Source: Oscillospiraceae bacterium (GTDB lineage: Bacteria > Bacillota > Clostridia > Oscillospirales > Oscillospiraceae). Taken from it: DNA of 64,000 nucleotides. Positions 1 through 64,000 of this stretch are shown here, piece after piece. The DNA lies in contig JAFYAU010000030.1 of assembly GCA_017540565.1 (NCBI GenBank), positions 1 to 64,000 on the forward strand. Reading direction: 5' to 3'. A model generated the notes under the pieces. It saw only the letters and a list, made by a program, of their open reading frames with translations, ran no database searches and was not told the origin of the DNA. The translations under genes and the position numbers were made by a program. Positions within the stretch are counted from its first letter, which is position 1; each line of letters starts with the position of its first letter.

Positions 1-1
1 C

Positions 2-550
2 GGCCTGATGGTGCTGGCGAACACGGCGCAGGCCGCGGCGGCCCTGTCCGCCGCCATCGCGGAGGGGCGGATGGAGAAGACCTATATGGCGGCCGTCTGC
101 GGAAGGCCGGAGCCCCCGGAGGGGGAGATGCGGGACCTGCTTTTCCACGACGCGGGAAAGAACAAAAGCTACACGGTCCGGCGGATGCGGAAGGGTGTGC
201 GCGAAGCGCGGCTGGCCTACCGCACGCTGGGATCCGCAGAGACGGAATACGGACCGCTGACGCTGGTCAGCGTGACGCTGGACACCGGGCGGACCCACCA
301 GATCCGGGTCCAGTTCGCCTCGCGGGGCATGCCCCTGGCGGGGGACGGAAAATACGGCAGCCGGTCCCGGGGCCCGGCGCCGGCGCTGTTCAGCGCCGGC
401 CTGTGGTTCCCGCACCCGTTGACCGGGGAGCCGATGGCGTTCCGCGCGCTGCCGGACCCGGAGACGGAGGCCTGGCGTCCGGCGGCGGAACTGCTGCGCG
501 CCTGTGCCGCGGATATGCGGAAAGACGGGGAAGGAGCGGATGACGGATGA
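2..550 (+). CDS. RluA-family RNA pseudouridine synthase, C-terminal part (5' end outside window)
   Basis: The reading frame is open at the left edge, so the true start and the catalytic Asp motif lie outside the window. The visible 182 residues match the second half of the RluA/RluC/RluD catalytic domain. The diagnostic stretch is GRTHQIRVQFA followed by GDGKYG, which forms the RNA-binding and active-site region. The family isomerises uridine to pseudouridine in rRNA or tRNA in the cytoplasm. The target base cannot be told from this fragment. Its stop overlaps the start of the next gene by four bases (ATGA), which suggests translational coupling. Confidence 0.88.
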   Translation, partial: GLMVLANTAQAAAALSAAIAEGRMEKTYMAAVCGRPEPPEGEMRDLLFHDAGKNKSYTVRRMRKGVREARLAYRTLGSAETEYGPLTLVSVTLDTGRTHQIRVQFASRGMPLAGDGKYGSRSRGPAPALFSAGLWFPHPLTGEPMAFRALPDPETEAWRPAAELLRACAADMRKDGEGADDG

Positions 551-2007
551 GGAAACTGCTTGTCGGGCTGTTCATCGCCATCGTCTGCTTCGCTTTCGTC
601 ATCGCCGTGGGGAACACGTATACGCTGAAGTACGACGTGCCCCCGCGGAGCGCCTCCGCGGAAGAGTACGAGGTGACGCTGGATCAGGAGAGTCCGCTCG
701 CGGAGATCACGGGCGTTGCCCTCAGAGACGGCAGGATCGAGGTCGGCCTGCGCTCCCTGGAGGGGCGGGGCAGAGGCCACATCATCATCCGGGGGCCGGA
801 CGGCTTCTCCTGGATGGGGAGCTTCCACGTGCACACCTTCGGAGTGATCACGGAGGACCTGTTTTTCGGATGGACCCGGGGAGGATGGGTGTTCTCCGCC
901 GGCGCCGTCCTCTGGCTCCTGTATCTGCTGGGGAGCATGATCCTGGAGTACCGCAGGGACATGCGGGCCAGCCTGTACCGGTACCGCAACGTCAGGGACC
1001 TGGGGCTGCTCCTGTTCATCGCGGGGACGCTGGCGGGCATCGCGCCCAGCGCGGCCGGGGACCGGTCCCTGAGCGACACGGCGCACTCCGTCGTGAACGC
1101 TTCTGGCGCGTTCTCCACGTTCCTGCTTCCGGTGGCGTTCGTCACCTTCATCCTGGTCACGCTGAGCACCGTCCAGCTGATGAGGAAGGAGGGCCGGAAC
1201 TGGCGGAACCTGCTGGCCTGCTTCCTCGGCGTCTTCGTCTGCCTGGCCACGGTGTTCCCCTACGCGCTGAGCGACTACCTGTTCTGGCACAGCCCGGTGG
1301 ATTTCCACAGGGAGACGAGCGTCCTCATGCACGCGGAGATGGCCTTCGAGGAGATCATCTTCACCGGAGTGGCCTATCTGGAGTGCATCCTGCTCGCCAC
1401 CGTCATCCTGGCCGTGAAGGCCGCCCGGCACGTCCCTCCCTTCGACCGGGAGTACGTGCTGATCCTGGGCAGCCAGATCAACCGGGACGGGACCCTGACG
1501 AAGCTCCTGCAGGGCCGCGCGGACCGCGCCCTGGAATTCGCGGAGATGCAGCGGCAGGCCGGGGGCCCGGATCCGGTCTTCGTGCCCTCCGGAGGGCAGG
1601 GGCCGGACGAGGTGATCTCCGAGGCCGAGGCCATGCGCCGCTATCTTATGGAGCGCGGCGTGCCGGAGGACCGAATCCTCCCGGAGGACCGGTCGGCCAA
1701 CACCTACGAGAACCTGAGGAACTCCGCGGCGCTGATCCGGGAGAGAGACCCGGAGGGCGAGCCGAAGATCGCGTTCTCCACGACGAACTACCACGTGTTC
1801 CGGGCCGGCATGCTGGGCTGGAGCCAGGGGATCCGGGCCGAGGGGCTCGGCAGCAGGACGAAGCGCTATTTCTGGATCAACGCCTTCGTCCGGGAGTTCA
1901 TCGCCACGCTGTACTCCGAGCGGAGGACGCATCTGCTGGTCATGGCCGGCCTGACGGTCATCATCCTGTTCCTCGTGACCATCATCTACGTCTCCCGGCT
2001 CCTGTGA
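547..2007 (+). CDS. Polytopic membrane protein with C-terminal YdcF/SanA (DUF218) domain
   Basis: This 486-residue protein starts at an ATG overlapping the previous stop. An N-terminal membrane segment (about 5-22) precedes a short extracytoplasmic-looking stretch. Several more membrane segments follow between about 100 and 290. A DUF218 domain occupies about 300-450, beginning YVLILGSQIN and containing VPSGGQGPDE, ANTYENLRNS and FSTTNYHVFRA, which are typical YdcF/ElyC features. One last membrane helix ends the protein. The family is linked to envelope and peptidoglycan-precursor homeostasis, but the biochemical reaction is not settled. The fusion of several N-terminal helices to DUF218 is a known Firmicutes arrangement. 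Function beyond envelope association is inference. Confidence 0.85.
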   Translation: MRKLLVGLFIAIVCFAFVIAVGNTYTLKYDVPPRSASAEEYEVTLDQESPLAEITGVALRDGRIEVGLRSLEGRGRGHIIIRGPDGFSWMGSFHVHTFGVITEDLFFGWTRGGWVFSAGAVLWLLYLLGSMILEYRRDMRASLYRYRNVRDLGLLLFIAGTLAGIAPSAAGDRSLSDTAHSVVNASGAFSTFLLPVAFVTFILVTLSTVQLMRKEGRNWRNLLACFLGVFVCLATVFPYALSDYLFWHSPVDFHRETSVLMHAEMAFEEIIFTGVAYLECILLATVILAVKAARHVPPFDREYVLILGSQINRDGTLTKLLQGRADRALEFAEMQRQAGGPDPVFVPSGGQGPDEVISEAEAMRRYLMERGVPEDRILPEDRSANTYENLRNSAALIRERDPEGEPKIAFSTTNYHVFRAGMLGWSQGIRAEGLGSRTKRYFWINAFVREFIATLYSERRTHLLVMAGLTVIILFLVTIIYVSRLL

Positions 2008-2032
2008 CCCGGGGAAGGGAGGGGACGGAAGG

Positions 2033-2389
2033 ATGCAGACGATCGGACAGGCGCTGGACAGGCTGGAACGCTCGGCGTTCCGCTCGCGCTTCCGGCTGTC
2101 CGAAAAGGACAGACGGTATCTGGAGGAGAAGGGGCCGGAGGTCATCCGGCGGCACGCGGAGGACTTCGTGAGGCAGAAGCTCGCCCCGGCGGAGCCGGCC
2201 AACGACGGCCGGCAGACGCCCATGCGGGGGCATCCGGTCTTCCTGGCCATGCACGCCACGGCCTGCTGCTGCCGCGGCTGCCTGGAGAAATGGTACCGGG
2301 TGCCGAAGGGACGGCCGCTGACGGAGAGCCAGCAGAAAAAGATCGTGGACCTGCTGATGGCCTGGATCGAACGGCAGAAAGAGAGATGA
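2033..2389 (+). CDS. DUF4186 family protein
   Basis: A 118-residue soluble protein with an AAGGAGGGG-like ribosome binding site before its ATG. The central part carries HATACCCRGCLEKWY followed by a Leu/Ile-rich helix ending the protein, which is the hallmark of DUF4186. Several Cys and His residues in that motif could bind a metal, but this is inference. No biochemical role is known for the family. It sits 25 bp after the YdcF-type gene and is probably co-transcribed with it. Confidence 0.82.
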   Translation: MQTIGQALDRLERSAFRSRFRLSEKDRRYLEEKGPEVIRRHAEDFVRQKLAPAEPANDGRQTPMRGHPVFLAMHATACCCRGCLEKWYRVPKGRPLTESQQKKIVDLLMAWIERQKER

Positions 2390-2415
2390 CGCGGGCGTTC
2401 GCCGGAACGCCCGCG
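2390..2415 (+). terminator. Perfect 11-bp hairpin after DUF4186 gene
   Basis: CGCGGGCGTTC (2390-2400) pairs with GAACGCCCGCG (2405-2415) around a 4-base loop, directly at the stop codon. There is no downstream T-run, so it may stabilise or attenuate the transcript rather than end it. Confidence 0.45.
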
Positions 2416-2477
2416 TACGTACGGAAGAGAAAGGACCGGCGCGGCCGTGCGGCGGCGCCGGAGAGGGAAGACGGAAC

Positions 2478-3137
2478 GTGAGAAAGAGGATCGCGCTGCA
2501 GTGGCTGCGGATCGCCGCGGGGCTGCTGGTGTTCGCCTTCGGCGTGCACCTGACCATTTTCGCCAACATCGGGCTGGCGCCCTGGGACTGCCTGGGGATG
2601 GGGGTCTCGAAGCACACGCCCCTGAACTACGGGCTGTCCATGACGCTGATCGCCGTGGCCGTCCTGATCGTGGACCTGCTCCTGAAGGAGCGCATCGGGT
2701 TCGGAACGGTGATCGACGCGCTGCTGACGGGCAATTTCGTGCAGATGTTCAACGATCTCAACCCGCTGCCGGAGAACGGCAGCCTGTGGCTCGGGATCGT
2801 CATCATGCTCGCCGGCTTCGTGTTCATGGCCCTGGGCATGTGGATCTACATGCTGGGCGGCCAGTGCTGCGGACCCAGGGACTCGCTGCTGGTGGGCCTG
2901 GGCAAGCGGCTGCGGCGGCTGCCCATCGGGCTGGTGGAGATCCTGCTGTGGGCGGCGGTCCTGCTGGCCGGATGGCTGCTGGGCGGGCCCGTCGGCATCG
3001 GGACCCTGATCAGCACCGTCGGCGCCGGCGCCGTGATGCAGCTGGTATATCACCTGGTGCGGTTCGAACCGAGGGACGTGCGCCACCGGGACATCCCCGA
3101 GGTGATCCGGGAACTGGCGGGGAAAGACGGAACATGA
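2478..3137 (+). CDS. YczE/YitT-like integral membrane protein
   Basis: A 219-residue protein with a GTG start preceded by GAGGGAAG. It has about five hydrophobic segments (about 10-30, 50-70, 105-130, 150-175, 180-200). The N-terminal LRIAAGLLVFAFGVHLTIFAN followed by GLAPWDCL matches the YczE family of Bacillota membrane proteins. A further GGQCCGPRDSL loop lies near the middle. The family's substrate is unknown; YczE sits by surfactin genes in Bacillus but is not specific to them. A strong hairpin follows the gene. Confidence 0.82.
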   Translation: MRKRIALQWLRIAAGLLVFAFGVHLTIFANIGLAPWDCLGMGVSKHTPLNYGLSMTLIAVAVLIVDLLLKERIGFGTVIDALLTGNFVQMFNDLNPLPENGSLWLGIVIMLAGFVFMALGMWIYMLGGQCCGPRDSLLVGLGKRLRRLPIGLVEILLWAAVLLAGWLLGGPVGIGTLISTVGAGAVMQLVYHLVRFEPRDVRHRDIPEVIRELAGKDGT

Positions 3138-3141
3138 GAAA

Positions 3142-3178
3142 ACAGGGCCGCGGTCCGGAAACGGGACCGCGGCCCTGT
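3142..3178. terminator. Bidirectional hairpin between convergent genes
   Basis: ACAGGGCCGCGGTCC (3142-3156) pairs perfectly with 3164-3178 around a 7-base loop. It lies between two genes that converge, one ending at 3137 and one at 3207. No long T-run is present on either side, so efficiency is uncertain. Confidence 0.65.
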
Positions 3179-3206
3179 ATCTGTCTCTGCGGGGAAAGAG
3201 GGGAAA

Positions 3207-3755
3207 CTACGCCTCGAAGCTGCGGCACCGGAGCTTCCGGGACTGCAGGGCGACCGAGACGGCGAGGGCGGCAGCGCATCCCTGCGCGACGGCGAAGATG
3301 ACGTCCGGAGCCGTGACCCCGAGGAAGAGGTGGGTCAGGACATAGACCAGATGGCCGGCGAAGCATACGGCGGCGCAGACGCCGAGGACGGCCGAGACGG
3401 GGAGGAAACGGCCGGAGGAGGTGTCGTACGTGCGGCGCTGCATCGGGACCTCCGCCCGGACGGCCCGCACGCAGGAGACGAGCAGGACGGCGGAGGCGAC
3501 AAGGGCGATTCCGTAGGGGAAGATGACGAAAGGGGAGAACCGCATGGAGACGACCGGGAGCAGGCCCGAGAGGACCATGAACGCGGCCGCGATGGCTGAG
3601 GAGAGAAGGCAGCGGCGCAGACGCGGCGCGCAGTCCGGCTCCTCGTATTCGTACAGGAGCCCGTGATAGCGTACCTTGCCGTCGGGGGAGACGGTATAGT
3701 CCCGCGCGTATTCGTACAGGCGCTTCACGCGGACCTTCTTCTTTTTTTCCGCCAT
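3207..3755 (-). CDS. Small membrane protein of unknown function, paralogue of the gene at 27628-28215
   Basis: A 182-residue protein. A short basic N-terminus (MAEKKKKVRVKR) and a cytoplasmic stretch DYTVSPDGKVRYHGLLYEY come first. Four hydrophobic segments follow (about 50-70, 75-95, 125-145, 155-175). The same plan and the same DYTVS-x-x-G-x-x-x-Y-x-G-x-LY motif recur at 27628-28215, so the two are paralogues. I do not recognise a named family. The gene is divergent from the TetR gene at 3855 and marks the left edge of the catabolic block. A GGAGGA ribosome binding site precedes the ATG. Confidence 0.75.
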   Translation of the reverse strand: MAEKKKKVRVKRLYEYARDYTVSPDGKVRYHGLLYEYEEPDCAPRLRRCLLSSAIAAAFMVLSGLLPVVSMRFSPFVIFPYGIALVASAVLLVSCVRAVRAEVPMQRRTYDTSSGRFLPVSAVLGVCAAVCFAGHLVYVLTHLFLGVTAPDVIFAVAQGCAAALAVSVALQSRKLRCRSFEA

Positions 3756-3815
3756 GGGGATCCTCCTTTCCGGCGCGGCAGAGGATTGACAGCCGTGCTA
3801 TAATGAATTATTTGA

Positions 3816-3833
3816 TTAATGAATACTCGCTAA
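3816..3833. promoter_or_regulatory. Operator-like 18-bp palindrome in front of tetR (site 1 of 4)
   Basis: TTAATGAATACTCGCTAA fits TTAnnGAnYRnTCnnTAA, an inverted repeat shared with sites at 9587, 10125 and 15905. It lies 22 bp before the TetR start codon and just downstream of the promoter-like TATAAT at 3799. Autoregulation by that TetR protein is the likely meaning (inference). Confidence 0.6.
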
Positions 3834-3854
3834 GGAAAGGGATAAGAGGTAAAA

Positions 3855-4436
3855 TTGAGGAATACGGAACAGAACAGGAAGGAACTCATCCTGGAGACGG
3901 CGCAGGAGCTGTTCTACAGGAACGGATACGACAGCACCTCCGTGCGCGAGCTGGCGAAGGAGACGGGGCTGAGCGTGGCGGGCGTCTATTATTTCTTCAG
4001 CGACAAGCAGGACATCCTGTTCACCCTCCTGAACAGGACGGTGGACCGGCTGAACGCTTCGCTGAAGGCCGGCGGACCGGACGGCCCCGACTGCGGGAGA
4101 ACGGTCCTCGCCATCATCCGGAACCTGCTGGCCCACAGCATCCGGAACGGAAAGGAACTGAACGTGCTGGACAGGGAGGTCATGCGGCTGACGCCGGAGC
4201 GCGCCGCGAAGATCCGCGAGACCAGGGACTTCGGAAGGCAGATCCTGATCGAGGCCCTGTCGGACTACTGCGAACAGCACGCGCTCCCGGACCCGGACAT
4301 CTACTACGCGGCCTTTACCGTCTTCTCGCAGACGGCCTGGTTCGCGCGGTGGTACTCGGTGACGGAAGAGGGACTGGACGCTTTCGCGGAGCGTATCTTC
4401 GCGATGGGCGTGAAGGCGCTGACGGCAAACGCGTGA
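3855..4436 (+). CDS. TetR/AcrR family transcriptional regulator (first of two)
   Basis: A 193-residue regulator. The start is TTG at 3855, chosen because AGAGGT sits just upstream and the family N-terminus begins here. An N-terminal helix-turn-helix covers about 20-50, with ETGLSVAGVYYFFSDKQDILF as the recognition-helix region. The rest is a helical ligand-binding domain. It is clearly similar to the TetR at 25491 (ATGLSVAGIYYFF). An 18-bp palindrome lies 22 bp upstream, and three more copies precede other genes of the block, so this protein is the best candidate to bind them. The effector is unknown. A strong terminator follows. Confidence 0.9.
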   Translation: MRNTEQNRKELILETAQELFYRNGYDSTSVRELAKETGLSVAGVYYFFSDKQDILFTLLNRTVDRLNASLKAGGPDGPDCGRTVLAIIRNLLAHSIRNGKELNVLDREVMRLTPERAAKIRETRDFGRQILIEALSDYCEQHALPDPDIYYAAFTVFSQTAWFARWYSVTEEGLDAFAERIFAMGVKALTANA

Positions 4437-4486
4437 CGGACGGAGTGACGCCTCCCGCGGAAACCGCGGACGGAGAGGACAGGAGA

Positions 4487-4525
4487 CAGCACGGATCATC
4501 CCGGATGATCCGTGCTGCCTTTTTT
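4487..4525 (+). terminator. Intrinsic terminator of tetR
   Basis: CAGCACGGATCATC (4487-4500) pairs with 4504-4517 around CCG and is followed by a T-run (4520-4525). It separates the TetR gene from the convergent glycyl-radical enzyme gene. Confidence 0.85.
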
Positions 4526-4538
4526 CATGCGCCGGGCT

Positions 4539-7034
4539 TTACCAGCGGTTCTGTTCCGTACGGTGGATGATATCCAGCTGCCCGACGGGGTCGATCTCGA
4601 CGAAGTAGGCAACGTAGCTGGCGACGCGGACGAGCAGGTCCTGGTATTCCTCCGGGTGTTCGATCGCGGCGTGCAGCATCTTGCTGTCGATCACGTTGAA
4701 CTGGACGTGGTAGTCGCCCAGGGCCTCGAACGCGCGCAGGTAGGCGACGAAGCGGTCGACGTCCTCGTCCGTGGCGAAGATCTGGGGCGTCAGGCGCTGA
4801 TTGAGCAGCGTGCCCATCTGGAACCGGGCGGAGGGCAGCTTGGACATGGAGCGGAGCACGGCCGTGGTCCCCTCGACGTCCCGGCCCTGGGTCGGGGACA
4901 TGGCGTCCGCCATGGGCGTGCCCTTTTTGAAGCCGTCGGGCAGGGCGCCGACCGCCATGCCGGCGGTGACGGCGGAATTGCCGAGGCAGGACGCGCCGCG
5001 GAACGTGCCTCCGTAGGAGGGGAAGTTGTCGCGGTTTTTGTTGCAGCGGTCGATCGCGTCGTACCAGATGTTCTGCACGGCAGCGACCCAGCCGTCGGCA
5101 TAGTCGTTGTCGTTGCCGTATTTGGGCACGTCGTGGATCGCCATCTGGCGGAGGCGCTCATAGCCGACCCAGTCGGCGTCCAGAGCGGCGAGCATCTCGT
5201 CCCAGGTGACCTTCCGGTCGCGGTAGATCAGGGAGTCGATGACGGCCATGGCGTCGCCCGTGTTCGCGCTGCCGGCCAGCATGAGGCCGAAGGAATTGCT
5301 CCAGCAGCCGCCCCGGATGAGGTCGGTGCCCTTCTGCAGCGGCCCCTCCAGCAGGCAGGAGGTGAACGGGGCCTCGTTCCACTCGGCCTGCACGGACATC
5401 TCCACCTTGATGGCGCGGCACAGGATATCCATGAAGTAGTCGTTCTGGATCCGGTAGGCGGCCAGGAACTCGTCCATCGTTTTGAAATCCCGCGGGTCGC
5501 CGGTCTCGGGACCGAGCTGTTCGCCGCAGATGGAGCACCGGCCGTTGTGCAGCGTTAGATCGAGGATCTTACCGATGTTGAAGATGCCGGACGCGGAATG
5601 CTGCTGCGTGATGTGCGGCATGGCGATCTCGACGCAGCCGATCACGGCGTAGTCGCGCAGGTCCTCGGGACTCATGTCCGGATAGGCGTTGTGCATCATC
5701 TCCATCGCCTTTCGGTCGCCGTAGAACTTGGGCTTGCCGCGGCCGAGGCGGACGACTTCCGCCGCCTTGCGCAGGTATTCGTACGGCGTGCCCTCCCAGA
5801 TCCGCATGGCGATCTCGGGCTGGATCAGGCCGACCTGCTCCTCCGCCTCCAGGCAGAGCATCGTGACCTCGTTGCAGGCGTCCTTCCCCTCGCGGGTCTG
5901 GCCTCCGATCAGCAGGTTCTGCGTGATCGGGAAGGCGACCTGAACGGAGGCGGAGCTGTAGTCGTACAGCTGCGTCCATTCCGCGGTCTTCACGAAGAAG
6001 CATTCCAGCATCTCCAGGGCCTGCTCCCTCGTCAGTTCCTTCCGCTCCTCGACGGATTTCACGTAGTAGGGATACATGTACTGGTCGAAGCGGCCGAAGG
6101 AATCCGCGTAGTTCATCTGCTCGCCCAGGATCAGGATCTGGGTCATCCAGACCGCCTGCAGGGCCTCCTGCCAGCTGTCGGCGGGTTCCATGGGGACCTT
6201 CTTCACGATGCGGGAGATCTCCTCCAGCTCCGCCTTCCTCTGCGGGTCGGGCTCCTTCGCGGCCATTTCGGCGGCCAGCGCGCTGTATCTGCCGCACAGG
6301 ATCTCGGCGCCCTCCAGGCTGATGAGGACGGCGTCGTAGAAATCCGCCTTCTCCTTTTTGTAGAAGCGGTTGTAATCCGCGAGATTGGCCTCGCGGTAGA
6401 ACTCGACCTGGCGCCGGATCCCGTTGAGTCCCAGTTCCAGCACCTTCTGGTAGTTGGACAGCGCGTGGCCGGCGTCGGCCCTCGTCATCAGGTCGGCGAA
6501 GTTGGGAAGGTGCGGGCACTTCGCCGTTCCGGCGAAAGCCTTCTCCCGGATCTCCTGATCGCCGCGGGCGTAGATCTCGTCCTCCATGCAGCGGCCCTTG
6601 AAGAAGGGGACGATCTGTTCGCGGATGATCTTCCGCTCCTCTTCGGAGATGTGATGCCGGTCGTTCGAACGGATCTCATAGTCGTAGACCGGATGATCCA
6701 GCTCCGCGTCCAGCTGGTTGCCCAGCAGGGAGCCGAAGATCAGGGAGGCGCGGACCTTGCTGTTGACGTTTCCGATGATCAGCTCGCCGTCGTAGATGTT
6801 CAATGTGCGCGTCTCCTGGAAACGCTTGAAGATCTGCGCCCTCTGGATGATGTGGGGGATCTTTCCGTCCGTCTCGCGGTGCACGTCGATCTCGACCAGC
6901 GCGTGCTCGAGACAGATCTCCGGAGTCCGGACCGCCCGGCGGACGGCGGTCTTCACACGCTCGGAGCAGGAGCGTTCGAAGAATTCCTGCCAGCTGCCGA
7001 CCGTCGACAGGTCTTTCGGGATGCATGTGTTCAT
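4539..7034 (-). CDS. Glycyl-radical enzyme homologue with Ser in place of the radical Gly
   Basis: An 831-residue protein of the pyruvate formate-lyase/diol-dehydratase superfamily. The ATG at 7034 is preceded by AAAGGAG at good spacing. The thiyl-radical motif is intact: GCVE at about residues 466-469 (Cys467, Glu469). The C-terminal glycyl-radical loop, normally RVxGY, reads RVASY. Codon AGC at 4617-4619 makes residue 806 Ser, and a single base change would restore GGC (Gly). The rest of the loop (AYFVEID) is family-like. As read, it could not form a glycyl radical at the usual site. The order after GCVE (IAMPHITQQHSASG) does not match the choline, glycerol or hydroxyphenylacetate enzymes I know, so the substrate is unassigned. 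Its activase gene lies 114 bp upstream on the same strand. Confidence 0.88.
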   Translation of the reverse strand: MNTCIPKDLSTVGSWQEFFERSCSERVKTAVRRAVRTPEICLEHALVEIDVHRETDGKIPHIIQRAQIFKRFQETRTLNIYDGELIIGNVNSKVRASLIFGSLLGNQLDAELDHPVYDYEIRSNDRHHISEEERKIIREQIVPFFKGRCMEDEIYARGDQEIREKAFAGTAKCPHLPNFADLMTRADAGHALSNYQKVLELGLNGIRRQVEFYREANLADYNRFYKKEKADFYDAVLISLEGAEILCGRYSALAAEMAAKEPDPQRKAELEEISRIVKKVPMEPADSWQEALQAVWMTQILILGEQMNYADSFGRFDQYMYPYYVKSVEERKELTREQALEMLECFFVKTAEWTQLYDYSSASVQVAFPITQNLLIGGQTREGKDACNEVTMLCLEAEEQVGLIQPEIAMRIWEGTPYEYLRKAAEVVRLGRGKPKFYGDRKAMEMMHNAYPDMSPEDLRDYAVIGCVEIAMPHITQQHSASGIFNIGKILDLTLHNGRCSICGEQLGPETGDPRDFKTMDEFLAAYRIQNDYFMDILCRAIKVEMSVQAEWNEAPFTSCLLEGPLQKGTDLIRGGCWSNSFGLMLAGSANTGDAMAVIDSLIYRDRKVTWDEMLAALDADWVGYERLRQMAIHDVPKYGNDNDYADGWVAAVQNIWYDAIDRCNKNRDNFPSYGGTFRGASCLGNSAVTAGMAVGALPDGFKKGTPMADAMSPTQGRDVEGTTAVLRSMSKLPSARFQMGTLLNQRLTPQIFATDEDVDRFVAYLRAFEALGDYHVQFNVIDSKMLHAAIEHPEEYQDLLVRVASYVAYFVEIDPVGQLDIIHRTEQNRW

Positions 7035-7148
7035 GTGAAACTCCTTTCCATCTTCTGGGTGATTGTTGTTCTCACGGGACGATGTTGATATAATGCGTAT
7101 ATGGTCCGGAAGCTGCCGGCCGGGGGACCGCCGGAAGCGCGGCACCGC

Positions 7149-8045
7149 TCATACGATCCTGCAGCGGATGCCCAGCCGTTCGACCAGCTCCCGCTTCCGC
7201 TCCAGTTCGTCCGCACCGAGGGGCTCCAGGTCCAGGACGGGGGAGACCCGGCCGACGGACCGGTAGCGGCTGGCGCCGAGATTGTGGAAATTGATCAGGT
7301 CCAGTTCCTGCACGCAGGAGAGACCGCGCAGGAAGCCGCAGGTCGCGGTCAGGTTTTCGTCGCCGTCCGTCATGCCGGGCACCTGGACGCAGCGGATGAA
7401 GACCTTCGTCCCGTACGCGTCGACCCTGGCGAGATTCTCCAGGATCAGTTCGTTCCCGACGCCGGTCAGTTCCCGGTGCCGTACGGGATCCATGACCTTC
7501 AGATCCCAGAGGAAGAAATCTATGAAGGGAAGCAGACGCTCGACCGACGCCCACGGGACGAAGCCCGTCGTGTCGACTCCGATGGAGACGCCCGCCTCCT
7601 TCAGGAGACGGTAAAGCTCCTCCATGCCGTCGTCGACGTGCATCAGGGGCTCGCCCCCGGAGAAGGTCACGCCGCCCCCGGAGTAGTCGAAGAAGATCCT
7701 GTCCTTCAGGATCTCCGCGGCCAGCGCCTCCGGCGTCCAGTCGGCCCCGATGACGGTGAGCGCCTTCGGCGCGCAGACCTCCGTGCAGGCAAAGCAGCGC
7801 GTGCACAGGGAGCGGTCGACTTCCGACGCCCCGTCCCCGGGAGAGACGGCGCCGGAAGGGCAGACGGAAACGCAGGCGCCGCAGCCGATGCAGCGCTCGG
7901 GGATCCGGCGCAGCTCGAAGGCGGTGTCCTGGGACTCCGGCGTGGAGCACCAGACGCAGCGGAGCGGGCAGCCCTTGAAGTGAACGAGCGTTCGTATACC
8001 CGGCCCGTTGCGGTTCGTCATTCTGGAGATCTCGAATACTCTCAT
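7149..8045 (-). CDS. Glycyl-radical enzyme activating enzyme (radical SAM)
   Basis: A 298-residue radical-SAM activase. The ATG at 8045 is preceded by GGAGG and begins MRVFEISRMTNRNGPG, as in the family. The CxxxCxxC motif that binds the SAM-cleaving 4Fe-4S cluster is C26, C30, C33. A ferredoxin-like insert with two more 4Fe-4S sites follows (C52, C55, C58, C62 and C81, C84, C87, C91), typical of activases for diol-dehydratase-type enzymes. GGGVTFSGGEP is the SAM-binding loop. It should abstract a hydrogen from the partner enzyme's glycine. The partner encoded next door has Ser at that position, although this activase looks complete. Confidence 0.93.
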   Translation of the reverse strand: MRVFEISRMTNRNGPGIRTLVHFKGCPLRCVWCSTPESQDTAFELRRIPERCIGCGACVSVCPSGAVSPGDGASEVDRSLCTRCFACTEVCAPKALTVIGADWTPEALAAEILKDRIFFDYSGGGVTFSGGEPLMHVDDGMEELYRLLKEAGVSIGVDTTGFVPWASVERLLPFIDFFLWDLKVMDPVRHRELTGVGNELILENLARVDAYGTKVFIRCVQVPGMTDGDENLTATCGFLRGLSCVQELDLINFHNLGASRYRSVGRVSPVLDLEPLGADELERKRELVERLGIRCRIV

Positions 8046-8084
8046 GGCAATCCTCCGCGCATGTTCGCATGGTCCTCTGCTTTT

Positions 8085-8112
8085 ATCATAGGGAAACGCG
8101 GCGGGAAAACAA
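8085..8112 (-). promoter_or_regulatory. Candidate promoter for activase/glycyl-radical enzyme genes
   Basis: On the minus strand TTGTTT (8107-8112) and TATGAT (8085-8090) are separated by 16 bp. This lies 40 bp before the activase start and inside the divergent spacer shared with the PocR/AraC regulator. The -35 match is only partial, fitting an activator-dependent promoter. Confidence 0.4.
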
Positions 8113-8190
8113 TGCTCCCGGACGAACAAATATGAACTTTTCCGACATTTATTGTGTCCTTTTTTATCCAAAGGGAGGACGGGTGCCGTC

Positions 8191-9507
8191 ATGAAGGAAG
8201 AAACCGTAAACAGGATACTGTCGGCCTATGAGGCGGCGGCCGGGAAGCCGTGCCGCTACCAGGCCGCCCGGGAGGACCCGGCGGCGCCTCCCTGCGCCTT
8301 CTGCCGCCTGATCCAGCGCTCGCCCGCGGGCGCCGCGGCATGCCGCGCGCAGCAGCTGGCGGCATGCGAGAGGGCGGAGGAGAGGGACGGATACCATGTC
8401 CTGGCCTGCCACGCGGGCCTGGTGGAATGGGTCGTGCCGGTGCGGGAGAAGGGACGGCTGGAGGGTTGGTTCCATGCAGGATTCGCCGTGAGCAGCGGGG
8501 ACGGCCGGGAGAAGATCGAGCTCCAGGAGAAGGAGTATCTGGCCAGGTTCGGCGCGGAGGAGGAGGAATTCCGGGAGGCGCTGGACGGGACGGACGTGGT
8601 GTCCAGCGGGAAATTCGCCGCCTACGCCTCGCTCCTGGCGGCGCTGACCCGCATCTGCGGGGAGAGCGAGGCGCCGGACACGAGAAGGACCGCCCCGGAC
8701 ATCCGGGACATCGTCTACTTCGAAGGCACTGACGCGGGCTCCGGGCCTCGCGGCAGGTCTCTGTCCTCCTACGTCTTCCAGAGGGAACTGGACCGGGAGG
8801 AGATGACGGCGTTCTGGAAGGGGATCGAAGTCCGGGCGTCCGCCGTCTTCACCGAGCTCATGTCCGGCCGCGGCATCGCCGCCAGGCAGCTGTTCGAGGA
8901 GATCATGGCCCTGGCCTATGCGGAGGAGGATCCCGAGACGGCAAAGATCAGCGCGGAGATGCTCTTCCACATCATCTTCCTGAAATACTACGGCAAGGAC
9001 GTGTACGACGTCCGCTTCTACCGGCTGGCCTTCGAGACGATCCGCAGGCTGTTCGAAGCCGACGGCATGGACAGGATCCGGCGGATCATGAACGCGAGCT
9101 TCGACGAGATGTACGGTTTCTACAACGCCGGAGCGGAAAAGGAGAGCGGGAGCCGGGCGGTGCAGGTGATCATGGATTACCTGGAAAGGAACTACGCGTC
9201 GGACATCCGCGTCGCGGACGCCGCGGCAGCCGCGTATCTGTCACCGGATTACGCCAGCAGGCTCGTGAAAAAGGAGACGTCCTTCACGATCAAATGGGCG
9301 CTGAACCAGATCCGAATGCGGCACGCGCAGGAGCTGCTCGTGCAGACGAGGATGCCGGTGGCGGAGATCAGCCGCGCCGTGGGGTACCGGGACACCCGGG
9401 GATTCTACAAGATGTTCACCAAGCACTTCGGCATCACGTGCACGGAGATGCGCAGCCGGTTCTCAGGCGTGGAACGGGACGGAGGCGGGGGAACGGGGAA
9501 GAAATGA
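8191..9507 (+). CDS. PocR-domain AraC-family transcriptional regulator
   Basis: A 438-residue protein; the ATG at 8191 follows GGGAGG. Residues about 1-150 form a PocR ligand-binding domain with Cys-rich CAFCRLIQRSPAGAAAC and a conserved YHVLACHAGLVEWVVPV stretch. A central helical region follows. A C-terminal AraC-type double helix-turn-helix (about 340-430) includes VAEISRAVGYRDTRGFYKMFTKHFG. PocR domains regulate 1,2-propanediol and similar diol-dehydratase systems in other bacteria. It is divergent from the activase/glycyl-radical enzyme pair, so I infer it activates those genes in response to the substrate or a product. Confidence 0.9.
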   Translation: MKEETVNRILSAYEAAAGKPCRYQAAREDPAAPPCAFCRLIQRSPAGAAACRAQQLAACERAEERDGYHVLACHAGLVEWVVPVREKGRLEGWFHAGFAVSSGDGREKIELQEKEYLARFGAEEEEFREALDGTDVVSSGKFAAYASLLAALTRICGESEAPDTRRTAPDIRDIVYFEGTDAGSGPRGRSLSSYVFQRELDREEMTAFWKGIEVRASAVFTELMSGRGIAARQLFEEIMALAYAEEDPETAKISAEMLFHIIFLKYYGKDVYDVRFYRLAFETIRRLFEADGMDRIRRIMNASFDEMYGFYNAGAEKESGSRAVQVIMDYLERNYASDIRVADAAAAAYLSPDYASRLVKKETSFTIKWALNQIRMRHAQELLVQTRMPVAEISRAVGYRDTRGFYKMFTKHFGITCTEMRSRFSGVERDGGGGTGKK

Positions 9508-9548
9508 CGGTACCTGCCGTTTCTCCGCGATTTTTCCGAAAATGCCTA

Positions 9549-9577
9549 TTGACAGACGGGAAGGCAGCGGGTAGTAT
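9549..9577 (+). promoter_or_regulatory. Sigma-A type promoter of the SnoaL-like gene
   Basis: TTGACA (9549-9554) and TAGTAT (9572-9577) are separated by exactly 17 bp. The predicted transcription start falls just before the palindrome at 9587, so a bound repressor would block it. Confidence 0.7.
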
Positions 9578-9586
9578 ATCCTTAGG

Positions 9587-9604
9587 TTAGCGAGCGTTCA
9601 GTAG
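9587..9604. promoter_or_regulatory. Operator-like palindrome (site 2 of 4)
   Basis: TTAGCGAGCGTTCAGTAG matches TTAnnGAnYRnTCnnTAA except for the last base. It overlaps the expected +1 region of the TTGACA/TAGTAT promoter, a classical repressor position. Confidence 0.65.
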
Positions 9605-9671
9605 GCATCCGCCGGACGGCCGCCCGCTCAGCCGGAAATGACTATGCTTCACATGGAAAGAGGTGGTTCCC

Positions 9672-10103
9672 TTGAGCTTTTCCTACGATGAGATCAGAGA
9701 GTTCATGCTTGCGTATTTCCCCAGTTACGCGGAGAAGGCGCAGGATCCCGTGCTGCAGCCGGAGATGGACCGGTTCTACGCGCCGGATATCTCCTTCGAC
9801 AACGGCATGAACAGCCGGGAGCAGTGGTACCGCGCCTGCCTCAGCCATCCCGCGGTCGTCGACGTACTGACCGTCGAGAGGCTGTGCATCGACGAGAGGA
9901 ACCTGTTCGTCAGCGCGATGGTGACGTCCCGGCCGACGGAGAGGGAGACGGGAAAGGTGCTGCTGGAGATCGGCATGAACGCCTTCTACCGGCTGAAGGC
10001 CGACGAGGAAGGCCGGCTGAAGATCGCGCGGATCGACGTGTTCCTGGAGAGCGATCCCCGGAAGGCCGCGCAGATGTTCGAGATCTACGCCCCGAAACGC
10101 TGA
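9672..10103 (+). CDS. SnoaL/NTF2-like protein
   Basis: A 143-residue protein. The TTG at 9672 is preferred over an upstream in-frame GTG because AAAGAGGTGG ends just upstream of it. The pattern of N-terminal helices, a phenylalanine/tyrosine-rich pocket (DRFYAPDISFDNGMNSREQWY) and a curved beta-sheet end (LLEIGMNAFYRLKADE) suggests an NTF2-like/SnoaL fold. Such proteins act as small isomerases, hydrolases, hydratases or ligand carriers, so the reaction is open. It is flanked by two operator-like palindromes and has its own promoter, placing it in the putative TetR regulon. Confidence 0.65.
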   Translation: MSFSYDEIREFMLAYFPSYAEKAQDPVLQPEMDRFYAPDISFDNGMNSREQWYRACLSHPAVVDVLTVERLCIDERNLFVSAMVTSRPTERETGKVLLEIGMNAFYRLKADEEGRLKIARIDVFLESDPRKAAQMFEIYAPKR

Positions 10104-10124
10104 CATGTTTTTTTTAAGGGAAAA

Positions 10125-10142
10125 TTAACGAGCGTTCACTAA
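10125..10142. promoter_or_regulatory. Operator-like palindrome (site 3 of 4) before transporter operon
   Basis: TTAACGAGCGTTCACTAA is the best full match to TTAnnGAnYRnTCnnTAA. It lies 70 bp upstream of the solute-binding lipoprotein start. Confidence 0.7.
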
Positions 10143-10153
10143 TGACGGGAAAT

Positions 10154-10175
10154 CCGCCGGACGGGCGTTCCGGCG
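10154..10175 (+). other. Short hairpin in the leader of the solute-binding protein mRNA
   Basis: CGCCGGA (10155-10161) pairs with TCCGGCG (10169-10175), between the palindrome at 10125 and the GGAG of the lipoprotein gene. Its role is unknown; it may protect the 5' end of an abundant transcript. Confidence 0.35.
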
Positions 10176-10211
10176 ATTGAAAAACCAATTATTATTGAAA
10201 GGAGAACAGTT

Positions 10212-11888
10212 ATGAAATCCATTAGGAAGATCCTTTGCGTCCTTCTGGCCCTCATGATGGTCCTTGCGCTGTGTTCCTGCGGAGGCAAGAGCGGCGGAGA
10301 GACCGCCCCGGCGCCGGGCGGCGACAAAGAGCCCGCAAAGACGGACGACGGCGGCAAGGTATCCGAACAGACGGATGACGGCGGCGCGGCCTCCCAGGCG
10401 GCCGACGGCGGCGCGGCGGTCGAGACCGCGGCCAAGCCGGAGACGGTCACCATCGGCGTGACCGGCTGGCTCGGACGCTTCCTGGACGGCGCGGAGCCCT
10501 CTCCGAACCTGACCGCCTGCGACGGTGTCTACGATTCCCTGTTCCTGATCGACCAGTCCACCGCGCAGCCCTATTCCTACATCCTGTCCGACTGGGGCTA
10601 CGAGGATGAACTGACCTTCAAGATGACGCTGAAGGACGGCATCACGTTCGCCAACGGCGACGTCGCCACCGGCAGCGACCTGCTGTTCAGCGTCCTGCAG
10701 CACATCGAGAGAGGCGACATCAGCGCATCCTCCCTCGGCGATCTGGATCTCGACAACTGCAAGGCGGACGGCAATGTCGTCACGATCAAGTGGAAAGACC
10801 CCTGGGGCCCCGGCCTCACCAGCCGAAACATCTACCTGTTCGACGAGTCCTGGTGCCGCGAGAAGGGCTGGGATTCCTACGACTGGTATGAAGCCCCGAA
10901 CGGCTCCGGTCCCTTCAAGGTCACCGAGTACGTGACGGACGACCACATCACGCTGGAACTGCGCGACGACTACTGGAACGCCGCCAACGAGAAGTTCCAG
11001 GTCAAGAAATGGATCATCAAGTACTATGCCGACCAGTCCACCATGTACATGGCGCTGGAAAAGGGCGAGATCGCCATGGCCGGCCTGTCCAGCACGGACT
11101 ACACCCGTCTGGTCAACGACACCAGCTCCAAACTGAAGATCAAGACCCGCGCGATGGGCACGACGCTGAACTTCTTCTTCGGCGCCGTCAACAACCCGAT
11201 CTTCCAGGACAAGGCGGTCCGCCAGGCCATTGCCCACGGCGTCGACTGGTCCGCCATCGGCAAGCTTGCCTACGGCGACCTGTACGAGCCCGCGGACTCC
11301 ATCGTATCCACGAAGTCCCCGTTCTACAAGCCGCAGGGAGTCTATGAGTACAATCCCGATCTGGCCAAGCAGATCCTGGCCGACGCCGGCTACAAGGACG
11401 GCGACATCAAGATCCACCTGTTCGAGATGAACGGCGCGCACAAGGACTTCGCGGAAGCCTTCGACTATTACTGCGAGGCGATCGGCATCCAGGTCGATCT
11501 GGAATTCGGCGACGTCACGACGGGCCTGATGACCTGGATGCAGGACGGCGGCAGCGACGCCGGCTGGTACAACAACATCAACGGCGTCGCCAACGGCGAT
11601 CCGCACGAATCCCTGAACTGCTTCTACATCAAGGGCTTCACCTGGTGCTGGTGGTATCAGCCCGAGGTCCAGGAGAGGTTCCTGAAGGCCGCCCACACGA
11701 CGGACGAGGCGAGCCGCAGCGAGCAGTACGCCGAACTGCAGAAGCTGGCGTATGACGAATACATCATCGTTCCCATCTGCGAGTGCATGTCCGTTATCGG
11801 CTACGATCCCGAAGTGTTCAGCGAAGCCGAGATGAACGCCTACACCTACACGAGCGCCTACACGCTGCTGCACGCGCTTTCCTGGTAA
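10212..11888 (+). CDS. ABC transporter substrate-binding lipoprotein, peptide/nickel (SBP family 5) type
   Basis: A 558-residue lipoprotein with AAAGGAG before its ATG. The signal peptide ends in lipobox LCSC with acylated Cys23. A low-complexity Gly/Ala/Asp/Lys linker (about 24-78) follows, then a family-5 extracellular binding domain (DppA/OppA type) with LTFKMTLKDGITFANGDVATGSD as the family signature. It would capture the substrate outside the membrane and deliver it to the permeases encoded next. Family-5 proteins bind peptides, opines, nickel chelates or sugars, so the ligand cannot be named. Tryptophan- and tyrosine-rich segments (FTWCWWYQPE) may line the pocket. Confidence 0.93.
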   Translation: MKSIRKILCVLLALMMVLALCSCGGKSGGETAPAPGGDKEPAKTDDGGKVSEQTDDGGAASQAADGGAAVETAAKPETVTIGVTGWLGRFLDGAEPSPNLTACDGVYDSLFLIDQSTAQPYSYILSDWGYEDELTFKMTLKDGITFANGDVATGSDLLFSVLQHIERGDISASSLGDLDLDNCKADGNVVTIKWKDPWGPGLTSRNIYLFDESWCREKGWDSYDWYEAPNGSGPFKVTEYVTDDHITLELRDDYWNAANEKFQVKKWIIKYYADQSTMYMALEKGEIAMAGLSSTDYTRLVNDTSSKLKIKTRAMGTTLNFFFGAVNNPIFQDKAVRQAIAHGVDWSAIGKLAYGDLYEPADSIVSTKSPFYKPQGVYEYNPDLAKQILADAGYKDGDIKIHLFEMNGAHKDFAEAFDYYCEAIGIQVDLEFGDVTTGLMTWMQDGGSDAGWYNNINGVANGDPHESLNCFYIKGFTWCWWYQPEVQERFLKAAHTTDEASRSEQYAELQKLAYDEYIIVPICECMSVIGYDPEVFSEAEMNAYTYTSAYTLLHALSW

Positions 11889-11906
11889 GCAGCGGAAAAC
11901 ATCATT

Positions 11907-11925
11907 CGTTTACCTGACTGGTAAA
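11907..11925. repeat. Small inverted repeat after the binding-protein gene
   Basis: TTTACC and GGTAAA are separated by five bases about 20-35 bp after the stop. It could be an RNA stem or a protein site; I see no further support. Confidence 0.3.
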
Positions 11926-11941
11926 ACCTGAGCGATAACCG

Positions 11942-11982
11942 AAGGGCGGGAGAGCGGGAGAGACTCCTGTTCTCCTGCCCTT
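11942..11982 (+). terminator. Intercistronic hairpin between binding protein and permease genes
   Basis: AAGGGCGGGAGA (11942-11953) pairs with TCTCCTGCCCTT (11971-11982) with one G-U pair. No U-run follows. Such structures commonly keep the binding-protein mRNA more abundant than the permease mRNA. Confidence 0.55.
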
Positions 11983-12026
11983 AGTAAAATCCGGTACTGA
12001 AACAGACTGAGGGGAGGCATGATCCT

Positions 12027-13007
12027 TTGTCCAGATATATCATCAAACGACTGCTGTGGATGATCCCCGTCATCTTAGGTGTGCTGGTTATCGTGTTCAC
12101 GATCAGTTACTTTACGCCCGGTGACCCGGCCATGTCCATGCTGGGCACGAACTATACCGAGGAGAGCTATGTCGCTCTGAGAGAAAAGCTGGGGCTGGAC
12201 AAGCCGTTTCTCGTCCAGCTGTGGAACTATCTGTGGGGCCTTATCTCCCGGGGCGATCTCGGGACTTCGTACATTGGAAGCGTGCCGGTAGCGACCGAGG
12301 TCGTCCACCGCTTCCCCATCACGTTCAAGCTCGGCATCATGAGCGTAATCGTAACGACCGTGATCGGGGTGCCGCTCGGCATCCTCTCGGCGACGAAGCA
12401 GTATTCCGTCGCCGACTATACGGTCACCAGTTTCGCGCTGATCATAGCGGCGATCCCGAACTATGTTTTCGCCCTTCTGGGCCTGCTGCTTTTCGCGGTC
12501 AAGCTCGGATGGCTGCCGGTCTCCGGCGTGGACAGCTGGAAGAGCTGGGTCATGCCGGTGGCGGCGAACTCATTCGGGTTTATCGCGGTCATCGTCCGCA
12601 TGACGCGGACAAGTATGCTGGAAGTGATTCGGTCAGACTACATCCGCACGGCACGGTCCAAGGGACTGCGCGAGAGGCTCGTCATCTGGAAGCACGCGTT
12701 CCCGAACGCCCTGATCCCGATCGTCACCGTCATCGGAACGCAGCTCAGCTTCATCATGGCAGGTTCGATCATCGTCGAGACGATCTTCTCGATCCCCGGC
12801 ATGGGCACCTACATCATGACGGGCATCAATTCGCGCGACTATCCCATCATCAACGGGACCGTCCTGCTCCTGTCGCTGTGCATCTGCGGCATGAACCTGA
12901 TCGTGGATATTGCGTACGCATTCATCGACCCGAGGATCAAGGCGCAGTATGAATCGGGGAGAAAACGCGTAAAGAAAGCGAAAATTCCGGGAAAGGCGGT
13001 GCCGTGA
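12027..13007 (+). CDS. ABC transporter permease, DppB type
   Basis: A 326-residue permease with six predicted membrane helices. The start is TTG, placed 9 bases after GGGGAGG. The N-terminal RYIIKRLLWMIPVILGVLV and FTPGDPA are DppB/OppB signatures. The EAA-loop region (ARSKGL, HAFPNALIPIVT) contacts the ATPases. It forms the transmembrane channel with the next gene's product. The stop overlaps the next start. Confidence 0.93.
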   Translation: MSRYIIKRLLWMIPVILGVLVIVFTISYFTPGDPAMSMLGTNYTEESYVALREKLGLDKPFLVQLWNYLWGLISRGDLGTSYIGSVPVATEVVHRFPITFKLGIMSVIVTTVIGVPLGILSATKQYSVADYTVTSFALIIAAIPNYVFALLGLLLFAVKLGWLPVSGVDSWKSWVMPVAANSFGFIAVIVRMTRTSMLEVIRSDYIRTARSKGLRERLVIWKHAFPNALIPIVTVIGTQLSFIMAGSIIVETIFSIPGMGTYIMTGINSRDYPIINGTVLLLSLCICGMNLIVDIAYAFIDPRIKAQYESGRKRVKKAKIPGKAVP

Positions 13008-13915
13008 TGATCATCACCATGCTTACGGGCGGCGGCGAAGAGCAGATCGAGAGTCTGGAAAACGCGGCCCGCAGACACACACAGGCCGGCGACGTGTTCC
13101 GCCGCCTGCTGAACAACAAGCTCGGCATGATCGGCCTCTGCATCGTCATCGTCCTTCTGTTCCTGACGATCTTTTCCGGTGTCGTGACGAAGTTCCCGTA
13201 TGAGGAGCAGGATTTCGGAAACCGGTTCCAGTTCCCGGATCCCGTTCACATCATGGGAACGGACAACTTCGGGCGGGACATCTGGTCCCGGCTCGTATAC
13301 GGCGGCAGGATCTCTCTCCTGGTCGCCGTCATCTCCGTGGCGATCTCCCTGACCTGCGGCGTCATCCTCGGCTCCGTCGCCGGCTATTTCGGCGGCAAGG
13401 TCGACATCACCATCATGCGTATCCTGGACATCCTGATGGCGATCCCCGGCCTGCTGATGGCCATCGCGGTGTCGGCCATGCTGGGCTCCGGCCCGGTCAA
13501 GACCGCCATGGCGATCTCGATCTCCGGCATCCCGGCCTCGGCCAGGCTGATCCGGTCGACCGTCATGTCGATCAAGAGCAACGAATACGTGGAGGCGGCC
13601 GTCGCGACCGGTTCCACGAACCGGAGGGTCATCTTCAGGCACATCCTGCCGAACGTCATCGCGCCGATCATCGTGAACTCCACGCTGGGCATCGGCGGCA
13701 ACATCATGGCGATCTCCGGCCTGAGCTTCATCGGGCTGGGCGTTCAGCCGCCCACGCCGGAATGGGGATCCATCCTCTCCTCCGGCAGGCCCTATCTGCG
13801 CGATTTCTGGCCGATGATCGTGTTCCCGTCGCTGTTTATCATGCTGACGCTGTTCGCATTCAACCTCCTGGGCGATGCGCTTCGCGACGCGCTCGACCCC
13901 AAACTGAAGAAGTGA
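13007..13915 (+). CDS. ABC transporter permease, DppC type
   Basis: A 302-residue permease partner. I prefer the ATG at 13007 over an overlapping GTG at 13004 because it sits at better distance from AAAGGCGG. An OppC-type N-terminal helix (LGMIGLCIVIVLLFLTIFSGVV) precedes the GTDNFGRDIWSRLVYGGRISL motif diagnostic of DppC/OppC. The EAA loop reads VATGSTNRRVIFRHILPNV. It is translationally coupled to the DppB-like gene and followed after 13 bp by the first ATPase gene. Confidence 0.93.
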   Translation: MIITMLTGGGEEQIESLENAARRHTQAGDVFRRLLNNKLGMIGLCIVIVLLFLTIFSGVVTKFPYEEQDFGNRFQFPDPVHIMGTDNFGRDIWSRLVYGGRISLLVAVISVAISLTCGVILGSVAGYFGGKVDITIMRILDILMAIPGLLMAIAVSAMLGSGPVKTAMAISISGIPASARLIRSTVMSIKSNEYVEAAVATGSTNRRVIFRHILPNVIAPIIVNSTLGIGGNIMAISGLSFIGLGVQPPTPEWGSILSSGRPYLRDFWPMIVFPSLFIMLTLFAFNLLGDALRDALDPKLKK

Positions 13916-13928
13916 GGGGCGTGACGAG

Positions 13929-14897
13929 ATGAATCTGCTTGAAATCAAAGATCTGTCCATCCATTACGTTACAAAAGAAGGGACCTTCAAATCCGTCAAC
14001 CATGTGAATCTGGAGCTGGAGGAAGGGGAGACGATCGGGCTCGTCGGAGAGACCGGCGCCGGAAAAACGACCACGGCGCTCGGCATCCTGCGCCTGCTGC
14101 AGTCCCCTCCGGCGAAGATCGTCAGCGGAGAGATCCTGTTCAAAGGGACGGACCTGCTCAAGGTCTCCGAGGAGGAGATGCAGAAGATCCGCGGCAACGA
14201 CATCGCCATGATCTTCCAGGATCCCATGACGGCGCTGAACCCGATCATGCGCGTGGGCGACCAGATCACCGAGGTCATCGAGCTCCATAACGACTGCACG
14301 CACGAGGAAGCGCGCAAGAGGATGAGGAACATGCTCGAACTGGTCGGCATCAACGTGGAGAGAGCCAGGGAGTTCCCGCATCAGTTCTCCGGCGGCATGA
14401 AGCAGCGCGTCGTCATCGCCATGGCGCTGGCCTGCAACCCGCATCTGCTGATCGCGGACGAACCCACGACGGCCCTGGACGTGACGATCCAGGCTCAGGT
14501 GCTCGAGATGATGAACGAACTGAAGGAGAAGCTTGGCACCTCCATGATCCTGATCACGCACGACCTTGGCATCGTGGCCTCCAACTGCGACAAGGTGGCC
14601 ATCATGTACGCCGGGGAGATCGTGGAATACGGTTCTCTCGAACAGATATTCCATCACATCAGCCATCCCTACACGGAAGGCCTGTTCAATTCCATCCCGA
14701 GCCTGGACAAGGACGTGGACAGACTGAAGCCGATCAAGGGCCTGATGCCGGATCCGTCCGCACTGCCCGAGGGATGCAAGTTCAATCCGCGCTGTCAGTA
14801 CTGCACCGAGAAGTGCAGGACGACGGAACCGCCTCTGTATGAGATCCAGCCGGGACATCTGGTGAGATGCCTGCGGTACGGAGAGGAGGGACAGTGA
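13929..14897 (+). CDS. ABC transporter ATPase, DppD type
   Basis: A 322-residue ATPase. Walker A is GETGAGKTT (about 36-44), the signature is FSGGMKQR and Walker B is [12 protein letters not shown]. The C-terminal oligopeptide-transporter domain carries a Cys cluster ([12 protein letters not shown] plus a later Cys) as in family members with an Fe-S site. It powers uptake together with the DppF-like protein encoded one base later. Confidence 0.94.
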
Positions 14898-14898
14898 C

Positions 14899-15861
14899 AT
14901 GGCAGAGCTTCTGCGTGTGGAACACCTGAAAAAGTATTTCCCGACGCCGGCCGGCATGCTCCACGCGGTGGACGACGTCTCGTTCACGGTGGAAACGGGT
15001 ACGACCCTCGGCGTCGTCGGCGAGAGCGGCTGCGGCAAATCCACGCTGGGGCGGACCGTCCTGCGTCTGCTCAATCCCACCGACGGCAAAATCATCTTCG
15101 ACGGCCGCGACATCACGAAGATCAAGGGAAAGGAACTGCAGAACCTCCGGCGCGAGATGCAGATCATCTTCCAGGATCCGTTCTCGTCCCTGAACCCGAG
15201 ATTCTCCGTCTCCGAGCTGATCTCGGACCCGCTGAGGACCTTCAAGCTGTGCAGGACCGCCGCGGACCGGAAGAAGAGAGTCTATGAGCTGATGGACCTC
15301 GTCGGACTGGCCCGCCGGTTCGAAAACAGCTATCCGCACGAACTGGACGGCGGCCGCCGGCAGCGCATCGGCATCGCGCGCGCCCTGTCCCTCGATCCGA
15401 AGTTCATCGTATGCGACGAGCCGGTATCCGCCCTGGACGTCTCCATCCAGGCGCAGATCCTGAACCTCCTGCAGGACCTTCAGGAATCCGTCGGCCTGAC
15501 CTACATCTTCGTGACCCACGACATGTCCGTCGTGCGCCACATCTCCGACGACATCCTGGTCATGTACGTCGGCGCCATGCTGGAGAAGAGCCCGTCCAAG
15601 GAACTGTTCAAAAAGCCGCTGCACCCGTACACGAAGGGCCTGCTGTCGGCGATCCCCATTCCCAGCATCGACGTGCCGAAGACGAAGGTGGTGCTCCAGG
15701 GCGAGCTGTCTTCGCCCATCGAGCCCAAGAAGCAGTGCCGCTTCTGCCCCCGCTGCCCGTACGCGGACGAGCGGTGCCAGAACGAGGTGCCGGCGTATGA
15801 GGAGGTCCTCCCGAACCACTTCGTGGCCTGCCACAAGGTGCGGGAGATCAACGGCCTGTAA
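14899..15861 (+). CDS. ABC transporter ATPase, DppF type, with variant signature LDGGR
   Basis: A 320-residue ATPase. Walker A is GESGCGKST and Walker B is FIVCDEPVSALD. The signature motif, usually LSGGQ, reads LDGGRRQRIG. The C-terminal part has the Cys motif CRFCPRCPYADERC. The variant signature occurs in some DppF-like subfamilies to my knowledge, so the protein is probably active. It is the last gene of the transporter operon; a weak hairpin followed by TATTTTTC precedes the next operator. Confidence 0.92.
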   Translation: MAELLRVEHLKKYFPTPAGMLHAVDDVSFTVETGTTLGVVGESGCGKSTLGRTVLRLLNPTDGKIIFDGRDITKIKGKELQNLRREMQIIFQDPFSSLNPRFSVSELISDPLRTFKLCRTAADRKKRVYELMDLVGLARRFENSYPHELDGGRRQRIGIARALSLDPKFIVCDEPVSALDVSIQAQILNLLQDLQESVGLTYIFVTHDMSVVRHISDDILVMYVGAMLEKSPSKELFKKPLHPYTKGLLSAIPIPSIDVPKTKVVLQGELSSPIEPKKQCRFCPRCPYADERCQNEVPAYEEVLPNHFVACHKVREINGL

Positions 15862-15904
15862 TGCGGGCAAGTCCGGTGATCCGGCTATTTTTCATCAAAA
15901 TCAA

Positions 15905-15922
15905 TTAGCGGTCGTTCGCTAA
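15905..15922. promoter_or_regulatory. Operator-like palindrome (site 4 of 4)
   Basis: TTAGCGGTCGTTCGCTAA has perfect outer arms TTAGCG/CGCTAA. It lies 19 bp before the first UGSC-like gene and would control the genes from there to the aldehyde dehydrogenase, if they form one transcript. Confidence 0.7.
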
Positions 15923-15941
15923 TGAGGAGGGGTTATCCGAT

Positions 15942-17714
15942 ATGAGCAATGAAAACAAGGTCTCCTTTGAGATCCTCGAACCCAAGGGAAAACTGAAAGA
16001 CCCGAAGCGCGAAGGCCTGAAGAATCCCCGCCTGACCGATCTGAACGGGAAGACCATCGCGTTCATGACGATCCACGTGGGCGACCTGTTCCAGTTCGGA
16101 TCCGAGCTGTTCTTCGATCTGCTGGAGGAGGCGTTCCTGAAGAGATATCCCGGCGTGAAATTCTACCGCTGCAAGTCCTTCGGCTCCCCGAACGCCGTCG
16201 TCAACGCCGACGAGATCGCCGAGCACTGCGACGCCTGGGTAGAGGGCGTCAAGGAGGCGATCACGCAGGGCAAGCGCGACGTCGGCGTGTTCATGGAGCG
16301 CGCGGGGCGTCCCGGCGTCTCCATCTGCTCGGACATCCTGTACCGCTCCAAGAGCGCCCTGCAGGATCTGAACGGAATGCCGCGGGTGCGCCTGGTGACG
16401 GTCCCCGAGACCGACTACTGCGTGGCCAAGAGGGATCCGGAGCTGATGCGGCCCGTCGTCGAGGCGGCCTGCGACAAGATCATCGCCGCCCTGCTGACGC
16501 CTCTGACCGAAGAGGAGAAGGAGGACTTCGTTCTGGAGTACGACTACTCCCCGAAGACCTTCAGCGGGGAGACGTACCACGAGGCCTATGAGAAGTTCCT
16601 GCAGTACTGCGCGGACAACGCCCTTTCCGACGGGCTGCCCGTGGTGCCTCCGACGAAGGAGAACGTGGAGTGGATGCTGACCGGGACCACCTATCCGAGG
16701 GACAAGGAGATCGGCCTGGTCTTCCCGAAGAGAGGCATCGCCACCGTGGAGAAGATCGCGATCGCGGCGGTCATGGCCGGCTGCAGGCCGGAATACCTGC
16801 CGGTCCTGATCGGCATCATGGACGCCTTCACGGATCCGAACTTCAACCAGTTCCACGTGGTCAACGAGATCCTGCCGACGATCTTCCTCAGCGGACCGAT
16901 CGTCAAGGAACTCGGATACAACACGCACTGCGGCTATCTGGCCCCCGGCTACCGCATCAACGCCACGATCGGCCGCGCGGTCCTGATGTGCATGATCACG
17001 ATCGGCTGGCGCGACATGACGATCTATGCGTCTCCCGGCGGCCCCGGCCAGCCCGCGGCCTACGCCAACTACATCATTCCGGAGAACCAGGACGAAAGCC
17101 CCTGGGATTCCTGGGCCGAACAGAACGGCTACACCAACGGCGAGAGCGTCGTCACCATCTGCGAGAACACCGGTGTCATGAGAGGACCCGGCGAGTGCAT
17201 GTCCAACTCCAGCTGCGAGGAACGCATCGCGCAGATCTCCAATCTGTTCTCCCGCAAAGGCCCGCTCTTCTCGGCGTTCGGCATGGCGGAGAACGGGGAG
17301 AACAGCCGCCACATGATTGTCCTGCATCCCGCCATGGCCAAGCAGCTGGCGCTGAAGGGCTTCACGAAGGAATCCTTCGTGGAATACCTCTATAAGCAGA
17401 ACGTGATCGACTACGACTCCATGACCGAGGAGGAGCGGGAGCATCTGCGCGAGCAGCTGCGCCTGGAGCGCGCCGCCGCGAACGACAAGATGTATTTCCT
17501 CCTTCCCGAAGACATCAAGCCCGGCCTGCACCGCGAGCCGTTCCATGAGCTGTCCGACGTGCTGATCATGGTCGCGGGATCCGGCGCCGGCAACAGCATG
17601 ATCTTCCAGACGGTCTGCGGCTCGTCGGCGCCCAACGCAGAGGACGTGAAGGAGCCGAGGCCCTGGATGACCAAGGTCATCCGCGGCGCCGCCCTGACGG
17701 AAGCCGGCAGGTAG
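15942..17714 (+). CDS. UGSC-like two-domain protein, copy 1
   Basis: A 590-residue soluble protein. Residues about 1-200 resemble the N-terminal domain of UGSC-family (seleno)proteins. The family's U/C-G-S-C redox motif is not there; the corresponding region reads CDAWVEGVKEAI followed by RPGVSICSDI. The second part (about 205-590) begins DGLPVVPPTKENVEWML. It contains ATVEKIAIAAVMAGCRPEYLP and ENQDESPW, a module I have seen associated with UGSC proteins but cannot name. Several Cys are shared with the paralogue next door. I infer an enzyme subunit, possibly pairing with copy 2 in a hetero-oligomer; the reaction is unknown. RBS GAGGAGG. Confidence 0.65.
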   Translation: MSNENKVSFEILEPKGKLKDPKREGLKNPRLTDLNGKTIAFMTIHVGDLFQFGSELFFDLLEEAFLKRYPGVKFYRCKSFGSPNAVVNADEIAEHCDAWVEGVKEAITQGKRDVGVFMERAGRPGVSICSDILYRSKSALQDLNGMPRVRLVTVPETDYCVAKRDPELMRPVVEAACDKIIAALLTPLTEEEKEDFVLEYDYSPKTFSGETYHEAYEKFLQYCADNALSDGLPVVPPTKENVEWMLTGTTYPRDKEIGLVFPKRGIATVEKIAIAAVMAGCRPEYLPVLIGIMDAFTDPNFNQFHVVNEILPTIFLSGPIVKELGYNTHCGYLAPGYRINATIGRAVLMCMITIGWRDMTIYASPGGPGQPAAYANYIIPENQDESPWDSWAEQNGYTNGESVVTICENTGVMRGPGECMSNSSCEERIAQISNLFSRKGPLFSAFGMAENGENSRHMIVLHPAMAKQLALKGFTKESFVEYLYKQNVIDYDSMTEEEREHLREQLRLERAAANDKMYFLLPEDIKPGLHREPFHELSDVLIMVAGSGAGNSMIFQTVCGSSAPNAEDVKEPRPWMTKVIRGAALTEAGR

Positions 17715-17731
17715 GGAAAGGAAGGCCTGAC

Positions 17732-19501
17732 ATGAGCGAAAACAAAGTGACGCTGGAAGTGCTGGAGCCGAGAGGCGTGCTCGAGAACGCGCACCGCGAA
17801 GGCCTCAGCAACCCAAGACTGACGGATCTGAACGGAAAGACGCTCGCGCTGATGAGCATCCACGTGGACAACCTGTTCCAGTTCGGCTCCGAACTGTTCT
17901 TCAACATCCTCGAGGAGGAACTGCTGAAGCGGTATCCGGACATAAAGTTCTACCGCTGCAAGTCCTTCGGCTCGCCCAGCGCCGTGGTCAACGCGGACGA
18001 GATCGCCGCCAAATGCGACGCGTGGGTCGAGGGCGTGAAGGACGCCATCACCCAGGGCAAGCGCGACGTCGGCGTGTTCATGGAACGCGCGGGCAAACCG
18101 GGCGTATCCATCTGCTCCGACGTGCTGCTGCGCTCCAAGAGCGCCCTGCAGGACCTCAACGGCATGCCGGCCGTCCGCCTGACGACGGTCCCGGCCACCG
18201 CGTACTGCGCGGCCAAGCGCAACGAGGAACAGATGCGGAAGGTCGTGGAGGGATGCGTCGACGACCTGATCGCCAAGCTGACCGCCCCGCTGACCGACGA
18301 GGAGAAGCGGAGCTACGAGAGGGAATACGACTACGGACCCAAGACCTTCACCGGCGCGAACTACTCCGAAGCGTATGAAAAATGGCTGGAATACTGCTCC
18401 GAGAACTACCTCAACGACGGCCTTCCGGTCGTGCCTCCCACCAGGGAGGCGGTGGAGTGGATGCTGACCGGCACCTCCTATCCCAGAGACAGGCTGATCG
18501 GATACATGTATCCGAAACGCGGCGCCGCGACCGTGGAGAAGATCGCCATCGCCTCCGTCATGGCCGGCGCGAAGCCGGAATGGCTCCCGGTGATCATCAC
18601 GATCATCGAGACGATCACGGATCCGAACTTCAACCAGTTCCACATCGTGAACGAGATCCTGCCGGCGATCTTCATCAGCGGCCCGATCATCGAGGAGCTG
18701 GGGATCTGCAACAAGATCGGCTATCTCGCGCCCGGCCACCGCATCAACAGCACGATCGGACGCGCGGTCCTGATCTGCATGACGGCCATCGGCTGGCGCG
18801 ACATGACGATCTATTCCTCTCCCGGCGGACCGGGACGTCCCGCCGCGTACGCCAACATCTTCGTGCCGGAAAACCAGGAGGAGAACCCATGGGAATCCTG
18901 GGCGGAGCAGAACGGATACGCGCCGGATGAGAGCATCATCACCGTCTGCGAGTGGACGAGCCAGACCAGGGGTCCCGCAGAGGTCATGTCGAACGACGAC
19001 TTCGAGGAGCGGCTGGCCGCGGTGAGCGCCATGTTCTCCCGGAAGTCGGATATCTTCAGGACCTTCGGCATGCCGGAGGACGGAGATTCGATCCGCCACA
19101 TGCTGGTCCTGCATCCGGCGCTGGCCAGGCAGATGGCCGACGCGGGCTTCACCAAGCGGTCCCTGATCCAGTACTTCTACGACCGGAACGTCATCGACTA
19201 CGACTCAATGACGCAGGAGCAGAGGGACGACCTGATCGCGGAACTGAAGAAGGAGAAGGCGGAGGCCAACAAGAAGATGTTCGCCCTGACGCCGGAGGAC
19301 GTCAAGCCGGGACTGCACATGGAGCCGTTCAACAGGCCAGAGCACGTGCTCGTCTTCGTCGCGGGCTCCGGCGCGGGCAATACGGCCATGTACCAGACGG
19401 TGTTCGGATCTTCCGCGACGCACGCGGAGGACGTGAAGGAGCCGAGACCGTACATGACCAAGGTGATCCACGGGGCCACGCTGAGCAGATACGGAAAATG
19501 A
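17732..19501 (+). CDS. UGSC-like two-domain protein, copy 2
   Basis: A 589-residue paralogue of the preceding product, colinear over its full length with well over half the residues identical by eye. Shared blocks include NPRLTDLNGKT, FYRCKSFGSP, SDGL/NDGLPVVPPT and TIGRAVLICM. As in copy 1, the U/C-G-S-C redox motif is absent (CDAWVEGVKDAI at that place). The gene starts 18 bp after copy 1. Keeping both copies intact suggests two non-redundant subunits rather than a recent duplication. No function can be assigned from sequence alone. Confidence 0.65.
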   Translation: MSENKVTLEVLEPRGVLENAHREGLSNPRLTDLNGKTLALMSIHVDNLFQFGSELFFNILEEELLKRYPDIKFYRCKSFGSPSAVVNADEIAAKCDAWVEGVKDAITQGKRDVGVFMERAGKPGVSICSDVLLRSKSALQDLNGMPAVRLTTVPATAYCAAKRNEEQMRKVVEGCVDDLIAKLTAPLTDEEKRSYEREYDYGPKTFTGANYSEAYEKWLEYCSENYLNDGLPVVPPTREAVEWMLTGTSYPRDRLIGYMYPKRGAATVEKIAIASVMAGAKPEWLPVIITIIETITDPNFNQFHIVNEILPAIFISGPIIEELGICNKIGYLAPGHRINSTIGRAVLICMTAIGWRDMTIYSSPGGPGRPAAYANIFVPENQEENPWESWAEQNGYAPDESIITVCEWTSQTRGPAEVMSNDDFEERLAAVSAMFSRKSDIFRTFGMPEDGDSIRHMLVLHPALARQMADAGFTKRSLIQYFYDRNVIDYDSMTQEQRDDLIAELKKEKAEANKKMFALTPEDVKPGLHMEPFNRPEHVLVFVAGSGAGNTAMYQTVFGSSATHAEDVKEPRPYMTKVIHGATLSRYGK

Positions 19502-19538
19502 CCGGTATCCGCTTCCCAAACTGACAGAGGTGAAACAA

Positions 19539-21116
19539 ATGGGAACGCCTGTATATGAAAGAAAACAGTGGAAAGCGCTGAATTACACGACCTACGCGGA
19601 GGCCAAGGAGAAATTCAAATGGTCCGACCGCTGGGAAGTGTTCGACGGCACGAAGGACAACTTCAACATCACGCACGAGTGCGTGGACCGTCACCCGAAG
19701 GACGAATATGCCCTGCGGATCAAGTTCGATACCGGAGCGACGGAGAGCTACACCTTCGGGCAGCTGTCCCGGTATACCTCCCAGTTCGCGAACATGCTCG
19801 TCCGCCTGGGCATCGGGGAGGGGGACCGCGTGGCGGTCATGCTCTTCCCGTCCATCGAGTTCTACGTGACGCTCTACGGCGTATACAAGCGCGGCGCCGT
19901 CCTGATCCCCTGCTTCCCGCTCTTCGGGGCGGACGCGATCAATTTCCGCATCCGGAACGGGAAGGTCACCTCCCTGGTGACGACCCGGGACAATCTGCAT
20001 CTGGTCGATCCGAAGCTGGTCGAAGAGCAGAACATCCGGTTCATCTTCGCGGAGGATCTGATCGCGGACCTGGAAAAGGAGAGCGGCGAGTTCACGCCGC
20101 ACACGAACTATAAGGATCTGTGCATGATCCAGTTCTCCAGCGGCACGACGGGCACGCCGAAGCCGATCCTGTACACGCACGGCGCGATCTCGGTCGCGGC
20201 GGTCGTCATCCGGTTCGCCGGAGGTCTGAAGTGGGACGACAACTACTTCTGCTGCTCGTCTCCCGGCTGGGGGCACGGGATCTGGTACGGGACGATCAGT
20301 CCGATGATCTATGGCAAGTTCGCCGGCGCCTATTCCGGCAAGTTCGACGGAAAGACCTGCCTGGACGCGCTGGAGGAATTCGAGATCACCAACATCGCCG
20401 GAATCGCGGCGCATTTCCGCATCATCCTGGAGGCGGGGGACATCGGGAAAAGGAACCTGAAGCTGAGATTCCTCACCTACTCCGGAGAGAAGATGTCCAA
20501 TGAGCTGATCGATGCGATCCAGAGGGAACTCGGCCTGGTCCCGTATACCCAGTTCGGCACCACGGAAGTGGGCCCGATCTGCGTGGATTACGGCGGATTC
20601 GACGACTGGGTGGTCAAGCCGGGCAGCGTCGGGAAACCGATGGTCGGCGGTCTGGACGTCGTGATCCTGGACGACGACGACAACGAACTGCCGCCCGACA
20701 CGATCGGGCAGGTCGCGCTGGTGAAGAAGGGCGAGTACGTGAAGATCGGCGACGAGGCCTATTACGACTCCGACGGCTACTTCTGGTATGTGGGCCGCAA
20801 GGACGACGTGATCATCTCCAACGGCTACACCATCGGGCCGATCGAGGTGGAGGCCACGGTCAACAACCATCCGGCGGTCCTGGAATCCGCCGTCGTCGGA
20901 GCGAAGGACAAAGAGCGCGGCACGATCGTGAAGGCATATATCGTTCTCAACGAGGGATACGAACCGTCCGATGAACTCGCGTCCGAGATCCAGCAGTATG
21001 TGAAGAACCAGCTGAGCAAGCATGAGTATCCGAGAGCCATCGAATTCATCGACGAGCTCCCGAAGACGCCGGACGGCAAGCTGAAGAGGAAAATACTGAA
21101 GGAACGGAGCCAGTGA
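19539..21116 (+). CDS. AMP-forming acyl/aryl-CoA ligase
   Basis: A 525-residue adenylate-forming enzyme. The ATG at 19539 follows AGAGGTGA; an in-frame GTG overlaps that ribosome binding site and is rejected. The ATP-binding loop is FSSGTTGTPKP (about 200-210). TQFGTTEVG is the substrate-side motif and YFWYVGRKDDVI the hinge. The C-terminal catalytic Lys lies in TPDGKLKRK. It activates a carboxylic acid to its CoA thioester via an acyl-AMP. The overall arrangement is like benzoate-CoA or medium-chain ligases, but the substrate is open. It sits inside the catabolic operon between the UGSC-like and DapA-type genes. Confidence 0.92.
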   Translation: MGTPVYERKQWKALNYTTYAEAKEKFKWSDRWEVFDGTKDNFNITHECVDRHPKDEYALRIKFDTGATESYTFGQLSRYTSQFANMLVRLGIGEGDRVAVMLFPSIEFYVTLYGVYKRGAVLIPCFPLFGADAINFRIRNGKVTSLVTTRDNLHLVDPKLVEEQNIRFIFAEDLIADLEKESGEFTPHTNYKDLCMIQFSSGTTGTPKPILYTHGAISVAAVVIRFAGGLKWDDNYFCCSSPGWGHGIWYGTISPMIYGKFAGAYSGKFDGKTCLDALEEFEITNIAGIAAHFRIILEAGDIGKRNLKLRFLTYSGEKMSNELIDAIQRELGLVPYTQFGTTEVGPICVDYGGFDDWVVKPGSVGKPMVGGLDVVILDDDDNELPPDTIGQVALVKKGEYVKIGDEAYYDSDGYFWYVGRKDDVIISNGYTIGPIEVEATVNNHPAVLESAVVGAKDKERGTIVKAYIVLNEGYEPSDELASEIQQYVKNQLSKHEYPRAIEFIDELPKTPDGKLKRKILKERSQ

Positions 21117-21152
21117 CCGCACCGGCGGAATCTAGAGAAGGAGATGAGGCAT

Positions 21153-22214
21153 TTGGCACTGCCGTATACAAAATCCGAAGCAAAGGCATGGGCAAAGAAG
21201 AACTTCAAGGGCCTGGAGGCGCCGATCTTCCCGTCCTATTCACCGGACCTGAACGAACTGGATGAAGACGGCATCCGCTGGGACGTCAACCACATCATCG
21301 CCAACGGGATGATGTCCATCATGATCGCTCCCGAAGCGAGCGCCATGACGCGCGAGGAGCGCAAGCGGTTCGTCGCCATCGTCAACGACGAGGCGAAGGG
21401 CAGGGTCATCACTTCGGTGGGAGCCCTGCTGGACACCGTGGAGGAGAACATCGAGATCATGCGGGTCCATGAGGAGACCGGCGGCACGATGGCGATGCTG
21501 GGGCACCCGATCATGTACGATCCCGAGTCTCCCGAGGAGCTCTACCGGAACTACAAATACATGGCGGATTCCACCGACCTGGCCCTCAATTTCTATCCGG
21601 GGCGCCTGCGCATGAAGCGCTTCCATCCCAGCGGGTGGCCGATGGAGATCCTTCCGATGATCGCGGACATCCCCAACGTGACGGCGATGAAATTCGCCGG
21701 AAGCACCCCGCTGGTGCAGACGGTCCAGGCGTTCCGCATGATCGGAGACCGCGTGCTGGTGTCCGACCCGATGCCCGACATGTGGTTCATCACGATGCCG
21801 CAGTACGGGCAGCAGTGGGCCGGAGCCGGGCCGTTCTACATGAGCCAGACGCCGGAGGACCAGCGGAGCGTCCGCCTGTTCAACCTGCTGTACGAAGGAA
21901 AGATCGACGAGGCGTACGAGGAGTACTGGGACAGCGTGAGAAGGACCCGCGGAATCACGGGCGGAGCGGCCCACGGGATGGATTCCTATCTGGAGACCGG
22001 CATGGTGAGCCCGGTCGTGACGAAGTACGGCCACTGGTGTCTCGGCGGAAACGGCGGCCTGATGAGGCAGCCGGCCCGCAGGCTCTATGACTTCACCCGG
22101 GAGGGGATCAAGGCCGGGATCCGGGCCATGGGCTTCACTCCGCGCGAGAACGAGGAGGAGTTCTTCGTGGGCCGCTGCAACTACGCGAAGGGCTACCGCC
22201 TGAAGAGATACTGA
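21153..22214 (+). CDS. DapA-family (class I aldolase/lyase) protein, copy 1
   Basis: A 353-residue protein. The start is TTG at 21153, nine bases after AAGGAG; the ATG at 21144 abuts the ribosome binding site. It has the (beta/alpha)8 fold pattern of dihydrodipicolinate synthase/N-acetylneuraminate lyase. Schiff-base Lys180 lies in NVTAMKFAG and the catalytic Tyr148 in NFYPGR. The C-terminal extension (EEEFFVGRCNYAKGYRLKRY) is longer than in true DapA and is shared with copy 2. Relatives include aldolases and hydratase-aldolases that release pyruvate and an aldehyde. It is followed after 24 bp by the MaoC-like gene. Confidence 0.87.
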   Translation: MALPYTKSEAKAWAKKNFKGLEAPIFPSYSPDLNELDEDGIRWDVNHIIANGMMSIMIAPEASAMTREERKRFVAIVNDEAKGRVITSVGALLDTVEENIEIMRVHEETGGTMAMLGHPIMYDPESPEELYRNYKYMADSTDLALNFYPGRLRMKRFHPSGWPMEILPMIADIPNVTAMKFAGSTPLVQTVQAFRMIGDRVLVSDPMPDMWFITMPQYGQQWAGAGPFYMSQTPEDQRSVRLFNLLYEGKIDEAYEEYWDSVRRTRGITGGAAHGMDSYLETGMVSPVVTKYGHWCLGGNGGLMRQPARRLYDFTREGIKAGIRAMGFTPRENEEEFFVGRCNYAKGYRLKRY

Positions 22215-22238
22215 GCGCGGGAAGAAGGAGAAACGAAT

Positions 22239-23387
22239 ATGTCTGAAACAGCAGCCAAAATGGCGGAAGGGTCCTTTACCCCGGAACTGATCGCCGAGAT
22301 GGAGTCCAAGAAGGGGCTGAAGCTCCGCGTCGAGAACGCCCTGTTCAACGAGTACGCGACCGAGGACAACATCCGGAAATACGTCAACGGGATCGGCGAC
22401 ATGAATCCCCTGTACCGGGACAAGGAGTACGCGGCGAAGACGCGCTACGGCACGATCATCGCCCCGCCGGCGTTCATCTTCAGCGTCCTGGGCGGCGTGC
22501 AGTTCGGCTGGCGCGGCCTCGCCGGATTCCATTCGGCCAGCGACCTGTATTTCTTCAAGCCCATCAGGGCGGGGGACAAGATCACGCCCGAGGAGACCTA
22601 TCTCGGATTCGACGGGCCCCGCGACAGCAAATTCGCGGGAAAAACGGTCTTCGACTGGTTTGAGGACAAGTATTTCAATCAGGACGGGGAGTGCGTCGCC
22701 CGCATGAAGCGCCTGATCATCCGGGCCGACCGGAAGAAGAGCCGCGAAAAGGGGAAATACTCCTCCATCCAGCTCCCGCATCCGTGGACGGACGGGGAAG
22801 TGGACGCGATCGAGAAGGAGATCCTGGCGTACAACCGCACGGCGATCCGGGGGAGCACGCCCCGCTACTGGGAGGACGTGGAGATCGGCGAGGAGACGCC
22901 GGAGCTGATCAAGGGACCGATCGGGACGACCGACATGGTCGCCGCCGTCGTCGCGGGACTGGCGCCCGCCCGGCTGACCGCCCACGGGGAGACCGTGGAG
23001 CAGCACGAGAAGCAGCCGGCCTGGTTCTTCCGGGATCCGGGCACCAAAGCCTGGGAGCCCATCTTCGCCGTCCATTACAACCTCGACGGCGCCAAAGCCA
23101 TGGGCCTGCCGTACCCCTACGACATCGGCGTGCAGCGCCACTGCTGGCTGGCGGAGGCGATGACCGACTGGATGGGGGACGACGGCTGGCTCAGGAGGTG
23201 CTACGCGGAATACCGGAACTTCGTGTTCCTTTCCGACGTGATCCGCATCAGGGGCACGGTCACGGACAAGTTCGTGGACGAAGACGGCAGCCACGTCGTC
23301 AGGCTCAAGACGTCGGCCATGAATCAGCGCGGGGCGGACGTCATGCCCGGAGAATCGGAGATCGTCCTTCCGTCCCGGACAGAATAA
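22239..23387 (+). CDS. MaoC-like double-hotdog protein
   Basis: A 382-residue protein with two hotdog-type halves. The first (about 30-165) has an N-terminal FAS1-dehydratase-like pattern: GDMNPLYRDKEYA then GTIIAPPAFI. The second (about 195-380) has a second hotdog-like pattern ending VFLSDVIRIRGTVTDKF. MaoC enzymes hydrate enoyl-CoA or dehydrate 3-hydroxyacyl-CoA. The classic catalytic Asp/His pair is not obvious as I read it, so the activity is tentative. The gene lies between the two DapA-type genes in the same operon, which suggests it acts on a CoA intermediate of the pathway. Confidence 0.78.
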   Translation: MSETAAKMAEGSFTPELIAEMESKKGLKLRVENALFNEYATEDNIRKYVNGIGDMNPLYRDKEYAAKTRYGTIIAPPAFIFSVLGGVQFGWRGLAGFHSASDLYFFKPIRAGDKITPEETYLGFDGPRDSKFAGKTVFDWFEDKYFNQDGECVARMKRLIIRADRKKSREKGKYSSIQLPHPWTDGEVDAIEKEILAYNRTAIRGSTPRYWEDVEIGEETPELIKGPIGTTDMVAAVVAGLAPARLTAHGETVEQHEKQPAWFFRDPGTKAWEPIFAVHYNLDGAKAMGLPYPYDIGVQRHCWLAEAMTDWMGDDGWLRRCYAEYRNFVFLSDVIRIRGTVTDKFVDEDGSHVVRLKTSAMNQRGADVMPGESEIVLPSRTE

Positions 23388-23425
23388 TGTGAATGAAAAA
23401 ACTATTATAATGGGAGGAACATACA

Positions 23426-24481
23426 ATGCCTGAATTCACTAGATCGGAAGCAAAAGCCTGGACAAAAGCCAATCTGATCGGCCTGGAGGCTCCGGTATTT
23501 CCGTCCTTCACCCCGGACCTGCTGGAACTGGACGAGGACGGTATCCGTTACGACGTCAACCACATCATCGCCAACGGCATGGTCTCCGTCCTCATCGCCC
23601 CCGAGGGGACCGGCATGACCCACGACGAGATCAAGCGCTTCATCGAGATCGTCAACGATGAGGCCAAGGGAAAGATCCACACTTCGTTCTCCGCCGTCCT
23701 GGATACGACGGAAGAGAACATCGAGATGATGAACTACCACTCCAAGTGCGGCGGTTCCATGGCGATGCTCGGCCATCCCATCATGTACGATCCGCTCAGC
23801 GTGGAGGAGCTGTTCGCCCAGTACAAGTACATGTGCGACAACACGGACCTGGCCCTGGTGTTCTATCCCGGACGTCTGAAGACCAAGAGATTCGACATCT
23901 CCGGCTTCCCCAGAGAGCTTCTGGACCGCATCGCCGACATCCCCAACGTCACGGCCATGAAGATGCAGGGCGGCTGCAGCCTGACCCAGACCATCGAGTG
24001 CTTCCACATCATGGGCGACCGGATCTGCGTGGCCGACCCGATGTCCAGCGCCTGGTTCTGCACGATCCCGACCTACGGCCAGCAGTGGGCCGGCGCCGGT
24101 CCGTTCTACGGCACGCAGGTCCCCGAGAATCCGCGTCACGTCAAGCTGTTCAACGCGCTGCGCAACAACGACCTGGACGAGGCCTTCAAGATCCATTATG
24201 AACTGATGGCCGGCATGTCCGGCTCCGGCATGGCGTTCAACAACGTCAACTACCCCGAGACCGGCATCCTCGTCGCCTACGTCGACAAGTACTGCCACTG
24301 GTGCTGCGGCGGCAACGGCGGCATCCTCCGTCAGCCGACCGGCCGTCTGTACGACTATCAGAAGCAGGCCATCCGCGCCGGCATCCGCGCGCTCGGCATC
24401 GAGCCCAGAGAGAACGAGGAAGAGTTCTATATCGGCCGCATGAACTACGCCAAGGGCTACCGCATGAAGAGGTACCTGTGA
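23426..24481 (+). CDS. DapA-family (class I aldolase/lyase) protein, copy 2
   Basis: A 351-residue paralogue of the product at 21153, colinear end to end. Schiff-base Lys179 is in NVTAMKMQG and Tyr147 in VFYPGR. It shares the long C-terminal tail EEEFYIGRMNYAKGYRMKRY. Pocket residues differ between the copies (KFAGSTPL versus KMQGGCSL), so the two may act on different substrates or steps. RBS GGGAGGA. Strong hairpins follow the gene. Confidence 0.87.
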   Translation: MPEFTRSEAKAWTKANLIGLEAPVFPSFTPDLLELDEDGIRYDVNHIIANGMVSVLIAPEGTGMTHDEIKRFIEIVNDEAKGKIHTSFSAVLDTTEENIEMMNYHSKCGGSMAMLGHPIMYDPLSVEELFAQYKYMCDNTDLALVFYPGRLKTKRFDISGFPRELLDRIADIPNVTAMKMQGGCSLTQTIECFHIMGDRICVADPMSSAWFCTIPTYGQQWAGAGPFYGTQVPENPRHVKLFNALRNNDLDEAFKIHYELMAGMSGSGMAFNNVNYPETGILVAYVDKYCHWCCGGNGGILRQPTGRLYDYQKQAIRAGIRALGIEPRENEEEFYIGRMNYAKGYRMKRYL

Positions 24482-24548
24482 CCGTCCGGCCCCGTAAGGA
24501 CGGTCAAGGCTGCGAAAAGGTCCGGTCCCGCGCAGCCGGGACCGGACC
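24481..24548 (+). other. Two tandem intercistronic hairpins
   Basis: ACCGTCC (24481-24487) pairs with 24498-24504, and GGTCCGGTCCCG (24519-24530) pairs perfectly with 24537-24548. No T-run follows. The stems probably protect or partly terminate the upstream mRNA before the DUF6282 gene. Confidence 0.55.
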
Positions 24549-24574
24549 GGAAGAAAGGTTTCTGGTGAAATGAT

Positions 24575-25447
24575 ATGAATCGATGCGAAGTCGACAGCAT
24601 CCTTGCCGGTGCCATCGACATGCACGTGCATGCCGGCCCGGTCCCGGGACCGTACCGCCAGGATGCCGTGGAGATCGCCCAGCAGCAGAAGGAATACGGC
24701 ATGGGCGGCGTTGTCTTCAAGGATACCGGTTATCTGACCGCCCCCATTGCGGACATGATCAACAGCCGTCTGCCGGATTTCACCGTGTACGGCAGCATCA
24801 CGCTCAACAACGTCCACGGCGGGCTGAATCCCGAGGCGGTGGAGACGGCCGCGCGCTTCGGGTCCAAAGTCGTGTGGATGCCGACGCAGTCCTCGGAGAA
24901 CTCCATGTCCAAGTACCGGGAACTGGGATATCCGATGCCCGGCACGGGGATCACCCTCGTGGATGAGCGCGGGGATCTGCGGCCGGAGATGGAGCCGATC
25001 CTGCGGACCATCAGGGAGCACGGCATGATCCTTGCCACCGGGCACATCTCGCCCGAGGAGACGATCGCCGTCGTGACCCGTGCCCGCGAGATGGGGATCG
25101 AGAAGATCATCCTGACCCATCCGTTCCAGGCGGACGTGGTGGAGAGCAGGACGATGACGCTGGAGCAGGTGAAGGATATGGTCCGTCTCGGAGCGTATGT
25201 GGAGCACACGTTCGTGTTCCATCTCCCGACGGAATTCAGCGTGAATCCCGCCGTGACGGCGGACCTGATACGCGAGATCGGCCCGGAGCACACCATCATC
25301 AGCACGGATCTCGGACTGTTCACGCACAATCCGACGCCGGCGGAGGGAATGTGGCTCTGCGTCTCGTCCCTTCTGCAGCAGAAGATCCCGGCCGAGGATA
25401 TCCGCAGGATGTGCCGCGACAACCCGGTCAGACTGCTGGAGGCGTAA
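24575..25447 (+). CDS. DUF6282 family metal-dependent hydrolase-like protein
   Basis: A 290-residue protein. The N-terminal AIDMHVHAGPVPGPY has the HxH metal-ligand motif of amidohydrolase-type TIM barrels. Later candidate ligands include ATGHISPEE, LTHPF and STDLG. The family (DUF6282) is uncharacterised. In this operon it may open a ring, cleave an amide or ester, or act on an aldol product; this is inference. It lies between DapA copy 2 and the second TetR gene. Confidence 0.8.
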   Translation: MNRCEVDSILAGAIDMHVHAGPVPGPYRQDAVEIAQQQKEYGMGGVVFKDTGYLTAPIADMINSRLPDFTVYGSITLNNVHGGLNPEAVETAARFGSKVVWMPTQSSENSMSKYRELGYPMPGTGITLVDERGDLRPEMEPILRTIREHGMILATGHISPEETIAVVTRAREMGIEKIILTHPFQADVVESRTMTLEQVKDMVRLGAYVEHTFVFHLPTEFSVNPAVTADLIREIGPEHTIISTDLGLFTHNPTPAEGMWLCVSSLLQQKIPAEDIRRMCRDNPVRLLEA

Positions 25448-25490
25448 CGGACGGCGGACGTGCCGTCCTCCGACATGATTTCAGCCTACA

Positions 25491-26108
25491 ATGGCCCGGT
25501 ATCGTACGGAAGGAGTGATTCCCACGGCAGAGAACGAAAAAACGGTCGACAAGCGGGAACGAATCCTTGATGAAGCGGTCAGCCTGTTTTACGAGAAGGG
25601 GTATGACAACACCTCAATCCGGACGCTGGCCGAAGCGACAGGACTGAGTGTTGCGGGCATCTACTATTTTTTCCAGGACAAGGAGGAGATCCTGTTTGAG
25701 CTCCTCAAGCAGGCGGGGGAGGACCTGATCGAATCGGTCAGCAGTTCATTCGATCAGAGCGCCGATCCGGAGATCTTCCTGCGCCGGACGGTCAGGAACA
25801 TGCTGGAACACAGCGTCAGTCACAACAAGGATCTGGTGATCCTGAGCCGGGAGATCAACAGGCTCAGCGAGGAACGGCAGATGGTGATCCAGGAGGCCAA
25901 GAGAAAAGCCTACGATCTCGTGAAGCGCGGCTTCATGAGATTCTGCGAGCAGGGCCGCATGAGGGAGGAAGACACGACGCTGGCTTCCTTCACGCTGCTG
26001 TCGGAGGCCACCTGGTTTCCCAGATGGTACAAGCCGGGCGGCAGGCTCGATCTGGATCACTTCAGCGAGAGGATCACGGACATGCTGCTGAGCGGCCTGA
26101 TCTCATGA
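25491..26108 (+). CDS. TetR/AcrR family transcriptional regulator (second of two)
   Basis: A 205-residue regulator similar to the TetR at 3855, with HTH core ATGLSVAGIYYFFQDKEEILF. The ligand domain ends in TWFPRWYKPGG, as in copy 1 (AWFARWYSVTE). The ATG at 25491 has no evident ribosome binding site. AAGGAG lies at 25510-25515, followed at the usual distance only by a non-standard ACG at 25524, so the start is uncertain. It sits inside the operon before the aldehyde dehydrogenase gene. It could bind the same palindromes or a different target. Confidence 0.87.
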   Translation: MARYRTEGVIPTAENEKTVDKRERILDEAVSLFYEKGYDNTSIRTLAEATGLSVAGIYYFFQDKEEILFELLKQAGEDLIESVSSSFDQSADPEIFLRRTVRNMLEHSVSHNKDLVILSREINRLSEERQMVIQEAKRKAYDLVKRGFMRFCEQGRMREEDTTLASFTLLSEATWFPRWYKPGGRLDLDHFSERITDMLLSGLIS

Positions 26109-26154
26109 TCCCCGGCAGGGGACCGGCTCATGCAATCGAAAAGGAGTGGTTATT

Positions 26155-27525
26155 ATGGAAAACAAGAAAGTGGACGAGCTGCTGGCCAGAGCCAGAGCGG
26201 CGCAGGCGATCGCGGCTGATTATACCCAGGAGCAGGTCGACCGCATGGTCGACGTGGTGGCGAAAAAGTGCTGGGACGACAAGGAACGCATCGCACAGCT
26301 GTGCGTGGACGATACCGGAAAGGCGACCTACGAGTCCAAGCTCGGTAAGATGCGCAACACCATCGCCTCCGTGTATATGTATCTGCACGGACGGAAATCC
26401 GTGGGCCTGATCAGCGAGGATCCGGTCAAGAAACTGAGGACCTATGCGAAGCCCGTCGGCGTCATGGCCTGCATCAGCCCGGTGACCAACCCCGCGGCGA
26501 CCCCCATCGGCAACGGCCTGAACATCCTGAAGAGCCGCAACGCCATGATCGTATGCCCCCACCCAGGCGCCAGGAGAGCGTCCGGGGAGACGGTGGAACT
26601 CATGCGCGCCGCTCTGCGCGAGAACGGGTTCCCCGAGGACCTGGTGCAGTGCGTGCCCGACAACACCATCGAGGACTCCGCCTACCTGATGAGCCACGTG
26701 GATCTGACGATCGCCACCGGAGGCCCGGGCATGGTCAAAGCGGCCTACTCCAGCGGCAAGCCCGCCCTCGGCGTCGGTCCCGGCAACATCCAGTGCATTC
26801 TGGACACCGGCTGGGAGGACATTGACACGCTGGTGAACGAAGCGTTCAACAGCCGCATGGTGGACTTCGGAATGACCTGCACCGGAGAGCAGACGATCCA
26901 CTGCCCGCGGGACAAGGTCGACGCCGTCCTGGATTGCTACAGGGCCAGGAAAGCGTTCATCTTCACGGACCCGGAGGATATCCAGAAACTGCGTGACGGC
27001 ATATTCGAAAACGGGGTCATCAGCCGCCTGGTCGTGGGTCAGCCGGCCCACAAGGTAGCGGCGATGTGCGGCCTCGAGGTCCCGGAAGATACGACCCTGC
27101 TGATCGCCGTCCTCAATGAGGTGCAGGAGAACGATGTGCTCTCCAAGGAGATCCTGTGCCCGATCACCCGCATCCGCCCGTACGATTCGTTCGAGGTGGC
27201 CGTGGAAAGGGCCCGGGCCAATCTGCTGCGCGAAGGCGCCGGACATTCCTCCTGCATCTGGACGAACAACGACGAGCATGCGATGTATGCGGCCGAACGC
27301 ATCCCGTCCGGAAGACTCATGGTCAATCAGGCGGCGACCTGCGGCAGCGGCCGCCAGAACAACGGGCTTCCGCAGACGGTGTCTCTCGGCTGCGGCTACT
27401 GGGGCGGCAACTGCGTCGGCCACAACGTGAACTACAAGGACATGCTGAACTACACGATCCTGTCCGAAAAGCTCGACAGGGAAGTGCTGACTCCGGAGCA
27501 GATCATGGAGAAATACTTCGGCTGA
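26155..27525 (+). CDS. CoA-acylating aldehyde dehydrogenase
   Basis: A 456-residue NAD-dependent enzyme. The ATG at 26155 follows AAGGAG by eight bases. The catalytic Cys242 lies in GMTCTGEQ, the arrangement seen in the acylating domain of AdhE rather than in hydrolytic aldehyde dehydrogenases. ATGGPGMVKAAYSSGKPALGVG is the NAD-binding region. It converts an aldehyde, NAD+ and CoA to an acyl-CoA. Being last in the operon after aldolase-like genes, it probably captures the aldehyde they release (inference). An intrinsic terminator follows. Confidence 0.9.
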   Translation: MENKKVDELLARARAAQAIAADYTQEQVDRMVDVVAKKCWDDKERIAQLCVDDTGKATYESKLGKMRNTIASVYMYLHGRKSVGLISEDPVKKLRTYAKPVGVMACISPVTNPAATPIGNGLNILKSRNAMIVCPHPGARRASGETVELMRAALRENGFPEDLVQCVPDNTIEDSAYLMSHVDLTIATGGPGMVKAAYSSGKPALGVGPGNIQCILDTGWEDIDTLVNEAFNSRMVDFGMTCTGEQTIHCPRDKVDAVLDCYRARKAFIFTDPEDIQKLRDGIFENGVISRLVVGQPAHKVAAMCGLEVPEDTTLLIAVLNEVQENDVLSKEILCPITRIRPYDSFEVAVERARANLLREGAGHSSCIWTNNDEHAMYAAERIPSGRLMVNQAATCGSGRQNNGLPQTVSLGCGYWGGNCVGHNVNYKDMLNYTILSEKLDREVLTPEQIMEKYFG

Positions 27526-27571
27526 TCCCGGCGGCACAGAAAACAGAGAGGAAAATGCCTGAGAACGGAAA

Positions 27572-27604
27572 ACGGCTTCCCGACCGCGTCGGGAAGCCGT
27601 ATTT
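27572..27604 (+). terminator. Terminator of the catabolic operon
   Basis: ACGGCTTCCCGAC (27572-27584) pairs perfectly with 27588-27600 around CGC; a short T-rich stretch follows. It closes the long operon and stands before the convergent membrane-protein gene. Confidence 0.8.
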
Positions 27605-27627
27605 CTGTCTATGTGTTGTTTTCCGGA

Positions 27628-28215
27628 TCATTCTTCCTCCGGTTCCGTCTCCTCCGCCGTCTCCGGCTCGATCACGTGGTACAGGAGCCCCTGGGCGGAC
27701 AGGAAGATGACCGCGCCCATGACGGCCACGGCGGCCTGGCCCGCCAGGAACACGCCGTCGGGAAGGCGGAAGGGGATATCGCGGCGGGTGAAGACGAACA
27801 CCAGCGCCGCAATGATGGCGGCCGCGGCGAGCACGGCAGAGATGCCAGGGAGCCAGCGCAGCCGGGCGAAGGACGTGTCGAAGGCCCTGCGCTCCATCGG
27901 CTGTTTCGAACGGAACAGGCGCAGGCAGGACACGAGCAGCGCGAAGCACGCGAGCAGGCCGAAGCCGTAGGCCAGGGTGACCACCGACGACCGGCTCATG
28001 GCGGCCACCCGCAGGAAGCCGCACACCAGCATCAGCACCACCATGGCGCCGGAGAGGACGGCGAAGCGCCGGAACAGCGCCCGGTGCTCCTCCGGATCCC
28101 CGTTGAACGCGTACAGCGGCCCGGTGTAGATGGTCTCGCCGCTCACGGAGACCGTGTAGTCCTTCATGTATTCCAGGTCCCTTCTCAGGAACGAACGTCT
28201 CTTTCTATCAGCCAT
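27628..28215 (-). CDS. Small membrane protein of unknown function, paralogue of 3207-3755
   Basis: A 195-residue protein with the same plan as the one at 3207-3755. A basic N-terminus (MADRKRRSFLRR) and the DYTVSVSGETIYTGPLYAF motif precede four hydrophobic segments. The two genes have the same orientation and stand on either side of the catabolic block. The C-terminus is acidic (ETAEETEPEEE). I recognise no named family. The RBS is GGAGGA. Confidence 0.75.
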   Translation of the reverse strand: MADRKRRSFLRRDLEYMKDYTVSVSGETIYTGPLYAFNGDPEEHRALFRRFAVLSGAMVVLMLVCGFLRVAAMSRSSVVTLAYGFGLLACFALLVSCLRLFRSKQPMERRAFDTSFARLRWLPGISAVLAAAAIIAALVFVFTRRDIPFRLPDGVFLAGQAAVAVMGAVIFLSAQGLLYHVIEPETAEETEPEEE

Positions 28216-28278
28216 GGGGGAATCCTCCTGTTGCGGAAGCGGGGTCTGTGACGATGATGACAGAATCCGCGCCGGATG

Positions 28279-29682
28279 TCAAGGGGCGCCGGCCCCTCCG
28301 GGCAGCGTCAGTTCCCCGTACAGCGCCAGCAAGGCGCCGCCGTCGGATACCGCGTACACGCGGACGGCGGCGGAAGGCCCGTTCACATCGGCGGCCTTCA
28401 GATAGAGCAGGAAGCCGTTTCCTCCGGTCATGTACGCCGGATACGTCCGGTCTCCGACGGATACGAGGATCCTCGTGTCCTCCGTCACGCGGGCGGAATC
28501 CACCGTCCCTGTGAACGCCAGATAGTTCACGTCGTTTTCGGATACGGAGACCTCGATCCGGGTGTCCGTATCCGCGATCGTGATGTCCCGCGGCGCGTCG
28601 GTCTCCGCCGGCGTCAGGACGGGGGGCCCGCTCAGGTATTCGGAGATGTTCCGCTCCACCTTCTCGATCACGACGCAGTCCGGATCCCACGCGTCGGCAT
28701 ACCGCTCCAGGGCGTTGGGCATGCCCTTGGAGTAGCAGGCGGTCCCAAACTCCTCCGAGAGGAAGGGGATGAGCGTGTTGGCGAAGGAGTCACGGAACAT
28801 CAGGAGCGTGCCCTCAGCGCCGGGGGCCTCCGTGACGATCCAGCCGTCCTCCACGTCCGCGCCCTCCCGGTCATACGTCCAGGCGCCCGGCAGGGGATAG
28901 ACGGCGTTCTCCTCATACGGCCCGTAGAAGCCGTACAGCATCCGGTTCAGATCGCCGTCCCGGGTGCGCTCATACGACACGTCCGCGCCGTCATACGCCG
29001 CGTGCGGGCGTTCCAGAGCGTCCATGACGGCATCGTAGGCCAGGCAGGCGCCGTCGCTGTTCCAGTGGGAGTCGCGCCTGAGGTACAGCGTCCTCCCGTC
29101 GGAGGAGAGGAGGTCGAACAGATTGACATAATTTATCCCGCGTTCCGCCAGCAGGGGGCCGAGGAGCACGGCGGAGTGATCGTCCGAGACGGTGACGGAG
29201 TCGTAGTACGGCATGTGTTCCCCGTACAGGGTGTTCTTGTTGGGCGGGACCGTGAGGACGAAGGAGATGTCCCTGGCCTCCAGCCAGTCCCGGACGACGG
29301 AGAAGTTCTCCGCCAGGCAGAACAGGTCGCGGCCGGACAGGACGGACGTTCCCCGGAAATCGTCCAGCGTGGAGGAGTAGTACAGCCAGCCGCCGGTGCC
29401 CCGCACCACGCCGCCGACGCTGGACTCGGCGAAGACGGCGGACTGGATCTTCGCGTCGGCGGACACGAGTTCGTTGCGCAGGCCCATCCGCTCGTTGAAC
29501 CAGTTCTCGAAATCCCGGAAGAAGGAGGCGTTGGGCGATCCGTCCTCCTGCGTCAGCCGCGGCGCGGCGGACATGGCCCGGTTCTCCGTCGTCTCCGTGG
29601 TGGGGAACAGCAGGAAGCCGAGGGAGGGGATCACGCAGACGGCCAGAAAGACCGCGATGAACGCGATATACAGTTTTTTCAC
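28279..29682 (-). CDS. DHHW/AlgJ-like SGNH-type protein for O-acetylation
   Basis: A 467-residue protein with an N-terminal membrane anchor (about 4-26) and a large extracytoplasmic domain. Motifs RRDSHWNSDGA and MFRDSFANTLIPF match the AlgJ/AlgX and DHHW families, in which Ser, Asp and His form the active site. A C-terminal beta-rich extension (about 350-467) is not part of the core. It is encoded right after an MBOAT acyltransferase (16-bp gap), the usual partner that brings acetyl groups across the membrane. A role in O-acetylating a surface polymer is inferred. Confidence 0.86.
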   Translation of the reverse strand: MKKLYIAFIAVFLAVCVIPSLGFLLFPTTETTENRAMSAAPRLTQEDGSPNASFFRDFENWFNERMGLRNELVSADAKIQSAVFAESSVGGVVRGTGGWLYYSSTLDDFRGTSVLSGRDLFCLAENFSVVRDWLEARDISFVLTVPPNKNTLYGEHMPYYDSVTVSDDHSAVLLGPLLAERGINYVNLFDLLSSDGRTLYLRRDSHWNSDGACLAYDAVMDALERPHAAYDGADVSYERTRDGDLNRMLYGFYGPYEENAVYPLPGAWTYDREGADVEDGWIVTEAPGAEGTLLMFRDSFANTLIPFLSEEFGTACYSKGMPNALERYADAWDPDCVVIEKVERNISEYLSGPPVLTPAETDAPRDITIADTDTRIEVSVSENDVNYLAFTGTVDSARVTEDTRILVSVGDRTYPAYMTGGNGFLLYLKAADVNGPSAAVRVYAVSDGGALLALYGELTLPGGAGAP

Positions 29683-29698
29683 GGAGCTTTCCCTCCCT

Positions 29699-31108
29699 TC
29701 AGAAGCGGAAGTAGATGAACGGGTTGTAACTGCCGCCCGCCAGGCGGATCACGCACCAGACCAGGAGCAGAAGCACCAGCGCATACGATATGGCCTGCCG
29801 CGTCTCCGGCCTGACGTTCAGGACCGTTTCCCCGCCGGTCAGGCGGGAGGTGAAGCGGCGCAGCACGCCGCTGCAGAGCACGGCGGCGGCCAGCATGACG
29901 AGGAAGAAGGGCGTGAGCAGGCGCACGGGCAGCACCATGGCGGACGCGGAAAAGTCGAAGCCGGCAAACATGCGGCCCAGGAAGGCCGCCGCTCCGGACA
30001 GCGTGTCCGCGCGGAAGACGACGAAGCCCAGCGTGACCGCCAGCAGCGTGAGGAAGTGCCCGAGGGCTTTCGGGATCCGGCGCAGGAAGGGGACGGCCTC
30101 CTCCAGCAGGAGCAGGGCCCCGTGGAACAGGCCCCATACGACGAAGGTCCAGCTGGCGCCGTGCCACAGGCCGGTGAGGAAGAAGACGGCGATGCGATTG
30201 ACGATCGTCCGGACCCTGCCCTTCCGGTTGCCCCCGAGGGGGATGTAGACGTAGTCGCGGAACCAGGAGGACAGGGAGATGTGCCACCGCCGCCAGAAAT
30301 CCCGGACCGAGCAGGCGAGGTAGGGATGGTCGAAGTTCTCGCGGAAATGGAAGCCGAACATCCGCCCGAGGCCGATGGCCATGTCGCTGTAGCCGCTGAA
30401 GTCGTAGTAGATCTGCATCAGGTAGGCGACGGCGCCGATCCAGGCGGACAGGACGTTCAGCCCGGACGCGCCGGCGGCGAACACGGCGTCGGCGGCGGCC
30501 CCCATGGTGTTGGCGATCAGGACCTTCTTGCCCAGACCCACGACGAAGCGCCGCAGGCCCGAAGCGGTCTGCTCCGGACTCACGGCGCGCGTGTCGATCT
30601 CATGGGCGATGTCCCGGTATCTGACGATGGGGCCCGCGATCAGCTGCGGGAAGAAGGAGATGTACAGAAGGACCTTCGCGTAGTTCCTCTGCGCCGCCAC
30701 CTCGCCGCGGTACACGTCGATCACGTAGGACAGGGCCTGGAACGTGAAGAACGAGATGCCGATCGGCAGGGCGATGGCGGGGACGGGCACGGAGAGCCCG
30801 GTCAGGGCGTTCAGGTTCGAAACGAGGAAACCCGCGTACTTGAACACCGCCAGGACGCCCACGTCGGCGGCGACCGCGAGGACGAGCCAGAGCTTTCCGC
30901 CGCGCCTTTCGATCATCAGGGCGAAGAGCCAGTTGAAAAGGGCGCTGGCCAGCATCAGGAACACGTAGACAGGCTCCCCGTAGGCGTAGAAAAGCAGGCT
31001 TGCCGCGAGCAGCAGGCCGTTCTGCGCTTTTCTGTTTCTTATGACGGAGTGCAGGATGAGCACTGCCGGCAGGAAGATGCACAGGAAGACAAGTGAACTG
31101 AATACCAT
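29699..31108 (-). CDS. MBOAT family O-acyltransferase (AlgI/DltB-like)
   Basis: A 469-residue protein with about ten membrane segments. The core motif FWRRWHISLSSWFRDYVYIPLGG and the catalytic His in LTGLWHGASWTFVVWGLFHG are diagnostic. It passes acyl groups from the cytoplasm to an extracytoplasmic acceptor such as the DHHW protein encoded next. Gaps of about 18 bp to neighbouring genes suggest a single operon with the transglutaminase/repeat protein. Confidence 0.94.
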   Translation of the reverse strand: MVFSSLVFLCIFLPAVLILHSVIRNRKAQNGLLLAASLLFYAYGEPVYVFLMLASALFNWLFALMIERRGGKLWLVLAVAADVGVLAVFKYAGFLVSNLNALTGLSVPVPAIALPIGISFFTFQALSYVIDVYRGEVAAQRNYAKVLLYISFFPQLIAGPIVRYRDIAHEIDTRAVSPEQTASGLRRFVVGLGKKVLIANTMGAAADAVFAAGASGLNVLSAWIGAVAYLMQIYYDFSGYSDMAIGLGRMFGFHFRENFDHPYLACSVRDFWRRWHISLSSWFRDYVYIPLGGNRKGRVRTIVNRIAVFFLTGLWHGASWTFVVWGLFHGALLLLEEAVPFLRRIPKALGHFLTLLAVTLGFVVFRADTLSGAAAFLGRMFAGFDFSASAMVLPVRLLTPFFLVMLAAAVLCSGVLRRFTSRLTGGETVLNVRPETRQAISYALVLLLLVWCVIRLAGGSYNPFIYFRF

Positions 31109-31126
31109 GGATGCTGTACCGTCCGA

Positions 31127-33025
31127 TCAGAACAGATTGGCGCCGACGCCGTCGAAATAGAGCGTCCCGAACGACTGGGAATAGAGCCGCTTCCAGCATA
31201 GGTCCCGGGTGAAGTCGCTGAATTTCTGCAGCTCGGGATCGTAGGAGTACCAGATCCCGTCCTGCTTGACTACGGTCCAGCCGTGGTAGGTGCGGTCCAC
31301 GGACATGCCCGGCGTCATCCCGTGATAGACCGTCACGGGCAGGCCGGTGGCCTCGTGCACCAGGAAGCCGAAGAAGGAGGCGTAGCGGTAGCAGTTGCCA
31401 CCCTGTTTGTCCATCAGGCTGGCGGCCATGTCGTCCGTCCAGCCGTCCTCCCAGACCCAGGAGGAACTGACGTGTTCGTAGGTCCGGAGATACGTCAGCC
31501 TGCTGTGAAGGATCCAGTCGTAGATCGCGTCGATCTTCTGCTGGTCGGTCATGGAGGAGGAGACGATCTCGTCGACGTACTGGAGGATGCGGTATTTCGT
31601 GGGGCATTTTCCGGAGGCGTCCAGGCGGTAGCCCTCCTTTACCGTATCCGTCAGGAGGACGCCTTTCTCATCCGCGTAATAATAGCCGTCGCCGACGCGG
31701 AACCATCCGCCGGACACGCGGGCGTAGCTGCTGTCGAAGTAGGCGGGGGAGCCGTCGACGGCCGTGAACGTGTCGCAGGCGGCCCGGCCGTTTTCCGTGA
31801 AGTAGTAGTCCGTGCCGTTCACGGTCCGGAAGCCGGACGTGAGCGCCTGCCCGCTGGACTGGAAATAGTAGTAATAGGACAGGGAGCCGAAGGAGACGCT
31901 CTTCAGCCCTCCGGTGAACGCCTTGCCGTTCTTCTGGAAGAAGAAGTACCGGGTCTTCCCGTCCAGGCTGACGGTCTTGTAGCCGGTGGTGAAGGCCTGC
32001 CCGTTGCTCAGGAAGTAATAGTAGTCGTTCCCACTTCCCGACGGGACGGCCCTGTAGCCGCCCGTGAAAGCGCTCCCGTCCTTCTGTAGCAGGAAATACG
32101 CGGTGCGGGAGCCGAGGGAAACGGAGCGGATGCCGTCCGTGACGGCCCGTCCGTCGCTGCCGAAGAAATAGTAGTACTTTTTTCCGTCCCTCATGACGGT
32201 CTTGTAGCCGGTGTTGTAGCCCTGGTCGTTGGCGAGGAAATAGAAGTAGCATTTCTTCCCGTCGAGCGTGATCTCCTTGTAGCCGCCGGTAAAGGCGGTC
32301 CCGTCCTTCTGGAAGAAGAAGTAATACTGCTTTCCGCCCTGGGAGAAGGCCTTGTAGCCGCCCGTGAAGGCGGTGCCGTCCTCCTGAAAGTAGAAGTAGA
32401 CGCGCTTCCCGTCCAGGGAGAAGGCCTTGTAGCCGCCGGTATAGGCGGTGCCGTCCTCCTGAAAATAGAAGTACCGGGTGACGCCTTCCACCCTGCCGGA
32501 CAGATAGCCGCCGGTGAAGGCTTTCCCGTCCGCGCCGAACCAGTAGTAGGAGACTTCGCCGTCCGTTTCAACGGGAAGGTATCCTCCGGTGAACAGCGTC
32601 CCGTCGTCCAGGTAATAGACCGGGGACCCGTCCTCAATGGTCAGGCCGCGCGGCCCCTGCGGGACTTCCGGGACGTCCGGATCGTCGGGGATGCCGGGTT
32701 CCTCCGGATCCTGCGGATCATCCTGGTCCTGAGGATCTTCCGGGTCCTGAGGGTCCTCCGGATCCTCAGGGGTCTCGGGGTCCTCCGGAACGTCCGGATC
32801 CCCCGGATCATCCGGGTCTTGAGGCCCGTCGGGATCCTGCGGATCTGACGGCTCCTCCTCCGCTCCGGAGAGAGCGCCATCCTCCGCGGCCGCGCGCACG
32901 GAGGGCTCCTCAGGCTCGAAGGCGTAGGTGTCGCCGAAGGGCAACCGGGTCAGGATCAGGGCGAGGGCGAGCAGGAGGACCGCCCCGGCGAGACGGAGAA
33001 CGAAAACACGGTTTCCGCGCCTCAT
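31127..33025 (-). CDS. Secreted repeat protein with C-terminal transglutaminase-like domain
   Basis: A 632-residue protein with four parts. An N-terminal signal/anchor covers about 8-26. A Pro-Asp-Glu-rich low-complexity stalk (about 50-125) follows. About ten tandem 25-residue repeats of the cell-wall/glucan-binding type (GGYK-x6-DGK-x-YFYF-x3-GTAFT) come next. The C-terminal transglutaminase-like domain has Cys in QGGNCYRYASF, His in TYHGWTVV and Asp in YSYDPE. It probably binds the cell wall or a glycan and cross-links or cleaves peptide amides there (inference). Its ATG overlaps the stop of the upstream DUF348 gene (TGATG), so translation is coupled. Confidence 0.86.
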   Translation of the reverse strand: MRRGNRVFVLRLAGAVLLLALALILTRLPFGDTYAFEPEEPSVRAAAEDGALSGAEEEPSDPQDPDGPQDPDDPGDPDVPEDPETPEDPEDPQDPEDPQDQDDPQDPEEPGIPDDPDVPEVPQGPRGLTIEDGSPVYYLDDGTLFTGGYLPVETDGEVSYYWFGADGKAFTGGYLSGRVEGVTRYFYFQEDGTAYTGGYKAFSLDGKRVYFYFQEDGTAFTGGYKAFSQGGKQYYFFFQKDGTAFTGGYKEITLDGKKCYFYFLANDQGYNTGYKTVMRDGKKYYYFFGSDGRAVTDGIRSVSLGSRTAYFLLQKDGSAFTGGYRAVPSGSGNDYYYFLSNGQAFTTGYKTVSLDGKTRYFFFQKNGKAFTGGLKSVSFGSLSYYYYFQSSGQALTSGFRTVNGTDYYFTENGRAACDTFTAVDGSPAYFDSSYARVSGGWFRVGDGYYYADEKGVLLTDTVKEGYRLDASGKCPTKYRILQYVDEIVSSSMTDQQKIDAIYDWILHSRLTYLRTYEHVSSSWVWEDGWTDDMAASLMDKQGGNCYRYASFFGFLVHEATGLPVTVYHGMTPGMSVDRTYHGWTVVKQDGIWYSYDPELQKFSDFTRDLCWKRLYSQSFGTLYFDGVGANLF

Positions 33026-33945
33026 CAGAAAGGCACCTCCTCCTGCGATCCGTCGGAGTAGGTGATGACCTTGACCCCGTGGCCGGAGCCGTCGCAGTCT
33101 TCATAGACCTCCACGCTGACCACATATCTTTCGCTGGGGGCGGAGGAACCGGAATCGCCGGAACCGGAACTGCCGGGATCCGGGGAAGCGGAGCCGCCGG
33201 AGCCGGACGGTGATCCGGAACCGGTGGAGGATCCGCCGCCGGAAGAGGAACCGCCGGAGGAGGAGCCGGAACCGGAGGAAGAACCGGAAGAAGAGGACGA
33301 TGAGGAGGAGCCGGACCCGGAAGAGGAACCGGAGGTCCTCCCGGACCCCGAAGACCCGGAACTGCCGGAGGAGGAAGAAGACCCCGCGGATATCGTCGCG
33401 GATTCCTCCTCTTCGGGTTCCTCCGTCTCCGTCTCGGACTCGGGTTTGGGTTCGCGGACCGTGATGACGATGGTCATGTCGTCCTTCAGAGGCGTGCCGG
33501 GATCGGCGCTGAGGACCATGTCGTCCGTCAGCTCGATGCCGACGGAGCGCACCGCGTCCGCCACGGTGCCGCCGTAGCACACGGCGGCGTGCCGGATGCC
33601 CTCGGGGGCCTCGGAGGAGACCACGAGCACGGAAACACTGGTCATGCGCAGAACGCGGACGGACACGCTGCCGGTGACGTCCTGGTCGGAGTCGAAGGTC
33701 AGCATATCCCCCTTGTTCAGGGTGACGCCCGCCTCCTTCAGATAGTCCGAGATGGTCTTCCCGGCGGGATCCTCGATGGCGATGCTGTGCCCGTCCGCCT
33801 GGATGAACACCGTCCGTACCGCCTCCGGGGCGGTCACGGACAGCGCTTCCTCTTCCTGCGCGGACCGGCCGCATCCGGCCAGAAGGCACAGGGAGAAGAG
33901 GACGGCGAGCAGGGGAGGGAGGGCGCGGACAAGTCTGTTCTTCAT
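33025..33945 (-). CDS. DUF348 (YabE-like) lipoprotein with Ser/Gly-rich stalk
   Basis: A 306-residue lipoprotein with AGGAG before its ATG. The signal peptide ends in the lipobox LLAGC. Two DUF348 ubiquitin-like repeats follow (about 45-160; the second starts after SVSVLVVSSEAP). A long low-complexity Ser/Gly stretch (about 185-270) then leads to a short C-terminal segment, YVVSVEVYEDCDGSGHGV. DUF348 repeats occur in wall-associated proteins such as YabE/Rpf-type. No catalytic domain is seen, so it may be a spacer or wall-binding component of the operon. Confidence 0.8.
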   Translation of the reverse strand: MKNRLVRALPPLLAVLFSLCLLAGCGRSAQEEEALSVTAPEAVRTVFIQADGHSIAIEDPAGKTISDYLKEAGVTLNKGDMLTFDSDQDVTGSVSVRVLRMTSVSVLVVSSEAPEGIRHAAVCYGGTVADAVRSVGIELTDDMVLSADPGTPLKDDMTIVITVREPKPESETETEEPEEEESATISAGSSSSSGSSGSSGSGRTSGSSSGSGSSSSSSSSGSSSGSGSSSGGSSSGGGSSTGSGSPSGSGGSASPDPGSSGSGDSGSSAPSERYVVSVEVYEDCDGSGHGVKVITYSDGSQEEVPF

Positions 33946-34039
33946 GGGGTCAACACTCCTGTTCTCGGCCGCTCCTCGGGAGACGGCCGGGGTGAGACGC
34001 GAGAGGGCTTTTCCCTCCGCCCGGGCGGCGCCCGGAACG

Positions 34040-34105
34040 GGAAAAGCGCCGGAATCCGTATACAATAAACCATTGTAAATATACCATAATATAAATATAC
34101 AGGAA
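34040..34105 (-). promoter_or_regulatory. AT-rich spacer upstream of the envelope operon
   Basis: A 60-bp AT-rich island in otherwise GC-rich DNA contains several TATATT/TATTAT-like hexamers on the minus strand and TTGCGT 15 bp before one of them. A promoter for the DUF348-to-DHHW operon probably lies here, but I cannot choose the exact boxes. Confidence 0.35.
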
Positions 34106-34145
34106 AACGCAATCGCCGCCTTCCGGCGGATGGCGCGGAGACGGG

Positions 34146-34179
34146 AAGAAAAAGAAAAAGCGCCGGCATCGGCCGGCGC
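34146..34179 (-). terminator. Terminator of the 34195-35287 gene pair
   Basis: On the minus strand GCGCCGGC (34172-34179) pairs with 34160-34167 around a 4-base loop, followed by a T-rich tract (complement of 34146-34159). Confidence 0.75.
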
Positions 34180-34194
34180 GGGAAGGCAGCGGGT

Positions 34195-34842
34195 TCAGAC
34201 GGGCGGGGGAGGGGGATCCCCGCGCCCGCGTTTTGCGAGGACCAGCGCGAGGGCGATCAGCCAGGCGGTCCCGAGAATGAGCGCGGCCCAGAGGAGGGAC
34301 GCCCACACCGGCTGTTCGTACACGAGAAGGAAGGGATACGGGCCGCGCACCGTCCGGGTGAGGTTCAGCGTGACGATGACGGCGGCGTACAGGACCGTGG
34401 GGATCATGGCATACAGCGTGTGGCAGAGCCTGAGCTGCGAATGGTCTTCGGCGAAGAGAAAAGCGAGCAGGCCGAGCAACGGGCAGAGAAGATGCATGTA
34501 TTTCAGGCTGCCTTTCAGAAGCAGGCGGGGAAAGGCACCCGGCCCGGCCAGTGGCGCCAGGATCAGGAGCACGGTGAGGAAGGTGAGAGAGGCGGCGCAG
34601 GTGGCGCAGTAGCGGAACAGCAGCAGCCGCCGGGGCAGGGGCTTCCCGCTCCGGAGCCGGCGGACGCAGCAGACCGCCGCGGCCGCGGAGGCGGCCAGGA
34701 GAAGGAAATTGCTGTCGCAGGTGTAGAAGGAAAACAGGCTCCTGCGGTATTCGACGATGCTGAGGGCCGTCCCGAGGCACTCGCCCAGGATGACGGCGGC
34801 ATGCAGGAGCAGGCACAGTACGGTCCTTTTCCGGGAACTCAC
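34195..34842 (-). CDS. Six-helix membrane protein, possibly Pr6Pr/FAR-17a type
   Basis: A 215-residue protein with six hydrophobic segments and a Pro-rich tail (GDPPPPPV). The YTCDSNFLLL motif after helix 1, MHLLCP in the middle and YEQPVW late in the chain suggest the Pr6Pr/FAR-17a-like group of membrane proteins. The match is by memory only. Function unknown. It starts 4 bp after the upstream gene's stop. Confidence 0.6.
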   Translation of the reverse strand: MSSRKRTVLCLLLHAAVILGECLGTALSIVEYRRSLFSFYTCDSNFLLLAASAAAAVCCVRRLRSGKPLPRRLLLFRYCATCAASLTFLTVLLILAPLAGPGAFPRLLLKGSLKYMHLLCPLLGLLAFLFAEDHSQLRLCHTLYAMIPTVLYAAVIVTLNLTRTVRGPYPFLLVYEQPVWASLLWAALILGTAWLIALALVLAKRGRGDPPPPPV

Positions 34843-34846
34843 GGTC

Positions 34847-35287
34847 TCAGTGCCCCCTGTTCTTCAGATGCCAGTAGGCCTCGGAGCCCCGGATCTCCCG
34901 CAGCGGGATCACCTCGAAGGGGATGTACAGGCGTGGATCGGCGGCCAGTCCGCCGGAAAACAGCGCGTCGGTCCGCCCGAGATCCATCACGCAGGTGCGC
35001 CCAAGCTCCTCCCGGGACAGGGGAACGGGGCTGCAGTACACGCAGCGGGAGGACAGGTCCACCGCGAAGGGGTCCTCCGCGGAGGCCAGCAGCTGCCGGA
35101 AGAAGCCGGGGCGTGCCTCCGGCATCCGGAGCCGGCGGCGCACCTCCTCCGCGTCCCGGCATCCGTCGAGGACGAGGGCCAGCGACAGGATGAACTCGCG
35201 GGCGCGGCCGGGCTCTGCGTCCATGAGCATGTAGATCTCGGCGATCTCGCCGTCCAGATAGATGCATACCGCCGCGCGGTGTGGCAT
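34847..35287 (-). CDS. Hypothetical soluble protein
   Basis: A 146-residue protein with an AAAGGAGG ribosome binding site. It has a mixed alpha/beta composition, with an N-terminal strand-rich part (AAVCIYLDGEIAEIYMLMDA) and a pair of Cys (SSRCVYCSPVPLSREELGRTC). I do not recognise the family. It is in a two-gene unit with the membrane protein downstream. Confidence 0.55.
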   Translation of the reverse strand: MPHRAAVCIYLDGEIAEIYMLMDAEPGRAREFILSLALVLDGCRDAEEVRRRLRMPEARPGFFRQLLASAEDPFAVDLSSRCVYCSPVPLSREELGRTCVMDLGRTDALFSGGLAADPRLYIPFEVIPLREIRGSEAYWHLKNRGH

Positions 35288-35405
35288 GACCGGGGCCTCC
35301 TTTCTGCGTCCGGACCGGCCGGACGCCGCGTTCTGTCATACGCGGGATTATATCACGGGGGGAAAAGCGTTTCAACGGGGAGGGCGGAGCCGCCGGATGG
35401 GACGG

Positions 35406-35446
35406 AAAAGCCCTCCGCGGTCCCGCGTGCGGGACGAGCGGAGGGC
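35406..35446 (-). terminator. Terminator of the DUF1836 gene
   Basis: GCCCTCCGC (35410-35418) pairs with 35438-35446, with an inner hairpin GTCCCGC/GCGGGAC. On the minus strand a short T-run (complement of 35406-35409) follows. Confidence 0.7.
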
Positions 35447-35453
35447 GCGGGCG

Positions 35454-36113
35454 TTATTCGGTCTCCCCGGACGCCGCCGCGGGTTCCGGCGGCCTGCCGG
35501 CGTGGCGTTCCTCGATCTCGATGCTGCCGCCGTTCTCCAGCGTCTTGCCGTTGAGCAGCAGGAGCTTCTCGGCCAGCAGGCGGGAGAAGCCCGCCAGGAT
35601 CGCGGAGAAGCGGATCAGGTCCTCCGTGTCGCGCGCCGTCAGGGACGTGTGATCGTCGTCGTGATCCAGGATGCCGCCGGCCGCGAGCCGGATCTGTTCG
35701 TTGAAATAGGTGGCGACCTGGTGGTGGCGGCTGGCGTAGGCGTTGTACGTCTCCTTCAGTTCCTCTTCGCTCATCCCCACGGGCAGCATCGTCTGCAGGG
35801 TGGGGATGCTGATGCACTGCTTCAGGGAGCAGATCATGATCAGGAAAGCGATATGGGTGCGGTAGTATTTCTTCCGGACGGGTTCCGGCATGATGCGCTT
35901 GCGTACGTAGTTGTTGATGGTGGCCGGGGTGATGAACTGCGCCTCCTTCAGTTCCGGGGGCATGTAGTCCAGGTAGTCCTTCAGCAGGGAGATCACCTGT
36001 TCCATGTACAGGCCGAAATCCGGGATCTCATCCCACATGGGGAGGCGGTAGCTGTCCAGGTACTTTTCCCACCGGCGCAGCTTGCCGGCGATGAGCGCTT
36101 TGTCGTAGGGCAT
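35454..36113 (-). CDS. DUF1836 domain protein, likely DNA-binding
   Basis: A 219-residue protein with start at 36113 after GGAG. The DUF1836 region (about 15-165) includes PPELKEAQFITPATINNYVRKRIMPEP, the MerR-like winged-helix part of the family. The C-terminal helix covers ILAGFSRLLAEKLLLLNGKTL. Family members are common in Clostridia and are thought to be transcription factors. No partner gene is evident. Confidence 0.85.
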   Translation of the reverse strand: MPYDKALIAGKLRRWEKYLDSYRLPMWDEIPDFGLYMEQVISLLKDYLDYMPPELKEAQFITPATINNYVRKRIMPEPVRKKYYRTHIAFLIMICSLKQCISIPTLQTMLPVGMSEEELKETYNAYASRHHQVATYFNEQIRLAAGGILDHDDDHTSLTARDTEDLIRFSAILAGFSRLLAEKLLLLNGKTLENGGSIEIEERHAGRPPEPAAASGETE

Positions 36114-36311
36114 GGTCGCGGTCTCCTTTCCTCTTCCTTCCGTATCCATTATACCACAGAACGGAATCTTCGCAAGATGTCAGGAAAAAATCCCGCGATA
36201 TCTTGTTTGCCGGACAAGATGTCCCGGAAACACGCCGCTTCCCACGGAAAGTGGATGCGCAGGCCCGGGATCTGTGATATGATCAGAGCGTATGACAGGG
36301 GGAATGGAGCC

Positions 36312-37019
36312 GTGTGCACCAGTATCGTCGTGAACAGGAAAAAGACCGTCGTCGGCTGGAATCTGGACCTGCTGGACATGGAACACAGGGTCCGTCCGGC
36401 GCCGGACGGGGTGTACATCGAGATCAACGACGCCGCGGAGGGCTGGATGCCGCTGTTCGGCGCCAACGCCAGGGGCGATTTCGTCGGGCTGCCGACCTGC
36501 TGGCCGTTCGACGTGAGAAGCGATCCCTCGGGAGACGGGGAGAACATCATCCGGTTGGATACGGACCTCCTGCTGCGGAGGAAGACCCTGGGACAGATCC
36601 GTGACATCGCGGCGGAAAAGCCGGTATTCAGTATCCCCGGCGTGACCTTCATGGGGGCGCTCTCCGACGCGGAAGGCAATATGCTGCACATCGTTCCGGG
36701 GCAGGGCAGCCGGTATTACGGGAGACCGGACCATGCGGTCCTGACCAATTTCTCGCCCTTCAAGGGGGATGCGGAGACGCATCCGTGGATGGGAATGGAC
36801 CGCTGGCTGACGGCGGAGGCCATGGTGCGCGGGGCCTCGGAGGACTTTGATACGGAGGACTGCTTCGCTGTCCTGAAGGCGGTGGCCCAGGAGGCGTGCC
36901 CCACGGTCGTATCGATGGTGTTCGACGTGGGGGAGAGAACGGTATACTGGTGCGAGGACCGGCAGTGGGACAGGGTCCGTTCCGCAAAACTGGAGGACCC
37001 GGACCGGGAGAGCGTGTAA
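36312..37019 (+). CDS. Ntn-hydrolase, linear-amide C-N hydrolase/AAT-like
   Basis: A 235-residue protein. I chose the GTG at 36312 because it places Cys at residue 2 (V-C-T-S-I), as required for an N-terminal nucleophile hydrolase. An open frame continues upstream but with GC-rich, non-family sequence. WNLDLLDM, FGANARGDFVGLPTCWPFD and LTNFSPF are typical of acyl-CoA:6-aminopenicillanate acyltransferase/choloylglycine-hydrolase-type enzymes. It would cleave an amide in a peptide- or acyl-linked small molecule. At 235 residues it is shorter than bile-salt hydrolases (about 320), so that specificity is unlikely. Confidence 0.78.
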   Translation: MCTSIVVNRKKTVVGWNLDLLDMEHRVRPAPDGVYIEINDAAEGWMPLFGANARGDFVGLPTCWPFDVRSDPSGDGENIIRLDTDLLLRRKTLGQIRDIAAEKPVFSIPGVTFMGALSDAEGNMLHIVPGQGSRYYGRPDHAVLTNFSPFKGDAETHPWMGMDRWLTAEAMVRGASEDFDTEDCFAVLKAVAQEACPTVVSMVFDVGERTVYWCEDRQWDRVRSAKLEDPDRESV

Positions 37020-37101
37020 AAGGACCTTTACACACAGCATGAGCTGCGGCATGGCAGAGCCTTTACAGGAACGACTATACTGCAATTGAAGAATCAAAAA
37101 G

Positions 37102-37857
37102 GTGCGGTACCGGGGATATGTCTGCGATACCGAGACCAGGCTCTATTACTTGCAGAGCCGGTACTATGATCCTGAGATCTGCAGATTCATTAATGCGGAC
37201 GGATACGCAAGTACCGGTCAGGGGCTGCTGGGCGGAAATGCATTTGCGTATTGTTTGAATTGCCCCGTGATGGGGTATGATCCCAGTGGCTGTCGCCCTA
37301 TATGGGAGCATGATTATGGCAAGGGTGTAATTGGGTATACTGATACAGGCACAAGAAAATCGAAAACGATAAACGGTCAGAAACTACCACAGTTTGCTAA
37401 TATTCCTTATTTGATTTCAACTATTGGCTTTTCTGGTTGTGAAGCGATTGCTGTATATAATGCTCTTGTATTAACTGGTCATGAAGTATCATTTAATGAT
37501 GTTAAACACTCATTTGAAGAAGTATTTAAATATGGTGGAGGGATTGGGCTTAGAGGCCTTGCGGGAGCTGCACCGATAGATATTCTAATTGTTCTTTCAA
37601 AATATAATATTAGGTATAAGGAACTGTTTTCGATTGAGGAGTTTACAAGTATCAATACGAGGGGCGTATTTATCCTGTCATATTGGAATAAACCATTTTA
37701 TTATGGAATACATACTGTTGCTATTGCATACGATGGTGAACAATATACAGTTTTCAACTATTATATGAAAAGCAGACAATCAATAGTAATCTCAGATATA
37801 AACGAAATTGTATTTGGAGAGTTGCGGTATGTTCATGCATTTTTCATCAGTTACTAA
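37102..37857 (+). CDS. Orphan Rhs tip: Rhs core end fused to papain/C39-like toxin domain
   Basis: A 251-residue fragment. Residues about 2-64 are the hyperconserved end of an Rhs/YD-repeat core (ETRLYYLQSRYYDPE, RFINADGY, GNAFAYCLN, GYDPSG). The rest is an AT-rich variable tip resembling a C39/papain-like cysteine peptidase, with candidate Cys113 (GFSGCEAI) and His204 (YGIHTVAIAYDG). An in-frame stop at 37087 precedes it and the main Rhs shell is missing, so it is a displaced cassette that can be expressed only by its own GTG or after recombination. The low GC suggests recent transfer. The next gene overlaps its end and looks like its immunity gene. Confidence 0.8.
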   Translation: MRYRGYVCDTETRLYYLQSRYYDPEICRFINADGYASTGQGLLGGNAFAYCLNCPVMGYDPSGCRPIWEHDYGKGVIGYTDTGTRKSKTINGQKLPQFANIPYLISTIGFSGCEAIAVYNALVLTGHEVSFNDVKHSFEEVFKYGGGIGLRGLAGAAPIDILIVLSKYNIRYKELFSIEEFTSINTRGVFILSYWNKPFYYGIHTVAIAYDGEQYTVFNYYMKSRQSIVISDINEIVFGELRYVHAFFISY

Positions 37858-38287
37858 ACATAGATTAGTTAAAACTATAACCCTTTGCATCATTGTAGTA
37901 ATGTGCATAAGCTTATTGTTTTTTCTCGTTCTCTCAAGGTTTCTGCAGATTAAAACACCTTATGATTATCCAGATACAATATGGGTTAGTGATGATCCGC
38001 AAATAATACTCCACGTGTCATCAAAAGGATATGATTATTTGACAGAAGCATTTATTTTAAAAGACAATAATAAACTACCGATTGTTTTTTTGGCTGACCC
38101 CAAACGAATAACAGCAGAAATATATGCTGCTCAAGACTATTCTAGTAATAATCTGTCATTAGAGAAAGCACTATTAATTGTCGAATGTAAATACAAAAAA
38201 GACAAAGTTGTCATGAGTATAGTCAAAGATCGTATATTTGATGGGTGTTATTCGACAATAACCCTTTTGCGGATACGGAATGAATGA
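37829..38287 (+). CDS. Putative immunity protein with one membrane helix
   Basis: A 152-residue AT-rich gene overlapping the end of the Rhs tip. ATG 37829 lies seven bases after GGAGAG. A single membrane helix (about 14-36) is followed by a soluble domain with mixed strands and helices. I see no similarity to a named immunity family; the call rests on position, overlap and low GC content shared with the toxin tip. Confidence 0.6.
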   Translation: MFMHFSSVTKHRLVKTITLCIIVVMCISLLFFLVLSRFLQIKTPYDYPDTIWVSDDPQIILHVSSKGYDYLTEAFILKDNNKLPIVFLADPKRITAEIYAAQDYSSNNLSLEKALLIVECKYKKDKVVMSIVKDRIFDGCYSTITLLRIRNE

Positions 38288-38424
38288 CAATGGAGTGGTG
38301 TGAAAAAGTATTGATTGGTTCCTTTCATTATAATTATCAGCGGGTGATTGAGATTGCAAATCATCTTCTCAGCCATATGAAAACGAAACATGTTTTTGAT
38401 GAAAGAGCATTCGTATTTGGGTGA
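38284..38424 (+). CDS. Small AT-rich ORF or gene remnant
   Basis: A 46-codon frame starts at an ATG overlapping the previous stop (ATGA) and encodes MTMEWCEKVL then HYNYQRVIEIANHLL. It could be a second small cassette protein or the start of a broken gene. No family recognised. Confidence 0.3.
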   Translation: MTMEWCEKVLIGSFHYNYQRVIEIANHLLSHMKTKHVFDERAFVFG

Positions 38425-38520
38425 TACTTGGTTGAAGTGTAGTGAGCGTGAAACAGTTAATTAAGACAATAGTAATGCCCAAAATTAAATACTTCTTTCA
38501 GTCGGTAACCATTTGAAAAG
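38425..38520. other. AT-rich spacer, no gene seen
   Basis: Low-GC sequence between the cassette and the Rhs remnant. I find no open frame, terminator or repeat in it. Confidence 0.4.
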
Positions 38521-38557
38521 CACATACCCGGGGGGGAACAAACTTTCCGGGTATGTG
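38521..38557. repeat. Inverted repeat with poly-G loop
   Basis: CACATACCCGG (38521-38531) and CCGGGTATGTG (38547-38557) form a perfect 11-bp inverted repeat around a loop beginning with a run of G. It lies between the toxin cassette and the second Rhs remnant; it could be a terminator or recombination scar. Confidence 0.45.
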
Positions 38558-38634
38558 TGATAGTCCAACCGAGACGGCGTTGTACTACCTGCAGAGCAGG
38601 TGCTGTGCCCATGGAATACGCATGTTCAGCAAAA
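38553..38634 (+). pseudogene. Second Rhs core remnant
   Basis: The frame here reads TETALYYLQSRCCAHGIRMFSK, a decayed copy of the Rhs core motif TETxLYYLQSRYYDPExxRF seen at about 37127. It is cut off by the pro-operon terminator. It shows that more than one Rhs tip cassette once lay here. Confidence 0.65.
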
Positions 38635-38667
38635 CAGCCCCGGGAAACGATGCGTTTCCCGGGGCTG
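38631..38667 (-). terminator. Terminator of the proline operon
   Basis: CAGCCCCGGGAAACG (38635-38649) pairs perfectly with 38653-38667 around ATG. On the minus strand TTTT (complement of 38631-38634) follows. Confidence 0.85.
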
Positions 38668-38681
38668 CCTTATGCCTTCCG

Positions 38682-39485
38682 TCATTTCTTCAGTTCCAGC
38701 GTCTTGTCGTAGGCGGCAATCACGGCGTCCATCACGGCCCCGCGGAACGCACGCTCCTCCAGGACCCGCACGCCCTGGATCGTCGTTCCTCCCGGAGAGC
38801 ACACGGCGTCCTTCAGCTCGTCGGGATGCCTTCCCGTCTCCAGGATCAGCGCGGCGGCGCCGAGGACGGTCTGTGCGGCCAGCTCCTGTGCGGCGGCCCG
38901 GGGCAGCCCGCAGGCCACGCCTCCGTCCGCCAGGGACTGGATGAACAGATCCGCGTATGCCGGCCCGCAGCCGGACACGGCGCTTCCCGCGTCGATCAGG
39001 GCCTCCGGAAGGGCAAGGAGCCGTCCCGCCCTGCTCAGGCAGGTCAGGAAGCTCTGCAGCGCCTCATCGGAGACGTCGGGCGCGCACGTATACAGGATCA
39101 TCCCCTGCCCGATGGCCGAGGGCGTATTGGGCATGATGCGGATCACGGGATGACCGCCGCCGGACATGGCCTGGACGGCGCTCACGGAGAGACCGGCGGC
39201 CATGGAGACCAGCGTGCAGGGCGTCTTTCTTTTCTCAAGAACGGGAGCCAGGGAATCCAGCAGCGCGGCGACCGCGTGGGGCTTCACCCCGAGGAACAGC
39301 AGATCGGCCGCGGCTGCGGCCTCCTCGTTGGAGCCGCTGCGGCAGCCCAGCCGGGCGGCCAGCGCCTCAGCCTTGGCGGCGGTGTGGTCGGCGAGGATCA
39401 CGTCCGCGGGATCCACGGCCTGGCAGGCGGCCTGCGCCAGCGCTCCGCCCATATTGCCCGTCCCTATAAATCCATAAACAGCCAT
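38682..39485 (-). CDS. proC: Pyrroline-5-carboxylate reductase
   Basis: A 267-residue enzyme that reduces pyrroline-5-carboxylate to proline with NAD(P)H. The N-terminal Rossmann motif is GFIGTGNMGGAL. The family signature near the C-terminus includes AAQELAAQTVLGAAALILETG and the SPGGTTIQG loop. It is last in the proBAC operon and is followed by a strong terminator. Confidence 0.95.
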   Translation of the reverse strand: MAVYGFIGTGNMGGALAQAACQAVDPADVILADHTAAKAEALAARLGCRSGSNEEAAAAADLLFLGVKPHAVAALLDSLAPVLEKRKTPCTLVSMAAGLSVSAVQAMSGGGHPVIRIMPNTPSAIGQGMILYTCAPDVSDEALQSFLTCLSRAGRLLALPEALIDAGSAVSGCGPAYADLFIQSLADGGVACGLPRAAAQELAAQTVLGAAALILETGRHPDELKDAVCSPGGTTIQGVRVLEERAFRGAVMDAVIAAYDKTLELKK

Positions 39486-39497
39486 GTTCTTTCCTCC

Positions 39498-40745
39498 TCA
39501 GCGGATCTGGCCGGAGCCGTAGACCACGTACTTCCGGCTGGTGAGCTCCTCCAGCCCCATGGGACCTCTGGCGTGGAGCTTCTGGGTGGAGATGCCGATC
39601 TCGGCTCCCAGCCCGAACTCCCCGCCGTCGGTGAAGCGGGTGGAGGCATTGACGTATACGGCGGCGGCGTCCACGGTGTCGAGGAAGCGCTGCGCCTCGG
39701 TGTAATTGTTGGTGACGATGCACTCGGAATGCCCGCTGCCGTGGGCGTTGATGAAGGCGACGGCCTCCCCGGCGCTCCGGACCGTGCGCACGGCCAGGAT
39801 ATAGTCGCCGTACTCCGTGTCCCAGTCCTCCGGCTCCGCGGGAACGCCGCGGTCACCGAGGATCTCCAGGGACGCTTCATCGCACCGCAGTTCCACGTTC
39901 TCCCGGTCCAGGAGAGGCAGGGCCTTCCGCCAGAAGGCTCCGGCGACGTCCTCATGCACCAGCACGCATTCCGCCGCGTTGCAGACGGAGGGACGGGAGC
40001 ATTTGGCGTTGTACAGGATGCGGGCGCCCATGTCCAGGTCGGCGTCCCTGTCGATGTAGACGTGGCATACGCCCTCGCCCGTGCGGATCACGGGCACGCT
40101 CGCCTCGGCGGCCACGGCGCGGATCAGTCCGGCGCCGCCCCGGGGGATCAGCACGTCCACGTACCGGTTCAGGTGCATCAGCTCCCGGGCGGTCTCCCGG
40201 GAGGTGTCCTGCACCAGGCTGATGCAGTTTTCCGGCAGTCCCGCCTCCGTCAGCGCCCAGCGCATCATCGCCACGGCCGCCTGATTGCTGCGGAACGCCT
40301 CCTTGCCCCCGCGGAGGATCACGGCGTTGCCGGATTTCAGGCACAGCGCGGCGGCGTCGGCCGTGACGTTGGGCCTGGCTTCGTAGATGATGGCGATGAC
40401 GCCCAGCGGCACCGCCCGCCGGGTGATGATCAGCCCGTTGGGGCGCCGTTCGCTGCGGTCGGCCTTGCCGATGGGGTCGGGAAGGGCGGCGACGCTGCGG
40501 ATGCCCTCGGCGATGGCGTCGATCCTCGCCTCCGTCAGAGTCAGCCGGTCCAGCATGGCCCGGCTCATCCCGGCGTCCTCCGCCAGGCGGACGTCCTCCC
40601 GGTTGGCCTCCAGCCAGCGCTCCTTGCCCTCGGCAAGCGTGCGGGCGATGGCTTCCAGCGCCCGGTTCTTCTGATCGGTGCCGGCGGTGGCCAGGACCCG
40701 GGACGCCTCGCGGGCGGCAGCGCCCTGCAGTTCCAGAGCCGTCAT
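39498..40745 (-). CDS. proA: Gamma-glutamyl phosphate reductase
   Basis: A 415-residue NADPH-dependent enzyme converting gamma-glutamyl phosphate to glutamate-5-semialdehyde, the second step of proline synthesis. The aldehyde-dehydrogenase fold is clear (EARPNVTADAAALCLKSGNAVILRGG) and the catalytic Cys lies in KCSRPSVCNAAE. It has normal full length. It is 22 bp from the glutamate kinase gene and 12 bp from proC. Confidence 0.96.
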   Translation of the reverse strand: MTALELQGAAAREASRVLATAGTDQKNRALEAIARTLAEGKERWLEANREDVRLAEDAGMSRAMLDRLTLTEARIDAIAEGIRSVAALPDPIGKADRSERRPNGLIITRRAVPLGVIAIIYEARPNVTADAAALCLKSGNAVILRGGKEAFRSNQAAVAMMRWALTEAGLPENCISLVQDTSRETARELMHLNRYVDVLIPRGGAGLIRAVAAEASVPVIRTGEGVCHVYIDRDADLDMGARILYNAKCSRPSVCNAAECVLVHEDVAGAFWRKALPLLDRENVELRCDEASLEILGDRGVPAEPEDWDTEYGDYILAVRTVRSAGEAVAFINAHGSGHSECIVTNNYTEAQRFLDTVDAAAVYVNASTRFTDGGEFGLGAEIGISTQKLHARGPMGLEELTSRKYVVYGSGQIR

Positions 40746-40767
40746 GGTATCACGCTCCTTATAATCT

Positions 40768-41568
40768 TTATCTTCTGGGTGAGATAAACCGCGTGCCGAC
40801 GGAGTAGCCCTCGACGATGCGGTAGAGATCGTCCATGCGTTTGCCGTTGGTGATGACCATGTCGCAGCCGCAGGCGGTCGCGATGCCCGCCGCGCTGAGC
40901 TTGGTGGCCATGCCGCCGGTGCCCCGCCAGCTGCCTGCCTCTCCGGCCATCTCCATGATCTCCGGCGTGAGGGCGTAGACCACGGGGATCAGGGCGGCGT
41001 CCGGATTCGTGCGGGGATTGGCCTCGTACAGGCCATCTATGTCGCTCAGAAGCACCAGAAGGTCGGCGCGGCAGAGCTTGGCGACGACGGCGGACAGCGT
41101 GTCGTTGTCGCCCAGGACCTTGCCGGTGCCGGTCTCGATCTCCGCGGAGGAGACCGAGTCGTTCTCGTTCACGATCGGGATGATGTTCCGCTCCAGCAGG
41201 GCGTCGAACGTATTGGTCAGATGCTCCGCCCGGGCGGGGTCCTCCACGTCCTCTCCCGTGAGCAGGATCTGGGCGACAGAGGCGTTGTACTCGGAGAACA
41301 GCGTGTCGTACACGTGCATCATCCGGCACTGGCCGACGGCGGCGGCCGCCTGCTTGACGCGCAGCTCCTTCGGGCGTTCCGCGAGCCCCATCTTGGCGGT
41401 GCCCACGGCGATGGCGCCGGAGGTGACCAGGATGATCTCGTGGCCGGAGCCCTGGAGATCGGTGAGCACGCGGGCGAGCTGTTCCATGCGGCGGAGGTCC
41501 ATGGACCCGGAGTCGTGGGTGATGGTGGACGTGCCGACCTTGATGACGATGCGTTGTTTTTTCAGCAT
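40768..41568 (-). CDS. proB: Glutamate 5-kinase lacking the PUA domain
   Basis: A 266-residue amino-acid kinase that phosphorylates glutamate on the gamma-carboxylate. It starts IVIKVGTSTITHDSG and contains NENDSVS plus LLSDIDGLYEANPRTNP. It ends after the kinase domain, whereas the roughly 365-residue versions carry a C-terminal PUA domain. Short forms occur in Clostridia, so it is probably functional. It is first in the proBAC operon. Confidence 0.95.
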   Translation of the reverse strand: MLKKQRIVIKVGTSTITHDSGSMDLRRMEQLARVLTDLQGSGHEIILVTSGAIAVGTAKMGLAERPKELRVKQAAAAVGQCRMMHVYDTLFSEYNASVAQILLTGEDVEDPARAEHLTNTFDALLERNIIPIVNENDSVSSAEIETGTGKVLGDNDTLSAVVAKLCRADLLVLLSDIDGLYEANPRTNPDAALIPVVYALTPEIMEMAGEAGSWRGTGGMATKLSAAGIATACGCDMVITNGKRMDDLYRIVEGYSVGTRFISPRR

Positions 41569-41655
41569 GACTGTTCTCCTGACTGGTTATTGTGAATAAT
41601 TATACCACGGAACATCCGCCGTGAAAAGAGGAAGGAAAACGGCGGCGGCCTCTCC

Positions 41656-41684
41656 TTGAGAGAGACCGGAAGGCGTGGTAAGAT
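41656..41684 (+). promoter_or_regulatory. Promoter of the DUF1653 gene
   Basis: TTGAGA (41656-41661) and TAAGAT (41679-41684) are separated by 17 bp and lie just before the GGGGG ribosome binding site and GTG start. Confidence 0.55.
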
Positions 41685-41708
41685 GGGAGGCGGAAGGGGG
41701 TCGTTTCC

Positions 41709-41957
41709 GTGGAATACGATCTGAAGCCGGGGATCTACCGGCATTTCAAGGGCAACCGCTATGAGCTGCTCGGCCTGGCGCGCCACAGCGAGACGCTGGA
41801 GTGGATGGCCATCTACCGCGCCCTGTACGGGGACGGGGGGCTCTGGGTCCGCCCGGCGTCCATGTGGACGGAGACCGTCACGCGGGACGGGGCCGCCGTG
41901 CCGCGCTTCACCTATCTGGGGGAAGCTCCAGCTGAAGATCCGCCGAGCGGATCGTGA
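41709..41957 (+). CDS. DUF1653 family protein
   Basis: An 82-residue protein with a GTG start after AGGGGG. The whole chain fits DUF1653: LKPGIYRHFKGNRYELLGLARHSETLEWMAIYRALYG then LWVRPASMW. The family has an SH3-like fold and no settled function. Its last 50 bases overlap the 3' end of the convergent Crp/Fnr gene, which is unusual for this family's well-conserved end. Confidence 0.88.
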   Translation: MEYDLKPGIYRHFKGNRYELLGLARHSETLEWMAIYRALYGDGGLWVRPASMWTETVTRDGAAVPRFTYLGEAPAEDPPSGS

Positions 41958-42597
41958 AGCGGTTCTTGCGGCAGTCCAGCAGGCCGTCCCGCTTCATCTT
42001 TCCCAGCTCCTTGGACAGGGCGCTGCGGTCCACGCCGAGATAGTCCGCCAGCTGCTGGCGGTCGAACGGGATCGACAGCTCCCGGCTCCCCTGGAGGTGC
42101 GCCTCCCGGGACAGGTAGCTGATCAGGCGGCCCCGGATCGTCTTGGAGGACGTGTCCAGGATCCGCTGGGACAGGCGGATGTTCTTTCGGGAGGAGACGG
42201 TGACCAGGTTGCGGATCACGTCCGTGTGCCTGCCGCAGGGCGCGGGGCAGGTATGGAACACCTTCCGCACGTCCACGAACAGCACGCGGCTGTTCTTCAC
42301 GGCCACGGCGTCCACCATCATGGGCTCGTTCGGGCAGCAGGCGTACGATTCCGCGAACACGCCGCCGGGCCCCACGATGCCGAGGATGCTCTTCGTGCCC
42401 CAGAGATCGTTGCTCTCGATCTGCACGGCGCCGGACAGGACGATGCCGATGTCCACGTCCGTGTCTCCGGTCAGATAAACGGCGGAGCCGCGGGGATAGT
42501 CCGCCTCGCGGAAGCCGAGGCAGGAGGCCATCGCGCGGATGTCCTCCGGGTCGATGCCGCGGAACAGGAGCGTGTTTGCGAGGAACTGAGGATCCAT
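41908..42597 (-). CDS. Crp/Fnr family transcriptional regulator
   Basis: A 229-residue regulator. The ATG at 42597 begins MDPQFLANTLLFRGIDPEDI. An N-terminal cyclic-nucleotide-type beta-roll is followed by a C-terminal winged helix with FDRQQLADYLGVDRSALSKELGKMKRDGLL. Four Cys lie in the middle (SYACCPNE and HTCPAPC), but not in the Fnr N-terminal position, so iron-sulfur sensing is open. It is divergent from a ferredoxin-type gene, its probable target. Confidence 0.9.
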   Translation of the reverse strand: MDPQFLANTLLFRGIDPEDIRAMASCLGFREADYPRGSAVYLTGDTDVDIGIVLSGAVQIESNDLWGTKSILGIVGPGGVFAESYACCPNEPMMVDAVAVKNSRVLFVDVRKVFHTCPAPCGRHTDVIRNLVTVSSRKNIRLSQRILDTSSKTIRGRLISYLSREAHLQGSRELSIPFDRQQLADYLGVDRSALSKELGKMKRDGLLDCRKNRFTIRSADLQLELPPDR

Positions 42598-42701
42598 AAT
42601 GTTTTCCTTTCGTGGTAATGACAACATATCTTCCGGGCTCATTATAGTATGCTGTGACCGTAAAGACAAGAAGAACCGGACCGGAAACGGAGGAACATGA
42701 C

Positions 42702-43427
42702 ATGGTGCGGAAGATCATCCATATCGACGAGGAGAAATGCACGGGCTGCGGCCTGTGCGCGGAGGCCTGCCACGAGGGAGCCATCGAGATGGTGGACGGC
42801 AAGGCGAAACTGACCAGGGAGGACTACTGCGACGGCCTGGGCGACTGCCTGCCCGCCTGCCCGGCGGGGGCCATCACCTTCGAGGAGCGCGAAGTCCCCG
42901 CGTACGACGCGAAAGCCATGGAGGAGTCGAAGGCGGCAAAGGGGGAAAACAGACGCGTTTCCCCGGAGGGTGGCTGCCCCGGGAGCCGGATGCGCGTGCT
43001 GAAGACGCCGGACACCCCGGCGCCCGTTCCCGGCCCCGCGGCGGGGGTGCCGGCCGTATCCCGGCTCGGCCAGTGGCCGTGCCAGATCAAGCTGGTGCCG
43101 GAGAACGCGCCGTACTTCGACGGGGCGAAGCTGCTGGTCGCCGCGGACTGCACGGCCTACGCGTACGCTTCCGTCCACGAGGATTTCATGAAGGGGAGGA
43201 TCACCCTGATTGGATGCCCCAAGCTGGACGGCGTGGATTACAGCGAAAAACTGGGGCGCATCCTGGCTTCGAACGAGATCCGGAGCGTGACGGTCCTGCG
43301 GATGGAGGTGCCCTGCTGCGGCGGCCTCGAGTTTGCCGTGAAGAAGGCCCTGCAGGCCTCGGGGAAGCTCATCCCCTGGCAGGTGGTCACGGTCTCCGTG
43401 GACGGGAAGATCCTGGAGGAGACCTGA
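42702..43427 (+). CDS. Ferredoxin-type 4Fe-4S protein with C-terminal Cys-rich domain
   Basis: A 241-residue protein; ATG 42702 follows GGAGG. Two 4Fe-4S motifs lie at the N-terminus (CTGCGLCAEACHE and YCDGLGDCLPACPAGA). A variable linker with GCPGSRM follows. The C-terminal domain (about 120-241) has AADCTAYAYASVHEDF, LIGCPKLDG and MEVPCCGGLEFAVKKA. Such proteins are common in anaerobes beside Crp/Fnr regulators and hybrid-cluster genes. Electron transfer is certain in kind but the partner is unknown. A terminator follows. Confidence 0.88.
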   Translation: MVRKIIHIDEEKCTGCGLCAEACHEGAIEMVDGKAKLTREDYCDGLGDCLPACPAGAITFEEREVPAYDAKAMEESKAAKGENRRVSPEGGCPGSRMRVLKTPDTPAPVPGPAAGVPAVSRLGQWPCQIKLVPENAPYFDGAKLLVAADCTAYAYASVHEDFMKGRITLIGCPKLDGVDYSEKLGRILASNEIRSVTVLRMEVPCCGGLEFAVKKALQASGKLIPWQVVTVSVDGKILEET

Positions 43428-43442
43428 GGACGGAAATAGATT

Positions 43443-43478
43443 CGGCCGGCGGAACGTTCTGTTCCGCCGGCCGTTTTT
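43443..43478 (+). terminator. Terminator of the ferredoxin-type gene
   Basis: CGGCCGGCGGAAC (43443-43455) pairs with 43461-43473 around GTTCT and is followed by five T. It also separates the convergent ABC-F gene. Confidence 0.88.
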
Positions 43479-43486
43479 CACGTGCT

Positions 43487-45370
43487 TCAGTCTGTCTGTT
43501 CCGCCAGCTCCATCCACTGGTCCATCAGTTCCTCGAGACGGGCGTTTTCCCGCTCGGAGGCCTCCTGCAGTTCGGAGAGCCGGACATAGTCCGTGGCGTT
43601 CTCCTGGATCTCCTGCCCGAGCTTCGCCAGAAGCGCTTCCTGATCGGCGATCTGCTTTTCCAGCCGCGCCAGGGTGCGCTCGGCGTTCCGCGGCCGCGCC
43701 GGCTTCTCCCTCACAGGTTTCGGAGCCTTCGCCTCCGCGGGCTTCTTCTCCGCGGGGCGGGGGAGGGGCCGGGCGTATTTCGCGCGGTACTCGTCGTAGG
43801 TCCCGCGGAAATCCCGGATGGTGCCGCCGGCCAGTTCCCAGATGCGCGTGGCGAACCGGTTGGTGAAGTACCGGTCGTGGCTGACGAAGATCAGGGTGCC
43901 CTCATAGGCCTCCAGCGCCTGCTCGATCCACTCGCGGGACGCGATGTCCAGATGGTTGGTGGGTTCGTCCAGGATCAGGAGGTTCAGCGTCTCGCCCATG
44001 AGGATGCACAGCTTCAGGCGGCTCTTCTCGCCGCCGGACAGGTCCTGCACGCGCTTGAAGACGTCCTCCCCGGAGAACTTGAAGCTGCCCAGGCGGTTCC
44101 TCGCCGTCTGCGGGGTGCACTTCGCGTCGTACAGCATCGTGTCCAGCAGCGTGCGCTCCGGATGCTCGAAGGTCACGGCCTGGGGCAGGTACGCCGTCTT
44201 CACCTGGGGGCCGGTGCGCACGTAGCCGGTGTCCGGCCGCTCCCGGTTCAGCAGGATCTTCAGCAGCGTGGTCTTTCCCGTGCCGTTGTCGCCGATCAGG
44301 GCGATGCGCTCGCCGCCCTTGATCTGCAGCTCGGGCAGCTCGAACAGCATCCGCCCGTCGAAACTCTTGGAAACGCCCCGGATCAGCATGACCTCGTCGG
44401 CGTCGAAGGCGGCCTCGCCGAAGCCGGCTCTCATGACCTTCTCCTTATCCGGACGTTCGGTGGTCACCAGGCGTTCGATGCGGCTCTCGATGGCGAAGGC
44501 CTTCTTCACCAGGCGCTGGTTCCCGGTGCCCCACTGGTGCAGCCGGTCCGCGGCGGCCTGGAGCCGCTTCGCCTCCGCCTGTTCCGCCTCGTAGCGCTTG
44601 AGCTGGAGCTCGTACCGGCGCTGCTTCTCCTCGGCGAAGAAGGTGTAGCTCCCGCTGTAGAACTCCGCCTTCCCGTTGACCAGCTCGATGATGCGGGTCA
44701 CGGTGTTGTCCAGGAATCGGCGGTCGTGGGAGATGGTGAGCACCGTCCCTTTGAAGCGCCCGAGATAGTCCTCCAGCCACTCCACGGCGTTCACGTCCAG
44801 ATGGTTGGTGGGCTCGTCCAGCAGCAGGATGTCCGTCTTCTCCAGGATCAGCCGCGCCAGGTTGACGCGGGTCTGCTCCCCGCCGGACAGGGTGCTGAAC
44901 AGCTGGGCGCGCTGGGACGGGGGGATCCCCAGGCCGTTGGCGACCCGGTTGACCTCATGGTCCATGTCGTAGCCGCCCAGACGGCGGTACTCCTCGAGCA
45001 GGCGGTCGTATTCCGGCGGGATGGCACCGCCGGCGTCCTCCGCCATGCGGGCCTCCAGCTCGTCGAGCTTTCTCCGGACGGCGAAGGCCTGCCGGTACGC
45101 GTCCCTCAGCACGTCCTCCGCCGTGTAGTCCGGCGGGAAGACGGGGATCTGGGTGATGAGTCCGACGGGCTTGCCCGGCGCGAGGATCACGTCGCCCTCG
45201 TCGGAGGACAGTTCGCCGCAGATGATGCGGAACAGGGTGGTCTTGCCGGCCCCGTTTTTGCCGAGCAGGCCGACCCGCTCGCCGCTGTTGATGTCGAAGG
45301 TCACGCCGTTGAGGATGTTCTCGCCCTCTTCGAACGCCTTGACGACGCGCTGTACGGAGATGTCGATCAT
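43487..45370 (-). CDS. ABC-F family ATPase (ribosome-associated)
   Basis: A 627-residue protein with two ATPase domains and no membrane part. Walker A motifs are GKNGAGKTT and GDNGTGKTT; signatures are LSGGEQTR and LSGGEKSR; Walker B ends in LLLDEPTNHLD and LILDEPTNHLD. A charged linker joins the domains and a C-terminal coiled coil (about 540-627) follows, as in Uup/YdiF-type members. ABC-F proteins act on the ribosome, in some cases giving antibiotic resistance, but this sequence looks like a housekeeping type. Confidence 0.95.
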   Translation of the reverse strand: MIDISVQRVVKAFEEGENILNGVTFDINSGERVGLLGKNGAGKTTLFRIICGELSSDEGDVILAPGKPVGLITQIPVFPPDYTAEDVLRDAYRQAFAVRRKLDELEARMAEDAGGAIPPEYDRLLEEYRRLGGYDMDHEVNRVANGLGIPPSQRAQLFSTLSGGEQTRVNLARLILEKTDILLLDEPTNHLDVNAVEWLEDYLGRFKGTVLTISHDRRFLDNTVTRIIELVNGKAEFYSGSYTFFAEEKQRRYELQLKRYEAEQAEAKRLQAAADRLHQWGTGNQRLVKKAFAIESRIERLVTTERPDKEKVMRAGFGEAAFDADEVMLIRGVSKSFDGRMLFELPELQIKGGERIALIGDNGTGKTTLLKILLNRERPDTGYVRTGPQVKTAYLPQAVTFEHPERTLLDTMLYDAKCTPQTARNRLGSFKFSGEDVFKRVQDLSGGEKSRLKLCILMGETLNLLILDEPTNHLDIASREWIEQALEAYEGTLIFVSHDRYFTNRFATRIWELAGGTIRDFRGTYDEYRAKYARPLPRPAEKKPAEAKAPKPVREKPARPRNAERTLARLEKQIADQEALLAKLGQEIQENATDYVRLSELQEASERENARLEELMDQWMELAEQTD

Positions 45371-45400
45371 GCGGCACCGCCTCCTTTCGTCTGCAGAATT

Positions 45401-45427
45401 CAGCGCCGGGCGGGCAGGCCCGGCGCT
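45401..45427 (-). terminator. Hairpin between fba and the ABC-F gene
   Basis: CAGCGCCGGGC (45401-45411) pairs with GCCCGGCGCTG (45417-45427 region) around a short loop. No T-run is present on the minus strand, so read-through into the ABC-F gene is possible. Confidence 0.55.
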
Positions 45428-45450
45428 GCGCGGTCACCGGAAGGTCCCGG

Positions 45451-46386
45451 TCAGATCTTGTCGTTGCTGCCCAGCACGGCGGTGATCTTGTGCCGCACCA
45501 GGTCCCGGATGTTGTCCCGTCCGGGGGTCAGGTACTTGCGGGGGTCGAAGTCCGCGGGGTTGGCCGCGAGATGGGCCCGCACGCCGGCCGTCATGGCCAG
45601 GCGCAGGTCGGAATCGATGTTGATCTTGCACACCGCCATGGAGGCGGCCTTCCGGAGCATGTCCTCCGGCACGCCGATGGCGTCGGGCATGTTCCCGCCG
45701 TTGGCGTTGATCTGCGCCACGTACTCGGGGATCACGGAGCTGGCGCCGTGCAGGACGATGGGGAAGACGGGCAGGCGCTCGGCCACCTTCTCGAGGATGT
45801 CGAAGCGGAGCTGGGGCTTGGTGCCGGGCTTGAACTTGTAGGCGCCGTGGCTGGTGCCGATGGCGATGGCCAGGGAATCCACCCCGGTGCGGGCGACGAA
45901 CTCCTCGACCTCCTCGGGACGGGTGTAGCTGCTGTCCTCGGGACGGACGTTCACGTCGTCCTCCACGCCGGCCAGGCGGCCCAGTTCGCCCTCCACGACC
46001 ACGCCGTGATCGTGGGCGTACTCCACGACCTGCCGGGTGAGGGCGATGTTGTCCTCAAAACTGTGCTTGCTGCCGTCGATCATCACGCTGGTGAAGCCGC
46101 CGTCGATGCAGCCCTTGCAGATCTCGAAGCTCTCGCCGTGGTCCAGATGGACGCAGATGGGCAGGCCGGTGTCGGCCTCCGCCGCCTCAATCAGCTTCAT
46201 CAGGTACACGTGCTTGGCATATTTCCTGGCGCCCGCGGACACCTGGAGGATCAGCGGGGAACGGCACTCGGCCGCCGCCTCGGTGATGCCCTGGATGATC
46301 TCCATGTTGTTTACGTTGAAAGCGCCGATGGCGTATCCCTCGCGGTAGGCGCGCTCGAACATCCCGGTAGAAGTCACGATTGGCAT
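45451..46386 (-). CDS. fba: Class II fructose-1,6-bisphosphate aldolase
   Basis: A 311-residue zinc aldolase of glycolysis. I chose ATG 46386 (MPIVTSTGMFERAYREGYAI), which is the family N-terminus and lies ten bases after GGAAG; an ATG two codons earlier is also possible. Zinc/phosphate motifs are CVHLDHGE, GFTSVMIDGS, VEGELGRLAG and LHGASS. It is divergent from the phosphofructokinase gene, grouping two consecutive glycolytic steps. Confidence 0.96.
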   Translation of the reverse strand: MPIVTSTGMFERAYREGYAIGAFNVNNMEIIQGITEAAAECRSPLILQVSAGARKYAKHVYLMKLIEAAEADTGLPICVHLDHGESFEICKGCIDGGFTSVMIDGSKHSFEDNIALTRQVVEYAHDHGVVVEGELGRLAGVEDDVNVRPEDSSYTRPEEVEEFVARTGVDSLAIAIGTSHGAYKFKPGTKPQLRFDILEKVAERLPVFPIVLHGASSVIPEYVAQINANGGNMPDAIGVPEDMLRKAASMAVCKINIDSDLRLAMTAGVRAHLAANPADFDPRKYLTPGRDNIRDLVRHKITAVLGSNDKI

Positions 46387-46490
46387 GTGCATGCACTTCC
46401 TTTCCTCAGATAGGCCTATTCTATCATAAGGAGAACGGATTTCAAAGAGGGAATCGCGGGATCGGGCGGCGAAAAAACGGAGCGGCCGGA

Positions 46491-46519
46491 TTGCGCCGCC
46501 CTTCCGCCTGTGGTAAGAT
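46491..46519 (+). promoter_or_regulatory. Promoter of the phosphofructokinase gene
   Basis: TTGCGC (46491-46496) and TAAGAT (46514-46519) are separated by 17 bp, 36 bp before the ATG. Confidence 0.55.
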
Positions 46520-46554
46520 GGCGGTGTAAGATCTGTGAGCAAAGGAGAGGTTGT

Positions 46555-47820
46555 ATGGATACAAAACAGCCCCTGAGGGGAGCCTGCGTGCTCGGACAGT
46601 CCGGCGGCCCCACCGCCGTGATCAACGCCAGCGCCTACGGCGTCATCCGGGCCGCGCTGGACGAGCCGGTCATCACCGCCGTGTACGGGGCGGACCACGG
46701 CATCACCGGCGTGCTCAACGACATCCTGTACGATATGGGTCAGGAGGACCCGGCGGAGCTGGAGCTGCTGCTCCACACGCCGTCCTCGGAACTGGGATCC
46801 TGCCGGTACAAGCTGGCCGATCCCGATAAGGACGACACCGACTACCGACGCATCCTGGAGATCTTCCGAAAGTATGATATCCGCTATTTCTTCTACAACG
46901 GCGGCAACGACAGCATGGATACCTGCAGCAAGATCAGCAGGTACATGAGCAGTGTCGGCTACGAGTGCCGGGTCATGGGCGTGCCGAAGACCATCGACAA
47001 CGACCTGTTCGGCACCGACCACTGCCCGGGCTACGGAAGCGCCGCGCGCTACATCGCCACATCCGTGGCGGAGGTAAACCGGGACAACCGCGTGTATCCC
47101 ACGGGATCCGTGTGCATCATGGAGATCATGGGGCGCCACGCCGGCTGGCTGACCGCGGCCGCCGCCCTGGCGGGGGAGTGCGGAGAAGCCCCGGACCTCA
47201 TCTATCTCCCGGAGCGTCCCTTTGACAGGGAGAAGTTCCTGAAGGACGTCGCGGAAGTCTACAAAAGAAAGAACAGCTGCCTCGTCGCGGTATCCGAGGG
47301 CGTGCGCTACGCCGACGGCACGTTCGTGTCCGAGGCGAAGGAGTCCTCCACCGACGGCTTCGGCCACGCGCAGCTGGGCGGCCTGGCCGCCATCCTGGCG
47401 GACATGGTCAAGAAGGCCCTGGGCTGCAAGGTGCGCGCCATCGAGCTGAGCCTGCTGCAGAGGGCCGGGGCGCACCTGGCCAGCGGCACGGACATCCGGG
47501 AGGCGTTCGCCGCGGGCCGTTTCGCGGTGGAGAGCGCCGTGGCCGGCATGACGGACAAGATGGTGGGATTCGTCAGGGACGAGAAGGACGGGAAGTACGT
47601 GTGCCGCTATGTGCTGCTCCCCCTGGAGACCGTCGCCAACGCGGAGAAGAAGGTGCCCGAAGAGTGGATCACTCCCGAGGGCAACGGCGTGACGGAGGAC
47701 TTCATCCGCTACGCGCTTCCTCTGGTGGACGGGGACAACGACCGGAAGCTGGTCGGAGGCCTGCCGAAGTTCGCCCGGCTGAAGAAGGTCCGGGCGGTGC
47801 CCGCCGGACAGGAAGCATGA
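46555..47820 (+). CDS. pfp: Phosphofructokinase, PPi-dependent type
   Basis: A 421-residue enzyme, start ATG 46555 after AAAGGAG. The nucleotide-loop motif reads GGNDS, with Asp where ATP-dependent enzymes have Gly. The catalytic motif PKTIDND has Lys where ATP enzymes have Gly. Both are hallmarks of the pyrophosphate-dependent class. It phosphorylates fructose-6-phosphate reversibly using PPi, common in anaerobic Clostridia. MEIMGRHAGWL is the substrate-binding motif. Confidence 0.92.
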   Translation: MDTKQPLRGACVLGQSGGPTAVINASAYGVIRAALDEPVITAVYGADHGITGVLNDILYDMGQEDPAELELLLHTPSSELGSCRYKLADPDKDDTDYRRILEIFRKYDIRYFFYNGGNDSMDTCSKISRYMSSVGYECRVMGVPKTIDNDLFGTDHCPGYGSAARYIATSVAEVNRDNRVYPTGSVCIMEIMGRHAGWLTAAAALAGECGEAPDLIYLPERPFDREKFLKDVAEVYKRKNSCLVAVSEGVRYADGTFVSEAKESSTDGFGHAQLGGLAAILADMVKKALGCKVRAIELSLLQRAGAHLASGTDIREAFAAGRFAVESAVAGMTDKMVGFVRDEKDGKYVCRYVLLPLETVANAEKKVPEEWITPEGNGVTEDFIRYALPLVDGDNDRKLVGGLPKFARLKKVRAVPAGQEA

Positions 47821-47861
47821 CAGAAAAAACGACGGCCGGACCGGCCGCCGAATGATGAATA

Positions 47862-47894
47862 ACAGGCCCATCCGCACTCTGCGGATGGGCCTGT
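47862..47894. terminator. Bidirectional terminator between pfp and aroK
   Basis: ACAGGCCCATCCGCA (47862-47876) pairs perfectly with 47880-47894 around CTC. It lies between convergent genes. Confidence 0.8.
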
Positions 47895-47906
47895 CTCCGT
47901 ATTGTC

Positions 47907-48413
47907 CTACAGTTCGTCCGGCGGCACCTGCTTCAGGATCTCCTCAATGACCCCTTCGGGCGTGAGCCCGGAACAGGAGACCGTCACGTCCGCCCACTTC
48001 TCGTAAAGAGGGGCGCGCACGGCGTACACATCGCGGATCGTCTCCCCGGGGTTCATGGCGATGCCCCGGGTGGTGATGTTCCTGATGCGCCTCTCGATCT
48101 CGTCGGGTTCCAGTTTCAGATAGACCACGACGCCGCTTTCCCGCAGATGCTCCATCGCGCGGTCCCCGAAGATGGCGCTGCCGCCGGTGGCGATGACGCA
48201 GCGGCTCACCACCAGACCGGAGATGACCCGCTCCTCCGTCCGGAGGAAGGCGTCGATGCCGTTGCGTTCGATGGTCCTGTACAGCAGCTCGCCGGTCTGC
48301 CCCTGAATGACCAGGTCGCAGTCCACGAAGCCGTAGCCGATGGTCTTGGCCAGCAGGACGCCCACGGTGCTCTTGCCCGCGCCGGGCATCCCTATAAGTA
48401 CGATGTTGCGCAT
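47907..48413 (-). CDS. aroK: Shikimate kinase
   Basis: A 168-residue P-loop kinase with Walker A GMPGAGKST. The shikimate-binding Asp and Arg lie in FVDCDLVIQ and FLRTEERV, and GGSAIF is the GGG-like loop (normally GGG, here GGS). It phosphorylates shikimate in the aromatic amino-acid pathway. It lies 25 bp after mgtE and is probably co-transcribed with it. Confidence 0.88.
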   Translation of the reverse strand: MRNIVLIGMPGAGKSTVGVLLAKTIGYGFVDCDLVIQGQTGELLYRTIERNGIDAFLRTEERVISGLVVSRCVIATGGSAIFGDRAMEHLRESGVVVYLKLEPDEIERRIRNITTRGIAMNPGETIRDVYAVRAPLYEKWADVTVSCSGLTPEGVIEEILKQVPPDEL

Positions 48414-48438
48414 CCGTCAACGGTCCTTTCTTTCGGGG

Positions 48439-49794
48439 TCACAGGCCCAGCAGCATGCGGGCGAAGGAGAAGTAGATCAGCAGACTCAGAGCGTCCACGA
48501 TGGTCGTGATGAACGGGCTGGCCATGACGGCCGGGTCGAAGCCGATCTTCTTGGCCAGGATGGGCAGAGTGCAGCCCACGACCTTGGCGGTGAAGACGGT
48601 GGCGATCAGGGTCAGGCAGACGACGAGGGACACGGTGAAGCCGACGTGGTTGATCAGCATCAGCTTGGCGAAGTTCACGACGGCCAGGGCGATGCCGCAG
48701 AGGACCGCGACGCGGACCTCCTTCCAGATGACCCGGAGGATGTCCGAGAACTCGATCTCGTGCAGGGACAGGCCGCGGATGATGGTCACGGATGCCTGGC
48801 CGCCGCTGTTGCCGCCCGTGTCCATCAGCATGGGCACGAAGGAGACCAGCACGATGCAGGAGGCCAGCGCCCCCTCGAAATGGGTCAGGATGGATCCGGT
48901 GAAGGTGGCGGACACCATCAGGAGCAGCAGCCACGGGATGCGGCTCTTGAAGATGCTCCACACGGACAGCTTCAGATAGGGCTTGTCCGACGGCGTGATG
49001 GCGGCCATCTTCTCCATGTCCTCCGTGGCCTCGTCGGTCAGAACGTCGATGGCGTCGTCGACGGTGACGATGCCGACGAGACGGCCCTCTCCGTCCACGA
49101 CGGGCAGGGCGGTGAAGTCGTATTTGGCGAAGCACTCGGCCACGCTCTCCTGGTCCTCCTGGGTCGTCACGGAGATCACGTTGGGTTCCATGATCTCCTC
49201 CATCGTGTCGTCCTCCGGAGCGAGGATCAGGGAACGGATCGAGACGGCGCCGATCAGGTGGCGGCGGTCGTCCGTGATGTAGCAGACGTTGACCGTCTCC
49301 TTGTCGATGCCGGTGCGGCGGATGTGCTTGATGGCGTCCTCGGTGGTCATGTCCGGCCGCAGCTCCACGTACTCCGTGGTCATGATGCTGCCGGCGGAAT
49401 CCTCCGGATACTTCAGCATCTCGTTGATCAGCCGGCGGGTCTCGGGTTCGGCCTGGGCCAGGATGCGCTTGACGACGTTGGACGGCATCTCCTCGACGAG
49501 GTCGACGGCGTCGTCCATGTACAGTTCGTCCACGATCTCCTTCAGCTCGCTGTCGGAGAAGCTGCGGATCAGGTCCTCCTGCACGTCGGGCTCCATCTCG
49601 ACGAAGGTCTCCGCGGCCAGCTCCTTCGGGAGCAGGCGGAAGAGCAGGGAGATGCGGTTGTGCGGGAGTTCGGAGAACAGGGCGGCGATGTCCGCCCCGT
49701 TGAGAGTGACCAGGATGTCCTTGAGGGTGCCGTACTTCTTTTTTTCCAGCAGCGACTCCAGGGTCGAGGTCACGGTCGCGGTAATTTCTGCCAT
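48439..49794 (-). CDS. mgtE: Magnesium transporter MgtE
   Basis: A 451-residue Mg2+ channel with start at 49794 after AGGAGG. An N-terminal helical Mg-sensing domain (about 10-130) is followed by a CBS pair (about 135-255, with GAVSIRSLILAPED). Five membrane helices follow with MDTGGNSGGQAS, the pore motif. An M-box riboswitch and a short reading frame precede it, so expression should fall when Mg2+ is plentiful. Confidence 0.96.
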   Translation of the reverse strand: MAEITATVTSTLESLLEKKKYGTLKDILVTLNGADIAALFSELPHNRISLLFRLLPKELAAETFVEMEPDVQEDLIRSFSDSELKEIVDELYMDDAVDLVEEMPSNVVKRILAQAEPETRRLINEMLKYPEDSAGSIMTTEYVELRPDMTTEDAIKHIRRTGIDKETVNVCYITDDRRHLIGAVSIRSLILAPEDDTMEEIMEPNVISVTTQEDQESVAECFAKYDFTALPVVDGEGRLVGIVTVDDAIDVLTDEATEDMEKMAAITPSDKPYLKLSVWSIFKSRIPWLLLLMVSATFTGSILTHFEGALASCIVLVSFVPMLMDTGGNSGGQASVTIIRGLSLHEIEFSDILRVIWKEVRVAVLCGIALAVVNFAKLMLINHVGFTVSLVVCLTLIATVFTAKVVGCTLPILAKKIGFDPAVMASPFITTIVDALSLLIYFSFARMLLGL

Positions 49795-49818
49795 GGTGTT
49801 CCTCCTTCTGAATGGGAT

Positions 49819-49834
49819 GCCCGGAAGACCGGGC
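49819..49834 (-). other. Small hairpin before mgtE
   Basis: GCCCGG and CCGGGC flank four bases about 25 bp upstream of the mgtE start and just upstream of its ribosome binding site. Its effect is unknown. Confidence 0.3.
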
Positions 49835-49866
49835 TCAGACAAGAGCAAGACACGAACATGGCCGAA

Positions 49867-49962
49867 TCAGCCGGCAGTCACGACGGACGCCGGCTCCGAC
49901 CCTCCGTTCACGGGCAGGGTACTTCGGCCGGGTATCGCGCCGTTACCGTTGTCAGCGTCCAT
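49867..49962 (-). CDS. Putative 31-residue leader peptide between M-box and mgtE
   Basis: A short frame begins with ATG at 49962, preceded by GAGGTG at good spacing (complement of 49969-49976). It encodes MDADNGNGAIPGRSTLPVNG followed by 11 residues. It lies after the riboswitch terminator and 72 bp before mgtE. It could be a regulatory uORF or chance; composition is soluble and Gly/Pro-rich. Confidence 0.35.
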   Translation of the reverse strand: MDADNGNGAIPGRSTLPVNGGSEPASVVTAG

Positions 49963-49988
49963 CGTTTTCACCTCGCATTTCAGAGAAT

Positions 49989-50015
49989 AAAAAATACCGC
50001 GGCGGCAGGCGCGGC
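49989..50015 (-). terminator. Riboswitch-associated terminator
   Basis: On the minus strand GCCGCG (50010-50015) pairs with CGCGGT (49996-50001, one G-U) and is followed by six T. It lies about 60 bp downstream of the M-box aptamer and is the likely off-switch. Confidence 0.6.
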
Positions 50016-50074
50016 GGCATCGAACAGGCAGATCCACCGTCCGAGCTTCAGCTTCGCAGGGCTTGAAGCTGCGT

Positions 50075-50185
50075 TGGATCATGCCTTGCGTTCGACAAGA
50101 TCTGTTGGACCATCGCATGGTGTCTCCACCATTTTGCGGCAGCAGCCCGTATCCCTGCGGTAGCCTTGCCTACCGGATATCTTAC
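50075..50185 (-). ncRNA. M-box (ykoK) magnesium riboswitch
   Basis: On the minus strand the leader reads GGTAGGCAAGGCTACC, then GGGCTGCTGCCGCAAAATGG, TGGAGACACCA and GGTCCAACAG, followed by TCGAACGCAAGG. These match the order of the conserved M-box blocks (GTTAGGTGAGGC..., GGCTACTGCC, GGAGAC, GGTCAACAG). A TTGACA/TAAAAT promoter lies just upstream and a T-run terminator downstream, before mgtE. Mg2+ binding should favour termination. Confidence 0.85.
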
Positions 50186-50191
50186 CCGTTA

Positions 50192-50220
50192 ATTTTAGAA
50201 CGATTCCCCAGTGCTGTCAA
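50192..50220 (-). promoter_or_regulatory. Promoter of the M-box/mgtE transcript
   Basis: On the minus strand TTGACA (50215-50220) and TAAAAT (50192-50197) are separated by exactly 17 bp. The start would be near 50185, right at the aptamer's 5' end. Confidence 0.75.
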
Positions 50221-50255
50221 TTCAAAAAATCTGGAAAGGGGGTTCTTTTTCGCAT

Positions 50256-50285
50256 AAAAATCCGCCCGCCGGGAAGGCGGGCGGA
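50256..50285 (-). terminator. Terminator of ackA
   Basis: TCCGCCCGCC (50261-50270) pairs with 50276-50285 and is followed on the minus strand by five T. Confidence 0.88.
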
Positions 50286-50300
50286 GAAGAGGATATGGGA

Positions 50301-51503
50301 TCAGTTGCCGGACACGATGGCCAGCGCGTCGCGGGCGATGACGAGCTCCTCGTTCGTGGGGATCACGTACACCTGGACTTTGCTGTCCCCGGCGGAGATC
50401 TTCTGCAGCTTGCCGCGGCACTTGTTGGCCTCGGCGTCCAGCTTCACGCCCAGGAACTCCAGACCCTTGAGAATGTTGGCGCGGACCTCGGGGGAGTTCT
50501 CGCCGATGCCGGCGGTGAACACGATGCCGTCCAGGCCGCCCATCGCGGCGGCGTAGGCGCCGATGTACTTTCTCACGGCGTAGTTGAACATGTCCAGAGC
50601 CAGCTGGGCGCGCTCGTTGCCCTCGGCGGCGGCCTTGTCCAGGTCGCGGAAGTCGGAGGAGACGCCGGAGACGGCCAGGACGCCGGACTTCTTGTTCAGC
50701 ATGGTCAGGGTCTCGGAGACGGTGATGCCCTCGAGGTTGCTGATGAACTCCACGACGGCGGGGTCGACGCTGCCGCAGCGGGTGCCCATGGGAACGCCCT
50801 CAAGAGGGGTCAGGCCCATGGAGGTGTCGAAGCACTTGCCGTCCTTCACGGCGGCCATGGAGGAGCCGTTGCCCAGGTGGCAGGTGACGATCTTGCTGCC
50901 CTCGACCGGCAGGCCCATCACGCGGATAGCCTCGGCGGAGACGTAGCGGTGGGAGGTGCCGTGGAAGCCGTAGCGGCGCACGTGGTTCTCCTCATAGTAC
51001 TTGTAGGGGACGGCGTACATGTAGCTGCTGGCCGGCATCGTCTGATGGAAGGCGGTGTCGAACACGGCGATCTGGGGCACGCCGGGCATGGCCTTCTCGC
51101 AGGCCTCGATGCCCATCAGGTTGGCGGGGTTGTGCAGGGGGCCGAGGGGGAAGCACTCGCGGATGGCGTCCTTGACGGCCTCGGTGACCAGCTGGCTGGC
51201 GGTGAACTTGCTGCCGCCGTGCAGCACGCGGTGGCCGACGGCTCCGATCTCATCCATGGAGGCGACGACGCCGTACTCCTCGCTGACGAGCTTGTCCAGG
51301 ACGGCGGCGATGGCTTCGCCGTGGGTGGGGAAGTCCATGTCGGAATCGAAGACCGGCTTGCCGTTGCCCACGGGGGTGTGCTTCAGGTGGCCGTCGATGC
51401 CGATGCGTTCGCACAGGCCCTTGGCGATGATGGTCTCATTCTCCATGTCGAAGACCTGGTACTTCAGGGAGGAGCTCCCTGCGTTGATGACGAGAATTTT
51501 CAT
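50301..51503 (-). CDS. ackA: Acetate kinase
   Basis: A 400-residue ASKHA-fold kinase, starting MKILVINAGSSSLKYQVFDM. VGHRVLHGG, FHGTSH and TCHLGNGSS are the family motifs. It makes acetate and ATP from acetyl phosphate. No phosphotransacetylase gene is adjacent. It is divergent from tmcAL. Confidence 0.97.
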   Translation of the reverse strand: MKILVINAGSSSLKYQVFDMENETIIAKGLCERIGIDGHLKHTPVGNGKPVFDSDMDFPTHGEAIAAVLDKLVSEEYGVVASMDEIGAVGHRVLHGGSKFTASQLVTEAVKDAIRECFPLGPLHNPANLMGIEACEKAMPGVPQIAVFDTAFHQTMPASSYMYAVPYKYYEENHVRRYGFHGTSHRYVSAEAIRVMGLPVEGSKIVTCHLGNGSSMAAVKDGKCFDTSMGLTPLEGVPMGTRCGSVDPAVVEFISNLEGITVSETLTMLNKKSGVLAVSGVSSDFRDLDKAAAEGNERAQLALDMFNYAVRKYIGAYAAAMGGLDGIVFTAGIGENSPEVRANILKGLEFLGVKLDAEANKCRGKLQKISAGDSKVQVYVIPTNEELVIARDALAIVSGN

Positions 51504-51628
51504 GCTTTCATACCCTCTTGATATAATATTTTGAATGATTTACAATGTTTGCAATAAAAAACATTCCGCATTATTTTAATACGGATCACAGGGTTTTACA
51601 ACTGTTATTTTACGCGGAGGGATGCTTT

Positions 51629-52840
51629 TTGCGCGCTGCCGGCATAATCTGCGAATATGATCCGTTCCATCTCGGCCACCGGTATCAGATCGGCCGGGTG
51701 AGACAGCTGCTGGGTCCGGACACCGCCGTGGTCTGCGCCATGAGCGGGAATTTCGTCCAGCGGGGCGGACCGGCCGTGATGAACAAGTTCGCCCGCGCCG
51801 CGGCCGCGGCCGCGGAGGGCGCCGACCTGGTGCTGGAGCTGCCCGCCGCCGTGAGCCTGTCCTCCGCGGAGGGCTTCGCCTCCGGGGCGGTCGCGGTGCT
51901 GGCCGCCGCGGGCGTGTGCACCCATCTGTGCTTCGGGACGGAGACGGAGGATCTGGCCTCGCTGACGAGACTCGCGGAGATCCTGTGCTCCGGGGAGGCG
52001 GACGGGGGCATCCGGACGCTGATGAAGACCGGCGTGTCCTACGCGGAAGCCCGCCAGGAGGCGGTGCGCCGCATCGCGGGAGACAGCGCGGACGTCCTCT
52101 CTTCGCCCAACAACATCCTCGGGGTGGAATACCTGAAGGCCGTCCGCCGTCAGAACGTTCCCCTGGAGCCCGTACCGGTCCTCCGGTCGGGAGGCGGACA
52201 CGGAGGGAACGGCTGGAGCGGAAGCGCCGTGCGCGCCGCCCTGCTGTCGGGAGGAAACTGGAAGGAACTGGTGCCGGAACTTGCCGGCGCCGTGATCAGG
52301 GAGGAACTGGACGCCGGCCGGGCCCCCGTGTCGTGGGCGTCGCTGGAGCAGGCGGCGCTGTACCGCCTGCGGAGCATGTCCAGATACGAGTTCTCCGGGC
52401 TCCCGGACGCCACGGAGGGACTTGGGGACCGGCTCTGGAAGGCGGTCCGCCGGGCGGACACGCTGGAGCAGGTGCTGGAACTGGCCAAGACCCGCCGGTA
52501 CGCCATGTCCCGCCTGCGGCGGATGGTGGCCTGCGCCTGGCTCGGGATCCGGTCCGGAGAGGGACGGGAACCGCTCTACCTCCGGGTGCTGGCCGCGGGG
52601 GAGAGAGGAAGGACCCTCCTGGCGGAGATGAGGACCGCCACGTCGCTGCCCGTGCTGGTGCGGTCGGACGAAGCGAAGAAGCTCCCCGCCGGCGCCCGCG
52701 CCGCGTTCGAGCGCGAAGCGGGCTATACGGATCTGTACGTGCTGGGATATCCGGCGGCGGGACAGAGATCCTGCGGCTCGGACTGGACGGCCAGGCCCGT
52801 GCGCAGCGGGGAAAACGGCCCCCGCGATGAGGAAGGATGA
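51629..52840 (+). CDS. tmcAL: tRNA(Met) cytidine acetate ligase-like nucleotidyltransferase
   Basis: A 403-residue protein. I chose the TTG at 51629: it follows GGAGG by eight bases and gives RAAGIICEYDPFHLGH, matching the family start (xAxGIIxEYNPFHxGH). The nucleotidyltransferase motif is HLGH. It uses acetate and ATP to acetylate the wobble cytidine of elongator tRNA-Met. FVQRGGPA and SPNNILGVEYLKA are further family features. Its stop overlaps the region of the murI start. Confidence 0.9.
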   Translation: MRAAGIICEYDPFHLGHRYQIGRVRQLLGPDTAVVCAMSGNFVQRGGPAVMNKFARAAAAAAEGADLVLELPAAVSLSSAEGFASGAVAVLAAAGVCTHLCFGTETEDLASLTRLAEILCSGEADGGIRTLMKTGVSYAEARQEAVRRIAGDSADVLSSPNNILGVEYLKAVRRQNVPLEPVPVLRSGGGHGGNGWSGSAVRAALLSGGNWKELVPELAGAVIREELDAGRAPVSWASLEQAALYRLRSMSRYEFSGLPDATEGLGDRLWKAVRRADTLEQVLELAKTRRYAMSRLRRMVACAWLGIRSGEGREPLYLRVLAAGERGRTLLAEMRTATSLPVLVRSDEAKKLPAGARAAFEREAGYTDLYVLGYPAAGQRSCGSDWTARPVRSGENGPRDEEG

Positions 52841-52845
52841 ACGAC

Positions 52846-53631
52846 ATGCCCATAGGTTTTTTTGACTCCGGCCTCGGGGGCCTCACCGTACTTGAAAAGG
52901 CGCTGAGGATCATACCGGACGAGGATTACGTCTATTACGCCGACGAGGCGAACATACCCTACGGGGAGAAGACGCCGGAACAGATCGCGCAGTATGCCCG
53001 CGAGGCGGTGGAATGCCTGCGGGACCGGGGCTGCAAGGCCGTGGTGATCGCCTGCAACACCGCCACGAGCGTGGCGGTGGAGGAACTGCGGCAACGGTTT
53101 TCCCTGCCCATCGTCGGCATCGAGCCGGCGGTGAAGCCGGCGGTGGAACAGACCGGGCACCGGAGGATCCTGGTGATGGCGACGCCCGTCACGATCCGTG
53201 AGAGCCGCCTGAAGGGGCTGATCGCCTCCCTGGACGCGGAGGACACGGTGGATCTTCTGGCCATGCCCGAGCTCGTGCGCTTCTGCGAACGGGAGGAGTA
53301 CGATTCCCCGGCGGTGCGGGACTACATCCGCGGCCGCCTGCGGGACAAGGACCCCGCGGCGTATTCCGCCCTGGTGCTGGGCTGCACGCATTTCAACCAT
53401 TTCCGGGCGGTCCTGGGGGATTTCTTCCCGGAGCCGGTACGGATCATCGACGGCAGCATGGGCACGGCGCGGCGCCTGCGGAAGCTGCTGGAGCAGCGGG
53501 GGATCCGCGGCGGCGGCAGCGGCCGCGTGGAGTATCTGGTGACGGGCGGCGAGCCCGCGCCGGAGGCTCTGGCCGCGCGCGCCGGACGTCTTCTCGACCG
53601 CCTGAAGCGGATGGAGAAGGAGGAGTCATGA
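52846..53631 (+). CDS. murI: Glutamate racemase
   Basis: A 261-residue enzyme. The ATG at 52846 lies nine bases after AGGAAGG; another ATG at 52837 abuts the ribosome binding site. Catalytic Cys residues are in VIACNTATS and LGCTHFNH. FFDSGLGGLTVL is the N-terminal signature. It makes D-glutamate for peptidoglycan. Its stop overlaps the start of the DUF2461 gene. Confidence 0.95.
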   Translation: MPIGFFDSGLGGLTVLEKALRIIPDEDYVYYADEANIPYGEKTPEQIAQYAREAVECLRDRGCKAVVIACNTATSVAVEELRQRFSLPIVGIEPAVKPAVEQTGHRRILVMATPVTIRESRLKGLIASLDAEDTVDLLAMPELVRFCEREEYDSPAVRDYIRGRLRDKDPAAYSALVLGCTHFNHFRAVLGDFFPEPVRIIDGSMGTARRLRKLLEQRGIRGGGSGRVEYLVTGGEPAPEALAARAGRLLDRLKRMEKEES

Positions 53632-54350
53632 CCGGGGAACTTGACAGGCTGAGGGCCTACTGCGCCGCTCTGGCGGCCAACAACAACCGGGCGTGGTTCC
53701 ACGAGCATCACGACGAGTACGACAGGGCGAGGGCGGATTTCGCCGAACTGCTGGAGCATCTGCGGTTCGCCGTGTGCCGGGCGGCGCCGGCGCTGGAGGC
53801 GGACGTGATGTACGCCCGCGTGAAGGACTGGACCTACCGCATCCCCCGGGACGCCCGCATCCCCCGGGACCTGCCGCCGTACAATCCCTCGTTCCGCGCC
53901 TACATCTCCGCCGACCGCAGGTCCATGCTCCCCATCGGCTACTTCATCCATATAGATGAGAAGGAGTGCTTCTACGGGACCGGCGTGTGGATGCCGGACA
54001 CCGAAAAGACGAACCGGATCCGCGACTACATCACGGCCCACGCCGCGCAGCTGGAGGAGCTGCTGGACGCGGCGGGCGTGCAGCTGCAGGGGGAAAAGGT
54101 GAAGACCATGCCCCGCGGCTACGACAGGAACTGTCCCGGCGCGGAATGGGTCCGGCACAAGAACTGGATGTTCTTCGAGAATCTTCCGGAAAGAGCGCTG
54201 AAGAGCTTCGCCGCCTGCGCCCGGACCGTGGAGGAGAAGACCGCCCGCTTCGAGCCGGTGCGGCAGTTCCTGCTGACCGCCGCCACGGGGGAGCAGAGCC
54301 GGGGCGAGCAGCTGGAGACCTACTTCAGCGACCGGTGGGGGAGCGAATGA
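53628..54350 (+). CDS. DUF2461 family protein
   Basis: A 240-residue protein matching the TIGR02453/DUF2461 family: NNNRAWFHEHHDEYDRARADF near the N-terminus, then RIPRDARIPRDLPPYNPSFRAYIS and YFIHIDEKECFYGTGVW. The function is unknown. It overlaps both neighbours by four bases (ATGA), so it is translationally coupled in a murI-DUF2461-DUF1294 unit. Confidence 0.88.
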   Translation: MTGELDRLRAYCAALAANNNRAWFHEHHDEYDRARADFAELLEHLRFAVCRAAPALEADVMYARVKDWTYRIPRDARIPRDLPPYNPSFRAYISADRRSMLPIGYFIHIDEKECFYGTGVWMPDTEKTNRIRDYITAHAAQLEELLDAAGVQLQGEKVKTMPRGYDRNCPGAEWVRHKNWMFFENLPERALKSFAACARTVEEKTARFEPVRQFLLTAATGEQSRGEQLETYFSDRWGSE

Positions 54351-54646
54351 TGAAGGACCTGATCGCATCCGTCGGCCTCTGGCCAGTGCTGCTGGTATGC
54401 TGGATCCTGTTCTGGTCCGCCGTCGCCTTCATCTGCTACGGGGCGGACAAGCGGAAGGCCAGGAAGGGGAGGTTCCGCATCTCCGAGGCGGCGCTCCTGA
54501 CCCTTGGCGCCATCGGCGGCGCCGCGGGCGCCCTGCTGGGCATGAGGGCGTTCCGGCACAAGACGAGGCACTGGTATTTCTGGGCGGTGAACGTCCTGGC
54601 CCTCCTGGCCTACGTCGTTCTGATTGTGTGGCTTTGCCTCCGGTAA
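54347..54646 (+). CDS. DUF1294 membrane protein
   Basis: A 99-residue protein with two or three hydrophobic segments. The FICYGADKRKARKGRFRISEAALL, GGAAGALLGMRAFRHKTRHWYF order is diagnostic of DUF1294. Function unknown. It ends the operon; a terminator follows about 95 bp later. Confidence 0.88.
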   Translation: MMKDLIASVGLWPVLLVCWILFWSAVAFICYGADKRKARKGRFRISEAALLTLGAIGGAAGALLGMRAFRHKTRHWYFWAVNVLALLAYVVLIVWLCLR

Positions 54647-54738
54647 TAGGAAACGGCATAGACAATTAAAAAGTCCCTTAAGCAACACTCAGTAAGGAAG
54701 TTCCTTTGAGGCATCAATTACCGGCTCAAAAGGAGATG

Positions 54739-54772
54739 AAACCGGCGTGACCAATTGCGGTCACGCCGGTTT
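54739..54772 (+). terminator. Terminator of the murI-DUF1294 operon
   Basis: AAACCGGCGTGACC (54739-54752) pairs perfectly with 54759-54772 around AATTGC, at the start of the low-GC islet. Confidence 0.75.
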
Positions 54773-54902
54773 ATATATGTTGGATTGTGTGGGGCAAAAA
54801 CCGATGCTCGTTATGACTGCGTACAGGGAAAAACCCGTCTCCTTGCATCTTTCAGTCAACAAGCGTTCAGATCAGCTGCGGTGCAAACCGCAACCCAATT
54901 AG

Positions 54903-55466
54903 TTACTTGATCGAAATGACCTCACGGGAACAAGTAGGGGTGTAGCCCTCGCTATCCTCCCATTCCTCATAAAAATCGGTAAGCGGAGTAAAGTGCTTTA
55001 CTAGATCATACCCACGGCGTATGGTAATCATCTCCGAAAACCATGTGCCTATTTCAAAAGATACTTCGTTGCCACTGGCAAGGTGGAATATGACGCCCTT
55101 TGTTGAGAGCATTTCCTTCTGCTCTCCATTGTGCGCTACCGATTCGCAGTCATTTACCACATCAATGCTGACGATTGTATCCTGCACGGGAGTATCGATC
55201 ATCTGCCCATTTTCCATCATGCTGATGATTTCACCGGGCTGGCAAGGAGCAATTCTCATAACAGCAACATCGTCATCATGGAAAAACCGTTGGACAGCTT
55301 CCAAACCGCTTGTCATTTTGTAGGTATCGTCACCGATACGAAATCCTACGATCCCAAATACATTGGGTGTGAAGACGAACGGGTCACAGGAATAATGCTC
55401 AAAGGATTTGCCTATCATGTTTTTGAGCATTTCCATTGTTGCGTTGTCAAATCTAATATCAACCAT
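54903..55466 (-). CDS. Hypothetical protein, possible immunity partner
   Basis: A 187-residue acidic soluble protein with GGAG before its ATG. It begins two bases after the stop of the toxin-like gene, the spacing expected of a toxin/immunity pair. I see FGIVGFRIGDDTYKMTSGL and DIVN-type strand patterns but no named family. Immunity is inferred from position only. Confidence 0.5.
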   Translation of the reverse strand: MVDIRFDNATMEMLKNMIGKSFEHYSCDPFVFTPNVFGIVGFRIGDDTYKMTSGLEAVQRFFHDDDVAVMRIAPCQPGEIISMMENGQMIDTPVQDTIVSIDVVNDCESVAHNGEQKEMLSTKGVIFHLASGNEVSFEIGTWFSEMITIRRGYDLVKHFTPLTDFYEEWEDSEGYTPTCSREVISIK

Positions 55467-55468
55467 AA

Positions 55469-55846
55469 TTACTCCTCCACGAAATGAATCTTTTGCTTTT
55501 TTATGCCGCCGGTATGAGAACTGCTTGTGATATTGATTTCTACGACCGGGCTGCTATCAGATGTTGATACCCTGCGCCATGTGATGATTGTACCATCGGC
55601 CATTTGGGTGATTCTCCGATCCCCGTTTGCGTAGATTTTTTCTACGCCGCCGTAAGCAATCCTGTCATAGAAATCCTTTGCTGTACCCAACGAATCGGCT
55701 GATGCAATGTTCCTGGTCTCATTACCGGTGCTGGGGCTATTTTCGCCGAAGCGCCCATTGCGATAGGGATATTTTGATGCTGTCGGTATAATATTCTGCC
55801 CAACGCTCCGATAATAGGCAGCGTTTCCCTTGTATGTCGTACCCAT
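55469..55846 (-). CDS. Small toxin-like C-terminal domain protein
   Basis: A 125-residue protein. ATG 55846 is favoured because AAAGGAGG lies ten bases upstream; a GTG at 55855 is too close. The N-terminal part is polar and disordered-looking (GNAAYYRSVGQNI, SPSTGNETRN). A compact C-terminal part reads DFYDRIAYGGVEKIY, GTIITWRRVSTSD then KKQKIHFVEE. That pattern resembles the variable C-terminal toxin domains of polymorphic toxins, here free-standing. The activity is unknown. Confidence 0.5.
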   Translation of the reverse strand: MGTTYKGNAAYYRSVGQNIIPTASKYPYRNGRFGENSPSTGNETRNIASADSLGTAKDFYDRIAYGGVEKIYANGDRRITQMADGTIITWRRVSTSDSSPVVEINITSSSHTGGIKKQKIHFVEE

Positions 55847-55847
55847 A

Positions 55848-56507
55848 TCACACACCCTCCTTTAGGTGGGTGCGCTCAAATTGGCTGGAATAGCGATGGA
55901 ACTCAACTTGACTAGTATACTTCCCGAAAATTTCATCCGGCATGAATCCGTGGACAAGCACGATCTTTGGCTGAATAATATCCAGCATGGCACCAAGGCC
56001 CGTCGTGAACATCCGGCGTTCCTCTCTGGAGGTAATACAGCCGTGAGTGCTGACGGAAACCATGGCCCCATGCGGGACGCCAAGAAAACAGTATTCAAAG
56101 CTGCTTTCGTCGCTCCACCGCACATTTGGGATGACTGGAATGCCGTTCTTTTGGAGATAGAAACCGACAGCCCTGTTCATGTAAGTATTGGCCTGCTGCA
56201 AGCACGGAGACTGGCCGATCATCAAGGTGCAGTCCGGCGTAATGACTCCATCGTACAGCTTCAACAAATCAATATACTGATCTGTAGCAGTCAGCACCCG
56301 CGAGAACTCGCGGTCATGCATGTAGAAGTGGACGTACTGCCGTTTATTGGGACATTTCCGTGCTTTGGAAAACGGGATCATGTCGCGTGGGACTTGCACG
56401 TTGTCAAGATCCATCAGCATCGGGATACCCGGCGCACCGACTATGGTCGCGCCCTCCGTCAGCCGCTCTTGGAAGCCGTCATCAAATATGGTTTTTCTGC
56501 GTCTCAT
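55848..56507 (-). CDS. DUF4417 family protein
   Basis: A 219-residue protein with start at 56507 after GAGGT. Family motifs include FYMHDREFSRVL, DGVITPDCTLMIGQSPCLQQ and PVIPNVRWSDESSFEYCFLG, ending with a STHGCI loop. DUF4417 proteins occur in phages, conjugative elements and beside toxin-like genes; no activity is established. It leads the three-gene unit with the toxin-like gene. Confidence 0.85.
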   Translation of the reverse strand: MRRRKTIFDDGFQERLTEGATIVGAPGIPMLMDLDNVQVPRDMIPFSKARKCPNKRQYVHFYMHDREFSRVLTATDQYIDLLKLYDGVITPDCTLMIGQSPCLQQANTYMNRAVGFYLQKNGIPVIPNVRWSDESSFEYCFLGVPHGAMVSVSTHGCITSREERRMFTTGLGAMLDIIQPKIVLVHGFMPDEIFGKYTSQVEFHRYSSQFERTHLKEGV

Positions 56508-56657
56508 AAAGATACCTCGTATAGTGATTGGAGTAGCACATGGTACAGTTCTCCCATCTGCGCGTAAAACAGGGCAATTTGCGCGATAGTTGTAAGATTT
56601 TACCCTGAGTCCTGCGCTCCAAGGTATCTCATATCGAGTTGTTAAATCATGGATAGA

Positions 56658-56668
56658 GATACCCGGAG
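56658..56668 (+). promoter_or_regulatory. Half-site GATACCCGGAG
   Basis: Related to the half-sites at 56720 and 56764 (nine of eleven bases equal); the flanking ATAGA is also shared with 56764. It lies upstream of DUF4417 and may be an XRE repressor site. Confidence 0.45.
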
Positions 56669-56709
56669 CATGTTGCAAGATTTTTGTCAATACCCAGTTT
56701 ACAAAAATA

Positions 56710-56738
56710 TTGACTTACACTCCGAATATCACTATACT
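56710..56738 (+). promoter_or_regulatory. Sigma-A promoter on the plus strand
   Basis: TTGACT (56710-56715) and TATACT (56733-56738) with a 17-bp spacer. One half-site (56720-56730) sits inside the spacer, the expected place for a repressor. Confidence 0.7.
56720..56730 (-). promoter_or_regulatory. Half-site of an 11-bp inverted repeat
   Basis: CTCCGAATATC here and GATATTCGGAG at 56764-56774 are exact inverted copies 33 bp apart, enclosing the -10 box and start site of the plus-strand promoter. Binding by the islet's XRE protein is inferred. Confidence 0.5.
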
Positions 56739-56744
56739 AATATT

Positions 56745-56821
56745 ACACTTTATTACGAATAGAGATATTCGGAGAATAGGCGCTGTTGTGATTGCTGGTA
56801 ACAGTCACTGCGGCGCTTTTT
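56745..56821 (+). ncRNA. Candidate small RNA ending in an imperfect hairpin and T-run
   Basis: The consensus promoter at 56710 would start near 56745. The transcript would contain CGAATAGAGATATTCG (a short stem) and end at GCGC...GTGA...CTG-GTAA-CAG-TCAC...GCGC followed by TTTTT near 56817-56821. No convincing protein is encoded. It lies just before the 3' end of immA, convergent with it. The transcript is predicted, not known. Confidence 0.4.
56764..56774 (+). promoter_or_regulatory. Half-site GATATTCGGAG
   Basis: Right arm of the inverted repeat with 56720-56730; inside the predicted small-RNA leader. The wider ATAGAGATA-nn-CGGAG is repeated directly at about 56653-56668. Confidence 0.5.
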
Positions 56822-56862
56822 CTTGTTTCAGCACACTCATACGTATCCCTCCCTTCAATAGA

Positions 56863-57411
56863 TCACGCCACTTCGAACAATCGAAGCAGTCGGATTTCAT
56901 ATTCCGTATAGTCCTTGCCGCCAAATGCCAGCCACTTCCGGTAATAATTCATGGCATAGCTGGCAGCTTCGTAGCTGATGTTGAACACATCGGCTATTTC
57001 CTCCGGCATTTCTGGTTGGATTCGATGGATGAGGGGAGGCGGGGCAGCTGCGTACTTGGCAAAGAAACCCGCCTCATTTTCTTCTTCCTCGGACCCACCT
57101 GTATGATCCAGCACGCAATGACCAATCTCGTGAAGGATGGTCATGTTCGTGCGCTCATAGGGAATGCCATCGTCATCATTGAAATAGATATAATCGCCTC
57201 CAGACGAATCCTCCATATAGAATCCATCGGTGCTAATCTTCATGGCAGCTGATTGCTGCTTCTTTGTTAGGGCCGAGTAGGGGATCAGGGTAATCCCCAT
57301 CTTATATGCCAGCTCGAAGCCGCTGATGGGAATACATCGGACGTCATATCGTTCAAAGAGGGCGACGACCTCCCCTTTGATGAACTCGTATTGTTCGTCG
57401 GATAATCTCAT
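56863..57411 (-). CDS. ImmA/IrrE family metallo-endopeptidase
   Basis: A 182-residue protein with the zinc motif HEIGHCVLDH and a downstream Glu-rich segment (EEEENEAGFFAKYAAAPP). In ICEBs1 and related elements ImmA cleaves the partner XRE repressor to induce the element. Here it lies 6 bp after the XRE gene, the typical arrangement. Confidence 0.92.
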   Translation of the reverse strand: MRLSDEQYEFIKGEVVALFERYDVRCIPISGFELAYKMGITLIPYSALTKKQQSAAMKISTDGFYMEDSSGGDYIYFNDDDGIPYERTNMTILHEIGHCVLDHTGGSEEEENEAGFFAKYAAAPPPLIHRIQPEMPEEIADVFNISYEAASYAMNYYRKWLAFGGKDYTEYEIRLLRLFEVA

Positions 57412-57417
57412 GTACTA

Positions 57418-57750
57418 TTAACCCTCCCGGTCACCGATCAGGATACTCAAAATCTCTCTCTTATCGGCGGTGGTCATTTGATCCACGTTGCGGGCAATCA
57501 GTCTTTTGGCATAGCCGATTTCGTCAACGTAACCCTGGGGCACACCCTCCATTAAGTATTCCGATGTTGTACAGAGAGCCATTGCCATCCGGGCGAGGAC
57601 AGCGGAACGAGGGGTACGATCCCCTTTGATATAGTGGGATATGGCCGCTTCCGTGACCTTGGCCTTTTCTGCCAACTCCTTTTGCGTCATGCGGCGGGCT
57701 TTGAGCAATTCTTCCAGTCTTATGCTGAAAGAGTTCCTTTCCGTGCACAT
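57418..57750 (-). CDS. XRE-family helix-turn-helix regulator (ImmR-like)
   Basis: A 110-residue regulator with AGGAGG before its ATG. The HTH is at about 8-62 (RRMTQKELAEKAKVTEAAISHYIKGDRTP), followed by a C-terminal region that may be the ImmA cleavage site. It is driven by a perfect sigma-A promoter just upstream. It is the likely repressor of the 56.7-kb control region. Confidence 0.92.
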   Translation of the reverse strand: MCTERNSFSIRLEELLKARRMTQKELAEKAKVTEAAISHYIKGDRTPRSAVLARMAMALCTTSEYLMEGVPQGYVDEIGYAKRLIARNVDQMTTADKREILSILIGDREG

Positions 57751-57778
57751 AGTCTTCCTCCTTCTAGATTCTTCGGAT

Positions 57779-57807
57779 ATTATAACGATAGATTATTACT
57801 TTGTCAA
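57779..57807 (-). promoter_or_regulatory. Perfect sigma-A promoter of XRE-immA
   Basis: On the minus strand TTGACA (57802-57807) and TATAAT (57779-57784) are separated by 17 bp; both hexamers are exact consensus. Confidence 0.88.
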
Positions 57808-57886
57808 GTGCATCGCGAAATGCGCTGTTTATGCCATATTTTAAAGCACAAGATATAGATTTTGCATCTAGTAATTATTATTAATG

Positions 57887-57901
57887 TCGTGCTCAGCACG
57901 A
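57887..57901. repeat. 15-bp palindrome at islet edge
   Basis: TCGTGCT-C-AGCACGA lies between the XRE promoter and the terminator at 57927. It could be a protein site or a small recombination site. Confidence 0.4.
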
Positions 57902-57926
57902 ACACGGATCGATTCTTAAACAAGCA

Positions 57927-57959
57927 GAAGGAGGCACTTCCTTACGAAGTGCCTCCTTC
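57927..57959. terminator. Hairpin between islet and rubredoxin gene
   Basis: GAAGGAGGCACTTC (57927-57940) pairs perfectly with 57946-57959 around CTTAC. It probably ends the rubredoxin transcript; the T-run on the minus strand is weak. Confidence 0.65.
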
Positions 57960-57973
57960 GGGAGGGTTATTTG

Positions 57974-58123
57974 TCACGCGGGAGTGAAATCCGCCTTGGA
58001 CAGGCCGCAGACGGGGCATACCCAGGTGTCCGGGATGTCCTCGAAGGCGGTGCCGGGGGCGATGCCGCCGTCGGGGTCGCCGACGGCGGGATCATACACG
58101 TATCCGCAGGGGCATTCGTACAT
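57974..58123 (-). CDS. Rubredoxin with variant CxCG knuckle
   Basis: A 49-residue iron protein with start at 58123 after AAGGAG. The second knuckle is normal (CPVCG). The first reads [12 protein letters not shown], that is Cys-x-Cys-Gly, with one residue between the Cys instead of two. The remaining sequence ([21 protein letters not shown]) is typical. It transfers electrons, probably to the rubrerythrin-type peroxide system. The codons are clear (TGC CCC TGC), so a frameshift is not needed to explain it. Confidence 0.9.
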
Positions 58124-58227
58124 GACGATTCTCCTTTCTTCCATGCATTCGGGCCGGCGCGGGGCCGGCATGTCTTCCGCTGCCAGTATACGTGACGCGG
58201 AGGGGAAATGCAAGGGGGACGGAGAGG

Positions 58228-59490
58228 TCATTCCGCGGGCAGCGGCTTTCCTAGGAAGAGCGTTCCCTCCACGCGGTCCACGCTGAACTCCGTGGGGGCG
58301 GAGACGTACCCGGAGAGGACCGTGCTCTCTTCGTCGTCCTTGTCATCGAAGCGCACGTAGCTGCCGGAGAGGTTGGATCCCTGGATCAGGTTGCGCAGCT
58401 CCGAGGTGTACGAGTCGCTCTCGCTGCTGACCCAGATGCCGCTGGGCTCGTCATCCGTGTCCTTGACGGTGTACTCGCCGGTCGCCGTGTCGTACGTGAC
58501 ATATTTGGCGATGTAGTTCCCGACGGTGTACTCGATGGGGAGGGAGGCGGAGATGAACCGGTCCGCGTATTCCTCCTTCAGGGTGACCGTCCGGGTGCAG
58601 TACAGATCCGAGACCTCGCCGAAGGAGTTGGTCTGGGCGGTGATCTTTTCCGAGATATCGAAGAAGGAGGCGAAGTTGTCCGGCGTGACGGCGACTGCCT
58701 CTCCCTGATAGTAGGTGAAATAGCGGTCCTGGCCCAGGCTCACCTGGACGCTGAGGAACACGCTGCCGGTCTCGCTGCTCCGCTTCTGGAAGTACAGGCC
58801 GCCCGCGTGCTCACCGGCCTCGTCGTACAGCACGACGTCCCAGGTGTCGGGGATGCCGCCCTCGTACGTGTCTCTCATGTAGTCCTGGTAGACGTAGGTA
58901 TAGGACGTCCCGTCCACGGTGACCGAACCGCCCTCGGAGACGGTGAGGGAGGCCGGCCATTCCTTCGCCTCGGGCTCCGTACTGACCAGGACCCACTTGC
59001 CCAGGACGGCGGCATCCAGCACCTCGAACCCGCCGTTGAGGTCCAGCGCTTCGACGACGTCACGGCGCATGAAGTCCTTCCCGGTGGACCGGCGGGAGAA
59101 GCGGCTGCCCTCCTCGGCGGGGATCAGGCCGGCGAGGTTCAGGGCATAGACGCCGTCGGGGTCACGGCCGACGCGGAAATAGTAGACGAAGGAGCCGTCC
59201 TGCTCCTCCAGACGGAAAAAGCCCCGGTCCGCGGTGTCAGCGGTCCAGTGCAGCGTACGTCCGTTCACGTCGCAGGTGAAGTCCTCGTTCAGGACCAGCA
59301 CGTCCTCCGTGTTGCCGGAGGAGACCCACTCCCCGAGACATTCGCGGGCGGCGGCAGAAAGGGCGGGAACAACGTCCTGTTCCTCCTCCTCATCGGGGAT
59401 CTCCGGGGGCGCGGTGCGTCCGCCGCAGGCGGACAGGAGCAGGCACAGCGCCAGGCACAGGGCCGCGGCGCATATCCGGTGTTTTCTCAT
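58228..59490 (-). CDS. Putative lipoprotein of unknown function
   Basis: A 420-residue protein with lipoprotein signal (lipobox LLSAC at about 18-22). An acidic linker (PDEEEEQDV) and a large beta-rich extracytoplasmic region follow. An internal duplication is suggested by two similar stretches: [20 protein letters not shown] near the start and [20 protein letters not shown] near residue 160. No family recognised. It lies 43 bp after the CobW-type gene and may be co-transcribed. Confidence 0.65.
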
Positions 59491-59533
59491 GGCAGGGATC
59501 CTCCTTGCTGTCGGATAGATATGTTCTCCCCGG

Positions 59534-60604
59534 TCATTCGCCGAGGCTGAAAACGTCTTTCTTGAAGATCTGGAGCTCCAGCTGATACTCCCGCGACACG
59601 TTTTCCACCGCCTCCGCGACGGCTTCGTCCAGCGGGACGGCGGGACAGTCCGCGCTGGCGTTGATGATCACGGCGATCTCCGTGCACGGCCGCGCGAAGC
59701 GGCGGGTGATCACCAGCGGCCGGCCGACGCCCAGCAGATCCACCTTGCCGAAGTCGCCCTCCGGCTCCCAGGCAAGGAACTTCATGTGGGGGACCTCGCG
59801 GCCGCCGGCCTTCAGGGTCCTCTGCACGCCGCGGGCGATGTCCGCCAGGTAGTCCGTGCCGTCGAAATCATTGCAGCAGACCACCGCGCGGTACTGGAGA
59901 TAGTACTCGGAGAGCCGGTCCATGGCGTTCTGCAGATCATCGCCGTCGTAATCGATGTCCGGATGGCGCAGGGACGCCCGTCCGGTGCGCATTGCGGCGG
60001 CCAGGGCCTCCAGCCCGTCCCCCGTCAGGGCGCTGATCCCGAGGACCTCCGCCTGAGGGAATTCCTCCGCCAGCCAGTTCCGGAGCTCCTCCGCCGCCTC
60101 CGGCGTCAGGAGGTCGCACTTGTTCAGGACGATCAGGTCCGCCTCCATGAGCTGCGCGCGCAGGATGTATCCCGTTTCCCCGGCCTGTCCGGACCGCAGG
60201 AGCCCGGCGTTCCGCGGCTCGATGAGGACCGTGAACGGCGCCAGCTCGTACCGGCCGGGAAAGTCCCGTGCCAGCCCGTGGTACACGTGCTCCAGCGCGC
60301 CCACTCCGAAGCCGGGGATATCCGAGACGACGAGTTCGAACCCGTCGCCGTAATACGCGTCCAGCCGGGCCGTCAGCACGTCGTGGCAGAAGCAGATGCA
60401 CTCGTCCGTGATCTCGGAGGAAGCCGCGCCGCTGAGGGCGGCCAGCCGGTGGTCGGCCAGGGTCACGCCCTCGCCGAGATCGTTGGAGATCATGGCGGCC
60501 TTTGCGTAATGCTCCGTATAGTAGTTCGTCAGCGCCATCATGGCCGTGGTCTTCCCGGAGCCGAGAAAACCGCTGAACACCGCGAATTTCTTCAAGTGAT
60601 TCAA
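59534..60604 (-). CDS. CobW/G3E-type GTPase
   Basis: A 356-residue P-loop GTPase with Walker A GFLGSGKTT, the Walker B-like region VVSDIPGFG and base motif NKCD. The metal motif after the first strand region, usually CxCC, reads CICFC here. G3E GTPases deliver metals or assemble metal or cobalamin enzymes. The C-terminal part (REVPHMKFLAWEPEGDFGKVDLLG) resembles members linked to methyltransferase/corrinoid systems, but no such gene is nearby. Confidence 0.82.
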   Translation of the reverse strand: MNHLKKFAVFSGFLGSGKTTAMMALTNYYTEHYAKAAMISNDLGEGVTLADHRLAALSGAASSEITDECICFCHDVLTARLDAYYGDGFELVVSDIPGFGVGALEHVYHGLARDFPGRYELAPFTVLIEPRNAGLLRSGQAGETGYILRAQLMEADLIVLNKCDLLTPEAAEELRNWLAEEFPQAEVLGISALTGDGLEALAAAMRTGRASLRHPDIDYDGDDLQNAMDRLSEYYLQYRAVVCCNDFDGTDYLADIARGVQRTLKAGGREVPHMKFLAWEPEGDFGKVDLLGVGRPLVITRRFARPCTEIAVIINASADCPAVPLDEAVAEAVENVSREYQLELQIFKKDVFSLGE

Positions 60605-60746
60605 TTCCTTTCGGTCAATGGCGACCAGAGCTTTCCGCTGCGGGAGGCGGCTCCGGCAGCCGGCTCCCGCATGGATATATTAAAATGCGGGAGCGGTTTC
60701 GTCAAGCGCCGGCCCGCCGGGCGACGGCGTTTGCGGGACCTTTCAA

Positions 60747-60775
60747 TTGCATTTTTGAGTACGGAATAGTATAAT
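60747..60775 (+). promoter_or_regulatory. Promoter of the 60819 lipoprotein gene
   Basis: TTGCAT (60747-60752) and exact TATAAT (60770-60775) are separated by 17 bp, 43 bp before the ATG. The rest of the spacer from 60605 shows nothing else clear. Confidence 0.7.
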
Positions 60776-60818
60776 ATCACGCGCATTTGAATTCCTTTGA
60801 GGAAACAGGAGGTACCCA

Positions 60819-62189
60819 ATGAAGAGAAAAACAACGATCGAGCGTCTGGCGGCGGCAGCGCTGTGCCTTGTGCTGATGCTGGGCCTCGCGGCCTGCGGCG
60901 GGAAGACCGCTCCGGAACCGGAAAACCAGGAAAAGCAGGAGGAGCAGCAGGCGGCTGCCTCGGAAAGGCTCAGGGGGATCTTTGAAGCGCTGACCGCGCC
61001 GGATTCCGATTATACCCAGTCCAAGCAGTCGATGGCGGAATACTATCCCGAGGTGGAATACAGTGAGGAGCTTGGCACGGATCGCTTTACGATCTCCGTC
61101 AAGGCGAACGGCAACGAGTATGTCCAGGACGGGAGCTGGGAATTTGTCGAGGACGGAGATTATCTGACGGCTGAACTCAGAAATGATGATTTCGCCGGCG
61201 CCATGTACCTCATGATCGTGGGTGACGCGATAGGGGAGTATTTCGGCATGGAACCGGAACTGGTCACCGGCTACATGAACGGAGTCAGCATTCTGGAGAT
61301 CGAGAACGACAATTTCAGCGCGACCGAGGATGAGGCCAGCGGGACCGTCAGCTGCAGGCTGAACATCAGCGGACCCTGGGATATGAAGGAACTGGATTCC
61401 ATGGTGCTGAACGAGGAGATCATGGACAGCGAGCCCCTGACTTCGGAATTTGTCAGCCAGACGGGCAGCGTAGGCAGGATCCGCATGATCGCCAACGGCT
61501 CCGTGGATGATTACACCATGCTGTTTGCCGAATTCGGCGGGTTGGACGACGTGGCTTATCAGTCCGTCGTGAACATGGTCAGCCTCCGGAAACCCGCGGG
61601 CTGGGAGGCGTTCGTCGCCGACTTTACCGAACTGAAGGCGCTGGAGACGGAGAATTATTCCGTGACCATCGATCCCGACGCCGCGGTCGTCGAAGAGATG
61701 ATGGGAGAGAAGAGCGACAGGTTCAGCTATCTGCTGGTGCGCTTCGGCTCGGGGCAGCCCGAGGAGGAAGAGACCATGGCCTTCGTCCCGGATGCGGATA
61801 TTTTCGCGGACTTCTATTTCCGCGTGATCGGCGGAGTTGAGGCGGGCACTGCGGGTTCTCAGCTGGCCCAGGCTCAGAGCGCCTGCGACGTGCTGGGGTT
61901 CGCCGCGGGCAATGAGCTCTGGACGGCGGACACAGATACGCTGCGGGCCAACATGCTGGAGGCCTGGAACAGCCTGACGGACGAGGAACGGGCAGATTTC
62001 GACGCCAATTTCCAGGAACTCGACGCGCTGCTGAAGGGCTGCTTCGAGGACTGGGAGGCCAACCGGGGTGCTTTTGACGACGCCGGCGTGGTCGAAATGA
62101 TGGAAGAACTGCTGAGCGATGAGACCGCGCGGCAGTCCTGGGACGTGCTGAGCGCCAACACCTGGACGCTGGGCAACGCCGACGAGTGA
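60819..62189 (+). CDS. Putative lipoprotein of unknown function
   Basis: A 456-residue protein with AGGAGG upstream of its ATG. The signal ends in the lipobox LAAC (Cys about 26). A short Glu/Gln-rich linker follows, then a long acidic, mostly helical region. Many Asp/Glu residues and few Lys in the C-terminal half suggest a soluble surface domain. No family recognised. It is monocistronic. Confidence 0.65.
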   Translation: MKRKTTIERLAAAALCLVLMLGLAACGGKTAPEPENQEKQEEQQAAASERLRGIFEALTAPDSDYTQSKQSMAEYYPEVEYSEELGTDRFTISVKANGNEYVQDGSWEFVEDGDYLTAELRNDDFAGAMYLMIVGDAIGEYFGMEPELVTGYMNGVSILEIENDNFSATEDEASGTVSCRLNISGPWDMKELDSMVLNEEIMDSEPLTSEFVSQTGSVGRIRMIANGSVDDYTMLFAEFGGLDDVAYQSVVNMVSLRKPAGWEAFVADFTELKALETENYSVTIDPDAAVVEEMMGEKSDRFSYLLVRFGSGQPEEEETMAFVPDADIFADFYFRVIGGVEAGTAGSQLAQAQSACDVLGFAAGNELWTADTDTLRANMLEAWNSLTDEERADFDANFQELDALLKGCFEDWEANRGAFDDAGVVEMMEELLSDETARQSWDVLSANTWTLGNADE

Positions 62190-62197
62190 GGACCTCC

Positions 62198-62219
62198 GTC
62201 GCGGCGACGTCGCGGCGAC
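62198..62219 (+). repeat. Two tandem 11-bp repeats
   Basis: GTCGCGGCGAC occurs twice in tandem just after the lipoprotein stop. No function seen. Confidence 0.5.
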
Positions 62220-62266
62220 GGCGATAAAGAACTGAGAAATCAAAACCACGCGTAGAATGCAGGTGT

Positions 62267-62316
62267 AAAGAAAAGGTAGACACATGGAAAACCACCATGC
62301 TGTCTACCTTTTCTTT
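62267..62316. terminator. Long inverted repeat between convergent genes
   Basis: AAAGAAAAGGTAGACA (62267-62282) pairs perfectly with 62301-62316, extended inward by CATGG/CCATG. A 21-bp stem rich in A/G on one arm is unusual for a terminator but lies exactly between convergent genes. Confidence 0.65.
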
Positions 62317-62350
62317 ATGCTACACTCGTTTGTACACTCAATGCAGAAAG

Positions 62351-62383
62351 AAAAAGAAGGAGCAGTCCTTAGACCACTCCTTC
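62351..62383 (-). terminator. Terminator of the rubrerythrin gene
   Basis: On the minus strand a 12-bp stem (62372-62383 with 62356-62367, two G-U pairs) is followed by five T (complement of 62351-62355). Confidence 0.75.
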
Positions 62384-62409
62384 ATAAGGCCTTAATCTAT
62401 GCGGTTTTC

Positions 62410-62979
62410 TTATTTTCCGAAGTATCTTTCCAGCAGCCCCTTGAAAGCCTTGCCGTGACGCGCCTCGTCGCGCGCCATCTCGTGGATGGTGTCGTGCAGG
62501 GCGTCCAGGTTGTACTTCTTGCAGAGCTTGGCCAGATCGGTCTTGCCCTGGGTGGCGCCGTTCTCGGCCTCCACGCGGACTTCCAGATTCTTCTTCGTGC
62601 TCTCGCTGACGATCTCGCCCAGCAGCTCGGCGAACTTCGCGGCGTGCTCGGCCTCCTCATAGGCGGCCTTCTCCCAGTACAGGCCGATCTCGGGATAGCC
62701 TTCCCTGTGGGCCGCGCGGGCCATGGCCAGATACATGCCGACCTCGGAGCACTCGCCCTCGAAGTTGGACTTCAGACCGTCGATGATCTCCTTCTGAACG
62801 TCCTCGGGAACGTCCGCGCCGAAGGACTTGCCGACGCCGATCACATGCTCGGAAGCCCAGGCCATGTCGGCCGCCTGCTCGATGAACTTGCCGGCCGGAG
62901 CCTTGCAGATCGGGCAGAACTCGGGGGGCGTGTCGCCCTCATGGACGTAACCGCAGACGCTGCATACCCATTTCTTCAT
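62410..62979 (-). CDS. Reverse rubrerythrin
   Basis: A 189-residue protein with the rubredoxin-like domain first (CSVCGYVH and CPICKAP, about 6-25) and the ferritin-like diiron domain after it ([28 protein letters not shown]). Domain order defines the reverse type. It reduces hydrogen peroxide with electrons from NADH via rubredoxin, protecting anaerobes against oxygen. The rubredoxin gene at 57974 is a possible partner. Confidence 0.93.
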
Positions 62980-63022
62980 TTCACATTACCTCCGTTATTA
63001 ATTTTCCTGACAGTTGTCCCGT

Positions 63023-63499
63023 TCAGCGTCCACGGCGGCGGCTGGAGCGGTGTTCGTACTGCGCCACGCCCGCCATCTTGCTGTCGGAGACCTGCATGAA
63101 TTTCTTGAGCTTGTCCTCGAAGGCCTCGTCGCCGGATTTCTGCGGGACGTACACTTCGGGCTGGCCGCTCCCGGAGGGGCGCGGCGCGGGGGCGGAACGC
63201 GCGGGCTGCTGCCGCGGGCGCGGCGGCCTGTCGCCGCGGGGCTCCTGGCGGGGAGACTCCTGGCGGGGGAGGGCCTGCTTGATGGACAGGTTCAGCCGGC
63301 CGTTCTCATCGATGCGGATGACCTTGACCGTGACCTCCTGGCCGACGGACAGATGTTCGCTGACGTCGTTGACGAATGTGTTCGCGATCTCCGAAATGTG
63401 CACCAGCCCGGAGCGGCCGGGGGCGATGGTGACGAATGCCCCGAATTTGGTAATGCCCGTTACCTTACCTGTCGTGATGAGTCCTGGTTCCAGCTCCAT
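63023..63499 (-). CDS. S1-domain RNA-binding protein
   Basis: A 158-residue protein with one S1 domain at about 5-75 (GKVTGITKFGAFVTI, GLVHISEI, VKVIRID) and a basic Pro/Arg-rich tail. YabR/CvfD-like proteins of this kind sit beside divIC in many Bacillota and bind the ribosome or RNA. That synteny is present here (63 bp). Confidence 0.9.
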   Translation of the reverse strand: MELEPGLITTGKVTGITKFGAFVTIAPGRSGLVHISEIANTFVNDVSEHLSVGQEVTVKVIRIDENGRLNLSIKQALPRQESPRQEPRGDRPPRPRQQPARSAPAPRPSGSGQPEVYVPQKSGDEAFEDKLKKFMQVSDSKMAGVAQYEHRSSRRRGR

Positions 63500-63562
63500 A
63501 GATAATGAAAGTCCCTCTCCTGTAAGAATGATGTTGAATATTGTTTCCGGTCCCGCGGACGG

Positions 63563-63841
63563 TCAGTCGTTGGAATCGTAATACACCTTTTCGTCGGGCC
63601 TGACGAAGCCCCAGTATTTCCGTGCGATGTTCCCGATCACGTCGTCGTCGTCCTGATGCTCCACGTAGTATTCCAGTTCCGCGTTCTCTATCTCCAGTTC
63701 GGCGGCCCTGCTGTGAAGCGCCTCGATCTCGGTCCGCAGCTCCTCCGTTTTGGAACGGATCGTGACGGTCATCCCGACGGCGAACAGCAGGATCAGTACG
63801 AGGACGAGTTTGGTGATGAAATCGGCCCGCTTCAGTTTCAT
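63563..63841 (-). CDS. DivIC/FtsL-like septum formation initiator protein
   Basis: A 92-residue protein, start at 63841 (MKLKRADFITKL). One membrane helix (about 12-30) is followed by a coiled coil (about 35-65, EELRTEIEALHSRAAELEIENAELEYYV) and the DivIC end ARKYWGFVRPDEKVYY. It acts in the divisome with FtsB/FtsL partners. It precedes the S1 gene on the same strand. Confidence 0.88.
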   Translation of the reverse strand: MKLKRADFITKLVLVLILLFAVGMTVTIRSKTEELRTEIEALHSRAAELEIENAELEYYVEHQDDDDVIGNIARKYWGFVRPDEKVYYDSND

Positions 63842-64000
63842 AAGGCAGATCCTTCCCGTGTCACATTGTCTGGATATATATAATACAGCAAATCCTCTGC
63901 GATGAAAAGATGCAATCCCGGATATTTTTGTTGTTTTCATATCTTTTTTCGGGCGGGGAAGAGCGCGGTAGCGCCGTTGACAGGGGCGCGCCGCCGTGTG
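63842..64000. other. Right-edge region without a gene
   Basis: The 159 bases to the window end hold an AT-rich stretch (TATATATAAT at about 63875) that is probably a promoter for the divIC-like gene on the minus strand. No open frame of note. Confidence 0.4.

Follow-up and report, generated by a model that had tools for sequence, protein, structure and literature searches.

A predicted serinyl radical enzyme and its cognate activase in a conserved gene cluster of an Oscillospiraceae bacterium

The protein encoded at positions 4539–7034 of the window, a 64,000-nucleotide stretch of an Oscillospiraceae bacterium genome, is most probably a functional serinyl radical enzyme (SRE), a reading to which we assign a probability of about 0.88. 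According to this reading, its activase would generate an α-carbon radical on Ser806, which would be passed to Cys467 as a thiyl radical and from there to a substrate, probably for a carbon–heteroatom elimination yielding an aldehyde or ketone. Aminoacyl radical enzymes, which have Ala, Ser or Thr at the radical position, have been described previously (Fu et al., JACS 2024, PMC11528403) and overturn the rule that the glycyl radical enzyme (GRE) superfamily needs glycine. They include 21 SREs with AGY codons, and for one of these, DaSRE of Dethiosulfatibacter aminovorans DSM 17477, EPR has shown an α-carbon Ser radical that is installed by the enzyme's own activase (PMC11528403). Membership of the DaSRE clade and the alignment of Ser806 with Ser801 of DaSRE make the window protein an SRE by every sequence test, and on these grounds it is classified as an additional member of the already described class. 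Neither artefact nor loss of function explains the locus, and what it adds is a signature in the activase together with a conserved gene cluster. Compared with the main text of the 2024 paper, new points are the signature of the SRE activases (SRE-AEs), with Asn at one anchor site and Thr or Ala at the other, the syntenic SRE cluster and the aldehyde-handling enzymes nearby.

The 831-codon open reading frame runs on the minus strand from an ATG start (7032–7034) to a TAA stop (4539–4541), and the features of the locus are collected in Table 1. Both Pfam matches of the protein are above the cut-off (PFL-like, E 5e-159; Gly_radical, E 9e-26). The AF2 model has a pLDDT of 89.2, its top PDB match is glycerol dehydratase (1r8w, TM 0.96 of target) and its fold is nearest to the GRE eliminases, i.e. 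the glycerol and propanediol dehydratases and CutC. The canonical GRE motif RVxG[FWY] is absent from the protein, where Ser806 replaces Gly in a loop that reads RVASY (sequence context LLVRVASYVAYFVEIDPVGQLDIIHRTEQNRW). An earlier note on this DNA had pointed to this AGC-encoded Ser at the radical-glycine position, to an intact GCVE site and activase gene, and to an unusual motif following GCVE, and all of these observations were borne out. The unusual motif, GC[VIT]E....PH, is common to all six Ser proteins, and its His474 is missing from every Gly and Thr homologue that was compared. Residues both invariant in and specific to the SREs are Asp118, Asp187, Trp288, Gly402, His474, Pro565 and Asn665. 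No frameshifts, stops, lost catalytic parts or other signs of decay were seen in the reading frame, with the Cys/Glu site and the activase intact. The features of the SRE class found here are thus the GRE sequence and fold, a Ser with an AGY codon, the catalytic Cys, an adjacent radical-SAM activase and a place in the DaSRE clade.

Table 1. Features of the SRE locus (positions within the window)
Feature	Position	Strand	Basis
SRE, 831 aa, GRE fold (PFL-like + Gly_radical)	4539–7034	-	ORF, Pfam, AF2, DaSRE clade
Ser806, codon AGC, radical-glycine position	4617–4619	-	Aligns with DaSRE Ser801
His474, in SRE-specific GC[VIT]E....PH	5613–5615	-	6/6 SREs
GCVE, catalytic Cys467 and Glu469	5628–5639	-	Sequence comparison
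Cognate radical-SAM SRE-AE, 298 aa, ferredoxin-type insert	7149–8045	-	Pfam, NCBIfam TIGR02494
Activase Gly156, SRE-AE specific; Ala/Cys and others elsewhere	7578–7580	-	Activase comparison
Activase Thr35, equivalent of PFL-AE Asn38, second anchor	7941–7943	-	Alignment
Activase Asn13, equivalent of PFL-AE Asp16	8007–8009	-	Alignment; Asn in 5/5 SRE-AEs
PocR/AraC-type regulator, divergent from SRE-AE	8191–9507	+	Pfam PF10114, PF12833
Small protein without Pfam match, 50% identity in G065 SRE cluster	9663–10103	+	
Oligopeptide-type ABC importer: binding protein (10212–11888), two permeases, two ATPases	10212–15861	+	
Two tandem UGSC-family proteins, 590 and 589 aa	15942–19501	+	PF24696
AMP-dependent acyl ligase, 71% identity in G065 SRE cluster	19530–21116	+	
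Two DHDPS-like aldolases (69 and 72% identity in G065 SRE cluster) with a MaoC/FAS1_DH-type hydratase (74%) between them	21144–24481	+	
DUF6282 protein, 50% identity in G065 SRE cluster	24575–25447	+	
CoA-acylating-type aldehyde dehydrogenase	26146–27525	+	Pfam Aldedh; NCBIfam SauS/EutE-type matches under curated cut-off

The search for homologues covered relatives and 84,980 species genomes, among which close homologues occur in few places and no other GRE exceeds about 39% identity to the window protein. Five homologues with Ser at the radical position were found in four other genomes from at least two phyla: G019 (60% identity) and G065 (50%) have one each, a single Dehalococcoidia MAG has two (46–47%), and the fifth is DaSRE itself (45%). 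The loop reads RVAS[YF] in all five, with AGC or AGT codons, and their frames are open except for assembly N-runs in both Dehalococcoidia copies. In the D. aminovorans homologue the Ser is residue 801, in agreement with the published numbering of DaSRE (PMC11528403). When close homologues were checked for Ser, as the earlier note had proposed, the residue was found in all six clade members, indicating a real variant class, and the cognate activases are retained. A motif census of all loci fetched at that stage, before the Thr loops turned up, gave 138 distinct loops with Gly and 6 with Ser, and since all 6 belong to one clade the Ser is not there by chance. In a quick tree computed after masking the radical column, with SH-aLRT values and without bootstrap, all six Ser proteins fall into a single clade (support 100), whose sister is a clade of Thr variants, the threonyl radical enzymes (TREs; support 87). 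Ser has been retained across an ancient clade that includes the proven DaSRE. The window genome, a 2.0-Mb draft, contains 30 Gly_radical matches, corresponding to roughly 28 GRE genes, apparently an exceptionally high number, and at least 23 of its other GRE loops have Gly. Four Gly-type GREs (L007, L009, L019 and L022) have GCVD or GCID replacing GCVE at the active site.

The activase gene lies directly upstream of the SRE gene on the same strand, and its product has the CX3CX2C and ferredoxin cysteines. The AF2 model (pLDDT 95) has the pyruvate formate-lyase activating enzyme (PFL-AE, 3cb8) as its top PDB match, with a TM of 0.90 of target. The crystal structure and simulations of PFL-AE show hydrogen bonds from Asp16 and Asn38 to the radical Gly734 (PMC9326890). 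The window activase shares the fold and CX3CX2C with PFL-AE, whereas the two anchors are replaced by Asn and Thr and a ferredoxin insert is present. Among the activases of all loci fetched, the Asp16 site is occupied by Asn in 5/5 SRE activases, DaSRE-AE included, compared with Asp in 121/121 non-SRE activases. The Asn38 site is Thr or Ala in each of the five SRE-AEs, and in the others it is Asn or Ser, with a single case of Thr. For GREs that have an activase no more than 6 kb away, Gly always pairs with Asp and Ser always with Asn. This pattern suggests a structural link between Asn in place of Asp16 and Ser as the radical residue. The nearest activase in each SRE genome is 42–49% identical to the window activase. 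Because the SRE-AEs form one clade (support 99), the Asp16-to-Asn and Gly-to-Ser changes may each have arisen just once, possibly as one coupled step, and the association between them is structural and suggestive, not statistical. Fu et al. do not refer to Asp16 or to the DGPG motif in their main text (PMC11528403).

The Thr variants provide a comparison for these changes. Scanning 300 family genomes for codons of Ala, Thr or TCN-Ser at the radical site gave 4 matches, all of them Thr, and the reversed pattern gave 0; no Ala variants fitting the pattern were found in these genomes. Thr-containing GRE homologues are of several types (L199–L202, L223–L225, L024 and L165), and G065 has a threonyl enzyme in addition to its SRE. 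TREs resemble the SREs in having a non-glycine radical residue and an adjacent activase and in forming the sister clade, but differ in the residue itself, and in two types no Glu follows the catalytic Cys (GCFI, GCAS/GCAT). Their activases keep Asp16, indicating that Asn at this site is specific to the Ser enzymes, and a change at position 16 was thus rejected as a mark of all aminoacyl radical enzymes. Position 18 of the TRE activases is mostly Tyr or Trp; this was rejected as a universal threonyl mark, L165 having Pro.

The earlier note had offered two explanations for the Ser, namely that a base change or sequence error has inactivated the enzyme, or that the protein works without a glycyl radical. 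A sequencing error or an inactivating point mutation in an ordinary GRE would require no more than one G-to-A change from GGC to AGC, and Gly is the residue in most other GREs of the window genome. Against this, five homologues at 45–60% identity have Ser, encoded by both AGC and AGT, the reading frame is otherwise free of decay, and the activase is not only retained but specifically changed, so error and decay were rejected and this origin of the Ser is extremely improbable. The second explanation stands in that no glycyl radical would be involved; it is unlikely to hold if taken to mean a radical-free protein, since DaSRE forms an α-carbon Ser radical (PMC11528403).

A GRE scaffold that has taken on a non-radical or regulatory role, its activase being kept for other targets, could be accommodated in a genome with many GREs for an activase to serve. 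Such a role is nevertheless improbable, as DaSRE, a member of the same clade, receives a Ser radical from its own activase (PMC11528403), SRE and activase are inherited together, and Cys467 and Glu469 are conserved. We consider it similarly unlikely that the activase acts on the Ser β-carbon in the manner of the anaerobic sulfatase maturases, giving formylglycine or a β-carbon radical. The attraction of this chemistry is that in an L-residue it is the side chain, and not the α-hydrogen, that occupies the pro-S position attacked by GRE activases. The stereochemical puzzle of activating an L-residue is set out in the DaSRE paper, where the hyperfine pattern of two unequal β protons was nonetheless assigned to an α-carbon radical (PMC11528403).

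For a functional SRE, the expected sequence of events starts with binding of the C-terminal loop by the activase, which would cleave S-adenosylmethionine and take the α-hydrogen of Ser806. The resulting α-carbon radical would pass to Cys467, and the thiyl radical formed there would start the chemistry on the substrate. Radical formation and thiyl relay are assigned to the window SRE by homology. The weakest step of the explanation is the eliminase-like reaction with its aldehyde or ketone product, which is inferred. The SRE resembles the GRE eliminases in fold (TM about 0.9 and above) and in the Cys/Glu site. In contrast to the SREs, these enzymes use a Gly radical, and the GHS motif of glycerol dehydratase (His281/Ser282) is not conserved in SREs. 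Neither is glycerol dehydratase Asp447 (Cys+14), and the SRE chemistry may therefore differ from diol dehydration. DaSRE has in common with the window SRE the Ser radical position, the Cys/Glu site, GC.E....PH, the NGPG activase motif and the clade, but the two are only 45% identical and the gene neighbourhood of DaSRE is unrelated, without the UGSC, DHDPS-like and MaoC-like cluster. Their substrates are likely to differ.

The neighbourhood places the SRE in a well-conserved gene cluster and so gives a handle on its pathway. The syntenic cluster shared by the window and G065, which represent two genera, comprises the SRE, the activase, the small protein, the acyl ligase, the two DHDPS-like proteins, the MaoC/FAS1_DH-type protein and the DUF6282 protein. 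A MaoC-like protein (29%) also flanks one Dehalococcoidia SRE. Aldehyde-handling enzymes of differing families lie near the SRE in 3 of the 5 SRE genomes: the aldehyde dehydrogenase in the window, an Fe-ADH and an ALDH on either side of the SRE in G019, and an AFOR at both Dehalococcoidia loci. Beside DaSRE, and on the G065 contig, which is short, no aldehyde enzyme was identified. The binding protein of the ABC importer is an SBP_bac_5 protein by Pfam, its permeases and ATPases being assigned from their ORF sequences, and the importer possibly takes up the substrate.

Bringing activase and cluster together, we tentatively propose, with less than even confidence, that Asn in place of Asp16, together with Thr/Ala in place of Asn38 and with Gly156, is the switch by which SRE activases hold L-serine and take its α-hydrogen, and that the cluster of ligase, MaoC-like, DHDPS-like and SRE genes encodes a catabolic pathway with an aldehyde intermediate produced through the Ser radical. 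If this is true, the identity of the radical residue would be readable from an activase motif. The change of Asp16 to Asn is a single residue open to substitution tests in laboratory enzymes.

The UGSC-family proteins were considered as a constant SRE partner and rejected, since they are missing from G019, Dehalococcoidia and D. aminovorans. Among 75 other GRE-type loci from the search of species genomes, including one SRE locus, 0 have large UGSC-family proteins nearby. A close full-length UGSC relative is present in 5 of the 8 genomes that carry a Ser or Thr variant versus 1 of 28 others, an association at the genome level that is only suggestive because the genomes are related. Large UGSC-family proteins are encoded near the window SRE and near several TRE loci (L200, L201, L225, L226 and L227).
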